Assembly (NCBI RefSeq): GCF_030463565.1
Contig: NC_134659.1
Location: 7,696,511 to 7,760,510, forward strand
From: Pelecanus crispus
Taxonomy: Eukaryota > Chordata > Aves > Pelecaniformes > Pelecanidae
DNA: 64,000 nucleotides
Direction of reading: 5' to 3'
The translations under genes were made by a program, and so were the position numbers. Below are positions 1 to 64,000 of this stretch, one piece after another. The notes beneath the pieces were generated by a model that had not been told where the DNA came from, did no database searches, and saw only the letters and a list, made by a program, of their open reading frames with translations. Within the stretch, counting starts at the first letter, position 1; the number at the start of each line of letters is the position of its first letter.

Positions 1-99
1 CGGCTCCGCCCCGGCCCCGCCCCCGGCCCCGCCCGGGGCTCCCGGCCCCGGCCCCGCACCGAGGGGCTGCCCGGTGCTTCCCACGGTACCGCCCCAGGG
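1..99. other. GC-rich flank, no gene seen
   Basis: Almost pure G/C sequence leading into the first minisatellite. I see no exon, splice site or RNA gene here. It is probably intergenic DNA downstream of PPIL1. Confidence 0.4.
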
Positions 100-1080
100 A
101 CCCCGGTACCGCCCCCGCACCGCCCCCGGACCCCCGCCATCGCCCCCGGTACCGCCCCCGGACCCCCGGCATCGCCCCCGGACCCCCGGCATCGCCCCCG
201 GTACCGCCCCCGGACCCCCGGCATCGCCCCCGGACCCCAGGGTCGCCCCCAGAGCCCCGGCATCGCCCCCGCTATCACCCCCGGGCCCGGGGTCGCCCCC
301 AGACCCCCGGCATCGCCCCCGGTACCGCCCCCGGTACCGCCCCCGCACCCCAGGGTCACCCCCAGAGCCCCGGCATCGCCGCCGGCATCGCCCCCGCTAT
401 CACCCCCGGGCCCCGGGATCGCCCCCAGACCCCCGGGATCACCCCCGGGATCGCCCCCGGACCCCCAACATCGCCCCCGGTACCGCCCCCGGACCCCAGG
501 GTCGCCCCCAGAGCCCCGGCATCGCCCCCGGGGTCGCCCCCGGACCCCCGGCATCGCCCCCGGTACCGCCCCCAGACCCCCGGGATCGCCCCCGGGGTCG
601 CCCCCGGACCCCCGGCATCGCCCCCGGTACCGCCCCCAGACCCCCGGGATCGCCCCCGGACCCCCAACATCGCCCCCGGTACCGCCCCCGGACCCCAGGG
701 TCGCCCCCAGACCCCCGGTACCGCCCCCCGGCATCGCCCCCGCTATCATCCCCGAGCCCCGACATCGCCCCCAGACCCCCGCCATCACCCCCGGTACTGC
801 CCCCAGACCCCCGGGATCACCCCCAGACCCCCGGCATCGCCCCCGGTACCGCCCCCAGACCCCCGGGATCACCCCCAGACCCCCGGCATCGCCCCCGGTA
901 CCGCCCCCGGGCCCCGGGATCGCCCCCAGCTCCCCAGTACCGCCCCCGGGGTCGCCCCCGGACCCCCATCATCGCCCCCGCTATCGCCCCCGGGCCCCAG
1001 GATCGCCCCCGGACCCCCGGTACCACCCCCGCACCTCCGGTACAGCTCCCCCAGACCCCCCGGGATTGCCCGGGGGCTCC
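100..1080. repeat. C-rich minisatellite, roughly 20-40 bp units
   Basis: Tandem variants built from CCCCCGGACCCCCGGCATCG and a GGTACCGCCCC element run head to tail with few interruptions. The lack of A/T-rich stop codons leaves both strands open, so the long Pro/Arg and Gly/Arg reading frames here are repeat artefacts. No splice sites or conserved protein segment was seen. Confidence 0.85.
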
Positions 1081-1424
1081 CGGTATGCCCCCCGGTACCC
1101 CCAGTGCCCCCCCCCCGTGCAGCGGGACCCCTCTGAGTACCAGGGGAGAGCTCCCAGTGCCCCCAGTCAGCCCCCCCAGTGCCCCCTCACCCCAGAGCCT
1201 GCAGACCGAGGGTCCCCCAGTGCCCCACTGCCCCCAGTAGCACCCCCTCCCCATCCCCAGTATCACCCAGTATCACCCAGTAGCACCCCCTCCCCATCCC
1301 CAGTATCACCCAGGGGCTCCCAGTCCAGCCCTGGGACCTCCCAGTCCTCCCAGTCCAGCTCCCGGTACCCTCAGCACTCCCTGTGCCTCCCCCCGTGCCT
1401 TGGCCCTGGGGACGAGGGGGCACT

Positions 1425-3460
1425 GGGGCTGTACTGGGAGCACTGGGGCCGGGCTGGGAGCACTGGGGCCAGACTGGGGACACCGGGGCCGGACTGGGGG
1501 CACCGGGGCCGGACTGGGAGCACTGGGGCCAGACTGGGGGCACTGGGGCCAGACTGGGGGCACTGGGGCCAGACTGGGAGCACTGGGGCCGGGCTGGGAG
1601 CACTGGGGCCGGGCTGGGGGCACTGGGGCCAGACTGGGAGCACTGGGGCCAGACTGGGAGCACTGGGTCCGGACTGGGAGCACTGGGGCCAGACTGGGGG
1701 CACTGGGGCCAGACTGGGAGCACTGGGGCCAGACTGGGAGCACTGGGGCCGGGCTGGGAGCACTGGGGCCAGACTGGGGGCACTGGGGCCAGACTGGGAG
1801 CACTGGTGCCGGACTGGGAGCACTGGCGCCGGACTGGGAGCACTGGGGCCGGGCTGGGAGCACTGGGGCCGGGCTGGGGGCACTGGGGCCGGGCTGGGGG
1901 CACTGGGGCCGGGCTGGGGGCACTGGGGCCAGACTGGGAGCACTGGTGCCGGACTGGGAGCACTGGCGCCGGACTGGGAGCACTGGGGCCGGGCTGGGGG
2001 CACTGGGCAGCCTGGGAGCACTGGGTCCGGACTGGGGGCACTGGGGCCAGACTGGGGGCACTGGGGCTGGGCTGGGAGCACTGGGGCTGGACTGGGGGCA
2101 CTGGGGCTGGACTGGGGGCACTGGGGCTGGGCTGGGGGCACTGGGCAGCCTGGGAGCACTGGGTCCGGACTGGGGGCACTGGGGCCAGACTGGGGGCAGT
2201 GGGGCTGGGCTGGGAGCACTGGGGCTGGACTGGGGGCACTGGGGCTGGGCTGGGGGCACTGGGCAGCCTGGGAGCACTGGGGCCAGACTGGGGGCACTGG
2301 GGCCAGACTGGGGGCACTGGGGCCAGACTGGGAGCACTGGGGCTGGACTGGGGGCACTGGGGCCAGACTGGGGGCACTGGGGCCGGACTGGGGGCACCGG
2401 GGCTGGGCTGGGAGCACTGGGGCCGGACTGGGAGCACTGGGGCTGGACTGGGGGCACTGGGGGCTCCGGGGCCGGACTGGGGGCACTGGGGCTGGACTGG
2501 GGGCACTGGGGCCAGACTGGGAGCACTGGGGCCAGGCTGGGAGCACTGGGGCCGGGCTGGGGGCACTGGGTCCGGACTGGGGGCACTGGGGCTGGGCTGG
2601 GAGCACTGGGGCTGGACTGGGGGCACTGGGGCTGGGCTGGGGGCACTGGGCAGCCTGGGAGCACTGGGGCCAGACTGGGGGCACTGGGGCTGGGCTGGGA
2701 GCACTGGGGCTGGACTGGGGGCACTGGGTCCGGACTGGGGGCACTGGGTCCGGACTGGGGGCACTGGGGCTGGGCTGGGAGCACTGGGGCTGGGCTGGGG
2801 GCACTGGGCAGCCTGGGAGCACTGGGGCCAGACTGGGGGCACTGGGGCTGGGCTGGGAGCACTGGGGCTGGGCTGGGGGCACTGGGTCCGGACTGGGGGC
2901 ACTGGGTCCGGACTGGGGGCACTGGGGCTGGGCTGGGAGCACGGGGGCTGGGCTGGGGGCACTGGGGCCAGACTGGGGGCACTGGGGCTGGGCTGGGAGC
3001 ACTGGGTCCGGACTGGGGGCACTGGGGCTGGGCTGGGAGCACTGGGTCCGGACTGGGGGCACTGGGGCCGGACTGGGGGCAGACTGGGGGCACTGGGGCC
3101 GGGCTGGGAGCACTGGGGCTGGGCTGGGAGCACTGGGTCCGGACTGGGGGCACTGGGGCTGGGCTGGGAGCACTGGGGCTGGACTGGGGGCACTGGGGCC
3201 AGACTGGGGGCACTGGGGCTGGGCTGGGAGCACTGGGTCCGGACTGGGGGCACTGGGGCTGGGCTGGGAGCACTGGGTCCGGACTGGGGGCACTGGGGCC
3301 GGACTGGGGGCAGACTGGGGGCACTGGGGCCGGGCTGGGAGCACTGGGGCTGGGCTGGGAGCACTGGGTCCGGACTGGGGGCACTGGGGCTGGGCTGGGA
3401 GCACTGGGGCTGGACTGGGGGCGCTGGGGCTGGGCTGGGGGCACTGGGCAGCCTGGGAGC
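1425..3460. repeat. 20-bp minisatellite, about 100 copies
   Basis: The unit is close to ACTGGGGCCAGACTGGGAGC, with alternating AGACTGGG, GGGCTGGG and CGGACTGGG variants, and short deleted units (GGGCAGCC) recurring through the right half. The array is G-rich on the plus strand. It yields 700-900 codon open frames in several frames on both strands, none resembling a protein family. Confidence 0.92.
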
Positions 3461-4029
3461 CAGCCTGGAGCCCCCCAGGCCTGCTACAGCCCAGGTGTTA
3501 TTGTAGGTCCTACAGAAACAGCAAAGGGCCCCAGGGGGGCTCTGGGGGCCCGAAAGCCATCGGGGGGGGGGCACCGGGGGGGGGACAGCAAGTGCTGGGG
3601 GGGGGGGGACGGACTGGGCGGGTGCTGGCATTGGGACCCCCGTGTGTGGGGACACCACGTGCCAGCCTGGGGGTCCCCAGTGCCACGTGGGGGGGTCCAG
3701 GTTTGGCACCCCAAGCCCGGTGAGCTGGCGGGCCCATGACGGGGGCCACCCCAGGGGGTCCCAGGACATTTTGGGGCGGGGGGAACGGGGACACGGTGGG
3801 ACCTGGCAGCACCCCTCCCCCAGAGCTGGGACAGGGAGGGGGGAATTGGGGTCTCCTGTCCCCCCCCGGCAGCCGGGGCCGGGCACCCACAGGCCCCTTT
3901 GGGTGGGATGGGGGGGTCCCGACAGCCCCCCGGTCCCCAACCACACCGGGGACACCTCCCCCATCGCAGCCCCCCTAAAAAACAACCCCACCATGGCGGG
4001 GGGGGGGGTGACCACCGCTTCCCACCTCT
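3461..4029. other. Non-repetitive spacer 3' of PPIL1
   Basis: Mostly unique, G-run-rich sequence between the 20-bp array and the PPIL1 polyadenylation signal. A short, less GC-rich stretch at about 3,470-3,530 contains exon-like edges (CTGTAG on the minus strand), but no recognisable protein. It may include the PPIL1 cleavage region and intergenic DNA. Confidence 0.4.
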
Positions 4030-4035
4030 TTTATT
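4030..4035 (-). terminator. PPIL1: PPIL1 polyadenylation signal (AATAAA)
   Basis: The plus-strand TTTATT reads AATAAA on the gene strand, about 72 bases after the PPIL1 stop codon. It is the only canonical hexamer close downstream, so a very short 3' UTR is inferred. Confidence 0.7.
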
Positions 4036-4106
4036 CCAACCGGGCGCTACAAAGCAGGGCGGGGGGGGGGGGGGGGGCACCCCAAAAGCCCCCCCTCGCA
4101 GCCCCC

Positions 4107-4327
4107 CTACCCCGACGGAAAAGCCTTGATGACCTTGACGTCGTCGAGGGGCCGGTCCTGGGCGTTGGTCTCCACCATGGCCAGCCGGCCCAGCACCCCC
4201 ATGCCCTGGCAGACCCTCCCGAAAATGCTGTGCTTCCCGTCCAGCCACTGCGCCGGGCCCAGCGTCAGGAAGAACTGGCTGCCGTTGGTGTCCGGCCCCG
4301 CGTTGGCCATGGCCAAGATGCCGGCGC
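4107..4327 (-). CDS. PPIL1: PPIL1 coding exon 4 (C-terminal half of cyclophilin fold)
   Basis: Starts after an AG acceptor with GC-GCC-GGC (completing Gly, then [19 protein letters not shown]) and ends at TAG. It carries the hydrophobic pocket and substrate-binding residues (ANAG, SQFF, WLDGKH) and the closing strand KVIKAFPSG. No frame disturbance in this exon. Confidence 0.97.
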
Positions 4328-7300
4328 CTGGGACGGACGGACAGACGGACACCGTTAACGTGTCTGCTTTTTTGGGGTGGGGTTTTTGTGGGGGGAGGTT
4401 TTGACCTGGTGGCATGGGAGAGGCGCCAACCCCGTGGATAGGGTCTTGGGGGTCATGCCACCCCATGGCCAAGGTCCTGGTAGCCATGGGGAACATGCCA
4501 CACCATAGATGGGGTCATGGGGGACGTGCCACCTTACGGATGGGGTCTTGCGGGTCATGCCACCCCATGGCCAAGGTCCTGGTAGCCATGGGGAACATGC
4601 CACACCATAGATGGGGTCATGGGGGACGTGCCACCCTACGGATGGGGTATTGCGGGTCATGCCACCCCATGGCCAAGGTCCTGGTAGCCATGGGGAACAT
4701 GCCACACCATAGATGGGGTCATGGGGGACGTGCCACCTTACGGATGGGGTCTTGCGGGTCATGCCACCCCATGGCCAAGGTCCTGGTAGCCATGGGGAAC
4801 ATGCCACACCATAGATGGGGTCATGGGGGACGTGCCACCCTACGGATGGGGTCTTGGGGGTCATGCCACCCCATGGCCAAGGTCCTGGTAGCCATGGGGA
4901 ACATGCCACACCATAGATGGGGTCACGGGGGACGTGCCACCCTACGGATGGGGTCTTGGGGGTCATGCCACCCCATGGCCAAGGTCCTGGTAGCCATGGG
5001 GAACATGCCACACCATAGATGGGGTCATGGGGGACGTGCCACCCTATGGATGGGGTCTTGCGGGTCATGCCACCCCATGGCCAAGGTCCTGGTAGCCATG
5101 GGGAACATGCCACACCATAGATGGGGTCATGGGGGACGTGCCACCCTACGGATGGGGTCTTGGGGGTCATGCCACCCCATGGCCAAGGTCCTGGTAGCCA
5201 TGGGGAACATGCCACACCATAGATGGGGTCATGGGGGACGTGCCACCCTATGGATGGGGTCTTGGGGGTCATGCCACCCCATGGCCAAGGTCCTGGTAGC
5301 CATGGGGAACATGCCACACCATAGATGGGGTCATGGGGGACGTGCCACCCCGTGGATGGGGTCTTGGCATCATCAGGGACTTGCCACCCCATGGCCAAGG
5401 TGCTGGTATCCATGGGGAGCATGCCACCCAATGGATGGGGTCTTGGCATCATCAGGGACATGCCACCCCGTGGATGGGGTCTTGGGGGTCATGCCACCCC
5501 ATGGCCAAGCTTCAGGCATCATGGGGGACATGCCACCCCATGGAGAGGGTCTAGGGGGACGTGGGGGACATGTGACCCCATGGCCAAGGTCCTGGCATCA
5601 TGGGGGTCGTGCCACCCCATGGCCAAGGTCCTGGGGGACATGTGACACCATGGCTGGGGTCCTGGGGGATGTGGGGGACATGCCACCCCATGAATGGGTT
5701 CTGCGGGACTTGCCACCCCATGGCCAAGGTCCTGGCATCATGGGGGACGTGCCACCCCATGGCTGGGGTCTAGGGGTCATGCCACCCCATGGCCAAGGTC
5801 CTGGCATCACGGGGGACATGGATGGGGTCATGGAGGACATGTGACCCCATGGCCAAGGTCCTGGCATCATGGTGGACGTGCCACCCCATGGCCCAGGTTT
5901 TGGAGAACAGGGGGGACATGCCACCCCACGGCTGGGGTCATAGGAGATGCGTCACTCCACGGCCAGGGTCCTAGGAGACACGCCAGCCCATGGCCTGTGT
6001 GCTGGGGGACGTGCCACCCCATGGCCAAGGACACTGGGGACATGCCACCCCATGGCTGGGGTCCTGGGGGACACGAGGCATGGGCCACCCCATGGCCAGG
6101 GACACTGGGGACACGGGGGACGTCACCCCATGAACAGGGTCCTGGGGGAGATGGGGGACGTGCCACCCAATGGCTGGGGGTTCTGGGGTCCTGGGGGACA
6201 TGGCACCCCATGAACAGGGACACTGGGGACACGGGGGACATGCCACCCCATGAACAGGGTTCTGGGGGACATGAGGGATGTGCCACCCCATGGCCAGGGA
6301 CACTGGGGACACACCACCCCACGGACATGGTCCTGGGGGATGTGGGGGACGTGCCACCCCATACATGGGGTCCTGGGGGCCATGAGGGACATGGCACCCC
6401 TTGGCTGGGGTCCTGGGGGACATGAGGGACATGGCACCCCACGAACAGGGACCCTGGGGACCCTGGGGACATGGCACCCCTTGGCTGGGGTCCTGGGGGA
6501 CACGAGGGACATGGCACCCCACGAACAGGGACCCTGGGGACCCTGGGGATGTGGGGACCGTGCCACCCCATGGCCAGGGACACCGGGGACCCTGGGGACA
6601 TGGCACCCCATGGCTGGGGTCCTGGGGGACACGAGGGACATGGCACCCCACAAACAGGGACCCTGGGGACGCAGGGGCCGTGCCACCCCATGGCCAGGGA
6701 CCCTGGGGACACGGGGGACATGGCACCCCATGGCTGGGGTCCTGGGGGACACGAGGGACATGGCACCCCATGAACAGGGACCTGGGGGACGCGGGGGCTG
6801 TGCCACCCCATGGCGAGGGACCCTGGGGACCCTGGGGACATGGCACCCCATGGCTGGGGTCCTGGGGGACATGAGGGATGTGCCACCCCATGGCCAGGGA
6901 CCCTGGGGACACTGGGGACATGGCACCCCATGGCTGGGGTCCTGGGGGACACGAGGGACATGGCACCCCACAAACAGGGACCCTGGGGACGGGGGGGGCC
7001 GTGCCACCCCATGGCCAGGGACCCTGGGGACCCTGGGGACATGGCACCTCATGGCTGGGGTCCTGGGGGACACGAGGGACATGGCACCCCACGAACAGGG
7101 ACCCTGGGGGACACGGGGGCCGTGCCACCCCATGGCCAGGGACACCGGGGACATTGGGGACCCTGGGGTCGTGTCACCCCATGGCCAGGGACCCTGGGGA
7201 CATGGCACCCCATGGCTGGGGTCCTGGGGGACACGAGGGACATGGCACCCCACGAACAGGGACCCTGGGGGACACGGGGGCTGTGCCACCCCATGGCGAG

Positions 7301-10300
7301 GGACCCTGGGGACCCTGGGGACATGGCACCCCTTGGCTGGGGTCCTGGGGGACACGAGGGACATGGCACCCCATGAACAGGGACCTGGGGGACGCGGGGG
7401 CTGTGCCACCCCATGGCGAGGGACCCTGGGGACCCTGGGGACATGGCACCCCATGGCTGGGGTCCTGGGGGACACGAGGGACATGGCACCCCATGAACAG
7501 GGACCTGGGGGACACGAGGGACATGGCACCCCACAAACAGGGACCCTGGGGACGGGGGGGGCCGTGCCACCCCATGGCCAGGGACCCTGGGGACCCTGGG
7601 GACATGGCACCCCATGGCTGGGGTCCTGGGGGACACGGGGGCCGTGCCACCCCATGGCCAGGGACACCGGGGACATTGGGGACCCTGGGGTCGTGTCACC
7701 CCATGGCCAGGGACCCTGGGGACATGGCACCCCATGGCTGGGGTCCTGGGGGACACGAGGGACATGGCACCCCACAAACAGGGACCCTGGGGACGCAGGG
7801 GCCGTGCCACCCCATGGCCAGGGACCCTGGGGACACGGGGGACATGGCACCCCATGGCTGGGGTCCTGGGGGACACGAGGGACATGGCACCCCACGAACA
7901 GGGACCCTGGGGGATGCGGGGGCTGTGCCACCCCATGGCCAGGGACCCTGGGGACCCTGGGGACATGGCACCCCATGGCTGGGGTCCTGGGGGACACGGG
8001 GGCCGTGCCACCCCATGGCCAGGGACACCGGGGACATTGGGGACCCTGGGGTCGTGTCACCCCATGGCCAGGGACCCTGGGGACACTGGGGACATGGCAC
8101 CTCATGGCTGGGGTCCTGGGGGACACGAGGGACATGGCACCCCACGAACAGGGACCCTGGGGATGCGGGGGCCGTGTCACCCCATGGCCAGGGACCCTGG
8201 GGACACGGGGGACATGGCACCCCATGGCTGGGGTCCTGGGGGACACGAGGGACATGGCACCCCATGAACAGGGACCTGGGGGACACGAGGGACATGGCAC
8301 CCCACAAACAGGGACCCTGGGGACGGGGGGGGGCCGTGCCACCCCATGGCCAGGGACCCTGGGGACCCTGGGGACATGGCACCCCATGGCTGGGGTCCTG
8401 GGGGACACGGGGGCCGTGCCACCCCATGGCCAGGGACACCGGGGACATTGGGGACCCTGGGGTCGTGTCACCCCATGGCCAGGGACCCTGGGGACATGGC
8501 ACCTCATGGCTGGGGTCCTGGGGGACACGAGGGACATGGCACCCCACGAACAGGGACCCTGGGGATGCGGGGGCCGTGCCACCCCATGGCCAGGGACCCT
8601 GGGGACACGGGGGACATGGCACCCCATGGCTGGGGTCCTGGGGGACACGAGGGACATGGCACCCCATGAACAGGGACCTGGGGGACGCAGGGGCCGTGCC
8701 ACCCCATGGCCAGGGACCCTGGGGACCCTGGGGACATGGCACCCCTTGGCTGGGGTCCTGGGGGAGACGAGGGACATGGCACCCCACAAACAGGGACCCT
8801 GGGGACGGGGGGGCCGTGCCACCCCATGGCCAGGGACCCTGGGGACACTGGGGACATGGCACCCCATGGCTGGGGTCCTGGGGGACACGAGGGACATGGC
8901 ACCCCATGAACAGGGACCTGGGGGACACGAGGGACATGGCACCCCACAAACAGGGACCCTGGGGACGGGGGGGGCCGTGCCACCCCATGGCCAGGGACCC
9001 TGGGGACACGGGGGACATGGCACCTCATGGCTGGGGTCCTGGGGGACACGGGGGCCGTGCCACCCCATGGCCAGGGACACCGGGGACATTGGGGACCCTG
9101 GGGTCGTGTCACCCCATGGCCAGGGACCCTGGGGACATGGCACCCCATGGCTGGGGTCCTGGGGGACACGAGGGACATGGCACCCCACAAACAGGGACCC
9201 TGGGGACGCAGGGGCCGTGCCACCCCATGGCCAGGGACCCTGGGGACACGGGGGACATGGCACCCCATGGCTGGGGTCCTGGGGGACACGAGGGACATGG
9301 CACCCCATGAACAGGGACCCTGGGGGACGCGGGGGCCGTGCCACCCCATGGCCAGGGACACCGGGGACATTAGGGACACCGGGGACATTGGGGACCCCTG
9401 GGGTCGTGTCACCCCATGGCCAGGGACCCTGGGGACATGGCACCCCATGGCTGGGGTCCTGGGGGACACGAGGGACATGGCACCCCACAAACAGGGACCC
9501 TGGGGACGCAGGGGCCGTGCCACCCCATGGCCAGGGACCCTGGGGACACTGGGGACATGGCACCCCATGGCTGGGGTCCTGGGGGACACGGGGGCCGTGC
9601 CACCCCATGGCCAGGGACACCGGGGACATTGGGGACCCTGGGGTCGTGTCACCCCCATGGCCAGGGACCCTGGGGACATGGCACCCCATGGCTGGGGTCC
9701 TGGGGGACACGAGGGACATGGCACCCCCACAAACAGGGACCCTGGGGACGCAGGGGCCGTGCCACCCCATGGCCAGGGACCCTGGGGACACGGGGGACAT
9801 GGCACCCCATGGCTGGGGTCCTGGGGGACACGAGGGACATGGCACCCCACGAACAGGGACCCTGGGGGACGCGGGGGCTGTGCCACCCCATGGCCAGGGA
9901 CCCTGGGGACACTGGGGACATGGCACCCCATGGCTGGGGTCCTGGGGGACACGGGGGCCGTGCCACCCCATGGCCAGGGACACCGGGGACATTGGGGACC
10001 CTGGGGTCGTGTCACCCCCCATGGCCAGGGACCCTGGGGACACTGGGGGACATGGCACCTCATGGCTGGGGTCCTGGGGGACACGAGGGACATGGCACCC
10101 CACGAACAGGGACCCTGGGGATGCGGGGGGCCGTGCCACCCCATGGTCAGGGACCCTGGGGACCCTGGGGATGCGGGGGCCGTGCCACCCCATGGCTAGG
10201 GACACCGGGGACATTGGGGACCCTGGGGTCGTGTCACCCCATGGCCAGGGACCCTGGGGACCCTGGGGACGCGGGGGCCGTGCCACCCCCCCGGCTTTTC

Positions 10301-13260
10301 GGCCTCCTGGCGCTGGCCTCTGCTCACCGGTGAACTTCAGCTCGGGGTGCAGCTCGTCCTCAAACTGCTTGCCGTAGATGGAGCGGCACCGCCGCGGCCT
10401 GGGGGAGGAGGGGGGGGGGGGGTCAGCAGGGACCCCCGGCCCGTGGGGGGACGCGGGGGTCGGGGGGGTGCGGGGGGGTCTCTCACCGGTGCCGGTGGGG
10501 TCCCCCCCCCTGCACCATGAAGTCCTTGATGACGCGGTGGAACTTGGTGCCGTTGTAGTAGCCGCGGCGGCAGAGCTCGGCGAAGTTCTTGCAGGTGCGG
10601 GGGGCGTGCTTCCAGTACAGCTCCAGCACCAGCGCGCCCATCCTGCGCCACCGGCACGGCTCAGCCCGGGGTCAGCCCGGGGTCAGCCCGGGGTCAGCCG
10701 GGGGGTCAGCCCAGGGGTCAGCCCAGGGGTCAGCCCAGGGGTCAGCCCACTGGCACCGGGGTCAGCCCAGGGGTCAGCCCACCAGCACCAGGTCAGCCCA
10801 GGGGTCAGCCCAGGGTCAGCCAGGGGTCAGCCCGGGGGTCAGCCCAGGGGGTCAGCCCGGGGGTCAGCCCGGGGTCAGCCGGGGGGTCAGCCCGGGGGTC
10901 AGCCCAGGGGTCAGCCCACCAGCACCAGGTCAGCCCAGGGGTCAGCCCAGGGTCAGCCAGGGGTCAGCCCAGGGTCAGCCAGGGGTCAGCCCGGGGTTCA
11001 GCCCGGGGTCAGCCCGGGGGTCAGCCCACTGATACCAGTACCGGGCACCGGGGTCAGCCAGGGGTCAGCCCAGGAGTCAGCCCACCGGTACTGGGGTCAG
11101 CCCCAGGGGTCAGCCCAGGGGTCAGCCCAGGGGTCAGCCCAGGGGTCAGCCCACCGATACCAGTACCGGCACCGGGGTCAGCCAGGGGTCAGCCCAGGAG
11201 TCAGCCCAGGGGTCAGCCCAGGGGTCAGCCCACCGGTACCGGGGTCAGCCCAGGGGTCAGCCAGGGGTCAGCCCACTGGTACCTGGGTCAGCCCAGGGGT
11301 CAGCCCAGGGGTCAGCCCAGGGGTCAGCCCACTGGTACCTGGGTCAGCCCAGGGGTCAGCCCAGGGGTCAGCCCCACTGGCACCGGGGTCAGCCCAGGGG
11401 TCAGCCCAGGGGTCAGCCCACCGGCACCCGGGGTCAGCCCAGGGGTCAGCCCAGGGGTCAGCCCACCGGTACCGGCACCGGGGTCAGCCCAGGGGTCAGC
11501 CAGGGGTCAGCCCACCGGTACCGGGGTCAGCCCAGGGGTCAGCCCAGGGGTCAGCCCACTGGTACCCGGGGGTCAGCCCAGGGGTCAGCCCAGGGGTCAG
11601 CCCACCGGTACCGGCACCGGGGTCAGCCCAGGGGTCAGCCCAGGAGTCAGCCCACCGGTACCGGGGTCAGCCCAGGGGTCAGCCCAGGGGTCAGCCCACC
11701 GGTACCGGCACCGGGGTCAGCCCAGGGGTCAGCCCAGGGGTCAGCCCACCGGTACCGGCACCGGGGTCAGCCCACCGGGCACAGGACACACCCGGGGGGC
11801 GTGGGGTTGGCAGGGGAGTGGGGGGGCTCGGGAGCAGGGGGGCAATGGGGGCTGCCCGGTACCGGGGGGGGGGGGGATTGGGGGACTGCCCGGTACCGGG
11901 GGGGGGGGGGGATTGGGGGACTGCCCGGTACCGGGGGGGGGGATTGGGGGACTGCCTGGTACCGGGGGGGGGGGGGGATTGGGGACTGCCCAGTACCGGG
12001 GGGGGGGGGGGGGATTGGGGGACTGCCCGGGGGGGGGATTGGGGGCTGCCCGGTACTGGGGCGGGGGGATTGGGGACTGCCCGGTACCGGGGGGGGGGGG
12101 GATTGGGGACTGCCCGGTACTGGGGCGGGGGGATTGGGGACTGCCCGGTACCGGGGGGGGGGGATTGGGGAGCTGCCCGGTACCGGGGGGGGGGGGATTG
12201 GGGGCTGCCCGGTACTGGGGCGGGGGGATTGGGGACTGCCCGGTACCGGGGGGGGGCACCGGGGGCTGTTTGGCACCGGGGAGGACGGACTGGGGGCTCT
12301 CTGGGACCGGGGGGGAACGGGACTGGGGGCTGTCCGGTACCGGGGGGGGACTGGGGGCTCTCTGGGACGGGGGGGGGGGGAACCAGGGGCTGTCCGGTAC
12401 CGGGGGGGGGACACCGGGGGCTCTCTGGTACTGGGGGGGGGATTTGGGGGCTGCACGGTACCGGGAGGGGGGGAACTGGGGCTGCCCACTACCGGGGGGG
12501 GGGAATTGGGCGTTGCTCGGTACCGGGGGATTGGGGGCTGTCCGGTACCGGGGGGGGAGGCGGGGGGCTGTCTGGTACCGGGGGGGGAGCGGGGGGTGTC
12601 CGGTACCGGGGGGGGGGGGGAGCGGGGGTATCCGGTACCGGGGGGAGGGGGAGCGGGGGGTATCCGGTACCGGGGGGGGGGGAGCGGGGGTATCCGGTAC
12701 CGGGGGGAGGGGGAGCGGGGGTATCCGGTACCGGGGGGGAGGGGGAGCGGGGGTATCCGGTACCGGGGGCGGGGGGGAGCGGGGGTATCCGGTACTGGGG
12801 GGGGGGGGGAGGCGGGGGTGCCCGGTACCGGGGGGGGGGAAGCGGGGGTGCCCGGTACCGGGGGGGGGGGGAGCGGGGGTGCCCGGTACCGGGGGGGGGG
12901 GAGCGGGGGTATCCGGTACTGGGGGGGGGGGGAGCGGGGGTGCCCGGTACCGGGGGGAGGGGGAGCGGGGGTATCCGGTACCGGGGGGGGGAGCGGGGGT
13001 GCCCGGTACCGGGGGGGGGGAAGCGGGGGTGCCCGGTACGGGGGGGGGGGAAGCGGGGGGTGCCCGGTACCGGGGGGGGGGGAGCGGGGGTATCCGGTAC
13101 CGGGGCCGTTCCCGGGGCACGGAGCGGGCCGGGGGGGGGGAGGGGGGGTGCGATGGCCGCCCGGTGCCGGTGCCGGTGCCGGTGCGAGCGGCCCCGCCCC
13201 TTACGTGGTCTCCATGGAGACGGTGGGCGGCTGCCAGCAGTCGGGCGGCACGGCCGCCAT
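4107..13260 (-). CDS. PPIL1: PPIL1, spliceosomal peptidyl-prolyl isomerase (4 coding exons)
   Basis: Cyclophilin-type prolyl cis-trans isomerase of the activated spliceosome in the nucleus; in mammals it is tethered to SKIP/SNW1. Coding exons on the minus strand are 13205-13260, 10487-10642, 10328-10398 and 4107-4327, all with GT-AG borders and compatible phases, summing to 167 codons plus stop (human is 166). Seen in order: start [34 protein letters not shown] (catalytic Arg and Phe/Gln of the cyclophilin pocket), [38 protein letters not shown] and the PSG end. The segment joining exons 2 and 3, normally a conserved GDPTGTGRGGAS loop, is out of frame because exon 2 has one extra base and exon 3 two, which together restore the frame. 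It is head-to-head with PSRC1. Identification is very secure; the loop is probably a consensus error. Confidence 0.95.
4440..5400. repeat. 102-bp VNTR in PPIL1 intron 3
   Basis: About nine near-identical copies, counted from successive GGTAGCCATGGGGAACATGC landmarks 102 bp apart (for example 4481, 4583, 4685, 4787). Because 102 is a multiple of three, a 34-residue motif repeats in open frames on both strands. Copies differ at only a few positions, indicating recent homogenisation. Confidence 0.93.
5401..6380. repeat. Degenerate CCATGGCCAAGG minisatellite in PPIL1 intron 3
   Basis: Diverged units containing GCCACCCCATGGCCAAGG and TCCTGGCATCATGGGGGAC, grading from the 102-bp array into the 40-bp-based array to the right. 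The same motif fills part of PSRC1 intron 2. Confidence 0.85.
6381..10290. repeat. 40-bp minisatellite with 80/120-bp higher-order units
   Basis: Forty-base modules such as CATGGCTGGGGTCCTGGGGG and CATGGCCAGGGACCCTGGGG are assembled into 120-bp and 80-bp blocks (identical landmarks at 6601, 6721, 6841 and 6921). Multiples of three leave open frames near 1,380 codons on both strands over the same DNA, which cannot both be genes and show no domain similarity. Confidence 0.92.
10328..10398 (-). CDS. PPIL1: PPIL1 coding exon 3
   Basis: 71-base exon encoding [18 protein letters not shown], ending ACC-G before GTGAGC. Its first 16 bases should encode GRGGA after the Gly split across the junction, but there are two bases more than needed (GCCGCTCC where GCCTCC is expected). 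Confidence 0.9.
10399..10486 (-). other. PPIL1: PPIL1 intron 2 (88 bp)
   Basis: Short intron with GTGAGA donor and CCCCCAG acceptor. It contains long G runs on the plus strand, a polypyrimidine tract for the minus-strand gene. Confidence 0.85.
10487..10642 (-). CDS. PPIL1: PPIL1 coding exon 2
   Basis: Starts G-ATG-GGC, completing Thr from exon 1, and encodes [14 protein letters not shown], the CKNFAEL helix, [20 protein letters not shown] and Gly-Gly. A run of nine C on the plus strand (10502-10510) should be eight for the conserved GGDPTGTG to follow; as written the frame shifts to GGGPHRHR. The donor is CCG|GTGAGA. Confidence 0.93.
10663..11775. repeat. 13-bp GGGGTCAGCCCAG minisatellite in PPIL1 intron 1
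   Basis: Dozens of copies of a 13-base unit with occasional insertions of CCGGTACCGGCACC. Each unit contains GGGTCA, the nuclear-receptor half-site form RGGTCA, in the same orientation. G-rich on the plus strand. Confidence 0.92.
11850..13110. repeat. Poly-G-linked GGTACCGG minisatellite in PPIL1 intron 1
   Basis: Units of about 25-40 bp join a CCCGGTACCGG core to runs of 7-13 G and a GATTGGGGACT or AGCGGGGGTAT segment. The regularly spaced G runs make this very strong G-quadruplex-forming DNA and difficult to sequence. It ends about 100 bp inside PPIL1 exon 1. Confidence 0.9.
13205..13260 (-). CDS. PPIL1: PPIL1 coding exon 1
   Basis: Encodes [19 protein letters not shown], closely matching the family start MAAIPPDSWQPP. 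The donor is CAC|GTAAGG. The ATG is embedded in AAGATGGCGGC, so this start is both the conserved one and in good initiation context. Confidence 0.96.
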
Positions 13261-13263
13261 CTT
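13253..13263 (-). promoter_or_regulatory. YY1-type element overlapping the PPIL1 start codon
   Basis: On the minus strand the bases read AAGATGGCGGC, the classical YY1 site that in many housekeeping genes lies just downstream of the start of transcription and spans the ATG. It suggests a very short 5' UTR. Confidence 0.65.
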
Positions 13264-13331
13264 GCCGCTGCCGGAAGGGGCCCGCGCCGCGCGCTTCCGG
13301 GGCCCCGCCCCCCTGCCCCGGCCGCCGCCCA

Positions 13332-13336
13332 CCAAT
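13332..13336 (+). promoter_or_regulatory. CCAAT box 1
   Basis: ACCAATGGG, a good NF-Y site, 46 bp upstream of a second one. Confidence 0.6.
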
Positions 13337-13377
13337 GGGAGAGCGCGGCGGGCGGGGGCGGGGCAGAGGCGGCGCAG

Positions 13378-13382
13378 CCAAT
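13378..13382 (+). promoter_or_regulatory. CCAAT box 2
   Basis: AGCCAATCCG, a strong NF-Y site about 50 bp before the TTCGAA element. Paired CCAAT boxes upstream of a CHR are typical of G2/M genes. Confidence 0.65.
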
Positions 13383-13430
13383 CCGAGCGGCGGGCGGGCG
13401 CGGCGCTATTGTGACGCAGGGGAGGGGGAA

Positions 13431-13436
13431 TTCGAA
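13431..13436 (+). promoter_or_regulatory. PSRC1: CHR-like element (TTCGAA)
   Basis: TTCGAA is an accepted variant of the cell-cycle genes homology region (TTYGAA) bound by DREAM/MuvB complexes. Its place downstream of two CCAAT boxes and just upstream of the inferred PSRC1 first exon fits a gene expressed in mitosis. Inference from motif and position only. Confidence 0.5.
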
Positions 13437-13439
13437 CGA

Positions 13440-13516
13440 GGGGGCCCCCGCCCCCTCCGCCGGGACACGCCCCCTCCTCCGCGCGCGCGGCCAGCGGCAG
13501 CCGGGGGCGGGCAGCG
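13440..13516 (+). other. PSRC1: Probable PSRC1 non-coding exon 1
   Basis: The 3' edge is a good donor, CAGCG|GTGAGC, at 13516/13517 immediately after the promoter. The 5' edge is a guess. The ATG is two kilobases downstream in the next exon, so this would be pure 5' UTR. Confidence 0.5.
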
Positions 13517-13559
13517 GTGAGCGGGGGGGGGGGGCGGGGGGGCCGGGACCCACGGGGGG

Positions 13560-15290
13560 GTCCCCGGGGGGCGGGGCTGGGACCCCCGGGGCGGGGCCGG
13601 GGTCCCCCCGGGATCGGGGGTGCGGGGCCGGGACCCCTCGGTGTGGGGCTGGGACCCCCTCAGTGTGGGGCTGGGACCCCCCCGGGATCGGGGTGTGGGG
13701 CTGGGACCCCTCGGTGTGGGGCTGGGACCCCCTGGTGTGGGGCTGGGACCCCCCCGGGATCGGGGTGCGGGGCCGGGACCCCTCGGTGTGGGGCTGGGAC
13801 CCCCTCAGTGTGGGGCTGGGACCCCCCCGGATCGGGGTGTGTGGGCTGGGACCCCTCGGTGTGGGGCTGGGACCCCCTGGTGTGGGGGCTGGGACCCCCC
13901 CGGGATCGGGGTGCGGGGCCGGGACCCCTCGGTGTGGGGCTGGGACCCCCTCAGTGTGGGGCTGGGACCCCCCCGGCATCGGGATGTGGGGCCGGGACCC
14001 CTCGGTGTGGGGCTGGGACCCCCTCAGTGTGGGGCTGGGACCCCCCCGGGATAGGGGTGTGGGGCCGGGACCCCTCGGTGTGGGGCTGGGACCCCCCCCG
14101 GGATCGGGGTGCGGGGCTGGGACCCCTCGGTGTGGGGCTGGGACCCCCCTGGTGTGGGGCTGGGACCCCCCCCGGGATCGGGATGTGGGGCCGGGACCCC
14201 TCGGTGTGGGGCTGGGACCCCCTGGTGTGGGGCTGGGACCCCCTCGGGATCGGGATGTGGGGCTGGGACCACCCTGGTGGGGACCTGGGACCCCCCCGGG
14301 ATCGGGGTGCGGGGCTGAGACCACCCTGGTGGGGACCTGGGACCCCCCCAGGTGCTCAGGGTGTGGGGCTGGGATCCCCCCAGGATTGGAGTGCAGGGCT
14401 GGGACCCCTCGGTGTGGGGCTGGGACCCCCCCCCAGGATCGGGGCGTGGGGCCAGGACCCCTCGGTGTGGGGCTGGGACCCCCTCGGGATCGGGGCACGG
14501 GGCTGGGACCCCTCAGTGTGGGGCTGGGACCCCCTGGTGTGGGGTTGGGACCCCCCCGGGATCGGGGTGTGGGGCTGGGACCCCCTGGTGTGGGGCTGGG
14601 ACCCCCCGGGATCGGAGTGTGGGGCTGGGACCCCCCTGGGATTGGGGCATGGGGCTGGGACCCCCTGGTGTGGGGCTGGGACCCCCCGGGATCGGGGCAC
14701 GGGGACGGGACCCCTCGGTATGGGGCTGGGACCCCCCCCGGGATCGGGGGTGTGGAGCTGGGACCCCTCGGTGTGGGGCTGGGACCCCCCGGGATCGGGA
14801 TGTGGGGCTGGGACCCCTCGGTGTGGGGCTGGGACCCCCCGGGATCGGGGTGTGGGGCTGGGACCCCTCGGTGTGGGGCTGGGACCCCCTGGTGTGGGGT
14901 TGGGACCCCCCCGGGATCGGGATGTGGGGCTGGGACCCCCTGGTGTGGGGCTGGGACCCCCCGGGATCGGGATGTGGGGCTGGGACCCCTCGGTGTGGGG
15001 CTGGGACCCCCCGGGATCGGGATGTGGGGGCTGGGACCCCTCGGTGTGGGGCTGGGACCCCCCGGTGTGGGGCTGGGACCCCCCGGGATCGGGATGTGGG
15101 GCTGGGACCCCTCGGTGTGGGGCTGGGACCCCCTGGTGTGGGGCTGGGACCCCCCGGGATCGGGATGTGGGGCTGGGACCCCCCCGGGATTGGGGTGCGG
15201 GGGCTGGGACCCCTCGGTGCGGGCCGGGGGTCCCCAAGGGGTTGGGGCGTGGGGCTGGGACCCCCTGCTACAGCACTGGGCCCCCCCGGG
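13560..15290. repeat. TGTGGGGCTGGGACCCC minisatellite in PSRC1 intron 1
   Basis: A 17-18 bp core TGTGGGGCTGGGACCCC alternates with CTCGG and CCCGGGATCGGGG linkers, giving composite units near 40 bp. The GGGACCCC parts are self-complementary. The long open frames here are artefacts. Confidence 0.9.
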
Positions 15291-15529
15291 GCTGGGGTGC
15301 GTGGCTGGGGGGGTTCCCGGGGTGGGGGGGCACGGGGGGTCCCCCGGTTTGGCCCCCCCCCCCAGGCCGCGCCGTGCCCGCGCCGGCTGTGCCGTCCCCG
15401 GCGGCACAAAGCCCCGATTGTCCCCGGCACCGGCGGGTGCCATCCCCGGGCGCTGGCCGGTGCCACCGGGTGCCCCGCCGGGGGTCGGGGGTCCGGGGGG
15501 GCCGTGGGTCACCCCCCCGCTCGCCGCAG

Positions 15530-15578
15530 GCAGCCCCTGTGCCGGCGCGGCGGGCCCAGGCGATGGCGGAGGAGCGAG
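15530..15578 (+). CDS. PSRC1: PSRC1 coding exon 1 (start codon exon)
   Basis: Acceptor GCCGCAG at 15523-15529, then 33 bases of 5' UTR, ATG at 15563, MAEER and one base of the Asp codon before GTAGGG. The start is chosen because the protein continues DVRFVTEESFDFG, collinear with the N-terminus of mammalian PSRC1. Confidence 0.85.
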
Positions 15579-18500
15579 GTAGGGCAGCGCCAGCGCCGCG
15601 TCCCCCCCTGCGTCCCCTCCCCGGGGCTGGGGGGGCCGGGGCTCACCCCCGTGTCCCCCCCCAGATGTCCGCTTCGTCACCGAGGAGAGCTTCGACTTCG
15701 GGTTCCTGTCACCTTCCGACAGGTGAGGGGGGGGGACGCGGGGGACAGCCCACCCCATGAACGGCGTCCTGGTGGCACGGGGGACGTGCCACCCCACGGC
15801 TGGGGGCCTGGGGGACGTGGGGGACGTGTGAACCGTGGCCAAGGTGCTGGCATCATGGGGGACTTGCCACCCCATGGCCGGGGTCCTGGGGGACATGTGA
15901 CACCATGGCTGGGGTCCTGGGGGACGTGGGGGACATGCCACCCCATGGCTGGGGTCTTGGGGGTCATGCCACCCCATGGCCAAGGTGCTGGCATCATGGG
16001 GGACATGGATGGGGTCATGGGGGACGTGCCACCCCATGGCCGGGGTCCTGGGGGACATGTGAAACCATGGCTGGGGTCCTGGGGGACGTGGGGGACGTGC
16101 CACCCCATGAATGGGGTCTAGGGGTCATGCCACCCCATGGCCAAGGTGCTGGCATCATGGGGGACATGGATGGGGTCATGGGGGACGTGCCACCCCATGG
16201 CCGGGGGTCCTGGGGGACATGTGACACCATGGCCAAGGTCCTGGCATCATGGGGGACGTGCCACCCCATGGCCGGGGTCCTGGGGGGACATGTGACACCA
16301 TGGCTGGGGTCCTGGGGGATGTGGGGGACGTGCCACCCCCATGAATGGGGTCCTGGGGGACTTGTCACCCCATGGCCAAGGTGCTGGCATCATGGGGGAC
16401 GTGCCACCCCATGGCCAGGGACACTGAGGGACATGCCACGCCATGAACAGGGTCCTGGCATCATGGGGGATGTGCCACCCCCATGTCTGGGGTCCTGGGG
16501 ACATGAGGGACGTGCCACCCCATGGCTGGGGACATTGGGGGACATGCCAGCCCATGGCTGGTGTCCTGAGGGACATGGGGGACGTGCCACCCCATGAAGA
16601 GGGACCTAGGAGACACGCCACACCGTGTCCCGGGGGACTTGGGGGACATTTGGGCCCATGGCCAAGGTCCTGGCATCAGGGGGGACATGGCCAGGGACAC
16701 TGGGGAACATGGACCCCATGGCCAAGGTTTTGGGGGACATGGGGGACATGCCACCCCCACACATGGGGTCATGGGGGACATGGACCCCATGGCCAAGGTT
16801 TTGGGGGACATGGGGGACGTGCCACCCCATACATGTGGTCCTGGGGGACATGGGGGACATGGATCCTGTGGCCAAGGTTTTGGGGGTCATAAGGGACACG
16901 GATCTCGTGGCCAAGGTTTTGGGGGACATGGGGGACGTGCCACCCCCATACATGTGGTCCTGGGGGACATGGGGGACATGGACCCCTTGGCCAAGGTTTT
17001 GGGGGGGACATGGGGGACGTGCCACCCCATACATGTGGTCCTGGGGGACATGGGGGACATGCCACCCCATGGCCAAGGTTTTGGGGGTCATGGGGGACGT
17101 GCCACCCCATACATGTGGTCCTGGGGGACATGGGGGACATGGACCCCTTGGCCAAGGTTTTGGGGGACATGGGGGACGTGCCACCCCATACATGTGGTCC
17201 TGGGGGACATGGGGGACATGCCACCCCATGGCCAAGGTTTTGGGGGTCATGGGGGACGTGCCACCCCATACATGTGGTCCTGGGGGACATGGGGGACATG
17301 GACCCCTTGGCCAAGGTTTTGGGGGACATGGGGGACGTGCCACCCCATACATGGGGTCCTGGGGGACATGGGGGACATGCCACCCCATGGCCAAGGTTTT
17401 GGGGGACATGGGGGACGTGCCACCCCATACATGTGGTCCTGGGGGACATGGGGGACATGGATCCCGTGGCCAAGGTTTTGGGGGTCATGGGGGACACGGA
17501 TCCCGTGGCCAAGGTTTTGGGGGACATGGGGGACGTGCCACCCCATACATGTGGTCCTGGGGGACATGGGGGACATGGATCCCGTGGCCAAGGTTTTGGG
17601 GGACATGGGGGACGTGCCACCCCATACATGTGGTCCTGGGGGACATGGGGGACATGGACCCCTTGGCCAAGGTTTTGGGGGGACATGGGGGACGTGCCAC
17701 CCCATACATGTGGTCCTGGGGGACATGGGGGACATGGACCCCTTGGCCAAGGTTTTGGGGGACATGGGGGACGTGCCACCCCATACATGTGGTCCTGGGG
17801 GACATGGGGGACATGGACCCCTTGGCCAAGGTTTTGGGGGACATGGGGGGACGTGCCACCCCATACATGGGGTCCTGGGGGACATGGGGGACATGCCACC
17901 CCATGGCCAAGGTTTTGGGGGACATGGGGGACGTGCCACCCCATACATGTGGTCCTGGGGGACATGGGGGACATGGATCCCGTGGCCAAGGTTTTGGGGG
18001 ACATGGGGGACGTGCCACCCCATACATGTGGTCCTGGGGGACATGGGGGACATGCCACCCCATGGCCAAGGTTTTGGGGGTCATGGGGGACGTGCCACCC
18101 CATACATGTGGTCCTGGGGGACATGGGGGACATGGATCCCGTGGCCAAGGTTTTGGGGGTCATGGGGGACACGGATCCCGTGGCCAAGGTTTTGGGGGAC
18201 ATGGGGGACGTGCCACCCCATACATGTGGTCCTGGGGGACATGGGGGACATGGATCCCTTGGGCAAGGTTTTGGGGGACATGGGGGACGTGCCACCCCAT
18301 ACATGGGGTCCTGGGGGACATGGGGGACATGCCACCCCATGGCCAAGGTTTTGGGGGTCATGGGGGACGTGCCACCCCACACATGTGGTCCTGGGGGACA
18401 TGGGGGACATGGATCCCGTGGCCAAGGTTTTGGGGGTCATGGGGGACGTGCCACCCCATACATGTGGTCCTGGGGGACATGGGGGACATGGACCCCTTGG

Positions 18501-21500
18501 CCAAGGTTTTGGGGGACATGGGGGACGTGCCACCCCATACATGGGGTCCTGGGGGACATGGGGGGACATGGATCCCGTGGCCAAGGTTTTGGGGGTCATG
18601 GGGGACGTGCCACCCCATACATGTGGTCCTGGGGGACATGGGGGGACATGGATCCCGTGGCCAAGGTTTTGGGGGACATGGGGGACGTGCCACCCCATAC
18701 ATGGGGTCCTGGGGGACATGGGGGACATGGATCCCGTGGCCAAGGTTTTGGGGGACATGGGGGACGTGCCACCCCACACATGTGGTCCTGGGGGACATGG
18801 GGGACATGCCACCCCATGGCCAAGGTTTTGGGGGACATGGGGGACGTGCCACCCCACACATGTGGTCCTGGGGGACATGGGGGACATGGATCCCGTGGCC
18901 AAGGTTTTGGGGGACATGGGGGACGTGCCACCCCACACATGTGGTCCTGGGGGACATGGGGGACATGGATCCCGTGGCCAAGGTTTTGGGGGTCATGGGG
19001 GACGTGCCACCCCATACATGTGGTCCTGGGGGACATGGGGGACATGGACCCCTTGGCCAAGGTTTTGGGGGACATGGGGGACGTGCCACCCCATACATGG
19101 GGTCCTGGGGGACATGGGGGACATGCCACCCCATGGCCAAGGTTTTGGGGGACATGGGGGACGTGCCACCCCATACATGTGGTCCTGGGGGACATGGGGG
19201 ACATGGATCCCGTGGCCAAGGTTTTGGGGGTCATGGGGGACACGGATCCCGTGGCCAAGGTTTTGGGGGACATGGGGGACGTGCCACCCCATACATGTGG
19301 TCCTGGGGGACATGGGGGACATGGACCCCTTGGCCAAGGTTTTGGGGGTCATGGGGGACGTGCCACCCCATACATGTGGTCCTGGGGGACATGGGGGACA
19401 TGGATCCCGTGGCCAAGGTTTTGGGGGACATGGGGGACGTGCCACCCCATACATGTGGTCCTGGGGGACATGGGGGACATGGACCCCTTGGCCAAGGTTT
19501 TGGGGGACATGGGGGACGTGCCACCCCATACATGTGGTCCTGGGGGACATGGGGGACATGCTACCCCATGGCCAAGGTTTTGGGGGTCATGGGGGACGTG
19601 CCACCCCATACATGTGGTCCTGGGGGACATGGGGGACATGGATCCCGTGGCCAAGGTTTTGGGGGTCATGGGGGACACGGATCCCGTGGCCAAGGTTTTG
19701 GGGGACATGGGGGACGTGCCACCCCATACATGTGGTCCTGGGGGACATGGGGGACATGGATCCCTTGGGCAAGGTTTTGGGGGACATGGGGGACGTGCCA
19801 CCCCATACATGGGGTCCTGGGGGACATGGGGGACTTGCCACCCCATGGCCAAGGTTTTGGGGGACATGGGGGACGTGCCACCCCCACACATGTGGTCCTG
19901 GGGGACATGGGGGACATGGACCCCTTGGCCAAGGTTTTGGGGGACATGGGGGACGTGCCACCCCATACATGGGGTCCTGGGGGACATGGGGGACATGGAT
20001 CCCGTGGCCAAGGTTTTGGGGGACATGGGGGGACATGCCACCCCATGGCCAAGGTTTTGGGGGACATGGGGGACGTGCCACCCCATACATGGGGTCCTGG
20101 GGGACTTGGGGGACATGCCACCCCATGGCCAAGGTTTTGGGGGTCATGGGGGACGTGCCACCCCATACATGTGGTCCTGGGGGACATGGGGGACATGGAC
20201 CCCTTGGCCAAGGTTTTGGGGGACATGGGGGACGTGCCACCCCATACATGGGGTCCTGGGGGACATGGGGGACATGCCACCCCATGGCCAAGGTTTTGGG
20301 GGTCATGGGGGACGTGCCACCCCATACATGTGGTCCTGGGGGACATGGGGGACATGGACCCCTTGGCCAAGGTTTTTGGGGGACATGGGGGACGTGCCAC
20401 CCCATACATGGGGTCCTGGGGGACATGGGGGACATGCCACCCCATGGCCAAGGTTTTGGGGGGACATGGGGGACGTGCCACCCCATACATGGGGTCCTGG
20501 GGGACATGGGGGACATGGACCCCTTGGCCAAGGTTTTGGGGGACATGGGGGACGTGCCACCCCATACATGGGGTCCTGGGGGACATGGGGGACATGCCAC
20601 CCCATGGCCAAGGTTTTGGGGGACATGGGGGACGTGCCACCCCATACATGGGGTCCTGGGGGACATGGGGGACATGGACCCCTTGGCCAAGGTTTTGGGG
20701 GACATGGGGGACGTGCCACCCCATACATGGGGTCCTGGGGGACATGGGGGACATGCTACCCCATGGCCAAGGTTTTGGGGGTCATGGGGGACGTGCCACC
20801 CCATACATGTGGTCCTGGGGGACATGGGGGACATGGACCCCTTGGCCAAGGTTTTGGGGGACATGGGGGACGTGCCACCCCATACATGTGGTCCTGGGGG
20901 ACATGGGGGACATGCCACCCCATGGCCAAGGTTTTGGGGGTCATGGGGGACGTGCCACCCCATACATGTGGTCCTGGGGGACATGGGGGACATGGATCCC
21001 GTGGCCAAGGTTTTGGGGGACATGGGGGACGTGCCACCCCATACATGTGGTCCTGGGGGACATGGGGGACATGCCACCCCATGGCCAAGGTTTTGGGGGT
21101 CATGGGGGACGTGCCACCCCATACATGTGGTCCTGGGGGACATGGGGGACATGGACCCCTTGGCCAAGGTTTTGGGGGACATGGGGGACGTGCCACCCCA
21201 TACATGGGGTCCTGGGGGACATGAGGGACATGCCACCCCATGGCCAAGGTTTTGGGGGTCATGGGGGACGTGCCACCCCATACATGTGGTCCTGGGGGAC
21301 ATGGGGGACATGGATCCCGTGGCCAAGGTTTTGGGGGACATGGGGGACGTGCCACCCCATACATGGGGTCCTGGGGGACATGGGGGACATGGACCCCTTG
21401 GCCAAGGTTTTGGGGGACATGGGGGACGTGCCACCCCATACATGGGGTCCTGGGGGACATGGGGGACATGCCACCCCATGGCCAAGGTTTTGGGGGACAT

Positions 21501-24500
21501 GGGGGACGTGCCACCCCATACATGTGGTCCTGGGGGACATGGGGGACATGGACCCCTTGGCCAAGGTTTTGGGGGACATGGGGGACGTGCCACCCCATAC
21601 ATGGGGTCCTGGGGGACATGGGGGACATGCCACCCCATGGCCAAGGTTTTGGGGGACATGGGGGACGTGCCACCCCATACATGGGGTCCTGGGGGACGTG
21701 TCACCCCGTGCCCAAGGTTTTGGGGGCCGTGGGGGCCGTGCCACCCCACAGCTGGCATTACCGGCGACACGGGTGACAGGGGACATTGCCACCTCCCGGG
21801 CACGGTGCCGGTGGGTGCCGCGGGGGGAGCCAGGGCTGACGCTGGCCTTCCCTCCGCAGCCGGGAGGAAGAAGAGGAGGAGGAGGATGAGGACGGCGGGC
21901 GCTGGAGCCCCCCCGCGCGGTGCCCGGCTGGCGGAGGTGGTGCGGGAGGCCACGCGCCTGGCGGCAGAGCTGGAGCGGTGCCACCTGCCCCCCCCCCGGA
22001 CCCCCGCGCAGCCCCCGCAGCCCCCGCCGCGAGACCTTCGTGGTGAAGGACAGCCCGGTGCGGGCGCTGCTGCCCACCGTGGAGTCGCGGGGGGGAGCCC
22101 CCCACCCGGCCCCCCCGCCAAGCCCCGGGGGGTCCCCGCTGCCACCAACATCCCCGGCACCCGCAAGGTAGGTGACACCTCGGGGCCCGGTGCTCCCACA
22201 CCGGGACCCGCCAGCGCTGAAGCCCCCCCCCCCCCCCCTCAAACCCACCTTGGGGTGGGGGGCTGCGGGTGCCACCCTCGTGCCCCCAGGAGGGCACCGC
22301 GGCCCCCCCCGGCTGGGTGGGGGGCAGCCGGCGAGCGCTGGCCCTGTCCCCTCTGTCCCCAGGTCGCGCCCAGCTGTCACCCCCGCAGTGACGCCGAAGG
22401 GACCCCCCGGGGCCAGGGGGCCCCCCCCGAGCCGGGTGGGCGCCCCCCGGCCTTGCCCCCCCCAGGGGCGGGGGGCCGGCAGCCGGGGCAAGTCGGAGCC
22501 GCCGCGGGCAGGGACGGCAGGTACCGCGCGGCGGGGGGCACCGGCACTGGGACGGCTGGGGGTGGGCATCTCCTGGGGCAGGGGGCACCTGCGCCATGGG
22601 GCACCCAAAGCGTGGGGCGCCCACGCCGTGGGGCATCTGTGCCATGGGGTGTAGCCATGCCATGGGGCACCCGTGCCCTGGGGCACCCAAACCGTGGGGC
22701 ACCCATGCCATGGGGTGTAGCCATTCCATGGGGCACCTGCGCCATGGGGCACCCAAACCGTGGGGTGCCCACGCCATGGGGCACCCATGCCATGGGGCAC
22801 CCAAACCATGGGGCACCCACGCCATGGGGCATCTGTGCCATGGGGCACCCAAACCGTGGGGCACCCACACCATGGGGCATCTGTGCCATGGGGCACCCAA
22901 ACCGTGGGGCACCCACACCATGGGGCACCCGTGCCATGGGGCACCCAAACCGTGGGGCACCCACACCATGGGGCATCTGTGCCATGGGGCACCCAAACCA
23001 TGGGGCACCCATGCCATGGGGTGTAGTCACACCATGGGGCACCCGTGCCATGGGGCACCCAAAACCGTGGGGCACCCACACCATGGGGCATCTGTGCCAT
23101 GGGGCACCCAAATCGTGGGGCACCCATGCCATGGGGCATCTGTGCCATGGGGCACCCAAACCGTGGGGCACCCATGCCATGGGGTGTAGCCACACCATGG
23201 GGCACCCGTGCCATGGAGCACCCAAACCGTGGGGCACCCGTGCCATGGAGCACCCAAACCATGGGGCACCCATGCCATGGGGTGTAGCCATTCCATGGGG
23301 CACCTGTGCCATGGGGCACCCAAACCGTGGGGCGCCCACACCATGGGGCACCCATGCCATGGGGCACCCAAACCGTGGGGCACCCATGCCATGGAGCATC
23401 TGTGCCATGGGGCACCAAAACCGTGGGGTGTACCTGCCCCATGGGGCGCCCAAACCATGGGGCGCCCATGCCATGGGGTGTAGCCACGCTATGGGGCACC
23501 CATGTCATGGGGCATCCAAACCATGGAGCACCCGTGCCATGGGGCGCCCAAACCATGGGGCGCCCATGCCATGGGGTGTAGCCATGCTATGGGGCACCCA
23601 TGCCATGGGGAACCCAAACTGTGCGGCACCCAAACCATGGGGCACCCAAACCATGGGGTGTACCCATGCCATGGGGCACCCAAACCATGGGGTGTACCCA
23701 TGCCATGGGGCACCCAAACTGTGGGGTACCCAAACCATGGGGCACCCAAACTGTGGGGTACCCAAGCCATGGGGCACCCAAACCATGGGGTGTACCCATG
23801 CCATGGGGCACCCAAACTGTGGGGTACCCATGCCATGGGGCACCCAAACCATGGGGTGTACCCATGCCATGGGGCACCCAAACTGTGGGGTACCCAAACC
23901 ATGGGGCACCCAAACTGTGGGGTACCCAAGCCATGGGGCACCCAAACCATGGGGTGTACCCATGCCATGGGGCACCCAAACTGTGGGGTACCCATGCCAT
24001 GGGGCACCCAAACCATGGGGTGTACCCATGCCATGGGGCACCCAAACTGTGGGGTACCCAAACCATGGGGCACCCAAACTGTGGGGTACCCAAGCCATGG
24101 GGCACCCAAACCATGGGGTGTACCCATGCCATGGGGCACCCAAACTGTGGGGTACCCATGCCATGGGGCACCCAAACCATGGGGTGTACCCATGCCATGG
24201 GGCACCCAAACTGTGGGGTACCCAAACCATGGGGCGCCCAAACCATGGGGTGTACCCACCCGAACTGTGGGGTACCCAAACCATGGGGCACCCAAGCCAT
24301 GGGGTGTACCCATGCCATGGGGTGCCCAAACTGTGGGGTGTACCCATGCCATGGGGCACCCAAGCCATGGGGCACCCAAACCGTGGGGTGTACCCACGCC
24401 ATGGGGCACCCATGCCATGGGGCACCCAAACCGTGGGGTGTACCCACGCCATGGGGCACCCATGCCATGGGGCACCCAAACCGTGGGGTGTACCCACGCC

Positions 24501-25199
24501 ATGGGGCACCCATGCCATGGGGCACCCAAACCGTGGGGTGTACCCGCACCATGGGGCACCCGTGCCATGGGGCACCCGAACTGTGGGGCGCCCGCGCCAT
24601 GGGGCACCCAAACCGTGGGGTGTACCCATGCCATGGGGCACCCGCGCCATGGGGCACCCGCGCCATGGGGCCGCCGGGCGGCCAAGCCCCCCCGGAGCTC
24701 CAGCCCCCCGGGGCCCAGCGGGTGCCCAGGCCGCCCCGAGCCCCGCCGTGGGGTGCGGGGTGGGGGTCAGGGTGCCCCCGCCGCGCCCCCCAGGCCCCGC
24801 TCTCTCCCCAGGCCGGCCGAAGGCGAGGGGGGGGGGGCTGCCCCCTGCCCCCCCGCCGCCCCCCAGCCCCGCGCCAGGGCCAGCGCCGCCCCCGGCCCCT
24901 CCGGCCGCCCCCCCCCCAGCGCCATCCCCAGGGCCCCCGGCCGGAGCCCGGCGGGGGGGGGCAGCACCGGGTGGGGGGGCCCCCGCGCCCCAAGGTAAGG
25001 CTGGGTGCTGGGGGGGGGGGGACAGGGGGTTGCCCCCCTCCCCCCCCGTGCCTCAGTTTCCCCATCTCCCCCCCCCCCCCCGTCCCCTGCAGGTGCGGGG
25101 GCGGCCCCCCCGGCCGCTGGCTCGGGGTGCAAACCGGGGCCCCCCCCCAGCCGCCTCCGGCCCCCCCGGAAGACGGCGGTGAGCAGCACCCCGAGGTGA
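15563..25199 (+). CDS. PSRC1: PSRC1 (DDA3), proline/serine-rich coiled-coil spindle protein
   Basis: Microtubule-associated mitotic protein that recruits the depolymerase Kif2a and shapes spindle dynamics; p53-responsive in mammals. Coding exons on the plus strand are 15563-15578, 15665-15722, 21860-22167, 22363-22520, a weak one near 24683-24748, 24812-24994 and 25093-25199. Hallmarks of the family: DVRFVTEESFDFG, LSPSDSREEEE, the helix RLAEVVREATRLAAELERC, ETFVVKDSPVRALLPTVESR, PPPSAIPRAPGRSP and the C-terminus LRPPRKTAVSSTPR. The reading frame is interrupted at C7 (21908-21914), C10 (21988-21997) and C9 (25140-25148); each needs one base fewer or more to join conserved blocks. Part of the middle of the mammalian protein was not found. 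Most likely a working gene with consensus errors, since splice sites and motifs are intact. It lies tail-to-tail with CELSR2, as in human. Confidence 0.88.
15665..15722 (+). CDS. PSRC1: PSRC1 coding exon 2
   Basis: Flanked by CCCCCCCAG and GTGAGG. Encodes DVRFVTEESFDFGFLSPSD plus two bases of Ser, the most conserved N-terminal block of the family. Intact. Confidence 0.92.
15740..16620. repeat. Degenerate CCATGGCCAAGG minisatellite (PSRC1 intron 2, left)
   Basis: Diverged units with GCCACCCCATGGCCAAGG and CTGGCATCATGGGGGAC. They are the same family, in the same orientation on the plus strand, as 5,401-6,380 in PPIL1 intron 3. Confidence 0.85.
16621..21720. repeat. 79-bp VNTR, about 64 copies, filling PSRC1 intron 2
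   Basis: Units of 79-80 bp contain CCCCATACATGTGGTCCTGG, GGACATGGGGGACATGG and GGCCAAGGTTTTGGGGG. Copies differ only by a few alternating variants (ACCCCTTGG, ATCCCGTGG, CCACCCCATGG; TGTGG or TGGGG). Since 79 is not a multiple of three, all three forward frames stay open across several units and then change phase, giving 1,400-2,800 codon artefacts. Confidence 0.94.
21860..22167 (+). CDS. PSRC1: PSRC1 coding exon 3 (coiled-coil and ETFVVKDSPVR block)
   Basis: Acceptor CCTCCGCAG, donor CGCAAG|GTAGGT. In order it encodes an acidic run SREEEEEEDEDGG, then RLAEVVREATRLAAELERC (amphipathic helix), then ETFVVKDSPVRALLPTVESR. These three conserved blocks lie in three different frames, separated by C7 at 21908-21914 and C10 at 21988-21997; removing one C from each makes them collinear. 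That fits two homopolymer errors. Confidence 0.88.
22168..22362 (+). other. PSRC1: PSRC1 intron 3 (195 bp)
   Basis: GTAGGT donor and CTGTCCCCAG acceptor with C-rich tract; one of the few introns without a tandem array. Confidence 0.8.
22363..22520 (+). CDS. PSRC1: PSRC1 coding exon 4 (basic, Pro-rich)
   Basis: In frame with exon 3 (split Arg codon AG|G). Encodes SRPAVTPAVTPKGPP, then Gly/Pro/Arg-rich sequence with SRGKSEPPRAGTAG, and ends before GTACCG. It corresponds to the basic region before the PVRGRAGPSG part of mammalian PSRC1. No frame problem. Confidence 0.8.
22580..24670. repeat. CATGGGGCACCCAAACC minisatellite in PSRC1 intron 4
   Basis: A 16-17 bp unit CATGGGGCACCCAAACC alternates with CGTGGGGCACCCATGC and, in the right half, CATGGGGTGTACCCATGC, forming 32-bp and longer blocks. 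A block of about 180 bp is repeated nearly exactly three times around 23,700-24,200. It runs up to the edge of the next inferred exon. Confidence 0.92.
24683..24748 (+). CDS. PSRC1: Possible PSRC1 coding exon 5
   Basis: If the acceptor is GGCCAAG|CC, the frame from exon 4 continues APPELQPPGAQRVPRPPRAP and closes at TGG-G|GTGCGG. QRVPRPPRA resembles the mammalian QRLPRPQGA segment. The acceptor has no pyrimidine tract and abuts the minisatellite, so the border is weak. Confidence 0.4.
24812..24994 (+). CDS. PSRC1: PSRC1 coding exon 6
   Basis: Acceptor TCTCTCCCCAG and donor CCCCAAG|GTAAGG are both strong. One frame carries PPPSAIPRAPGRSP, matching the conserved IPSAIPRP block of PSRC1. Reaching it from the exon start requires a frame change, probably at the ten-G run near 24827. 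Confidence 0.7.
25093..25199 (+). CDS. PSRC1: PSRC1 last coding exon
   Basis: Acceptor CCCCTGCAG at 25084-25092. The end reads SRLRPPRKTAVSSTPR then TGA at 25197-25199, matching the family C-terminus NLQPPRKVAVPGPTR. The first part, RPPRPLARGANRG, aligns in another frame; the change falls in C9 at 25140-25148. Confidence 0.8.
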
Positions 25200-25374
25200 C
25201 CCCCACCCACACCCCCCCACCCCACCGAGGGGCTCGGGGTGCCCGGACCCCCCCCCGTCCTGCTGCGCGGTGCGGGGGGGGGGAAGGGGGAAACTGAGGC
25301 ACGGCGGGGGGGGGGGGGGGGGGGGCAGAACTGGGCCCCCCCCGGACGAGGCGGAGGCGTGGGTTGGGTTTTGC

Positions 25375-25380
25375 TTTAAT
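25375..25380 (-). terminator. CELSR2: Candidate CELSR2 polyadenylation signal (ATTAAA)
   Basis: TTTAAT on the plus strand, about 870 bases downstream of the CELSR2 stop in one of the only A/T-containing stretches. No AATAAA was seen on the minus strand between the stop and this point. Confidence 0.45.
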
Positions 25381-25389
25381 TACAAAAGC

Positions 25390-25397
25390 TGACGTCA
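25390..25397. promoter_or_regulatory. Palindromic CRE (TGACGTCA)
   Basis: A perfect cAMP-response element palindrome in the shared 3' region of PSRC1 and CELSR2. Position in a 3' UTR makes a role uncertain. Confidence 0.4.
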
Positions 25398-25697
25398 GCA
25401 TAGGAAACACCCCACCCCCAACACCCAGGGGTCCCCCCCCAACCCCCCCCCCCCCCCCCCCCCCAGGTGCCACCCACCCATGGGTGCCACCGCCTGAGCC
25501 TCCCCTCCCCCCCCCCCCCCCCCGGGGCAGGCAAAGTATTGGGGGGGGGCCAGACACCCCTGCACCCCCCAGCTACCCCCTCCCCCCTCCCTGTGCCCCC
25601 CTGCCCCCACCTCGGGGGGGTTGGCACCGGGGGGGGGGGAGGGGGGGGGGCGAGATGTCCCTTGGTTTTGTATTTTTCACGGATATTTTTTTTTTTA

Positions 25698-25703
25698 AAT
25701 AAA
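25698..25703 (+). terminator. PSRC1: PSRC1 polyadenylation signal (AATAAA)
   Basis: TTTTTTAAATAAAACCC, about 500 bases after the PSRC1 stop, followed by GT-rich sequence (GGTGATGTTGTGGG) expected of a downstream element. Confidence 0.75.
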
Positions 25704-26250
25704 ACCCTCCACCGGGCGCGGGGGCTGGGGTGATGTTGTGGGGGGGGGAGGGCGCAGGGTGGGGGGCACCCAATGCCACCCCCCCCCAGTGCCAATTGGG
25801 GGGGGGGGGGGCACGACAAATCCCTGCCAGGAGCCAAAGTGCAAGGGGGGGGGGGGGGGGGGGGGCTCTGTACCCCCCTCCTGGTGCCCCCTCCCATCCT
25901 GCTGCCACCCCCCGTCCCGGTGTCCCCCCCCCGGTGTCCCCCCCCCGGTGTCCCCCCCCCCCGGTGTCCCTGGCGCGGTGGCAGGGGCGGGGGGTGCCCG
26001 CCGGGTCCCGTTAGATGGAGGTCTCCTCGCTCCTGGGGGGGGGACAGACAGATGGACGGGGGGGGGGGGGGGTGGGCACAAAGGGGGGGGGGGGGGGTAA
26101 AAAAAACAAGACAGACGGATGCGTGATCGGGGGGCGAGGCGGGTGCCAGGGTGCCCTCCGCGCCCGCAGCACCCAGCGCTCGCCCGGATGGGGGGGGGGG
26201 GGGGAGGGGGAGATGGAGGGGGTGGGGGGGGCAGGAGCCCCCCCGGCGGT
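25704..26250 (-). other. CELSR2: CELSR2 3' UTR with G/C homopolymers
   Basis: Non-coding stretch after the CELSR2 stop, dense in runs of 8-17 G on the plus strand (C-rich in the transcript). No other gene seen. It probably continues left to about 25,355. Confidence 0.5.
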
Positions 26251-26278
26251 TTAATGGAGAAAATTAAAAAACAGAAAT
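26251..26278 (-). CDS. CELSR2: CELSR2 last coding exon (FLFFNFLH stop)
   Basis: A 28-base coding piece after CCGCCCAG: completes Glu, then FLFFNFLH and TAA. This hydrophobic end is the signature C-terminus of CELSR2. The stop codon lies inside ATTAAA on the gene strand. Confidence 0.95.
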
Positions 26279-29200
26279 CTGGGCGGGGGGGGGCGGGGGA
26301 GGAGAGAAGAGGGAGGGTTAGTGCCCGCGGGCAGGGCCCCCCGCACCCCGTCATGCCCCCCCCCCGGCCCCCGTGGGCACCCCAGCACCCAACAGGCACC
26401 CAATGGGCACCCCAGCACCCAATGGGAACTCAACCAGCACCCAATGGGCACCCAACGAGCACCCCATGGGCACCCCAATACCCAGCGGGCACTCAATGGA
26501 CAGCCAACAGGCACCCAACGGGCACTGTTAGACCTGATGGGCACCCAATGGGCACCCCAGCACCCAACGCGCACCCAACGGGCACCCCAGCACCCAACGG
26601 GCACCCAATGGGCACCCCAGCACCCAATGGGCACCCAATGGGCACCCCAGAACCCAATGGGCACCCAACGAGCACCCCATGGGCACCCCAATACCCAGCG
26701 GGCACTCAATGGACAGCCAACAGGCACCCAACAGGCACTGTTAGACCTGATGGGCACCCAATGGGCACCCCAGCACCCAACGCGCACCCCAGCACCCAAC
26801 GGGCACCCAATGGGCACCCCAGAACCCAATGGGCACCCAACGAGCACCCCAATACCCAGCGGGCACTCAATGGACAGCCAACGGGCACCCAACGGGCACT
26901 GTTAGACCTGATGGGCACCCAATGGGCACCCCAGCACCCAACGCGCACCCAACAGGCACCCCAGCACCCAACGCGCACCCAACGGGCACCCCAGCACCCA
27001 ATGGGCACCCAATGGGCACCCCAGAACCCAATGGGCACCCAACGAGCACCCCATGGGCACCCCAATACCCAGCGGGCACTCAATGGACAGCCAACAGGCA
27101 CCCAACAGGCACTGTTAGACCTGATGGGCACCCAATGGGCACCCCAGCACCCAACGCGCACCCCAGCACCCAACGGGCACCCAATGGGCACCCCAGAACC
27201 CAATGGGCACCCAACGAGCACCCCATGGGCACCCCAATACCCAGCGGGCACTCAATGGACAGCCAACGGGCACCCAACGGCACTGTTAGACCTGATGGGC
27301 ACCCAATGGGCACCCCAGCACCCAACGCGCACCCAACGGGCACCCCAGCACCCAACGGGCACCCAATGGGCACCCCAGAACCCAATGGGCACCCAACGAG
27401 CACCCCATGGGCACCCCAATACCCAGCGGGCACTCAATGGACAGCCAACGGGCACCCAACGGGCACTGTTAGACCTGATGGGCACCCAACGGGCACCCTC
27501 ACACCCAGTGAGCACCCAACGGGCACCCTGACACCCAAGGGGCACCCTCAACCCACTGCGCACCCCTACACCCAATGGACATCCTCAAACCCAGCGGGCA
27601 CCCTTGCATGTGATGGGCATCCAAAAAGCACCCAGTGGGCACCCAGTTGGAACCTGGGCACCCAACTGGAACCCGGGCACCCTACGGAAACCCAACAGCC
27701 CCCCTTGCACCCAAGGGGTGCCCAGTGAGAACCCTGGTACCTAACAGGGGCCCAACGGGCACCCCTGCACTTGATGGGTGCCCTTGCGCCCAATGGGCAC
27801 CCAACAGGAACCCTGGCACCTGATGGGTGCTCAATGGGCACTCTTGCACCCATCAGCCACCCTTGCACCTGATGAGCACCCAACAGCCACCTCAAACCCA
27901 GTGTGCACCCTGGCACCCAATGGGCACCCAAAAGTCACCCTAGCACCCAATGGGCACCCAACAGGCACCTCAAGCCCAGTGTGCAGCCTAGCACCCAATG
28001 GACACCCGAGAGGAACCCTGGCACCTGATGGGCACCCAACAACCACCCTGGCACCTGATCGTCACCCAGTGGGAACCCTGGCACCCAATTGTCACCCAAT
28101 GGGAACCCTGGCACCCGATGGGCACCCAATGTGCACCCTAGAACCCAAAGGTCACCTGAGGGGAACCCTGGCACCCGATGGGCACGCAACAGCCACCCTG
28201 GCACCCAAAGGTCACCCAATGGGAACCTGGCACCCGATGGGCACCCAACAGGCACCTCAAACCCAGTGTGCACCCTAGCACCCAATGGTCACCCAAGAAT
28301 CACCCTAGCACCCAATGGGCACCCAACAGCCACACTTGCACCCAATGGGCACCCAACAGACACCCTCAAACCCAATGTGTACCCTAGCACCCAATGGTCA
28401 CCGAGGGGAACCCTGGCACCTGATGGGCACCCAACAGGCACCCTGGCACCTGATCGTCACCCAATGAGAACCCTGGCACCCAATGGGCACCCAATGTGCA
28501 CCCTGGCACCCAATGGTCACCTGAGGGGAACCCGATGGGCACCCAACAACCACCCTGGCACCTGATCATCACCCAATGGGAACCCTGGCACCCAATGGTC
28601 ACCTGAGGGGAACCCTGGCACCTGATGGGCACCCAACAACCACCCCAGCACCTGATCGTCACCCAATGGGAACCCTGGCACCCGATGGGCACCCAAGAGT
28701 CACCCTAGCACCCGATGGGCACCCAACAGGCACCCTCAAACCCAATGTGCACCTGAGAGGAACCCTGGCACCCGATGGGCACCCAACAGCCACCCTGGCA
28801 CCTGATCGTCACCCAATGGGAACCCTGGCACCCAATGGGCACCCAATGGGAAGCCTGGCACCTGATGGGCACCCAATAACCACCCTGGCACCCAATGGTC
28901 ACCCGAGGGGAACCCTGGCACCCGATGGGCACCCAATGTGCACCCTGGCACCCGATGGGCACCCAACAACCGCCCTGGCACCTGATCGTCACCCAATGTG
29001 CACCCTGGCACCCGATGGGCACCCAATGCGCACCCTGGCACCCAATGGGCACCCAATGCGCACCCTGGCACCCAGTGGTCACCTGAGGGGAACCCTGGCA
29101 CCCGATGGGCACCCAACAGCCGCCCTGGCACCCAATGGGCACCCAATGGGAACCCTGGCACCCGATGGGCACCCAACAGCCGCCCTGGCACCCAATGGGC

Positions 29201-32200
29201 ACCCAATGCGCACCCTGGCACCTAATGGTCACCTGAGGGGAACCCTGGCACCCGATGGGCACCCAACAACCGCCCTGGCACCTGATCGTCACCCAATGTG
29301 CACCCTGGCACCCGATGGGCACCCAATGGGAACCCTGGCACCCGATGGGCACCCAACAGCCGCCCTGGCACCTGATCGTCACCCAATGCGCACCCTGGCA
29401 CCCGATGGGCACCCAATGGGAACCCTGGCACCCGATGGGCACCCAGGAACCCTGGCACCCGATGGGCACCCAACAACCGCCCTGGCACCTGATCGTCACC
29501 CAATGTGCACCCTGGCACCCGATGGGCACCCAATGGGAACCCTGGCACCCGATGGGCACCCAACAGCCGCCCTGGCACCTGATCGTCACCCAATGTGCAC
29601 CCTGGCACCCGATGGGCACCCAATGTGCACCCTGGCACCCGATGGGCACCCAACAGCCGCCCTGGCACCCAATGGGCACCCAATGGGAACCCTGGCACCC
29701 AATGTGCACCCAATGCGCACCCTGGCACCCAGTGGTCACCTGAGGGGAACCCTGGCACCCGACGGGCACCCAACAGCCGCCCTGGCACCCAGCGGGCACC
29801 CGTCGGGCACTCACTCGGAGCCGGAGGAGTCCTCGTCCACGGTGCCCGCCTTGATGCTCATGGCGATGGGGGCGACGCCGCTGAGCTGCTCCTGCAGGCT
29901 CTGCCGGGGGCGGGGGGCCGCGGTGCCCCCCACCCTGCTGCCCTCGCTGCCCGAGGAGGCGGGGGGGCGGCGGGGGGGGCCCGAGGCGCTGGGTGCTGCC
30001 CCGCTCGCTGATGGGTGCCAGGCACTTCTTCTTCAGGATGCCTGCAAGGGCGGGGGGGGGGGGGGGCATCACCCAGGGTTTGGGGGTCCCCCCCAGCCTT
30101 GAGGTGCCGCCCCCCCCCCACCCGTCGACACCCGCGTGGGTGCAGGGCACCCCGTACCTTTCTGGGGGTGGGGCAGCAGCGGGGGGGGCCCTGGGGAGCC
30201 CCTCGCCGTTGAGGCGGGGGGGGTCGCCCCGGGGGGGGTCCCTCGCCCCCCGCCGGCTCCACGCGCAGGGGCTCGCTGCCCCCCGCGCCCTCGCTCTCGC
30301 TGGTCACGAACTCGCCCGGCCAGTACGGCTGGGCCGGGGGGCACCGGGCCGTCACCTGCGGGTGGGGGGCTGCTGGGACCGGAGGGCCAGGGACCCCCAT
30401 GCACACTGGGGGCCCCCCATCAGCACCCTGGACATGGTGAGGGACCCCCAACCCCACTGGGTGCCCCCCATCAGCACCCTGGACATGGTGAGGGACCCCC
30501 AACCCCCACTGGGTGCCCCCCATCAGCACCCTGGACATGGTGAGGGACCCCCCAAACCCATTGGGTGCCCCCCATCGGCACCCTGGACATGGTGAGGGAC
30601 CCCCCCCAACCCCCCCAACCCCACTGGGTGCCCCCCATCAGCACCCTGGACATGGTGAGGGACCCCCCAACCCCACTGGGTGCCCCCCATCAGCACCCTG
30701 GACATGGTGAGGGACCCCCCAAACCCATTGGGTGCCCCCCATCAGCACCCTGGACATGGTGAGGGACCCCCCAAACCCATTGGGTGCCCCCCCATCAGCA
30801 CGCTGGACATGGTGAGGGACCCCCAACCCCACTGGGGGCCCCCCATCAGCACCCTGGACATGGTGAGGGACCCCCCCCAACCCCCCCAACCCCACTGGGT
30901 GCCCCCCATTGGCACCCTGGACATGGTGAGGGACCCCCAACCCCACTGGGTGCCCCCCACCCACATACAGACAGGGCAAGAGACCCCTCCTAACCCCACC
31001 GGGTGCCCCTCCTTGCACCCCAGAGAGAGCAAGGGACCCCCCATCCCCACTGGGTGCCCCCCCCCGGTACCCTGGACAGGGTGAGGGACCCCCCCAATCC
31101 CCACTGGGTGCCCCCCATCGGCACCCTGGACATGGTGAGGGACCCCCAACCCCACTGGGTGCCCCCCACCCACATACAGAAAAGGCAAGAGACCCCTCCT
31201 AACCCCACCGGGTGCCCCTCCTTGCACCCCAGAGAGAGCAAGGGACCCCCCCATGCCCACTGGGTGCCCCCCCCGGTACCCTGGACAGGGTGAGGGACCC
31301 CCCCCAACCCCACTGGGTGCCCCCCATCGGCACCCTGGACATGGTGAGGGACCCCCCCCAACCCCACTGGGTGCCCCCCACCCACATACAGACAGGGCAA
31401 GAGACCCCTCCCAAACCCACTGGGTGCCCCTCCTTGCACCCCAGAGAGAGCAGGGGACCCCCCATCCCCACTGGGTGCCCCCCATCAGCACCCCAGACCG
31501 GGTGAGGGACCCCCAACCCCACTGGGTGCCCCCCCACCCACATACAGACAAGGCAACAGACCCCTCCTAACCCCACCGGGTGCCCCTCCTTGCACCCCAG
31601 AGAGAGCAAGGGACCCCCCCATCCCCACTGGGTGCCCCCCCTGGTACCCTGGACATGGTGAGGGACCCCCCCAAACCCATTGGGTGCCCCCATTGGCACC
31701 CCAGACTGGGTGAGAGACCCCCCAATCCCACTGGGTGCCCCCCCACCCACATACAGACAGGGCAAGAGACCCCTCCCACCCCCAGCGGGTGCCCCCCATC
31801 GGCACCCAAACCAGGCCGAGGGACCCCCCTCCCCCGCAGCGGGTGCCCCCCGGGGTGGCGTTACCGGGGGGGCCCCGGGGGGGGCCCGGGCAGGGCGTCC
31901 CAGCCGGCGGCGGGGGTCTCGTCCTCGCTCTCGGAGGAGCGCGTGGAGCCGTAGGAGCCGCTGCCGTCGTCCTCCAGCGAGAGGTCACTGTCCGAGTCCG
32001 TGTCCTGCTCTGCTGGGGTGCCAGGGCAGGGGGTGCCAGGGCAGGGGGTGCCAGGGGGCACCACCCCCCCCTCCCCAGGAGCAGCAGCAGCACCCGGGCT
32101 GAGGCCGGGCGCGCTCGTTGCACGCGCTGGGGCCTTACCCTCGGCTTGGTCCTGGGCGTCGAGGAAAAGCCCCCCGGGCTCGGCCAGCGCCCGCTGCCCC

Positions 32201-35200
32201 GGGCTGCCCGCCAGCCCCGAGTCCTCCCTGCCAGGGAGGGGACACCTCACCCGCCGGCACCCGGCACCCCCCGCCACCCGGCACCCACCCCCGCCACCCT
32301 GACACCCAACCCATCGCCCTGACGCCCACCCCATCACCGACACCCACCACACCGCCCTGATGCCCACCCTGCCGCCCTGACACCCACCCCATCACCGACA
32401 CCCACCACACCGCCCTGACGCCCACCCCATCGCCCTGACGCCCACCCCACTGCCCTGACGCCCACCCCATCGCCCTGACGCCCACCCCATCACCGACACC
32501 CACCCCATCGCCCTGACGCCCACCCCATCACCGACACCCACCACACCGCCCTGACGCCCACCCCATCACCGACACCCACCACACCGCCCTGATGCCCACC
32601 CCCTTCGCCCTGACGCCCACCCCATCGCCCTGACGCCCACCCCACTGCCCTGACGCCCACCCCATCACCGACACCCCACCACACCGCCCTGACGCCCACC
32701 CCATCGCCCTGACGCCCACCCCATTGCCCTGACACCCACCACACCGCCCTGACGCCCACCACACCGCCCTGACGCCCACCCCATCACCGACACCCACCCC
32801 ATCACCCTGACGCCCACCCCACTGCCCTGACGCCCACCCCACCACCCTGATGCCCACCCTGCCACCCTGACGCCCACCCCATCACCGACACCCACCCCAC
32901 TGCCCTGACGCCCACCCCACCACCCTGATGCCCACCCTGCCACCCTGACGCCCACCCCATCACTGACACCCACCCCACCGCCCTGACGCCCACCCCATCA
33001 CCCTGATGCCCACCCTACCACCCTGACGCCCACCCCATCACCGACACCCCACCACACCGCCCTGACGCCCACCCCACCACCCTGATGCCCACCCTGCCGC
33101 CCCACCCCCATCACCGACACCCACCCCACTGCCCTGACGCCCACCCCATCACCCTGATGCCCACCCTACCACCCTGACGCCCACCCCATCACTGACACCC
33201 ACCCCACCGCCCTGACGCCCACCCCCACCGCCCTGACGCCCACCCCACCACCCTGATGCCCACCCTGCCGCCCACCCCATCACCGACACCCACCCCATCA
33301 CCCTGACGCCCACCCCATCACCCTGACGCCCACCCCATCACCGACACCCACCACACCGCCCTGACGCCCACCCCATCGCCCTGACGCCCACCCCACTGCC
33401 CTGACGCCCACCCCACCGCCCTGATGCCCACCCCACTGCCCTGACGCCCACCACACCGCCCTGACGCCCACCCCATCACCGACACCCCACCCCATCACCC
33501 TGACGCCCACCCCACGACCCTGACGCCCACCCCATCGCCCTGACGCCCACCCTGCCGCCCACCCCATTACCGACACCCACCCCACTGCCCTGACGCCCAC
33601 CCCATCACCCTGATGCCCACCCTACCACCCTGACGCCCACCCCATCACCGACACCCACCACACCGCCCTGATGCCCACCCTGCCGCCCTGACACCCACCC
33701 CATCACCGACACCCACCACACCGCCCTGACGCCCACCCCATCGCCCTGACGCCCACCCCACTGCCCTGACGCCCACCCCCATCGCCCTGACGCCCACCCC
33801 ATCACCGACACCCACCACACCGCCCTGACGCCCACCCCATCACCGACACCCCACCCCATCGCCCTGATGCCCACCCCATCGCCCTGATGCCCACCCCATC
33901 GCCCTGATGCCCACCCCACCACCCTGATGCCCACCCTGCCGCCCACCCCCATCACCGACACCCACCCCATCACCCTGACGCCCACCCCACCACCCTGACG
34001 CCCACCCCCACCACCCTGACGCCCACCCCATCACCCTGACGCCCACCACACCGCCCTGACGCCCACCCCACCGCCCTGACGCCCACCCCATCACCCTGAC
34101 GCCCACCCCATCGCCCTGACGCCCACCCCACCGCCGACACCCACCCCATCGCCCTGACGCCCACCCCATCGCCCTGACGCCCACCCCACCGCCCCGACGC
34201 CCACCCCATCGCCCTGACGCCCACCCCACTGCCCACCCCAACACCCTGCCACCGTGCTCCCATGCCACCCCACCAACCCAGCACCCCACCAACCCATCAG
34301 CCCAGCACCCTGCCACCGCGCCTCTCCTCCACCCACCCCATCATCCCACCACCCCGCCACCCACCACCCTTCCACCCCCACCATGCCAACAACCCACCAC
34401 CCAGCCATCTTGCCACACCGGTATCATGCCACGCTGCTGCTGTGCCGCCATGCCACCCCAGCACCCCACCAACCCGTCGCCCCATCACCCCATCACCCCA
34501 CCACCCCACCAACCCGTCACCCCATCACCCCATCGCCCTACCAACCCACCACCCATTGCCCCACCAACCCACCAACCCATCACCCCATTGCCCTACCAAC
34601 CCACCACCCATTGCCCCACCAACCCACCAACCCACCACCCCATCGCCCTACCAACCCACCACCCCATTGCTCCACCACCCCATTGCCCCACCAACCCACC
34701 AACCCATCACCCCATCGCCCCACCACCCCATTGCCCTACCAACCCATCACCCCACCAACCCAGGACCCCACCAACCCACCACCCCATTGCCCTACCAACC
34801 CAGCACCCCCACCATCCCATCACCCCATTGCCCCACCACCCTGCTGCCCTGCTGCCACCCCACCACCCCATCGCCCCATCACCCCATTGCCCTACCAACC
34901 CACCACCCCACCGCCCCATCACCCCCACCACCCCTTTGCCCCACCACCCCTTCGCCCCATCACCTCATTGCCCCACCACCCCACCGCCCCACCACCCATC
35001 ACCCCACCACCCCATTGCCCCACCACCCCATCGCCCCACCACCCCTTGGCCCCACCAACCCACCGCCCCATTGCCCCACCAACCCATCGCCCCATCACCC
35101 CACCACCCCATCACCCTACCACCCCCACCACCCCATTGCCCCACCACCCCATCGCCCTACCAACCCCACCACCCCATTGCCCCACCAACCCACCAACCCA

Positions 35201-38200
35201 TCACCCCATTGCCCCACCAACCCATCACCCCATCGCCCCACCACCCCATCGCCCCACCAACCCATCACCCCCATCACCCTACCAACCCATCACCCCCATT
35301 GCTTCACCACCCCATTGCCCCACCAACCCAGCACCCCATTGCCCTACCAACCCATCACCCCACCATCCCATCACCCCATCGCCCCACCACCCTGCTGCCC
35401 TGCTGCCACCCCCACCACCCCATCGCCCCATCACCCCATCACCCCACCACCCCTTCGCCCCACCACCCCCACCACCCCCATCGCCCCATCACCCCATCAC
35501 CCCCATTGCCCCACCACCCCATCGCCCTACCAACCCACCACCCCATTGCCCCACCACCCCACCACCCCCATTGCCCCACCACCCCATCGCCCTACCAACC
35601 CACCACCCCCATTGCCCCACCACCCCACCAACCCATCACCCCATCGCCCTACCAACCCATCACCCCATTGCCCCACCACCCCACCGCCCCATCACCCCAC
35701 CACCCCTTTGCCCCACCACCCCACTGCCCCACCACCCCATCACCCCACCACCCCACCGCCCCACCACCCCACCAACCCATCGCCCCATCACCCCATCACC
35801 CCACCACCCCATCACCCCATCGCCCCACCCAACCCACCAACCCACCACCCCATCGCCCTACCAACCCATCACCCCATTGCCGCACCACCCCACCGCCCCA
35901 CCACCCCACCAACCCATCACCCCATCACCCCATCGCCCCACCAACCCACCACCCCCATCGCCCATCACCCCATCACCCCATCACCCCATCACCCCACCAC
36001 CCCACCACCCCACCGCCCCACCACCCCACCAACCCATCGCCCCATCACCCCATCACCCCACCGCCCCATCACCCCATCGCCCCATCACCCCATTGCCCCA
36101 TCACCCCATTGCCCACCACCCCACCGCCCCATCACCCCACCGCCCCTTCGCCCCACCACCCACCGCCCCACGCCCCCCCGCCCCCCGCCCGCGGGTGTCG
36201 CGGCGGGGCTGGTACCCGCCGCACGAAGGGGATGTAGCTGTGGTGGCTCTTGCCGGAGCGCGCGGTGCTGTGCAGGGAGCCGGTGGAGCCGCCGGCGGGT
36301 GCCGGGTACAGCCGCCCCGCCACGTAGGTGCTGTCGCAGTCGTAGGCCTGGCGCGGGGACGGGGACAGCACGGCCGTGGCGGTGGCTGCCCCTCGCCCCC
36401 CCGGCCCGCCCCGCGCCCCCCCGGCACTCACGGGGGTCAGGGTGGATTTGGTGGCCAGCGCGGGGTCGGGGCTGCGCCTGCGGGTGCAGCTGAGCCGCAG
36501 GCTCCTCCGCACCTCCTTGCTCAGCACCACGCAGAAGAGGAAGATGAGGGGGCCCTGGGGCGGAGAGGGGGGGCACGTGGCCACGGGGGGGCACGGAGGG
36601 GAGGGTGCCGGCCAGCCCCCCCCACCCCCCCACCCCACCGGCACCCCAGACAGGCCGGGGATCCCCCCATAGCTGCTGGGTGCCCCCCATCGCCACCCTG
36701 GGCCAGGCAAGAGACTCCCCATGCCCGCTGCGTGCCCCCCCCATCGGCACCCCCAAACTGGGTGAGGGACCCCCATACCCGCTGGGTGCCCCCATCAGCA
36801 CCCCAGACAGGGTGAGGGACCCCCATACCCGCTGGGTGCCCCCCATCAGCACCCCAGACAGGGTGAGGGACCCCCATACCCGCTGGGTGCCCCCCATCAG
36901 CACCCCAGACAGGGTGAGGGACCCCCATACCCGCTGGGTGCCCCCATCAGCACCCCAGACAGGGTGAGGGACCCCCATACCCGCTGGGTGCCCCCATCAG
37001 CACCCCAGACAGGGTGAGGGACCCCCATACCCGCTGGGTGCCCCCATCGGCACCCCAAACTGGGTGAGGGACCCCCCATACCCGCTGGGTGCCCCCATCA
37101 ACACCCCAGACAGGGTGAGGGACCCCCCATACCCGCTGGGTGCCCCCATCAGCACCCCAGACAGGGTGAGGGACCCCCATACCCGCTGGGTGCCCCCCAT
37201 CAGCACCCTGAGCTGGGTGAGGGACCCCCAACCCCACTGGGTGCCCCTCCACTGGTATGGGGAGGTATAGGGGGCACGGGGAAGTAAGGGGGCACAGGGA
37301 GCTATAGGGGCATGGGGAGCTATAGGGGGCATGGGGAGCTGTAGGGGCATGGGGAGCTATAGGGGCACAGGGAGGTATGGGGGCACGGGGAGCTATAGGG
37401 GGCACGGGGAGCTATAGGGGCACAGGGAGGTATGGGGGCACGGGGAGCTATAGGGGGCACGGGGAGCTATAGGGGCATGGGGAGCTGTAGGGGCATGGGG
37501 AGGTGTAGGGGGCACAGGGAGCTATAGGGGCACGGGGAGCTATAGGGGCACGGGGAGCTATAGGGGGCACGGGGAGCTATAGGGGCACAGGGAGCTATAG
37601 GGGCACGGGGAGCTATAGGGGGCATGGGGAGCTATAGGGGCACAGGGAGGTATGGGGGCACAGGGAGCTATAGGGGCACGGGGAGCTATAGGGGCACAGG
37701 GAGGTATGGGGGCACAGGGAGCTATAGGGGCACGGGGAGCTATAGGGGCACAGGGAGGTATAGGGGCACGGGGAGGTATGGGGGCACAGGGAGCTATAGG
37801 AGCACAGGGAGCTATAGGGGCACGGGGAGCTATAGGGGCACAGGGAGCTATGGGGGGGCACAGGGAGGTATGGGGGCACAGGGAGCTATAGGGGCACAGG
37901 GAGCTATAGGGGCATGGGGAGCTATAGGGGCACAGGGAGGTATAGGGGCATGGGGAGCTATAGGGGCACAGGGAGGTATAGGGGCACAGGGAGGTATAGG
38001 GGGCACGGGGAGGTATGGGGGCACGGGGAGCTATAGGGGCACAGGGAGCTATAGGGGCATGGGGAGGTATGGGGGGCACAGGGAGGTATGGGGGCACAGG
38101 GAGCTATAGGGGGCACGGGGAGCTATAGGGGCACGGGGAGGTATAGGGGCACGGGGAGGTATAGGGGCACAGGGAGCTATAGGGGCACAGGGAGCTATGG

Positions 38201-41200
38201 GGGGCACAGGGAGCTATAGGGGGCACGGGGAGGTGTAGGGGGCACAGGGAGGTATGGGGGGCAGGGAAGGTACGGGGGGGGCAGGGGGGGCAAACACTGG
38301 GTGGGGGGTTCGGGGCTTTGGGGTCTCGGAGCAGCGGTGTTTGGAGTCTTGGGGTTCAGGCAGGGTCCCGGGGGGGCAGGGGCAGGGGTCTGGGGGGCAG
38401 GGTCCCGGGGGGGCAGGGTCCGGGGGTGGGGGCAGGGGGTCCCGGGGAGTAGGGTCCCTGGGCAGGGGGTCCCGGGAGGCAGGGTCTGGGGGGGCAGGGT
38501 CCCGGGGGTGGGGGCAGGGGGTCTCGGGGGTTCGGGGTCCAGGGTAGGGTCCGGGGGGGCAGGGTCCCGGGGGGGCAGGGTCCCGGGGGTGGGGGTGCCA
38601 GGGCGGGGTCCGGGGGGCAGGCCGGGGGTGCCGGGGGTAGGGGTGCCGGGGCGGGGTCCAGGGGTGCTGGGGGTGGGGGTGCCGGGGTGGGGTCTGGGGG
38701 TCAGGGGCAGGGGGTTTTAGGGGTTCGGGGGCCGGGGCAGGGTCCGGGGGGGCAGGGTCCGGGGGGGCGGGGTGCCTGGGTCCGGGGGCAGGGTCGGGGG
38801 GTGCCGGGGGCGGGGTCGGGGGGTCCCGGGGGTGCGGGTGCCGGGGCGGGGTCGGGGGTGCCGGGGCGGGGTCCGGGGGGGCAGGGTCCGGGGGTGTCGG
38901 GGGTGGGGTGCCGGGGCGGGGTCCGGGGGTCCCGGGGCGGGGTCCGGGGGTGCCGGGGCGGGGTCGGGGGTGTCGGGGGTGGGGGTGCCGGGGCGGGGTA
39001 CGGGGGGTCCCGGGGCGGGGTCGGGGGTGCCGGGGTGGGGTCCGGGGGTGCTGGGGCAGGGTCCGGGGGGTCCCGGGGGTGGGGGTGCCGGGGCGTGGTC
39101 CGGAGATGGCGGGGCGGGGTCCGGGGCAGGGTCCGGGGGGTCCCGGGGGTGCCGGGGCGGGGTCCGGGGGGCAGGGTCCGGGGGGTCCCGGGGGTGCCGG
39201 GGCGGGGTCCGGGGGGCAGGGTCCGGGGGGTCCCGGGGGGTGCCGGGGCGGGGTCGGGGGGTGCTGGGGCGGGGTCCGGGGCAGGGTCCGGGGGTCCCGG
39301 GGGTGGGGGGTGCCGGGGCGGGGTCGGGGGTGCCGGGGCGGGGTCCGGGGCAGGGTCCGGGGGTCCCCGGGGGTGGGGGGTGCCGGGGCGGGGTCCGGGG
39401 TGCCGGGGCGGGGTCGGGGGTGCCGGGGCGGGGTCCGGGGCAGGGTCCGGGGGTCCCGGGGGTGGGGGGTGCCGGGGCGTGGTCCGGGGTGCCGGGGCGG
39501 GGGTCGGGGGTGCCGGGGCGGGGGTCGCTGACCTGCAGGCAGTTGGAGGCAGCGAACAGGCAGTGCAGCAGCAGGCGGTCGCTGTTGACCGAGAGCAGCG
39601 CCAGGAGCCAGCCCAGGCTGGGCAGCGCCAGCACCACCGCGGCGGTCCGGAGCCCGGGGCTGGGGGCGCGGCGTCAGCGCCTGCCCGCACCCTGCCCCCT
39701 GCCCGCACCCAGACCCCTGCCCGCACCCTGCCCCCTGCCCGCACCCAGCCCCCCTGCCCGCACCCTGCCCCCTGCCCGCACCCTGCCCCCTGCCCGCACC
39801 CAGCCCCCTGCCCGCACCCTGCCCGCACCCTGCCCCCTGCCCGCACCCTGCCCCCTGCCCGCACCCTGCCCCCTGCCCGCACCCTGCCCGCACCCTGCCC
39901 CCTGCCCGCACCCTGCCCGCACCCTGCCCCCTGCCCGCACCCTGCCCCCTGCCCGCACCCTGCCCGCACCCTGCCCCCTGCCCGCACCCTGCCCCCTGCC
40001 CGCACCCTGCCTGCACCCTCCGCACCCTGCCTGCACCCTGCCCGCACCCTGCCTGCACCCTGCCCGCACCCTGCCCGCACCCTGCCCGCACCCTGCCCGC
40101 ACCCTGCCTGCACCCTGCCCGCACCCTCCGCACCCTGCCTGCACCCTGCCCGCACCCTGCCCGCACCCTGCCTGCACCCTGCCCGCACCCTGCCCGCACC
40201 CTGCCTGCACCCTGCCCGCACCCTGCCCGCACCCTGCCCGCACCCTGCCCGCACCCTGCCTGCACCCTCCGCACCCTGCCCGCACCCTGCCTGCACCCTG
40301 CCTGCACCCTGCCCGCACCCTGCCCGCCCCCTGCCCGCCCCCTGCCCGCACCCTGCCCACACCCCTGCCCGCACCCTGCCCGCCCCCTGCCCGCACCCTG
40401 CCCGCACCCTGCCCGCACCCCTGCCCGCCCCCTGCCCGCACCCTGCCTGCAACCTGCCTGCACCCTCCGCCCCCTGCCCGCACCCTGCCTGCACCCTCCG
40501 CACCCTGCCCGCACCCTGCCTGCACCCTGCCCGCACCCTCCGCACCCTGCCCGCACCCTGCCCATGGCCCCGGGCTCCCCCGTGGGCACCACGTCTGCCC
40601 TGCCACCCATGGGTGCCCCACATCCCCCGTGTGCCCCTGCCCCCCATGGGCACCCTGCGCCGTCTGTGTCCCCTGCCCCCCGTGGGCACCCCCAGCACCC
40701 CTATCCCCCCCGCTACCCACAGGTGCCCCAGCCCCCCACACCCTCCTGAATGGCCCGCACCCCCTGCCCCCCTGACTCCCATGGGTGCCCCAGCCCCCCG
40801 TGCCCCCTGCCAGCCAGGGGCACCCATGCACCCCCTGCCCCCCATGGGTGCCCCAGCACCCCCTGCCCCCCATGGGTGCTCCATGAACCCCCCGCCCCCC
40901 ATGGGTGCTCCAGCCCCCAATGCTCCCCTACCACCCATGGGTGCCCCATGCACCCTGTGCCCCCCTGCCTCCCCGGGGTGCCCCAGCCCCGTTCCCCCTG
41001 CCCCCCATGTGTACCCCAGCACCCCGTGTCCCCTGCCAGCTAGAGGCACCCATGCACCCCGTGCCCCCCTGCCCCCCATGGGTGCCCCAGCACCCCCCAC
41101 CCCCCATGGGTGCCCCAGCACCCCATGCCCCCCATGGGTGCCCCAGCCCCCCATGCCCTCCCGCCCCCCATGGATGCCCCAGCACCCCCTGCCCCCCATG

Positions 41201-44200
41201 GGTGCCCCAGCCCCCATCCCCCCCCCCGCCCCCCATGGGTGCCTCAGCACCACCCGCCCCCCATGGGTGCCCCATGAACTCCCCGTCCCCTGCCCCCCAT
41301 GGGTGCCCCAGCACCCCATGCCCTCCCGCCCCCCATGGATACCCCAGCACCCCCCCGCCCCCCATGGGTGCCCCAGCCACCCATGCCCCCCATGGGTGCC
41401 CCAGCACCCCCCGCCCCCCATGGGTGCCCCAGCACCCCATGCCCTCCCGCCCCCTATGGGTGCCCCAGCCCCCCTGCCCCCCATGGGTGCCTCAGCCCCC
41501 ATGCCCCCCCCGCCCCCCATGGGTGCCTCAGCACCACCTGCCCCCCATGGGTGCCCCATGAACTCCCCGTCCCCCGCCCCCCATGGGTGCCCCAGCCCCC
41601 CTGCCCCCCATGGGTGCCCCAGCCCTCATGCGCCCTATGGGTGCCCCAGCCCCCCTGCCCCCCATGGGTGCCCCAGCCACCCCTGCCCCCCATGGGTGCC
41701 CCAGCCCCCCCGCCCCCCATGGGTGCCCCAGCACCCCATGCCCTCCCGCCCCCCGTGGGTACCCCAGCACCCCCCGCCCCCCATGGGTGCCCCCGCCCCC
41801 GTCACTCACGCGGCACCCTTCTTCTCGAAGCCCTGCGGGGTGGCGCAGGTGGCCCTGGCCGCCAGCACGAGGAAGCCGATCCCGACCTGCGGGGGCGCGG
41901 GGGTGAGCGGGGCCCGGGGGGGTGGGGGGGGGGCACCCATGGGTGCCCCGGCCGCCCCGCAGCCCCATACGCACGGCCACGGCGCAGGCGATGGGCCCCG
42001 CCAGGCTCCAGACCAGGCTGTCGTGGATGGAGAGCCAGCAGAAGTCGGGGTTGCCGTAGCCCTCGGGGTCCAGCCCCACCGCCAGCCCTGCCCCACGGCA
42101 CGGCTCAGGGGCGGGGCCCGGGCAGGGGGCGGGGCTGGGGCCGGGGGGCGGGGCTGAGGCGGGAGGGGCGGGGCTGAGGCGAGGAGGGGCGTGGCTAAGG
42201 CGGGAGGGGCGTGGCTAAAGCGAGAGGGGCGTGGCTAAAGCGAGAGGGGCGTGGCTAAAGCGAGAGGGGCGTGGTTAAGGCGGGAGGGGCGTGGCTAAGG
42301 CGGGAGGGGCGTGGCTAAAGCGAGAGGGGCGTGGCTAAAGCGAGAGGGGCGTGGCTAAGGCGGGAGGGGCGTGGCTAAGGCGGGAGGGGCGTGGCTAAGG
42401 CGGGAGGGGCGGGGTGGGGGAGGTGTCCTGGGTGCTCGGGGGCGGGGCTGTGCGGGGTGAGGGCGGGGCTATGACCCTGGGGGCGGGGCTATGGTGAATG
42501 AGGGCGGGGCTATAGCCTTGGGGGCGGGGCTACGCGCTTGGGGGCGGGGCCAAGCTCTTGGGGGCGGGGCTATGATCGTCGGGGCGGGGTCAGGCTCTTG
42601 GGGGCGGGGCTATGGCAGATGAGGGCGGGGCTAAGACATTGGGGCAGGGCTAGCCTCTTAGGGGCGGGGCTACAGACTTGGGGCGGGGCTATGCTCGTCG
42701 GGGCGGGGTCAGGCTCTTGGGGGCGGGGCTATGGCAGATGAGGGCGGGGCTATAGCCTCGGGGGCGGGGCTAAGACATTGGGGCAGGGCTAGCCTCTTAG
42801 GGGCGGGGCTACAGACTTGGGGCGGGGCCATGCTCTTTGGGGGCGTGGCTCTGCCCTTTGGGGGCGGGGCTACGCATGGAAATGAGGCCCCACCCCGCAA
42901 CCAGGCAGGCGGGGGAGGTGAGTCGGGGGCGTGGCCAAGCCCTAGAAGGGGGCGTGGCCACCCAGCGGGGGGTTGACCCAGGTGGGGGCGGGTGGTCCGG
43001 GGAGGGGGGGGGCTCCGTGGGCGTGGCCTCACCGGTGATGAAGGCGGGCAGCCCCCAGCCCAGGACGTGGTAGAAGCGCATGGGCCCGCGGTCGACATGC
43101 CGGGGCTCGCTGCGGCGCCGGTAGAGGTGCAGCCCCTCCAGCAGCGCCCAGCCCACCGCGCTCATGTAGAGGAACTGCAGCAAGATGGCCACCACCGTGC
43201 ACGCCAGCTGCGCCCCGCGCGTCACTGCCCCGCCCCACGGAGCCCCGCCCGCGCCCCCCCCCGGAGCTCCGCCCCCTGCAGCCACACCCATGAAAGCCAC
43301 GCCCACGTAACCGCATGCACGACCCTTGGAGCTCCGCCCCCTCCGCAGCCACACCCCTGAAAGCCACGCCCCTCCCTGTAGCCACACCCACGTTAGCCCC
43401 ACCCCACCCCATTCCCCCCACCCTGGGAGCCCCACCTCCTTTGCGAGCCACGCCCCCTTCAGGATCCCCGCCCCTTGTGTGAGGCTCCACCCCCTCTTTG
43501 AAAGCTCCACCCCTTTCGAGAGGCCCCTCCCCCTTGGGAGCCCCACCCCCTTGAAAGCCCCTCCCCCTTGGGAGCCCCACCCCCTTGAAAGCCCCACCCC
43601 TTTTGAGAGGCCCCACCCCCTTGGGAGCCCCACCCCCTTGGGAGCCCCACCCCTTTGAGAGGCCCCACCCCTTTGAGAGGCCCCACCCCCTTGAAAGCCC
43701 CACCCCCTTGAAAGCCCCACCCCCTTGAGAGGCCCCACCCCTTTCGAGAGGCCCCACCCCTTTGAGAGGCCCCACCCCTTTTGAGAGGCCCCTCCGCCCC
43801 ACCCCCTTTTGAGAGGCCCCTCCCCCTCGGGAGCCCCACCCCCTTGGGAGCCCCACCCCCTTGAAAGCCCCACCCCTTTCGAGAGGCCCCACCCTTTGAG
43901 AGGCCCCCACCCCTTTTGAGAGGCCCCTCCCCCTCGGGAGCCCCACCCCCCTTGAAAGCCCCTCCCCCTCGGGAGCCCCACCCCCTTGGAGCCCCACCCC
44001 CTTGAAAGCCCCCACCCCTTTCGAGAGGCCCCACCCCCTTGAGAGCCCCACCCCTTTCGAGAGGCCCCACCCCTTTGAGAGGCCCCACCCCTTTTGAGAG
44101 GCCCCTCCCCCTCGGGAGCCCCACCCCCTTGGCCCCAAGCCACCCAGCTCCGCCCAACCCTTGGCCCTCGCCCCCGCGCTTCACCCCACCCACTTCACCC

Positions 44201-47200
44201 CCCCGCCCCCCCACGCCCCCCCCCCCCCACGCCCCCCCCCGGCGGTACCGGGCTGTCGGCCTGGTTGATGCCGAGCAGGAAGACGAGCTGCGCCAGGAGC
44301 AGGGCGGTGGCCCCGTGGCGCCGGATGCTGTGGCGGTTGGAGCGGGGCCCCCGCGGCCCCCCCAGCGCCAGCACGGCCAGCAGCAGCCCCGCCAGCCCCA
44401 CGGCCAGCGAGGCGTAGGTCAGGGCGGCCAGCGGCAGGAGCTCCCCGCTCTGCGGCACCGCGGCCGCGTCGGCGTGCGCCCCGCCGCGCCACGCCCCGCG
44501 CCCCGCCCCGCGCCCCGCCCGCATCGCCACACACCCCGGCGGGCTTAGGCCTATGGGAAAGCGCCACCCACCTGGCGGGGCCACACCCTCTTTGGTAGCC
44601 CCCTTCCCCCTTCGGGAGCCACGCCCACCGCGCTTAGCCCCCGCCCACATGGCAGCCCCCGCCCACATTTCACACCCCCCCGCCCCCCCTTGGAGCCCTG
44701 CACATCCCGCTTAGCCCCGCCCCACGGCAGCCCCGCCCACATTTCACAGCCCCGCCCCGCCTTGGAGCCCCGCCCACCCCGCTTAGCCCCCGCCCACATG
44801 GCAGCCCCGCCCACATTTCACACCCCCCGCCCCCCCCTTGGAGCCCTGCACATCCCGCTTAGCCCCGCCCCACGGCAGCCCCGCCCACATTTCACAGCCC
44901 CGCCCCGCCTTGGAGCCCCGCCCACCCCGCTTAGCCCCGCCCACATGGCAGCCCCGCCCACATTTCACACCCCCGCCCCCCCCTTGGAGCCCCGCACATC
45001 CCGCTTAGCCCCGCCCCACGGGAGCCCCGCCCCCATTTCACAGCCCCGCCCCGCCTTGGAGCCCCGCCCACCCCGCTTAGCCCCGCCCCATGGCAGCCCC
45101 GCCCACATTTCACAGTCCCGCCCCCCCCTTGGAGCCCGGCACATCCCGCCTTAGCCCCGCCCCCTTTTAGCCCCGCCCATATTGCTCAGTCCCCGCCCTC
45201 CCTTGGAGCCCCGCCCATCCCGCTTAGCCTCGCCCCACGGGAGCCCCGCCCCCATTTCACAGCCCCGCCCCCTTGGAGCCCCGCCCCCTTTTAGCCCCGC
45301 CCATATTGCTCAGTCCCGCCCCCCCCTTGGAGCCCCGCCCATCCCGCTTAGCCCCGCCCCACGGGAGCCCCGCCCAGCTGAGCCCCGCCCCCGTTTCACA
45401 GTCCCACCCCCCGAGCCCCCGCCCATCCCGCTTAGCCCCGCCCCCTTTTAGCCCCGCCCCATGGCAGCCCCGCCCATATTGCTCAGTCCCGCCCCCCCTT
45501 GGAGCCCCGCCCACCCCGCTTAGCCCCGCCCCATGGCAGCCCCGCCCCCATTTCACAGCCCCGCCCCCCTTGGAGCCCCGCCCATCCCACTTAGCCCCGC
45601 CCACATTTCTCAGCCCCGCCCCCTTGGAGCCTCGCCCACCCCGCTTAGCCCCGCCCCACAGGAGCCCCGCCCTGTCCCTGGGTCCCCCCGTGTCCTGTGC
45701 CCCCCGTGCCCCCCCACATCCCCCGTGTCCCCCCCGTGCCCCCCCGTGCCCCCCATATCCCCCGTGCCCCCCATGTCCCCCCCATGTCCCCCCCGTGCCC
45801 CCCACATCCCCCGTGCCCCCCACATCCCCGTGCCCCCCCGTGCCCCCCACATCCCCCGTGCCCCCCACATCCCCCGTGCCCCCCCGTGTCCCCCACATCC
45901 CCCGTGCCCCCCCCGTGCCCCCCCCACATCCCCCGTGACCCCCCCATATCCCCCGTGCCCCCCGTGCCCCCCCCACATCCCCCGTGACCCCCCCATATCC
46001 CCCCGTGCCCCCCGTGCCCCCCACATCCCCCGTGCCCCCCCACATCCCCCGTGCCCCCCCACATCCCCCGTGCCCCCCCGTGCCCCCCCACATCCCCCGT
46101 GACCCCCCCATATCCCCCGTGCCCCCCGTGCCCCCCACATCCCCCGTGCCCCCCCACATCCCCCGTGCCCCCCATGTCCCCCCCGTGCCCCCCGTGTCCC
46201 CCGTGCCCCCCACGTCCCCCGTGCCCCCCCACATCCCCCGTGCCCCCCATGTCCCCCCCCGTGCCCCCCCACATCCCCCGTGCCCCCCGTGCCCCCCACA
46301 TCCCCCGTGCCCCCCCGTGCCCCCGGTGCCCCCCATGCCCCCCGTGCCCCCCCCGTGCCCCCGGTGCCCCCCCGCCCCCCGTGCCCCCGCACCTCGCGGC
46401 GGGACCGGTCCATGAGCACGGCGAAGCTGCTGAGCTGGCGGCACTGGCAGCTCACGTGGCTCCGGTTGCGGAACACGACGGCGCAGCCCCCTCGCCGACC
46501 AGCCGCCCGGGACCCCCCGCCCTGCGCCGGCACCTCAGCCCCCGCACGGACCCCCCGCACCGGGACCCCCCCCCCCCACCGGGACCCCCGCCCTGCGCCG
46601 GCACCTCAGCCCCCGCACGGACCCCCGCCCACCGGGACCCCCCCCCCCACCGGGACCCCCCGCCCCGCCCGGGACACCCACCCTGCCCGGGACCCCCGCC
46701 CCACCGGGACCCCCGCCCTGCGCCGGCACCTCAGCCTCCGCACGGACCCCCGCCCCCGCAGGGACCCCCCGCCCCGCCGGACCCCCCCCCCACCGGACCC
46801 CCGCCCTGCCCGGGACCCCCGCCCTGCGCTGGCACCTCAGCCCCCGCACGAACCCCCGCCCACCGGGACCCCCCCCCCCACCGGGACCCCCGCCCTGCGC
46901 CGGCACCTCAGCCCCCGCACGGACCCCCCCCCCACCGGGACCCCCGCCCCGCCCGGGACCCCCGCCCTGCGCCGGCACCTCAGCCTCCGCACGGACCCCC
47001 GCCCCGCAGGGACCCCCGCCCCACCGGGACCCCCCGCCCCGCCCGGGATCCCCACCCTGCCCGGGGACACCCACTGGCACCCTCAGCCTCCACCCAGGAC
47101 CCCCACCCCGCCCGGGACCCCCGCCCCGCAGGGACCCCTGCCCCACCCGGGACACCCACCGTGCCCGGGGACACCCACTGGCACCCTCAGCCTCCGCCCG

Positions 47201-50200
47201 GGACCCCCGCCCCGCCCGGGACCCCCGCCCTGCCCGGGACACCCACCCTGCGCCGGCACCTCAGCCTCCGCAGGGACCCCCGCCCCGCAGGGACCCCCCA
47301 CCCCGCCCAGGACACCCCACCGTGCCCGGGGACACCCACTGGCACCCTCAGCCTCCGCCCGGGACCCCCACCCCGCCCGGGACCCCCACCCCGAAGGGAC
47401 CCCCCACCCCACCCGGGACACCTGCCCTGCGTCGACACCTCAGCCTCCGCCCGGACCCCCGCCCCGCAGGGACCCCCGCCCCGCCCGGGACCCCTGCCCT
47501 GCCCGGGACACCCACTGACACCCTCAGCCTCCACCCGGGACCCCCGCCTGGGACCCCCACCCTGCCCAGGTCCCCCACCCCACCCAGGACCCCCACCCTG
47601 CCCAGAACCCCCACCGGCACCCTCAGCCACTGCTCAGGGGCACCCACCCCCCCCAGGATGCCCACAGGCACCCCACCCCTGACACCCCCCCCACCCGGGA
47701 CGACCCCACCCCACCGGGACCACCCACCAGCACCCCCGTCCCCGCCCACCGCCCACCACGCCCCCGTCCCCGTGTCACCCCCCAAGGTCAAGGCCTCCGA
47801 GCACGGCCCTGTCCCCTGCCACTGCCCCCCGTGACCCCAGGGCCCTCCCCATCCCCACGACACCCACCGGGTGCCACCCACCCACCCCGCCCGCGCCGCG
47901 CCCGGGGGTCCCGCCCGGGGGTCCCGCCCGGGGTGCCCCCCACTCACAGCAGGGAGTGGTTCCAGAAGACGCAGACGGGCTTGGAGCGCTCCTGGGTCTC
48001 CAGCAGCCGGAACTGGAGGGTGAGGGGCTTGGCCAGCACCCCGCCGCGCCCGCGCCCCCCCCGGCGTGCACGCTGATGCTCACCACCGGCGTGTTGATCA
48101 CCGGGCGCTTGGGCACCCTGGGGTGCGGCGGGGTCAGGGGTCCCCATGGGCACCCCCGCACCCCCGTGCCCCCACCCTTGGGTGCCCCATGGGCACCCTC
48201 CCTGTCCCCAATGTCCCACCACCCCCCTGGGCACCCTCCCACCCCCCGTGCCCCCACCCTTGGGCACCCCTTGGGCACCCTCCCACCCCCCGTGCCCCCA
48301 CCCTTGGGCACCCATGGGCACCCTCCCACCCCCTGGGCACCTTCCCACCCCCGTGCCCCCACCCTTGGGCATCCCATGGGCACCCTCCCCTGTCCCCAAT
48401 ATCCCACCACCCCATGGGCACCCTCCCACCCCCCGTGCCCCCACCCATGGGCACCCCACGGGCACCCTCCCAGCCCCCCATGCCCCCACCCTTGGGCATC
48501 CATGGGCACCCTCCCCCCCCCTGTGCCCCCCACCCTTGGGCACCCATGGGCACCCTCCCTGTCTCCCCATCCCCCACCACCCCACGGGCACCCTCCCACC
48601 CCCCGTGCCCCCACCCTTGGGCACCCACGGGCACCCTCCCTGTCCCCAATGTCCCACCACCCCACGGGCACCCACCTCAGCCCCCCTTGGGCACCCCATG
48701 GGCACCCTCCCACCCCCCGTGCCCCCACCCATGGGCACCCATGGGCACCCCCCCACCCCCCGTGCCCCCACCCCTTGGGCACCCCACGGGCACCCTCCCC
48801 CCCGTGCCCCCCCCCGTGCCCCCCGCACCTGAGGCTGCGCTTGTCGGTGTCGTAGCGCTCGGGCAGGAGCGTGGCCAGGGTGCGGTAGATGATGACGCTG
48901 GCGATGGCCTGGCCCTGGCCCAGGGCTGGGTGCCGCCTGCGCCGGGTCACCAGGGGTCGCCTGCCCCTCCTCGCCCTCCTCCTCCTCCTCCTCCTCCTCC
49001 TCCGCTGCGGCATCTTCGGCCTCCTCCTCCTCCTCCTCCTCCTGCCCGCCCATGCCCTGCGCTGGCTGCCCGGGCCCCACCCGAGGGGCCTGGGGGTGTG
49101 GGTGGGGGCTGGCATGAGGCACTGCCAGCCCCACGGCCACGCCGGGGACCCCAACCCCGCCAGCCCCACGGCCACGCCGGGGACCCCCAATTCTGCCAGC
49201 CCCATCCTGGGGTCCCCAACCCCACCAGCCCCCACGGCCACACCAGGGACCCCAACCCCGCCAGCCCCATCCCTGGGGACCCCAACCCCCGCCAGCCCCA
49301 CGGCCACGCCGGGGGACCCCAATTCTGCCAGCCCCACGGCCACACCGGGGACCCCAATTCTGCCAGCCCCCACGCCCACGCCGGGGACCCCAATTCTGCC
49401 AGCCCCATCCTGGGGTCCCCAACCCCACCAGCCCCACGGCCACACCAGGGACCCCCAACCCCGCCAGCCCCACGGCCACACCGGGGACCCCAATTCTGCC
49501 AGCCCCATCCTGGGGTCCCCAACACCACCAGCCCCACGGCCACACCGGGGACCCCAATTCTGCCAGCCCCACGGCCACGCCGGGGACCCCAACCCCGCCA
49601 GCCCCACGGCCACGCCGGGGACCCCAATTCTGCCAGCCCCATCCTGGGGTCCCCAACCCCACCAGCCCCACGGCCACACCAGGGACCCCAACCCCCGCCA
49701 GCCCCACGGCCACACCGGGGACCCCAACCCCGCCAGCCCCACGGCCACACCGGGGACCCCCAATTCTGCCAGCCCCATCCTGGGGTCCCCAACACCACCA
49801 GCCCCACGGCCACACCGGGGACCCCCAATTCTGCCAGCCCCACGCCCACCGCCGGGGACCCCAATTCTGCCAGCCCCATCCTGGGGTCCCCAACCCCACC
49901 AGCCCCCACGGCCACACCAGGGACCCCAATTCTGCCAGCCCCACGGCCACACCGGGGACCCCAATTCTGCCAGCCCCATCCTGGGGTCCCCAACACCACC
50001 AGCCCCACGGCCACACCGGGGACCCCAATTCTGCCAGCCCCACGGCCACACCGGGGACCCCAACCCCGCCAGCCCCATCCTGGGGTCCCCAACCCCGCCA
50101 GCCCCATCCTGGGGTCCCCAACCCCACCAGCCCCACGGCCACACCAGGGTCCCCAACCCCGCCAGCCCCACGGCCACACCAGGGACCCCAACCCTGCCAG

Positions 50201-53200
50201 CCCATGCTGGGGTCCCCAACCCCGCCAGCCCCATCCTGGGGTCCCTAACCCCACCAGCCCCACAGCCACGCCAGGGACCCCAACCCCGCGAGCCCCACAG
50301 CCACACCGGGGACCCCAATTCTGCCAGCCCCACGGCCATCCTGGGGTCCCCAACCCTGCCAGCCCCATCCTGGGGTGCCCAACCCCGCCAGCCCCACGGC
50401 CACACCGGGGACCCCAACCCCACCAGCCCCATGTTGGGGTCCTCAACCCCACCAGCCCCATGGCCACGCCGGGGTCCCCAATTCTGCCAGCCCCATCCTG
50501 GGGTGCCCAACCCCACCAGCCCCATGGCCACACCGGGGTCCCCAACCCTGCCAGCCCCATGCTGGGGACCCCAAACCCGCCAGCCCCATGGCCACACTGG
50601 GGACCCCAACCCCGCCAGCCCCATCCTGGGGTGCCCAACCCCGCCAGCCCCATGGCCACGCCAGGGTCCCCAATTCTGCCAGCCCCACGGCCATCCTGGG
50701 GTCCCCAAACCCCAAACCCCAAGCCCCACGGCCACGCCGGGGACCCCAATTCTGCCCGCCCCATCTTGGGGTCCCCAACCCCGCCAGCCCCACGGCCATC
50801 CTGGGGTCCCCAACCCCACCAGCCCCATCCTGGGGTCCCCAACCCTGCCAGCCCCACGGCCACACCAGGGACCCCAACCCTGCCAGCCCCATCCTGGGGT
50901 CCCCAACCCCCCCAGCCCCACGGCCACGCTGGGGTCCCCAATTCTGCCAGCCCCATGGCCACGCCGGGGTCCCCAGCCCCGCCAGCCCCATGTTGGGGTC
51001 CCCAACCCCGCCAGCCCCATCCTGGGGTCCCCAACCCACCAGCCCCACGGCCACACTGGGGTGCCCAACCCCGCCAGCCCCACGGCCACGCCAGGGTCCC
51101 CAACCCCGCCAGCCCCATGTTGGGGTCCCCAACCCTGCCAGCCCCACGGCCACACTGGGGTCCCCCCCCAACCCCGCCGGCCCCACGGCCATGCCGGGGT
51201 CCCCAGCCCTGCCAGCCCCATTCCAGGGTCCCCCCATCCCCGCCAGCCCATGGATGTGCCAGGGTCCCCCCCGCCCCCCAGCCTGTGCCAGCCCCCCCCC
51301 GGCCCCCCCGGCCCCCCCAGCCTCAGGCCCGGACTCACGGAAGACGCCGTCGGGCAGGATGACGGTGGTCTCCAGGTCGGGGGGCTTCTCCCCCCGCAGC
51401 GCCTCGTAGCGCGGCAGCCGGGTGCCCGCGAAGCTGCCCTTGTCCAGCCGCACCACCGACACCACTGCGGCACCGCGCACCCATGGCCCACGGCACCCAC
51501 GGTCCCCCCACCCACAGCCCCTGCACCCATGGTCCCCTCAGCCACGGCACCCACAGCACCCACGGTCCCCCCACCCACAGCCCCCTGCACCCACAGTCCC
51601 CCCACCCACGGTCCCTGCACCCACAGTCCCCCCACCCACGGCACCCACAGCACCCAGGGTCCCCCCACCCACGGCCCCCTGCACCCACAGCCCCTGCACC
51701 CATGGTCCCCTCAGCCACAGCACCCACGGCCCCCTGCACCCACGGTCCCCCCACCCACGGCCCCCTGCACCCACAGCCCCCTGCACCCACAGTCCCCCCA
51801 CCCACAGCCCCCTGCACCCACAGTCCCCCCACCCACGGCACCCACAGCACCCAGGGTCCCCCCACCCACGGCCCCCTGCACCCACAGCCCCCTGCACCCA
51901 CAGTCCCCCCACCCACGGCACCCACAGCACCCAGGGTCCCCCCACCCATGCCCCCCTGCACCCACAGCCCCTGCACCCACAGCTCCCCGCACCCACGGTC
52001 CCCCCACCCACGGCACCCACGGTCCCCCCCACCCACAGCCCCTGCACCCATGGTCCCCTCAGCCACGGCACCCACAGCCCCTGCACCCACAGCCCCTGCA
52101 CCCACAGTCCCCCCACCCACAGCCCCTGCACCCACAGCCCCCTGCACCCACAGTCCCGCCACCCATGGCACCCATGGCCCCCTGCACCCATGGTCCCCCC
52201 ACCCACAGCACCCACGGCCCCCTGCACCCACAGCCCCTGCACCCATGGTCCCCTCAGCCACGGCACCCACAGCCCCTGCACCCACAGCCCCCTGCACCCA
52301 CAGTCCCGCCACCCACGGCACCCATGGCCCCCTGCACCCATGGTCCCCCCACCCACAGCACCCACGGTCCCTGCACCCACGGTCCCCCCACCCACAGCCC
52401 CCTGCACCCACAGCCCCTGCACCCATGGCCCCCTGCACCCACAGCCCCCTGCACCCACAGCCCCTGCACCCACAGTCCCCCCACCCACGGCACCCATGGC
52501 CCCCTGCACCCACAGTCCCCCCACCCACAGCCCCTGCACCCATGGTCCCCTCACCCACAGCACCCACGGCCCCCTGCACCCACGGTCCCCCCACCCACAG
52601 CCCCCTGCACCCACAGTCCCCCCACCCACGGCACCCATGGCCCCCTGCACCCATGGTCCCCCCACCCACAGCCCCCTGCACCCACAGTCCCTGCACCCAT
52701 GGCCCCCGCACCCACAGCCCACGGCCCCCACGGTCTCCTGCACCCGCCACCCCCACACCCACGGACCCCCCCGCACCCACGGTCCCTGCACCCATGGTCC
52801 CTGGCACCCACAGTGCCCGCACCCACGGTCCCCCCCACCCACGGTCCCTGCACCCACGGCCCCTGCACCCATGGCCCCCTCACCCACGGCACCCACAGCC
52901 CCCCGCACCCACGGCCCCCAGCACCCACAGCGCAGGTCCCTGGGTATGTGTCCCCTGGGCACACGCGTGGCAGCATCCCCGGTGCACACGTGCACACACA
53001 CACACGCACACACACAAATGCCCATGTTCCTGGGCACACGCGTGTCCCCTGGGCACACGTAGCGGGGGGCACAGCACTCATGTCCCCAGGCTGCACATGT
53101 CCATGTCCCCAGGCACACGCATGCCCACGTCCCCGGGCACACGCAGACCCGTGTTCCCTGGCACATCCCCTGGGCACACACATGCCTACCAGCCTGGTCA

Positions 53201-56200
53201 CACGTGTGTCCCCGGTCATACATGTGTCCCCAGACACATACATGTCCCCAACCCTAAGCATGCAGGGACCCACAGCCCCTGGTCACACACACACCCATGG
53301 ACCGAGGGGCACATGTGTCTTTGGGCATACACATGTCCCCGGGCACATGCGTGTCCCCCAGGTACACACATGCCCATGTCCCCAGCACACGTGTCCTTGA
53401 GCACACGCATGTGCCCTGGGCACACGTGTCCCCAGGCACACACATGTCCCCTGGGCACACACATGTCCTTGGGGACATGCGTGTTCCCAGGCACACACAT
53501 CTCCCCTGGGCACACACGTGTCCATATCCCCAAGCACACACATGTTCTCCAGGCACACACATACATGTCTTTGGGGACACGCATGTCTCCAGCAGCCACA
53601 AGTCCCCTGAGCACACACGTGTCCCCAAGCACACACATCTCCCCTGGGCACACACGTGTCCATGTCCCCAGGCACACACATGTCCTCCAGGCACATGTGT
53701 GCCCATGTCCCCAGCACACACGTGTCCCCAGGCACACGTATGCCCCCCAGGCACACACATGTCCTTGGGGACACGCACGTCCCCAGCAGCCACACGTCCC
53801 TTGGGCACACACGTGTCCCCAGGCACACACATCTCCCCTGGGCACATGCGTGTCCATGTCCCCAGGCACACACGTGTCCATATCCCCAAGCACACACATG
53901 TTCTCCAGGCACACACATACATGTCTTTGGGGACATGCATGTCTCCAGCAGCCACAAGTCCCCTGAGCACACACGTGTCCCCAAGCACACACATCTCCCC
54001 TGGGCACACACGTGTCCATGTCCCCAGGCACACACATGTCCTCCAGGCACATGTGTGCCCGTGTCCCCAGCACACACGTGTCCTTAGGCACACGTATGCC
54101 CCCCAGGCACACACATGTCCTTGGGGACACGCACGTCCCCAGCAGCCACACGTCCCTTGGGCACACGCGTGTCCCCAGGCACACACATCTCCCCTAGGCA
54201 CATGCGTGTCCATGTCCCCAGGCACACACGTGTCCATATCCCCAAGCACACACATGTTCTCCAGGCACACACATACATGTCTTTGGGGACACGCATGTCT
54301 CCAGCAGCCACAAGTCCCCTGAGCACACATGTGTCCCCAGGCACACACATCTCCCCTGGGCACACACGTGTCCATGTCCCCAGGCACACACACGTCCTCC
54401 AGGCACATGTGTGCCCATGTCCCCAGCACACACGTGTCCTTAGGCACACGTATGCCCCCCAGGCACACACATGTCCTTGGGGACATGCACGTCCCCAGCA
54501 GCCACACGTCCCTTGGGCACACGCGTGTCCCCAGGCACACACGTCTCCCCTAGGCACATGCGTGTCCATGTCCCCAGGCACACACGTGTCCATATCCCCA
54601 AGCACACACATGTTCTCCAAGCACACACATACATGTCTTTGGGGACACGCATGTCTCCAGCAGCCACACGTCCCCTGGGCACACACGTGTCCCCAAGCAC
54701 ACACATCTCCCCTGGGCACACACGTGTCCATGTCCCCAGGCACACACACGTCCTCCAGGCACATGTGTGCCCATGTCCCCAGCACACACGTGTCCTTAGG
54801 CACACGTATGCCCCCCAGGCACACACATGTCCTTGGGGACACGCACGTCCCCAGCAGCCACACGTCCCTTGGGCACACACGTGTCCCCAGGCACACACAT
54901 CTCCCCTGGGCACATGCGTGTCCATGTCCCCAGGCACACACGTGTCCATATCCCCAAGCACACACATGTTCTCCAGGCACACACATACATGTCTTTGGGG
55001 ACACGCATGTCTCCAGCAGCCACACGTCCCCTGGGCACACACGTGTCCCCAAGCACACACATCTCCCCTGGGCACACACGTGTCCATGTCCCCAGGCACA
55101 CACATGTCCTCCAGGCACATGTGTGCCCGTGTCCCCAGCACACACGTGTCCTTAGGCACACGTATGCCCCCCAGGCACACACATGTCCTTGGGGACACGC
55201 ACGTCCCCAGCAGCCACACGTCCCTTGGGCACACACGTGTCCCCAGGCACACACATCTCCCCTGGGCACATGCGTGTCCATGTCCCCAGGCACACACGTG
55301 TCCATATCCCCAAGCACACACATGTTCTCCAGGCACACACATACATGTCTTTGGGGACACGCATGTCTCCAGCAGCCACACGTCCCCTGGGCACACACGT
55401 GTCCATGTCCCCAGGCACACACACGTCCTCCAGGCACATGTGTGCCCATGTCCCCAGCACACACGTGTCCTTAGGCACACGTATGCCCCCCAGGCACACA
55501 CATGTCCCCAGCAGCCACACGTCCCCAGGCACACACACATCCCCTGGGCACACGTGTCCATGTCCCCAGTCACGCACACATCCCCCGGGCACACGCGTGT
55601 CCCCAGGCACACCTACGCCCGTGTCCCCGGCCCCCCGCCCGGCACACGCGTGTGCCCGCTCACCGATGTTGGGGGTGACGATGGTGAAGGGGCTGAGGTA
55701 GGTCTGGGGCATGTTCTGCGCCAGGGCGCTGGCGTAGTCCTCGAAGTGCTTGAGCAGCCAGGCCGTGCCCCCCTCCGTCTGCTGGATCAGCTCCCAGTGC
55801 CGCTTGTTGCTGGCGTCCAGCAGGGCGCTGCCCACCCGCAGCAGGTTCTGCCGGCACGGGCAGGGCGGGCAGTGCCCCCGCTGCCCCGCACCCTGGCACC
55901 GGGGCGCCCGCACCAGCCCACCCCGTCAGGGTGCCCATCGCCCCGGCGTCGGGCCTCCTGCACCAGCCCACCCCGTCAGGGTGCCCTGCACCAGCCCACC
56001 CCGTCAGGGTGCCCGTCACCCTGGCATCAGGCCTCCTGCACCAGCCCACCCCGTCAGGGTGCCCATCGCCCCGGCATCAGGCCTCCTGCACCAGCCCACC
56101 CCGTCAGGGTGCCCGTCACCCTGCATCAGGCCTCCTGCACCAGCCCACCCCGTCAGGGTGCCCATCGCCCTGGCATCGGGCCTCCTGCACCAGCCCACCC

Positions 56201-59200
56201 CGTCAGGGTGCCCATCGCCCCGGCATCAGGCCTCCTGCACCAGCCCACCCCGTCAGGGTGCCCATCGCCCTGGCATCAGGCCTCCTGCACCAGCACACCC
56301 CGTCAGGGTGCCCATCGCCCTGGCATCAGGCCTCCTGCACCAGCCCATCCCGTCAGGGTGCCCATCGCCCCGGCATCAGGCCTCCTGCACCAGCACACAC
56401 CCCCCCTACCCATGAGGGTGCCCATCACCCTGGCATCAGGCCTCCTGCACCAGCCCACCCCGTCAGGGTGCCCATCGCCCCGGCGTCGGGCCTCCTGCAC
56501 CAGCACACCCCCCCCCCCTACCCATGAGGGTGCCCATCACCCTGGCATCAGGCCTCCTGCACCAACACCCCCCTGCCATCAGGGTGCCCATCGCCCTGGC
56601 ATCTGGCCTCCTGCAGCAACACCCCCCCCACCCATGAGGGTGCCCATCACCCCGGCATCTGGGCTCCAGCACCAAGACCCCTGCCATCAGGGTGCCCATG
56701 AGGGTGCCCATCACCCCAGTCTCTGGGTTCCCACACCAAGACCCCTGCCCGCCCCACCCCATGGGCACCCATCACCCTGGTCTCTGGGCTCCGGCACCAA
56801 GACCCCCCACCCATGAGGGTGCCCATGAGGGTGCCCACTGCCCTGGTCTCTGGGCTGCCGTACCAACACCCCCCACCCATGAGGGTGCCCACGAGGGTGC
56901 CCATGAGGGTGCCCATCACCCCAGTGCCTGGCCTGGTGCACCAAGGCCCCCCTATCCATGAGGGTGCCCACGAGGGTGCCCATCGCCCTGGGCTCCCATA
57001 CCAACACCCCCCACCCACGAGGATGCCCGCGAGGGTGCCCATGAAGGTGCCCACGAGGGTGCCCACGAGGATGCCCATGGGGGTGCCCACGAGGGTGCCC
57101 ATCGCCCTGGGTTCCCAAACCAACACCCCCCACCCACGAGGGTGCCCATGAGGATGCCCATGAGGGTGCCCACGAGGATGCCCACGAGGGTGCCCACGAG
57201 GGTGCCCACGAGGGTGCCCATGAAGGTGCCCATGAGGATGCCCACGGGGGTGCCCATGAGGATGCCCATCGCCCTGGTCTCTGGGCTCCCGTACCAACAC
57301 CCCCTACCCATGAGGGTGCCCACGAGGATGCCCATGAGGATGCCCATGAAGGTGCCCACGAGGATGCCCATGAGAATGCCCACGAGGGTGCCCATGAGGA
57401 TGCCCATGAGGATGCCCACGAGGGTGCCCACGAGGATGCCCATGAGGGTGCCCATGAAGGTGCCCACGAGGGTGCCCATCGCCCCAGGCTCCCATACCAG
57501 CACCCCCCACCCATGAGGATGCCCACGAGGATGCCCATGAGGATGCGCACGAGGATGCCCATGAGGATGCCCACGAGGGTGCCCATGAGGGTGCCCATGA
57601 GGATGTCCATGAGGATGCCCATGAGAATGCCCACGAGGGTGCCCATGAAGGTGCCCACGAGGATGCCCACGAGGGTGCCCATGAGGGTGCCCATGAGGAT
57701 GCCCATGAGAATGCCCATGAGAATGCCCACGAGGGTGCCCATGAAGGTGCCCACGAGGATGCCCATGAAGGTGCCCATGAGGGTGCCCATGAGGATGCCC
57801 ATGAGAATGCCCATGAGAATGCCCACGAGGGTGCCCATGAGGGTGCCCATGAGGGTGCCCATGAGGATGCCCACGAGGGTGCCCATGAGGATGTCCATGA
57901 GGATGCCCATGAGAATGCCCACGAGGATGCCCACGAGGGTGCCCACGAGAATGCCCACGAGGGTGCCCATGAAGGTGCCCACGAGGATGCCCACGAGGGT
58001 GCCCACGAGGATGCCCACGAGGATGCCCATCGCCCCGGGCTCCCATACCAACACCCCCCACCCATGAGGATGCCCACGAGGTTGCCCATCGCCCCAGCGC
58101 CTGGCCCGGCGCACCCCAGGCCCCCCCCACCCCCGGGCGCCCGTCCGCGGGCGCGGGCCGCACCTCGGTGAAGTGGACGTCCTGGGTGGCGGCGAGGCGG
58201 AAGCCGCGCTGGGCGCTCTCGTGCTGCAGCAGGCGGCTGGCCAGGCGGTAGGCCAGGCGCAGGTCGCTGCCGAAGTATGCGGCGGTGCGGCGGGTGGCGT
58301 CGTGCAGCTGCAGGGCCACGCGCCGCGACTGCGCCGGGTCCAGCGCCGACTCGTTGCGCGCCAAGCGCTCCGCCTGCCCGGGGGGCACCGTCAGCGGGGT
58401 GGGGGGGGGGAAGGCGGCGGCGATGGCCCCGCGTGTCGTCCCCCCGCCCCGGTCGCTCACCCAGGCGCGGAGGGCGGCGAAGGCCAGCGAGCTGCAGTTG
58501 AAGAGGTTGGGGGGCAGCCAGCCCTTGTGCTCGTCGCAGTGCCGCACCGCCGTGCCTGCGGGGAGCGCGGCTCAGCCCGGCGCCGCCCGGCACCGCCCTC
58601 GCACCCCCGCCCGGCACCGCCCTCACACCCCCGCCCGGCACCGCCCTCGCACCCCCCGCCCGGCACCGCCCTCGCACCCCCGCCCGGCACCGCCCTCGCA
58701 CCCCGCCCGGCACCGCCCTCGCACCCACACCCGGCACCGCCCTCGCACCCCCCGCCCGGCACCGCCTTTGCACCCCGCCCGGCACCGCCCTCGCACCCAC
58801 ACCCGGCACCGCCCTTACACCCCCGCCCGGCACCGCCCTCGCACCCCCCGCCCGGCACCGCCTTCGCACCCCGCCCGGCACCGCCTTCGCACCCCCGCCC
58901 TGCACCGCCCTCGCACCCCCGCCCGGCACCGCCCTCGCACCCCGCCCGGCACCGCCCTCGCACCCACACCCGGCACCGCCCTCGCACCCCCGCCCGGCAC
59001 CGCCTTCGCACCCCGCCCGGCACCGCCTTCGCACCCCCGCCCTGCACCGCCCTCGCACCCCCGCCCGGCACCGCCTTCGCACCCCGCCCGGCACCGCCTT
59101 CGCACCCCCGCCCGACACCGCCCTCGCACCCACACCCGGCACCGCCCTCGCACCCCCGCCCGGCACCGCCCTCGCACCCCCGCCCGGCACCACCCTCGCA

Positions 59201-62200
59201 CCCCCGCCCGGCACCGCCTTCGCACCCACACCCGGCACCGCCCTCGCACCCCCACCTGGCACCGCCCTCGCACCCCCGCCCGGCACCACCCTCGCACCCC
59301 CGCCCGGCACCGCCTTCGCACCCCCGCCCGGCACCGCCCTCGCACCCCCACCCGGCACCGCCCTCGCACCCCGCCCGGCACCGCCCTCGCACCCACTCCC
59401 GGCACCGCCCTTACACCCCCGCCCGGCACCGCCCTCACACCCCCGCCCGGCACCGCCCTCGCACCCACACCCGGCACCGCCCTCGCACCCCCGCCCGGCA
59501 CTGCCCTCGCACCCCCGCCCGGCACCGCCCTCACACCCCCGCCCGGCACCGCCCTCGCACCCACACCCGGCACCGCCTTCGCACCCACACCCGGCACCGC
59601 CCTCGCACCCACACCCGGCACCGCCCTCACACCCCCGCCCGGCACCGCCCTCGCACCCACTCCCGGCACCGCCCTCGCACCCACACCCGGCACCGCCTTC
59701 GCACCCCCGCCCGGCACCGCCCTCGCACCCCCGCCCGGCACCGCCCTCGCACCCCGCCCGGCACCGCCCTCGCACCCACACCCGGCACCGCCCTCGCACC
59801 CCCGCCCGGCACCGCCTTCGCACCCCCGCCCGGCACCGCCTTCGCACCCCGCCCGGCACCGCCTTCGCACCCCCGCCCTGCACCGCCCTCGCACCCCCGC
59901 CCGGCACCGCCTTCGCACCCCGCCCGGCACCGCCTTCGCACCCCCGCCCGACACCGCCCTCGCACCCACACCCGGCACCGCCCTCGCACCCCCGCCCGGC
60001 ACCGCCCTCACACCCACTCCAGGCACCGCCCTCGCACCCCGCCCGGCACCGCCCTCGCACCCACACCCGGCACCGCCCTCGCACCCCGCCCGGCACCGCC
60101 TTCGCACCCCCGCCCGGCACCGCCCTCGCACCCACACCCGGCACCGCCCTCACACCCACTCCAGGCACCGCCTTCGCACCCACACCCGGCACCGCCCTCG
60201 CACCCCCGCCCGGCACCGCCTTCGCACCCCGCCCGGCACCGCCTTCGCACCCCCCGCCCTGCACCGCCCTCGCACCCCCGCCCGGCACCGCCTTCGCACC
60301 CCGCCCGGCACCGCCTTCGCACCCCCGCCCGACACCGCCCTCGCACCCACTCCCGGCACCGCCCTTACACCCCCGCCCGGCACCGCCCTCGCACCCCGCC
60401 CGGCACCGCCCTCGCACCCCCGCCCGGCACCGCCCTCGCACCCACACCCGGCACCGCCTTCGCACCCCCGCCCGGCACCGCCCTCGCACCCCCACCCGGC
60501 ACCGCCTTCGCACCCACACCCGGCACCGCCCTCGCACCCCCACCCGGCACCGCCCTCGCACCCCCGCCCGGCACCGCCCTCGCACCCCGCCCGGCACCGC
60601 CCTCGCACCCACACCCGGCACCCGCCCTCACACCCCCCGCCCGGCACCGCCCTCGCACCCACACCCAGCACCGCCCTCGCACCCCCGCCCGGCACCGCCC
60701 TCACACCCCCGCCCGGCACCGCCTTCGCACCCACTCCCGGCACCGCCCTCGCACCCACACCCGGCACCGCCCTCGCACCCCCGCCCGGCACCGCCCTCGC
60801 ACCCACACCCGGCACCGCCCTCGCACCCCGCCCGGCACCGCCCTCGCACCCACACCCGGCACCGCCTTCGCACCCACACCCCGGCACCGCCCTCGCACCC
60901 ACACCCGGCACCGCCCTCACACCCCCGCCCGGCACCGCCCTCGCACCCACTCCCGGCACCGCCCTCGCACCCCCACCCGGCACCGCCCTCGCACCCACAC
61001 CCGGCACCGCCTTCGCACCCCCGCCCGGCACCGCCCTCGCACCCACACCCGGCACCGCCCTCACACCCCCGCCCGGCACCGCCCTCGCACCCACACCCGG
61101 CACCGCCCTCACACCCCCCGCCCGGCACCGCCCTCGCACCCACTCCCGGCACCGCCCTCGCACCCACACCCGGCACCGCCTTCGCACCCCCGCCCAGCAC
61201 CGCCCTCGCACCCCCGCCCGGCACCGCCCTCGCACCCCCGCCCGGCACCGCCTTCGCACCCCCGCCCGGCACCGCCCTCGCACCCACACCCGGCACCACC
61301 ACCGCCCAGCCACCCCCCCAGCTCCAGCCCAGCAGTGCCACCATGGTGTCACCCCCTTGCACCCCGTCCCAGCGGTGCCACCGCAGTGTCACCCCCTCCC
61401 CAGCTCCAGCCCAGCTGTGCCACCGCGGTGTGACCACCCTCGCACCCCGTCCCAGCAGTGCCACCATGGTGTCACCCCCTTGTACCCCATTCCAGCAGTG
61501 CCACCACCGTGTCACCCCCACCCCAGCTCCATCCCAGCAGTGCCACCACCACGTCACCCCTCTGCCCTGTCCCGGTGATGCCACCGCGGTGTGACCACCC
61601 TCGCACCCCGTCCCAGCAGTGCCACCATGGTGTCACCCCCTCCCCAGCTCCAGCCCAGCGGTGCCACCCTGGTGTCACCCCCCTGCCCTGTCCTAGCAGT
61701 GCCACCGCGGTGTGACCACCCTCGCACCCCATCCCAGCAGTGCCACCACCACATCACCCCCCTGCCCTGTCCCGGTGATGCCACCGCGGTGTGACCACCC
61801 TCACACCCCGTCCCAGCATTGTCACCATGGTGTCACCCCCTCCCCAGCTCCAGCCCAGCGGTGCCACCGCCGTGTCACCCCCTTGTACCCCGTCCCAGCA
61901 GTGCCACCATGGTGTCACCCCCTCCCCAGCTCCGTCCCAGCAGTGCCACCGCCGTGTCACCCCCCTGCCCTCTCCCAGCAGTGCCACCGCGGTGTGACCA
62001 CCCTCGCACCCCGTCCCAGCAGTGCCACCATGGTGTCACCCCCTTGTACCCCGTCCCAGCAGTGCCACCATGGTGTCACCCCCTTGTACCCCATCCCAGC
62101 AGTGCCACCACCGTGTCACCCCCACCCCAGCTCCATCCCAGCAGTGCCACCGCCGTGTCACCCCCCTGCCCTGTCCCGGTGATGCCACCACGGTGTGACC

Positions 62201-64000
62201 ACCCTCGCACCCCGTCCCAGCAGTGCCACCGCAGTGTCACCCCCACCCTATCCCCACAGTGCCGCCACGGTGCCACCCCCCACGCTGTCCCCGTGCCCCC
62301 CACCTACCGACGGATCCCTTGGGGCAGGGAGCAGCCGCGGGCAGCCCGAAGCGGGTCCGGGGCCACCAAATGCTGGCCTCGATGGCACGGGGACAGCTGT
62401 CATAGTTGACTGCGGGGCAAAGCGGGGCATCACAACGGGTGACAGCAGGGTGACAGCGGTGGCACCCAGTCGCCGGGACCCAGGGTGACAGCAATGACAC
62501 CCAGTCGCTGGGCACCCAGGGTACCAGCGGTGGCACCCGATCACCAGGTACCCAGGGTGACAGCAGGGTGACAGCAGTGACAGCAGGTCGCTGGGCACCC
62601 AGGGTGACAGCAATGACACCCGGTCATGGGGCACCCAGGGTGACAACAGTGGCACTGGGTCGCTGGGCACCCAGGGTGACAGCAGTGACACCCGGTCACC
62701 GGGCTCCCATGGTGACAGCAGGGTGACAGCAGGGTGACACCGGGTCACCGGGCACCCAGGGTGACAGCAGGGTGACAGCAGTGACACCGGGTCACTGGGC
62801 ACCCAGGGTGACAGCAGGGTGACAGCAGGGTGACACTGGGTCACCGGGCACCCAGGGTGACAGCAGAGTGACAGCAGGGTGACACCGGGTCACCGGGCAC
62901 CCAGGGTGACAGCAGGGTGACAGCAGTGACAGCAGGTCGCTGGGCACCCAGGGTGACAGCAATGACACCCGCTCATGGGGCACCCAGGGTGACAACAGTG
63001 GCACTGGGTCGCTGGGCACCCAGGGTGACAGCAGTGACACCCGGTCACCGGGCTCCCATGGTGACAGCAAGGTGACAGCAGTGACACCGGGTCGCTGGGC
63101 ACCCAGGGTGACAGCAGTGACACCCGGTCACCGGGCTCCCATGGTGACAGCAAGGTGACAGCAGTGACACCGGGTCGCTGGGCACCCAGGGTGACAGCGG
63201 TGGCACCCGATCACCAGGCACCCAGGGTGACAGCAGGGTGACAGCAGGGTGACACCGGGTCACCGGGCACCCAGGGTGACAGCAGGGTGACAGCAGGGTG
63301 ACACCTGGTCGCCGGGCACCCATGGTGACAGCTATGACACCCAGTCACGGGGCAACCAGGGTGACAGCAGGGTGACATCAGTGACACCGGGTCACCAGGC
63401 ACCCACGGTGACAGCAGTGACACCCAGCCACGGGGCGCCCAGCGCGTCCCCCGCTCGCCCTCGCCCACCTTCGCAGCCGCCGGCTGTCACCTCGGCGAAG
63501 GGGTTGTCGCAGCGGTCGCAGTGGCGGCCGATGACACCGGCCTTGCAGGGACATTGCCCGCTGGTGGCATCGCAGAGGCGGGACAGGGAGCCGGTGGGGT
63601 AACAGTCGCAGAGCAGGCAGGAGTCGCTGCCCGCCGGCCGGTAGTGGTTCTCCTGCGGGGTGACGGTGCCCAAACGCGGCACGGTGACAAAACGCAGCCA
63701 CCGCGGCGCTGTGACCAAACGCAGCGCGGTGACAAAACGCGGCACGGTGCCCAAACGTGGCGTGGTGACCAAACGTGGCGCGGTGACAAAACGCGGCACG
63801 GTGACAAAACGCGGCACGGTGACAAAACGATGCCACCGCGGCGCGGTGCCCAAACACGGCGCGGTGCCCAAATGTGGCGCGGTGACCAAACGCGGCACGG
63901 TGACAAAACGCGGCCACCGCGGCGCGGTGCCCAAACACGGCGCGGTGCCCAAACGTGGCGTGGTGACCAAACGTGGCGCGGTGACAAAACGCGGCACGGT
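26251..64000 (-). CDS. CELSR2: CELSR2, seven-pass cadherin / adhesion GPCR, 3' third
   Basis: Plasma-membrane receptor of the Flamingo family; homophilic adhesion and planar cell polarity, neuronal ciliogenesis and migration. Twenty-one minus-strand coding exons lie here: 63469-63652, 62308-62409, 58461-58555, 58164-58373, 55664-55847, 51339-51464, 48829-49089 (or 49108), 47948-48117, 46393-46521, 44249-44449, 43033-43207, 41975-42087, 41810-41886, 39533-39659, 36432-36554, 36216-36347, 32139-32223, 31865-32012, 30158-30355, 29815-30041 and 26251-26278. They encode laminin-EGF, HRM, GAIN with GPS, seven helices and the tail, about 1,030 codons of roughly 2,900. It is CELSR2 rather than CELSR1/3 because of the tail ([38 protein letters not shown]) and the PSRC1 neighbour. 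Several exons have one-base frame breaks at G/C runs. The 5' exons are beyond the window. Confidence 0.95.
26370..27540. repeat. GGGCACCCAA minisatellite with higher-order blocks
   Basis: Units of 10-13 bp (GGGCACCCCAGCACCCAAC) are organised into blocks marked by CACTGTTAGACCTGATGGGC, which recurs at irregular spacing of about 160-215 bp. Fills the left part of the last CELSR2 intron. Confidence 0.9.
27541..29810. repeat. 30-bp CACCCTGGCACCCGATGGG minisatellite
   Basis: Right part of the last CELSR2 intron. Diverged to the left; from about 28,740 the unit is almost strictly 30 bp (CCCGATGGGCACCCAATG plus CACCCTGGCA). As 30 is a multiple of three the frames stay open on both strands. Confidence 0.9.
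29815..30041 (-). CDS. CELSR2: CELSR2 penultimate exon (cytoplasmic tail)
   Basis: Starts GC-ATC-CTG, encoding [16 protein letters not shown], and ends with [20 protein letters not shown] and [10 protein letters not shown] before GA|GTGAGT. These two parts are in different frames; the exon is 227 bases where 226 fits both splice phases, so one extra base sits in G7 (29961-29967) or G8 (29972-29979). Confidence 0.93.
30042..30157 (-). other. CELSR2: CELSR2 short intron (116 bp)
   Basis: GTACGG donor and CCCTTGCAG acceptor, C-rich on the gene strand, no tandem array. Confidence 0.75.
30158..30355 (-). CDS. CELSR2: CELSR2 tail exon (PYWPGEF...PQK)
   Basis: Acceptor CACCCGCAG, donor CAGAAAG|GTACGG. 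The conserved [15 protein letters not shown] block (mammal APWPGDF) and the final PQK before GILKKK are in different frames, and the incoming phase from the upstream exon does not match. At least two homopolymer indels are implied (C6 near 30337-30342 region and later C7-C8 runs). Confidence 0.8.
30400..31830. repeat. 52-bp minisatellite GGTGAGGGACCCCC... in a CELSR2 intron
   Basis: Units of about 50-52 bp: GGTGAGGGACCCCC, CCCCACTGGGTGCCCCCCAT and CAGCACCCTGGACAT. A variant containing ACATACAGACAGGGCAAGAG appears four times in the right half, marking a larger repeat of about 180 bp. Each unit carries GGTGAGGG, a donor-like string on the non-gene strand. Confidence 0.9.
31865..32012 (-). CDS. 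CELSR2: CELSR2 tail exon (acidic [10 protein letters not shown])
   Basis: Encodes [38 protein letters not shown] and PGPPPGPPR, matching the acidic tail block of CELSR2. Two tandem acceptors (AGCAG) at 32012 and 32009 differ by one codon. The phase at the downstream end conflicts with the next exon, pointing to an indel in the C8/C7 runs near the donor. Confidence 0.92.
32139..32223 (-). CDS. CELSR2: CELSR2 tail exon ([10 protein letters not shown]...DAQDQAEG)
   Basis: Encodes [29 protein letters not shown], matching LGDPGSLFLEGQDQ of mammals. The acceptor may instead be at 32227, which would add the conserved Glu but needs the upstream exon to end one base earlier. Confidence 0.85.
32290..34250. 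repeat. 20-bp CGCCCTGACGCCCACCCCAT minisatellite
   Basis: Units of 18-20 bp, often interrupted by ACCGACACCCACC. C-rich on the plus strand, so the transcribed CELSR2 RNA is G-rich. About 100 copies with little higher-order order. Confidence 0.9.
34255..36150. repeat. 9-10 bp CCCCATCAC/CCCCACCAA short minisatellite
   Basis: Very short C/A/T units (CATCACCCC, CACCAACCC, CATTGCCCC) for 1.9 kb. G is almost absent from the plus strand, giving His/Pro/Thr frames. It abuts the preceding 20-bp array at about 34,250. Confidence 0.9.
36216..36347 (-). CDS. CELSR2: CELSR2 tail exon ([14 protein letters not shown])
   Basis: Encodes [33 protein letters not shown] and HHSYIPFVR, matching SAGSLHSTSRSGKSQPSYIPFLLR of mammals. 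Acceptor GCGCCAG; donor CGGCGG|GTACCA. An extra Arg compared with mammals may come from one added G at the donor. Confidence 0.93.
36348..36431 (-). other. CELSR2: CELSR2 short intron (84 bp)
   Basis: GTGAGT donor and CCGCGCCAG acceptor. No repeat array. Confidence 0.8.
36432..36554 (-). CDS. CELSR2: CELSR2 exon with TM7
   Basis: Encodes [19 protein letters not shown], the seventh helix and its cytoplasmic end, then [20 protein letters not shown]. 41 codons in phase 0 at both ends; acceptor CCGCCCCAG, donor CCC|GTGAGT. Intact. Confidence 0.96.
36660..37250. repeat. 50-bp minisatellite GGTGAGGGACCCCCATACCC
   Basis: Eleven or so units of about 50-52 bp: GGTGAGGGACCCCCATACCC, GCTGGGTGCCCCCATCAG and CACCCCAGACAG. 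It clearly belongs to the same family as the array at 30,400-31,830 in another CELSR2 intron. Confidence 0.9.
37255..38270. repeat. 18-19 bp GGGGAGCTATAGGGGCACA minisatellite
   Basis: Regular units GGGGAGCTATAGGGGCACA with GGTATGG variants. G-rich on the plus strand, reversing the skew of the neighbouring array to the left. Confidence 0.92.
38330..39530. repeat. G-rich GGGTCCGGGGGTGCCGGGGC minisatellite
   Basis: Loose units of 15-40 bp made of GGGTCCGGGGG and TGCCGGGGCGG, with very dense G runs on the plus strand, ending right at the TM6 exon. Confidence 0.85.
39533..39659 (-). CDS. CELSR2: CELSR2 exon with TM6
   Basis: Encodes [39 protein letters not shown] and CLQ: sixth helix and third extracellular loop, matching [11 protein letters not shown] of mammals. 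Donor CAG|GTCAGC, acceptor CGCCCCCAG. Intact. Confidence 0.96.
39680..40560. repeat. 10-11 bp CTGCCCGCACC minisatellite
   Basis: Units CTGCCCGCACC with CTGCCTGCACC and CCCCTGCCCG variants, over 80 copies, C-rich on the plus strand. Confidence 0.93.
40590..41800. repeat. CCCCCCATGGGTGCCCCAGC minisatellite
   Basis: Units of about 25-30 bp made of CCCCCCATGGGTGCCCCAGC plus a short CACCCC or CCATGCC linker, up to the edge of the TM5/TM6 loop exon. Confidence 0.9.
41810..41886 (-). CDS. CELSR2: CELSR2 exon, end of TM5 and third cytoplasmic loop
   Basis: Encodes [19 protein letters not shown] and FEKKGA, matching LAARASCAAQRQGFEKKG of mammals. 77 bases, donor CGC|GTGAGT, acceptor CCGCAG. Confidence 0.95.
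41975..42087 (-). CDS. CELSR2: CELSR2 exon, ECL2 and TM5
   Basis: Encodes [38 protein letters not shown]. The ECL2 Cys-Trp pair (CW) of adhesion GPCRs is present. Acceptor GGGGCAG, donor GCC|GTGCGT. Confidence 0.96.
42160..42420. repeat. 20-bp GCGGGAGGGGCGTGGCTAAA array
   Basis: About 13 near-identical 20-bp units, each with GGGGCGTGGC, a consensus KLF-type CACCC/GC box, all in the same orientation. Confidence 0.92.
42420..42890. repeat. GGGGGCGGGGCTATG GC-box array
   Basis: About 20 units of roughly 17-25 bp, each with the SP1 core GGGGCGGGGC, with a 160-bp block (GGGGCAGGGCTAGCCTCTTA landmark) duplicated. It continues the KLF-type array in an intron of CELSR2. Confidence 0.88.
43033..43207 (-). 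CDS. CELSR2: CELSR2 exon, TM3 and TM4
   Basis: Encodes [39 protein letters not shown] and [22 protein letters not shown]3 starts with the Cys that normally pairs with ECL2. Strong match to FACTVIAILLHFLY and YMLGWGVPAFITG. Donor ACCG|GTGAGG. Confidence 0.97.
43290..44160. repeat. 18-bp GAGAGGCCCCACCCCTTT minisatellite
   Basis: Units of 16-19 bp: GAGAGGCCCCACCCCTTT, GGGAGCCCCACCCCCTT and GAAAGCCCCACCCCCTT. On the CELSR2 strand each carries AAGGGGTGGGGC. Older, diverged units lie at the left. Confidence 0.9.
44249..44449 (-). CDS. CELSR2: CELSR2 exon, TM1 and TM2
   Basis: Encodes [31 protein letters not shown], the first loop [12 protein letters not shown] and [34 protein letters not shown] is identical to mammals. 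Acceptor GTGCCGCAG, donor CCG|GTACCG. 67 codons, intact. Confidence 0.97.
44580..45680. repeat. AGCCCCGCCCACATTTCACA minisatellite with about 150-bp blocks
   Basis: Composite of AGCCCCGCCCACATTTCACA, CCTTGGAGCCCCGCCCA and CCCGCTTAGCCCCGCCC. Blocks of roughly 140-150 bp repeat. Each SP/KLF-type GGGCGGGGC lies on the CELSR2 strand. Confidence 0.88.
45690..46385. repeat. CCCCCGTGCCCCCCACAT minisatellite
   Basis: Units of 9-18 bp (CCCCCGTGC, CCCCCACAT) running to the edge of the GPS exon. Plus strand lacks G runs and is C-rich. Confidence 0.9.
46393..46521 (-). CDS. CELSR2: CELSR2 exon with the GPS motif
   Basis: Encodes [20 protein letters not shown] then [13 protein letters not shown], the second half of the GAIN domain with the GPS Cys-x-Cys and stalk strand. 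The cleavage triad, usually His-Leu/Met-Ser/Thr, reads Gln-Leu-Ser, so autoproteolysis is predicted to be lost. The first codons are shifted: C6 at 46513-46518 should be C7 to join the incoming phase (129 bases against 130 expected). Confidence 0.95.
46530..47740. repeat. GGGACCCCCGCCCCGCCC minisatellite with longer blocks
   Basis: GGGACCCCCGCCCCGCCCG units with larger repeats that include CTGCGCCGGCACCTCAGCC and CGCACGGACCCC. Those blocks are copies of the 3' splice-site region and first bases of the adjacent GPS exon, repeated eight or so times through the intron. Confidence 0.85.
47948..48117 (-). CDS. CELSR2: CELSR2 exon, GAIN domain with CVFWNHS
   Basis: Starts [20 protein letters not shown] and ends [20 protein letters not shown] then VFWNHSLL. 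The Trp and first Cys of the GPS are in this exon. The two halves are in different frames: C8 at 48055-48062 should be C9. With that base the exon would be 171 long, fitting both phases. Confidence 0.94.
48140..48820. repeat. GGGCACCCTCCCACCCCCCG minisatellite
   Basis: Units of about 40-60 bp: GGGCACCCTCCCACCCCCCG, TGCCCCCACCCTTGGGCACC, with a CCCTGTCCCCAATGTCCCAC segment every few units. Confidence 0.88.
48829..49108 (-). CDS. CELSR2: CELSR2 exon, GAG-repeat segment and [13 protein letters not shown]
   Basis: The 3' half clearly encodes [38 protein letters not shown], matching [29 protein letters not shown] of mammals; donor CTCAG|GTGCGG. The 5' half is a run of GAG triplets (plus-strand CTC, 48967-49050) readable as poly-Glu, poly-Arg or poly-Gly. 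Acidic reading (as EPEEL in mammals) seems likely but requires an indel; the acceptor could be 49089 or 49108. Confidence 0.8.
49130..51290. repeat. 29-bp CCAGCCCCACGGCCACACC minisatellite
   Basis: Units near 29 bp alternate GGGGACCCCAATTCTGCCAG, CCCCATCCTGGGGTCCCCAA and CCAGCCCCACGGCCACACC. About 75 copies; a larger block of roughly 145 bp recurs in the left half. Confidence 0.92.
51339..51464 (-). CDS. CELSR2: CELSR2 exon, GAIN ([19 protein letters not shown])
   Basis: Encodes [40 protein letters not shown] and VF, matching [21 protein letters not shown]. Donor TTCC|GTGAGT, acceptor GTGCCGCAG. Intact. Confidence 0.96.
51480..52940. repeat. 15-16 bp CCCTGCACCCACAGTCCCCC minisatellite
   Basis: Units CCCCTGCACCCACAG and TCCCCCCACCCACGG, C-rich, leading into the CA-rich array to the right. 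Confidence 0.9.
52960..55650. repeat. GCACACACGTGTCCCC minisatellite with 356-bp higher-order repeat
   Basis: Short units of 17-35 bp (GGCACACACGTGTCCCC, GGCACACACATGTCC) with alternating purine-pyrimidine tracts, including CACACACACACGCACACACA near 52,994. A block marked by ATCCCCAAGCACACACATGT recurs about every 356 bp (53526, 53882, 54238, 54594, 54950, 55306). Confidence 0.92.
55664..55847 (-). CDS. CELSR2: CELSR2 exon, GAIN ([20 protein letters not shown])
   Basis: Encodes [60 protein letters not shown], very close to mammalian CELSR2. Acceptor GCCGGCAG, donor ATCG|GTGAGC. 61 codons plus one base, intact. Confidence 0.97.
55910..56640. repeat. 50-bp GTCAGGGTGCCCATCGCCCC minisatellite
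   Basis: Units of about 50 bp: GTCAGGGTGCCCATCGCCCC, GGCATCAGGCCTCCTGCACC, AGCCCACCCC. About fourteen copies, the right ones containing CCATGAGG in place of CCGTCAGG. Confidence 0.92.
56641..58080. repeat. 12-bp GAGGGTGCCCAC minisatellite
   Basis: Derived from the array to its left: GAGGGTGCCCAC, GAGGATGCCCAT and GAAGGTGCCCAC in 12-bp steps, broken by longer units with CTCCCATACCAACACCCCCC. Multiples of three keep frames open. Confidence 0.92.
58164..58373 (-). CDS. CELSR2: CELSR2 exon, GAIN start (AERLARNES)
   Basis: 70 codons: [60 protein letters not shown] and [19 protein letters not shown] and YFGSD are invariant in the family. Phase 0 on both sides, intact. Confidence 0.97.
58374..58460 (-). 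other. CELSR2: CELSR2 short intron (87 bp)
   Basis: GTGAGC donor, GCCCGGGCAG acceptor, no repeat. Confidence 0.85.
58461..58555 (-). CDS. CELSR2: CELSR2 exon, hormone-receptor (HRM) domain, second half
   Basis: Encodes [32 protein letters not shown]. The two Cys and the [10 protein letters not shown] core are typical of the HRM of CELSR receptors. Acceptor CCCCGCAG, donor TGG|GTGAGC. Confidence 0.97.
58590..61310. repeat. 23-24 bp CACCGCCCTCGCACCCCCGC minisatellite, about 115 copies
   Basis: Unit CACCGCCCTCGCACCCCCGC plus CCGG, with CACACC, CACTCC and TTCGCA variants. Four CpG per unit, so a CpG-dense tract of 2.7 kb inside the gene. A block of about 160 bp (CGCCTTCGCACCCCCGCCC then TGCACCGCCC) recurs. 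Confidence 0.94.
61320..62280. repeat. 40-bp CAGCAGTGCCACCATGGTGT minisatellite
   Basis: Units near 38-42 bp: CAGCAGTGCCACCATGGTGT, CACCCCCTCCCCAGCTCCAG or CCACCCTCGCACCCCGTCC. About 24 copies, ending next to the WWPRTRFG exon. Confidence 0.92.
62308..62409 (-). CDS. CELSR2: CELSR2 exon, HRM first half ([11 protein letters not shown])
   Basis: Encodes [34 protein letters not shown], nearly identical to mammals. Acceptor CCCCGCAG, donor TCG|GTAGGT. 102 bases, intact. Confidence 0.97.
62440..63420. repeat. GGGTGACAGCAGGGTGACAG minisatellite
   Basis: Units of about 11-48 bp: GGGTGACAGCA, TGACACCGGGTCACCGGGCA, CCCA. A block of about 130 bp containing CCCATGGTGACAGCAAGG is duplicated at 63,050-63,180. 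Read on the CELSR2 strand it is TGTCACCCTGCTGTCACCC. Confidence 0.92.
63469..63652 (-). CDS. CELSR2: CELSR2 exon, laminin-type EGF module
   Basis: Encodes [60 protein letters not shown]. The eight-Cys spacing and [11 protein letters not shown] are diagnostic of the CELSR laminin-EGF module just before the HRM. Acceptor CCCGCAG, donor GAAG|GTGGGC. Most upstream exon visible. Confidence 0.96.
63655..64000. repeat. CGGTGACAAAACGCGGCA minisatellite, cut by window edge
   Basis: Units of 17-18 bp: CGGTGACAAAACGCGGCA and CGGTGCCCAAACGTGGCG, with a larger block of about 130 bp (GCCACCGCGGCGC landmark) present three times. Continues beyond the window. Confidence 0.92.

Follow-up and report, generated by a model that had tools for sequence, protein, structure and literature searches.

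Self-cleaving adhesion GPCRs carry an H-X-S/T motif at the GPS. The His at position -2 takes the proton from the hydroxyl of the +1 residue and this hydroxyl then attacks the preceding peptide bond (PMC13062082). Mutations of the -2 His have been reported to abolish cleavage (PMC13197933), and the LAT-1 H528A protein is uncleaved in worms (PMC3776922). Full-length ADGRB3, which features an Arg at -2, shows 0 cleavage; the introduction of His gives 6.5% and the introduction of His together with Phe gives 24.5% (PMC13062082). The cut site of human CELSR2 is given as H2355 and T2357 (PMC5730153), which agrees with the human site named in the original prediction for the locus described here. Loss of the motif is common and has been reported in CELSR/Fmi, EMR, and BAI receptors, and the GPS is strongly constrained even without it; the same paper compares the GPS of Lphn2, Celsr1, and Celsr2 across 17 species, which may include birds (PMC3776922). 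Among 148 mammalian ADGRB2 sequences the -2 residue is His in 31.6%, Arg in 30.8%, and Gln in 28.0% (PMC13062082). ADGRC2, the gene for CELSR2, is described as being under positive selection on several branches including Amniota and Passeriformes (PMC8584163). A 2026 review treats as open why self-cleavage occurs in many adhesion GPCRs but is missing from others (PMC13197933). Searches of open-licence papers gave no earlier statement on the bird CELSR2 motif and no previous account of such a change in CELSR2, and the terms "cleav" and "GPS" are absent from a paper on Celsr1 and Celsr2 (PMC9878842).

The window is a stretch of 64,000 nucleotides from Pelecanus crispus (NC_134659.1, positions 7,696,511 to 7,760,510), and positions below are window positions unless a contig is named. 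The gene on its minus strand is identified by sequence similarity, with presumed human probe sequences, as an orthologue of CELSR2 (ADGRC2), because the human CELSR2 probe matches it from the 7TM region through the tail and SORT1 lies nearby; the CELSR2 assignment made in the original prediction is supported by the same evidence. The human CELSR2, SORT1, and SARS1 probes, and the human GPS letters other than H2355 and T2357, are presumed sequences, and human CELSR2 is taken to neighbour SORT1. A local tblastn of the flanks with the human SORT1 probe located plus-strand SORT1 exons that run from C17:7647699 and lie 43-49 kb outside the window, and the SARS1 probe gave 0 matches at E 1e-3 in 164 kb around the window. 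The GPS exon is identical to the presumed human CELSR2 sequence at 25 of 32 residues (78%) and is 58-61% identical to CELSR1 and CELSR3 of the same genome; it is thus nearer to CELSR2, by pairwise identity rather than by a tree. Two 20-kb stretches of the same genome, one spanning the CELSR1-like locus on C1 and one the CELSR3-like locus on C7, were translated and matched colinear exons in the window. The laminin-EGF, HormR, and GAIN A exons were matched via the CELSR3 stretch only, with no match from the CELSR1 stretch there, and the GAIN B, GPS, and 7TM exons were matched via one or both stretches. The domain order of CELSR2 (laminin-EGF, HormR, GAIN, GPS, 7tm_2) is present, and the cadherin repeats fall outside the window. 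Pfam returned the expected family for 7/7 other exon stretches when the ends were frame-true, two of them below the cut-off, and 0 families for all three of 43029-43160, 44195-44417, and 47944-48096, probably from off-frame ends. A Pfam search for neighbouring genes in the plus-strand frames of 1-29999, with stops read through, gave 0 families in 6/6 stretches at E 0.01.

All of the exons lie on the minus strand and follow the protein from high to low positions. The laminin-EGF exon (63485..63664; Pfam EGF_laminin, E 8e-12) is followed by the hormone receptor (HormR) exon (62276..62434; Pfam HRM, E 3.6e-6, 27.7 bits, cut-off 26.2) and by two exons of GAIN subdomain A, one at 58140..58376 (Pfam GAIN, E 2.5e-5, 24.2 bits, below the cut-off of 26.5) and one at 55659..55895 (Pfam GAIN PF16489, E 3.1e-19), all four with matches to the CELSR3 of the same genome. 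The GAIN-B exon that precedes the GPS exon (47950..48119) features the CVFW motif with Phe S10.49 (codon 47967-47965), and its reading frame is broken at 48062, where a G8 run lies. Downstream of the GPS exon, CELSR sequences match the TM1-TM2 exon (44246..44452; Pfam 7tm_2, 19.3 bits, below the cut-off of 20.6), the TM3-TM4 exon (43031..43210; 7tm_2, E 6.8e-14), and the exon of the second extracellular loop and TM5 (41969..42088; 7tm_2, E 6.2e-7). A stretch at 29814..30290 ends in a CELSR2-type C-terminal tail, recognized with the presumed human CELSR2 sequence; its upstream, poorly matching part contains two stops and is probably non-coding in that frame. The end of TM1 (44336-44374, minus strand) departs from the presumed human CELSR2 FFFLTLLRILRSN and is odd for a helix end; it lies beside G7 and G5 runs, so two sequence errors that compensate each other may be the cause. 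The CELSR2 introns contain many C-rich tandem arrays between 40000 and 52000, where TRF gave 94 overlapping rows, for example 49124-51220 with period 35.

The GPS exon runs from acceptor to donor at 46393..46521, with a CAG acceptor, 46521 as the first exon base, and a GTGCGG donor at 46392. It was identified by translation and by a match to Pfam GPS (PF01825) at E 1.7e-7 and 32.1 bits, with a cut-off of 22.5. Minus-strand translation confirmed the predicted substitution at the GPS: the -2 codon is CAG (46435..46437), and this position is Gln where human CELSR2 and P. crispus CELSR1 feature His, so that the His of a self-cleaving H-X-S/T motif is missing. The +1 codon is AGC (46429..46431), and the would-be Ser nucleophile is kept, also as predicted. 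The adjoining codons encode Arg at -3 (CGC, 46440-46438) and Leu at -1 (CTC, 46434-46432), and the human N-H-M-T is presumed to correspond to R-Q-L-S here, a change of a four-residue block. Two further cleavage determinants, Phe/Tyr S10.49 and a Gly before Cys S12.50 (as defined in PMC13062082), are both present, in CVFW and in ARG-C, the latter spanning a frame break; S10.49 was placed via the CxFW motif and the spacing to rat L1 F803/H836 rather than via structure. The Gly lies in GWSARG (46487..46507), whose frame is not that of the rest of the exon. The Trp that was predicted to remain is therefore present, but in a separate frame, since GWSARG is in frame 2 and GCAVVF is in frame 0, the two being separated by a G5 run (46491). 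The core of the tethered agonist (Stachel), SSFAVLM (46411..46431), is intact by translation, the element being described in PMC12922695 and PMC13197933. The CELSR2 described here thus keeps the Ser nucleophile, Phe S10.49, Gly-Cys, the GPS cysteines, an N-R-S sequon, and the agonist strand.

The genome (1.31 Gb, 310 contigs) was searched in all six frames, with scoring of the best candidates. Among these the window itself was the one full match, six further GPS loci matched more weakly, and no second copy or alternate haplotype of the GPS exon appeared. A second, His-bearing GPS exon within CELSR2 was considered and dropped, as it was absent among the matches of the genome search and of the CELSR1 and CELSR3 stretches. 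Pattern searches for bird sequences present as contaminants in prokaryote and viral collections gave 136 and 10 matches, respectively, with 0 confirmed as a relative. All seven GPS loci scored in the genome search were read for the internal comparison, a sample biased towards CELSR-like sequences. In the order S10.49, Gly, -2, and +1, the window CELSR2 is F/G/Q/S. CELSR1 of the same genome is F/G/H/T with an H-I-T motif (C1:17893423-17893515, minus strand; L002/L009), and so keeps every determinant examined, whereas CELSR2 is without the base. The CELSR3 locus (C7:37574933-37575025; L003) is Q/D/Q/G and reads SQ-F-GTF, and the ADGRB2 locus (C16:7464379-7464438; L007, L012) is T/S/Q/A and reads C-RQ-L-ATF; both have lost all four determinants. 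Three latrophilin-type loci (L004, L005, L006) are F/G/H/T, of which L005 agrees with ADGRL3, and the latrophilin-type names of L004 and L006 are presumed. All four determinants are kept at 4/7 loci and are lost at 2/7, and the window CELSR2 alone is without the base only. The C1 locus was assigned to CELSR1 since its GPS exon and preceding exon score best against the CELSR1 of PDB 8vy2 (56 and 76 bits), the species of which we take to be mammalian. The ADGRB2 locus has its best PDB match in 8oek (50.9 bits). The -3 residue is Arg in both the window CELSR2 and ADGRB2 of the same genome and is Asn in its CELSR1. Additionally, the CELSR2 exon and ADGRB2 have the 18-mer TGCCAGTGCCGCCAGCTC in common. 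A short gene conversion from ADGRB2 as its source was dropped, as both exon pieces have a GC3 of 0.92, and convergence under such codon usage seems to be enough for the shared TGCCAGTGCCGCCAGCTC.

The reading preferred here, with a probability of about 0.73, is that the gene is a functional CELSR2 orthologue in which the -2 His has been replaced by Gln and whose receptor is made as one uncut chain. The Gln would be unable to accept the proton of the Ser +1 hydroxyl, and the receptor-splitting N-O acyl shift would not start efficiently. As Gln provides no base, CELSR2 would be expected to stay in one piece and to arrive at the membrane as a single uncut chain. It may still signal without dissociation, as reported for CELSR1 and CELSR3. 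The non-cleaved receptor of the original prediction is thus the best prediction if the codon is real, because cleavage is absent from the published mutants of the -2 His. The altered agonist exposure claimed with it is possible, but as stated it is unsupported, since the S-SFAVLMD strand is intact and cleavage-dead relatives can work. Cirl H>A keeps function, with conflicting reports for other receptors (PMC13197933), LAT-1 H528A keeps function (PMC3776922), and signalling in the absence of GPS cleavage is attributed to CELSR1 and CELSR3 (PMC13062082). As the His mutants of LAT-1 and Cirl are functional and CELSR1 and CELSR3 signal uncut, loss of cleavage need not abolish signalling. A counter-case is the cleavage-dead ADGRF5 mouse, which shows the knockout phenotype (PMC13197933). 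That function has been kept at this locus is supported by the exons sampled from laminin-EGF to 7TM, which match CELSR sequences.

The evidence for the Gln codon comes from one assembly and one individual, and the local sequence quality is poor because there are frame breaks at G runs in the GPS exon and the preceding exon, which are two of the four exons whose three frames were examined. In the GPS exon the G5 run at 46491 separates the GWSARG frame from the GCAVVF frame, and a second extra base would lie between the junction and GWSARG, at the G6 run at 46518, with the phase hand-counted from the donor CT/GTGAGT. The breaks in the exons look like homopolymer insertions. The GC content is 0.76 around the GPS exon and reaches 0.81 in 46001-48000, and the window contains 0 N bases, with a 200-N scaffold gap (L018:7902-8101) about 7.9 kb past its right edge, on the 5' side of CELSR2. 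The breaks show an imperfect consensus nearby. Together with the gap and the GC content they speak for the alternative that the species has His (CAC) and a cleavable H-L-S and that the Gln is a wrongly assembled base or a rare allele carried by the individual sequenced, for which one C to G change would suffice. The kept Phe, Gly, and nucleophile would fit a polymorphism or an error as well as they would fit a very recent change. However, the errors observed are confined to G runs, and the Gln codon lies neither in nor beside any run of more than 2 bases (CGC-CAG-CTC-AGC). The original prediction was correct in placing the codon outside homopolymers, although a substitution error or polymorphism is still compatible with that position. 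The presumed human CELSR2 has other residues at -3, -1, and +1 too, so that four of the seven differences are consecutive; a run of four among seven random differences in 32 residues has a P of about 0.026. These three neighbouring differences are therefore no product of a single error, although a single error could make the His to Gln step alone. An error or rare allele is for these reasons considered rather unlikely. The frame breaks would also suit a decaying CELSR2 pseudogene with the Gln as neutral debris, as would stops in the tail region, within 32091-31795 and 30290-29814, where the match is poor. This is very improbable, since the exon breaks occur at G runs within frames that are otherwise open from laminin-EGF to 7TM and the final residues of the tail are nearly unchanged; the tail stops fall in poorly matched sequence, which may be intronic or read in the wrong frame.

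A real Gln could also be accompanied by slow cleavage through strain, water, or another base. Strain is thought to be relevant to GAIN autoproteolysis, SEA domains have been modelled as cleaving without a catalytic base, and reported half-lives range from days for ADGRL1 F803Y/W to about 100 days for ADGRB2 (PMC13062082); Phe S10.49 and the Gly are retained here. The precedents with a changed -2 residue argue against this, as LAT-1 H528A is uncut (PMC3776922), -2 His mutants are generally uncut (PMC13197933), and wild-type full-length ADGRB3 with its Arg is uncut as well (PMC13062082), which leaves slow cleavage improbable. The reading that we infer is an uncut CELSR2, in which the codon would be real in the animal, the protein would not be cleaved, and signalling would take a dissociation-free route.

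The loss of the -2 His as such is already known, from the Gln of ADGRB2 and from motif losses in CELSR1, CELSR3, BAI, and insect Flamingo. A loss of the base only in CELSR2, next to a CELSR1 whose motif is intact, would amount to a natural point mutant with an internal control, and would caution against transferring the mammalian CELSR1 and CELSR2 cleavage states to work on birds. It is tentatively suggested that the cleaving member has been swapped, such that in mammals CELSR2 has the motif and CELSR1 does not, and this lineage is reversed; this suggestion draws on one genome, the CELSR1 of PDB 8vy2, and H2355/T2357 of human CELSR2. If the change is fixed across a clade, the family would still comprise a single CELSR that cleaves and two that do not, with a different member as the cleaving one. 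If true, this would provide a natural test of what cleavage contributes to planar cell polarity and to the wiring of the brain.

Human CELSR2 (H2355, T2357) is similar to the protein described here in its tail, exons, SORT1 neighbourhood (by presumed probe sequences), agonist strand, Phe S10.49, and Gly-Cys, and differs in that the -2 His is Gln, the presumed -3 Asn is Arg, and the +1 Thr is Ser in P. crispus. The naturally cleavage-resistant CELSR1 and CELSR3 are alike in being CELSR-family receptors that are reported to signal uncut (PMC13062082). The CELSR1 of PDB 8vy2 keeps the Phe, the Gly, and the His and features Ala at +1 (H-S-A), whereas the CELSR2 described here keeps the nucleophile and lacks the His. 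CELSR1 of P. crispus, unlike that of PDB 8vy2, has a complete H-I-T motif, and both Phe S10.49 and Gly-Cys are retained. Insect Flamingo represents motif loss between CELSR/Fmi orthologues in another lineage, known from the legend of Figure S4 in PMC3776922. ADGRB2 (BAI2) and ADGRB3 (BAI3) likewise show loss of the -2 His, and ADGRB2 of the same genome reads R-Q-L-A. The human ADGRB2 and ADGRB3 proteins are without Phe S10.49 (S876 and L821; PMC13062082), whereas the CELSR2 described here keeps this Phe.
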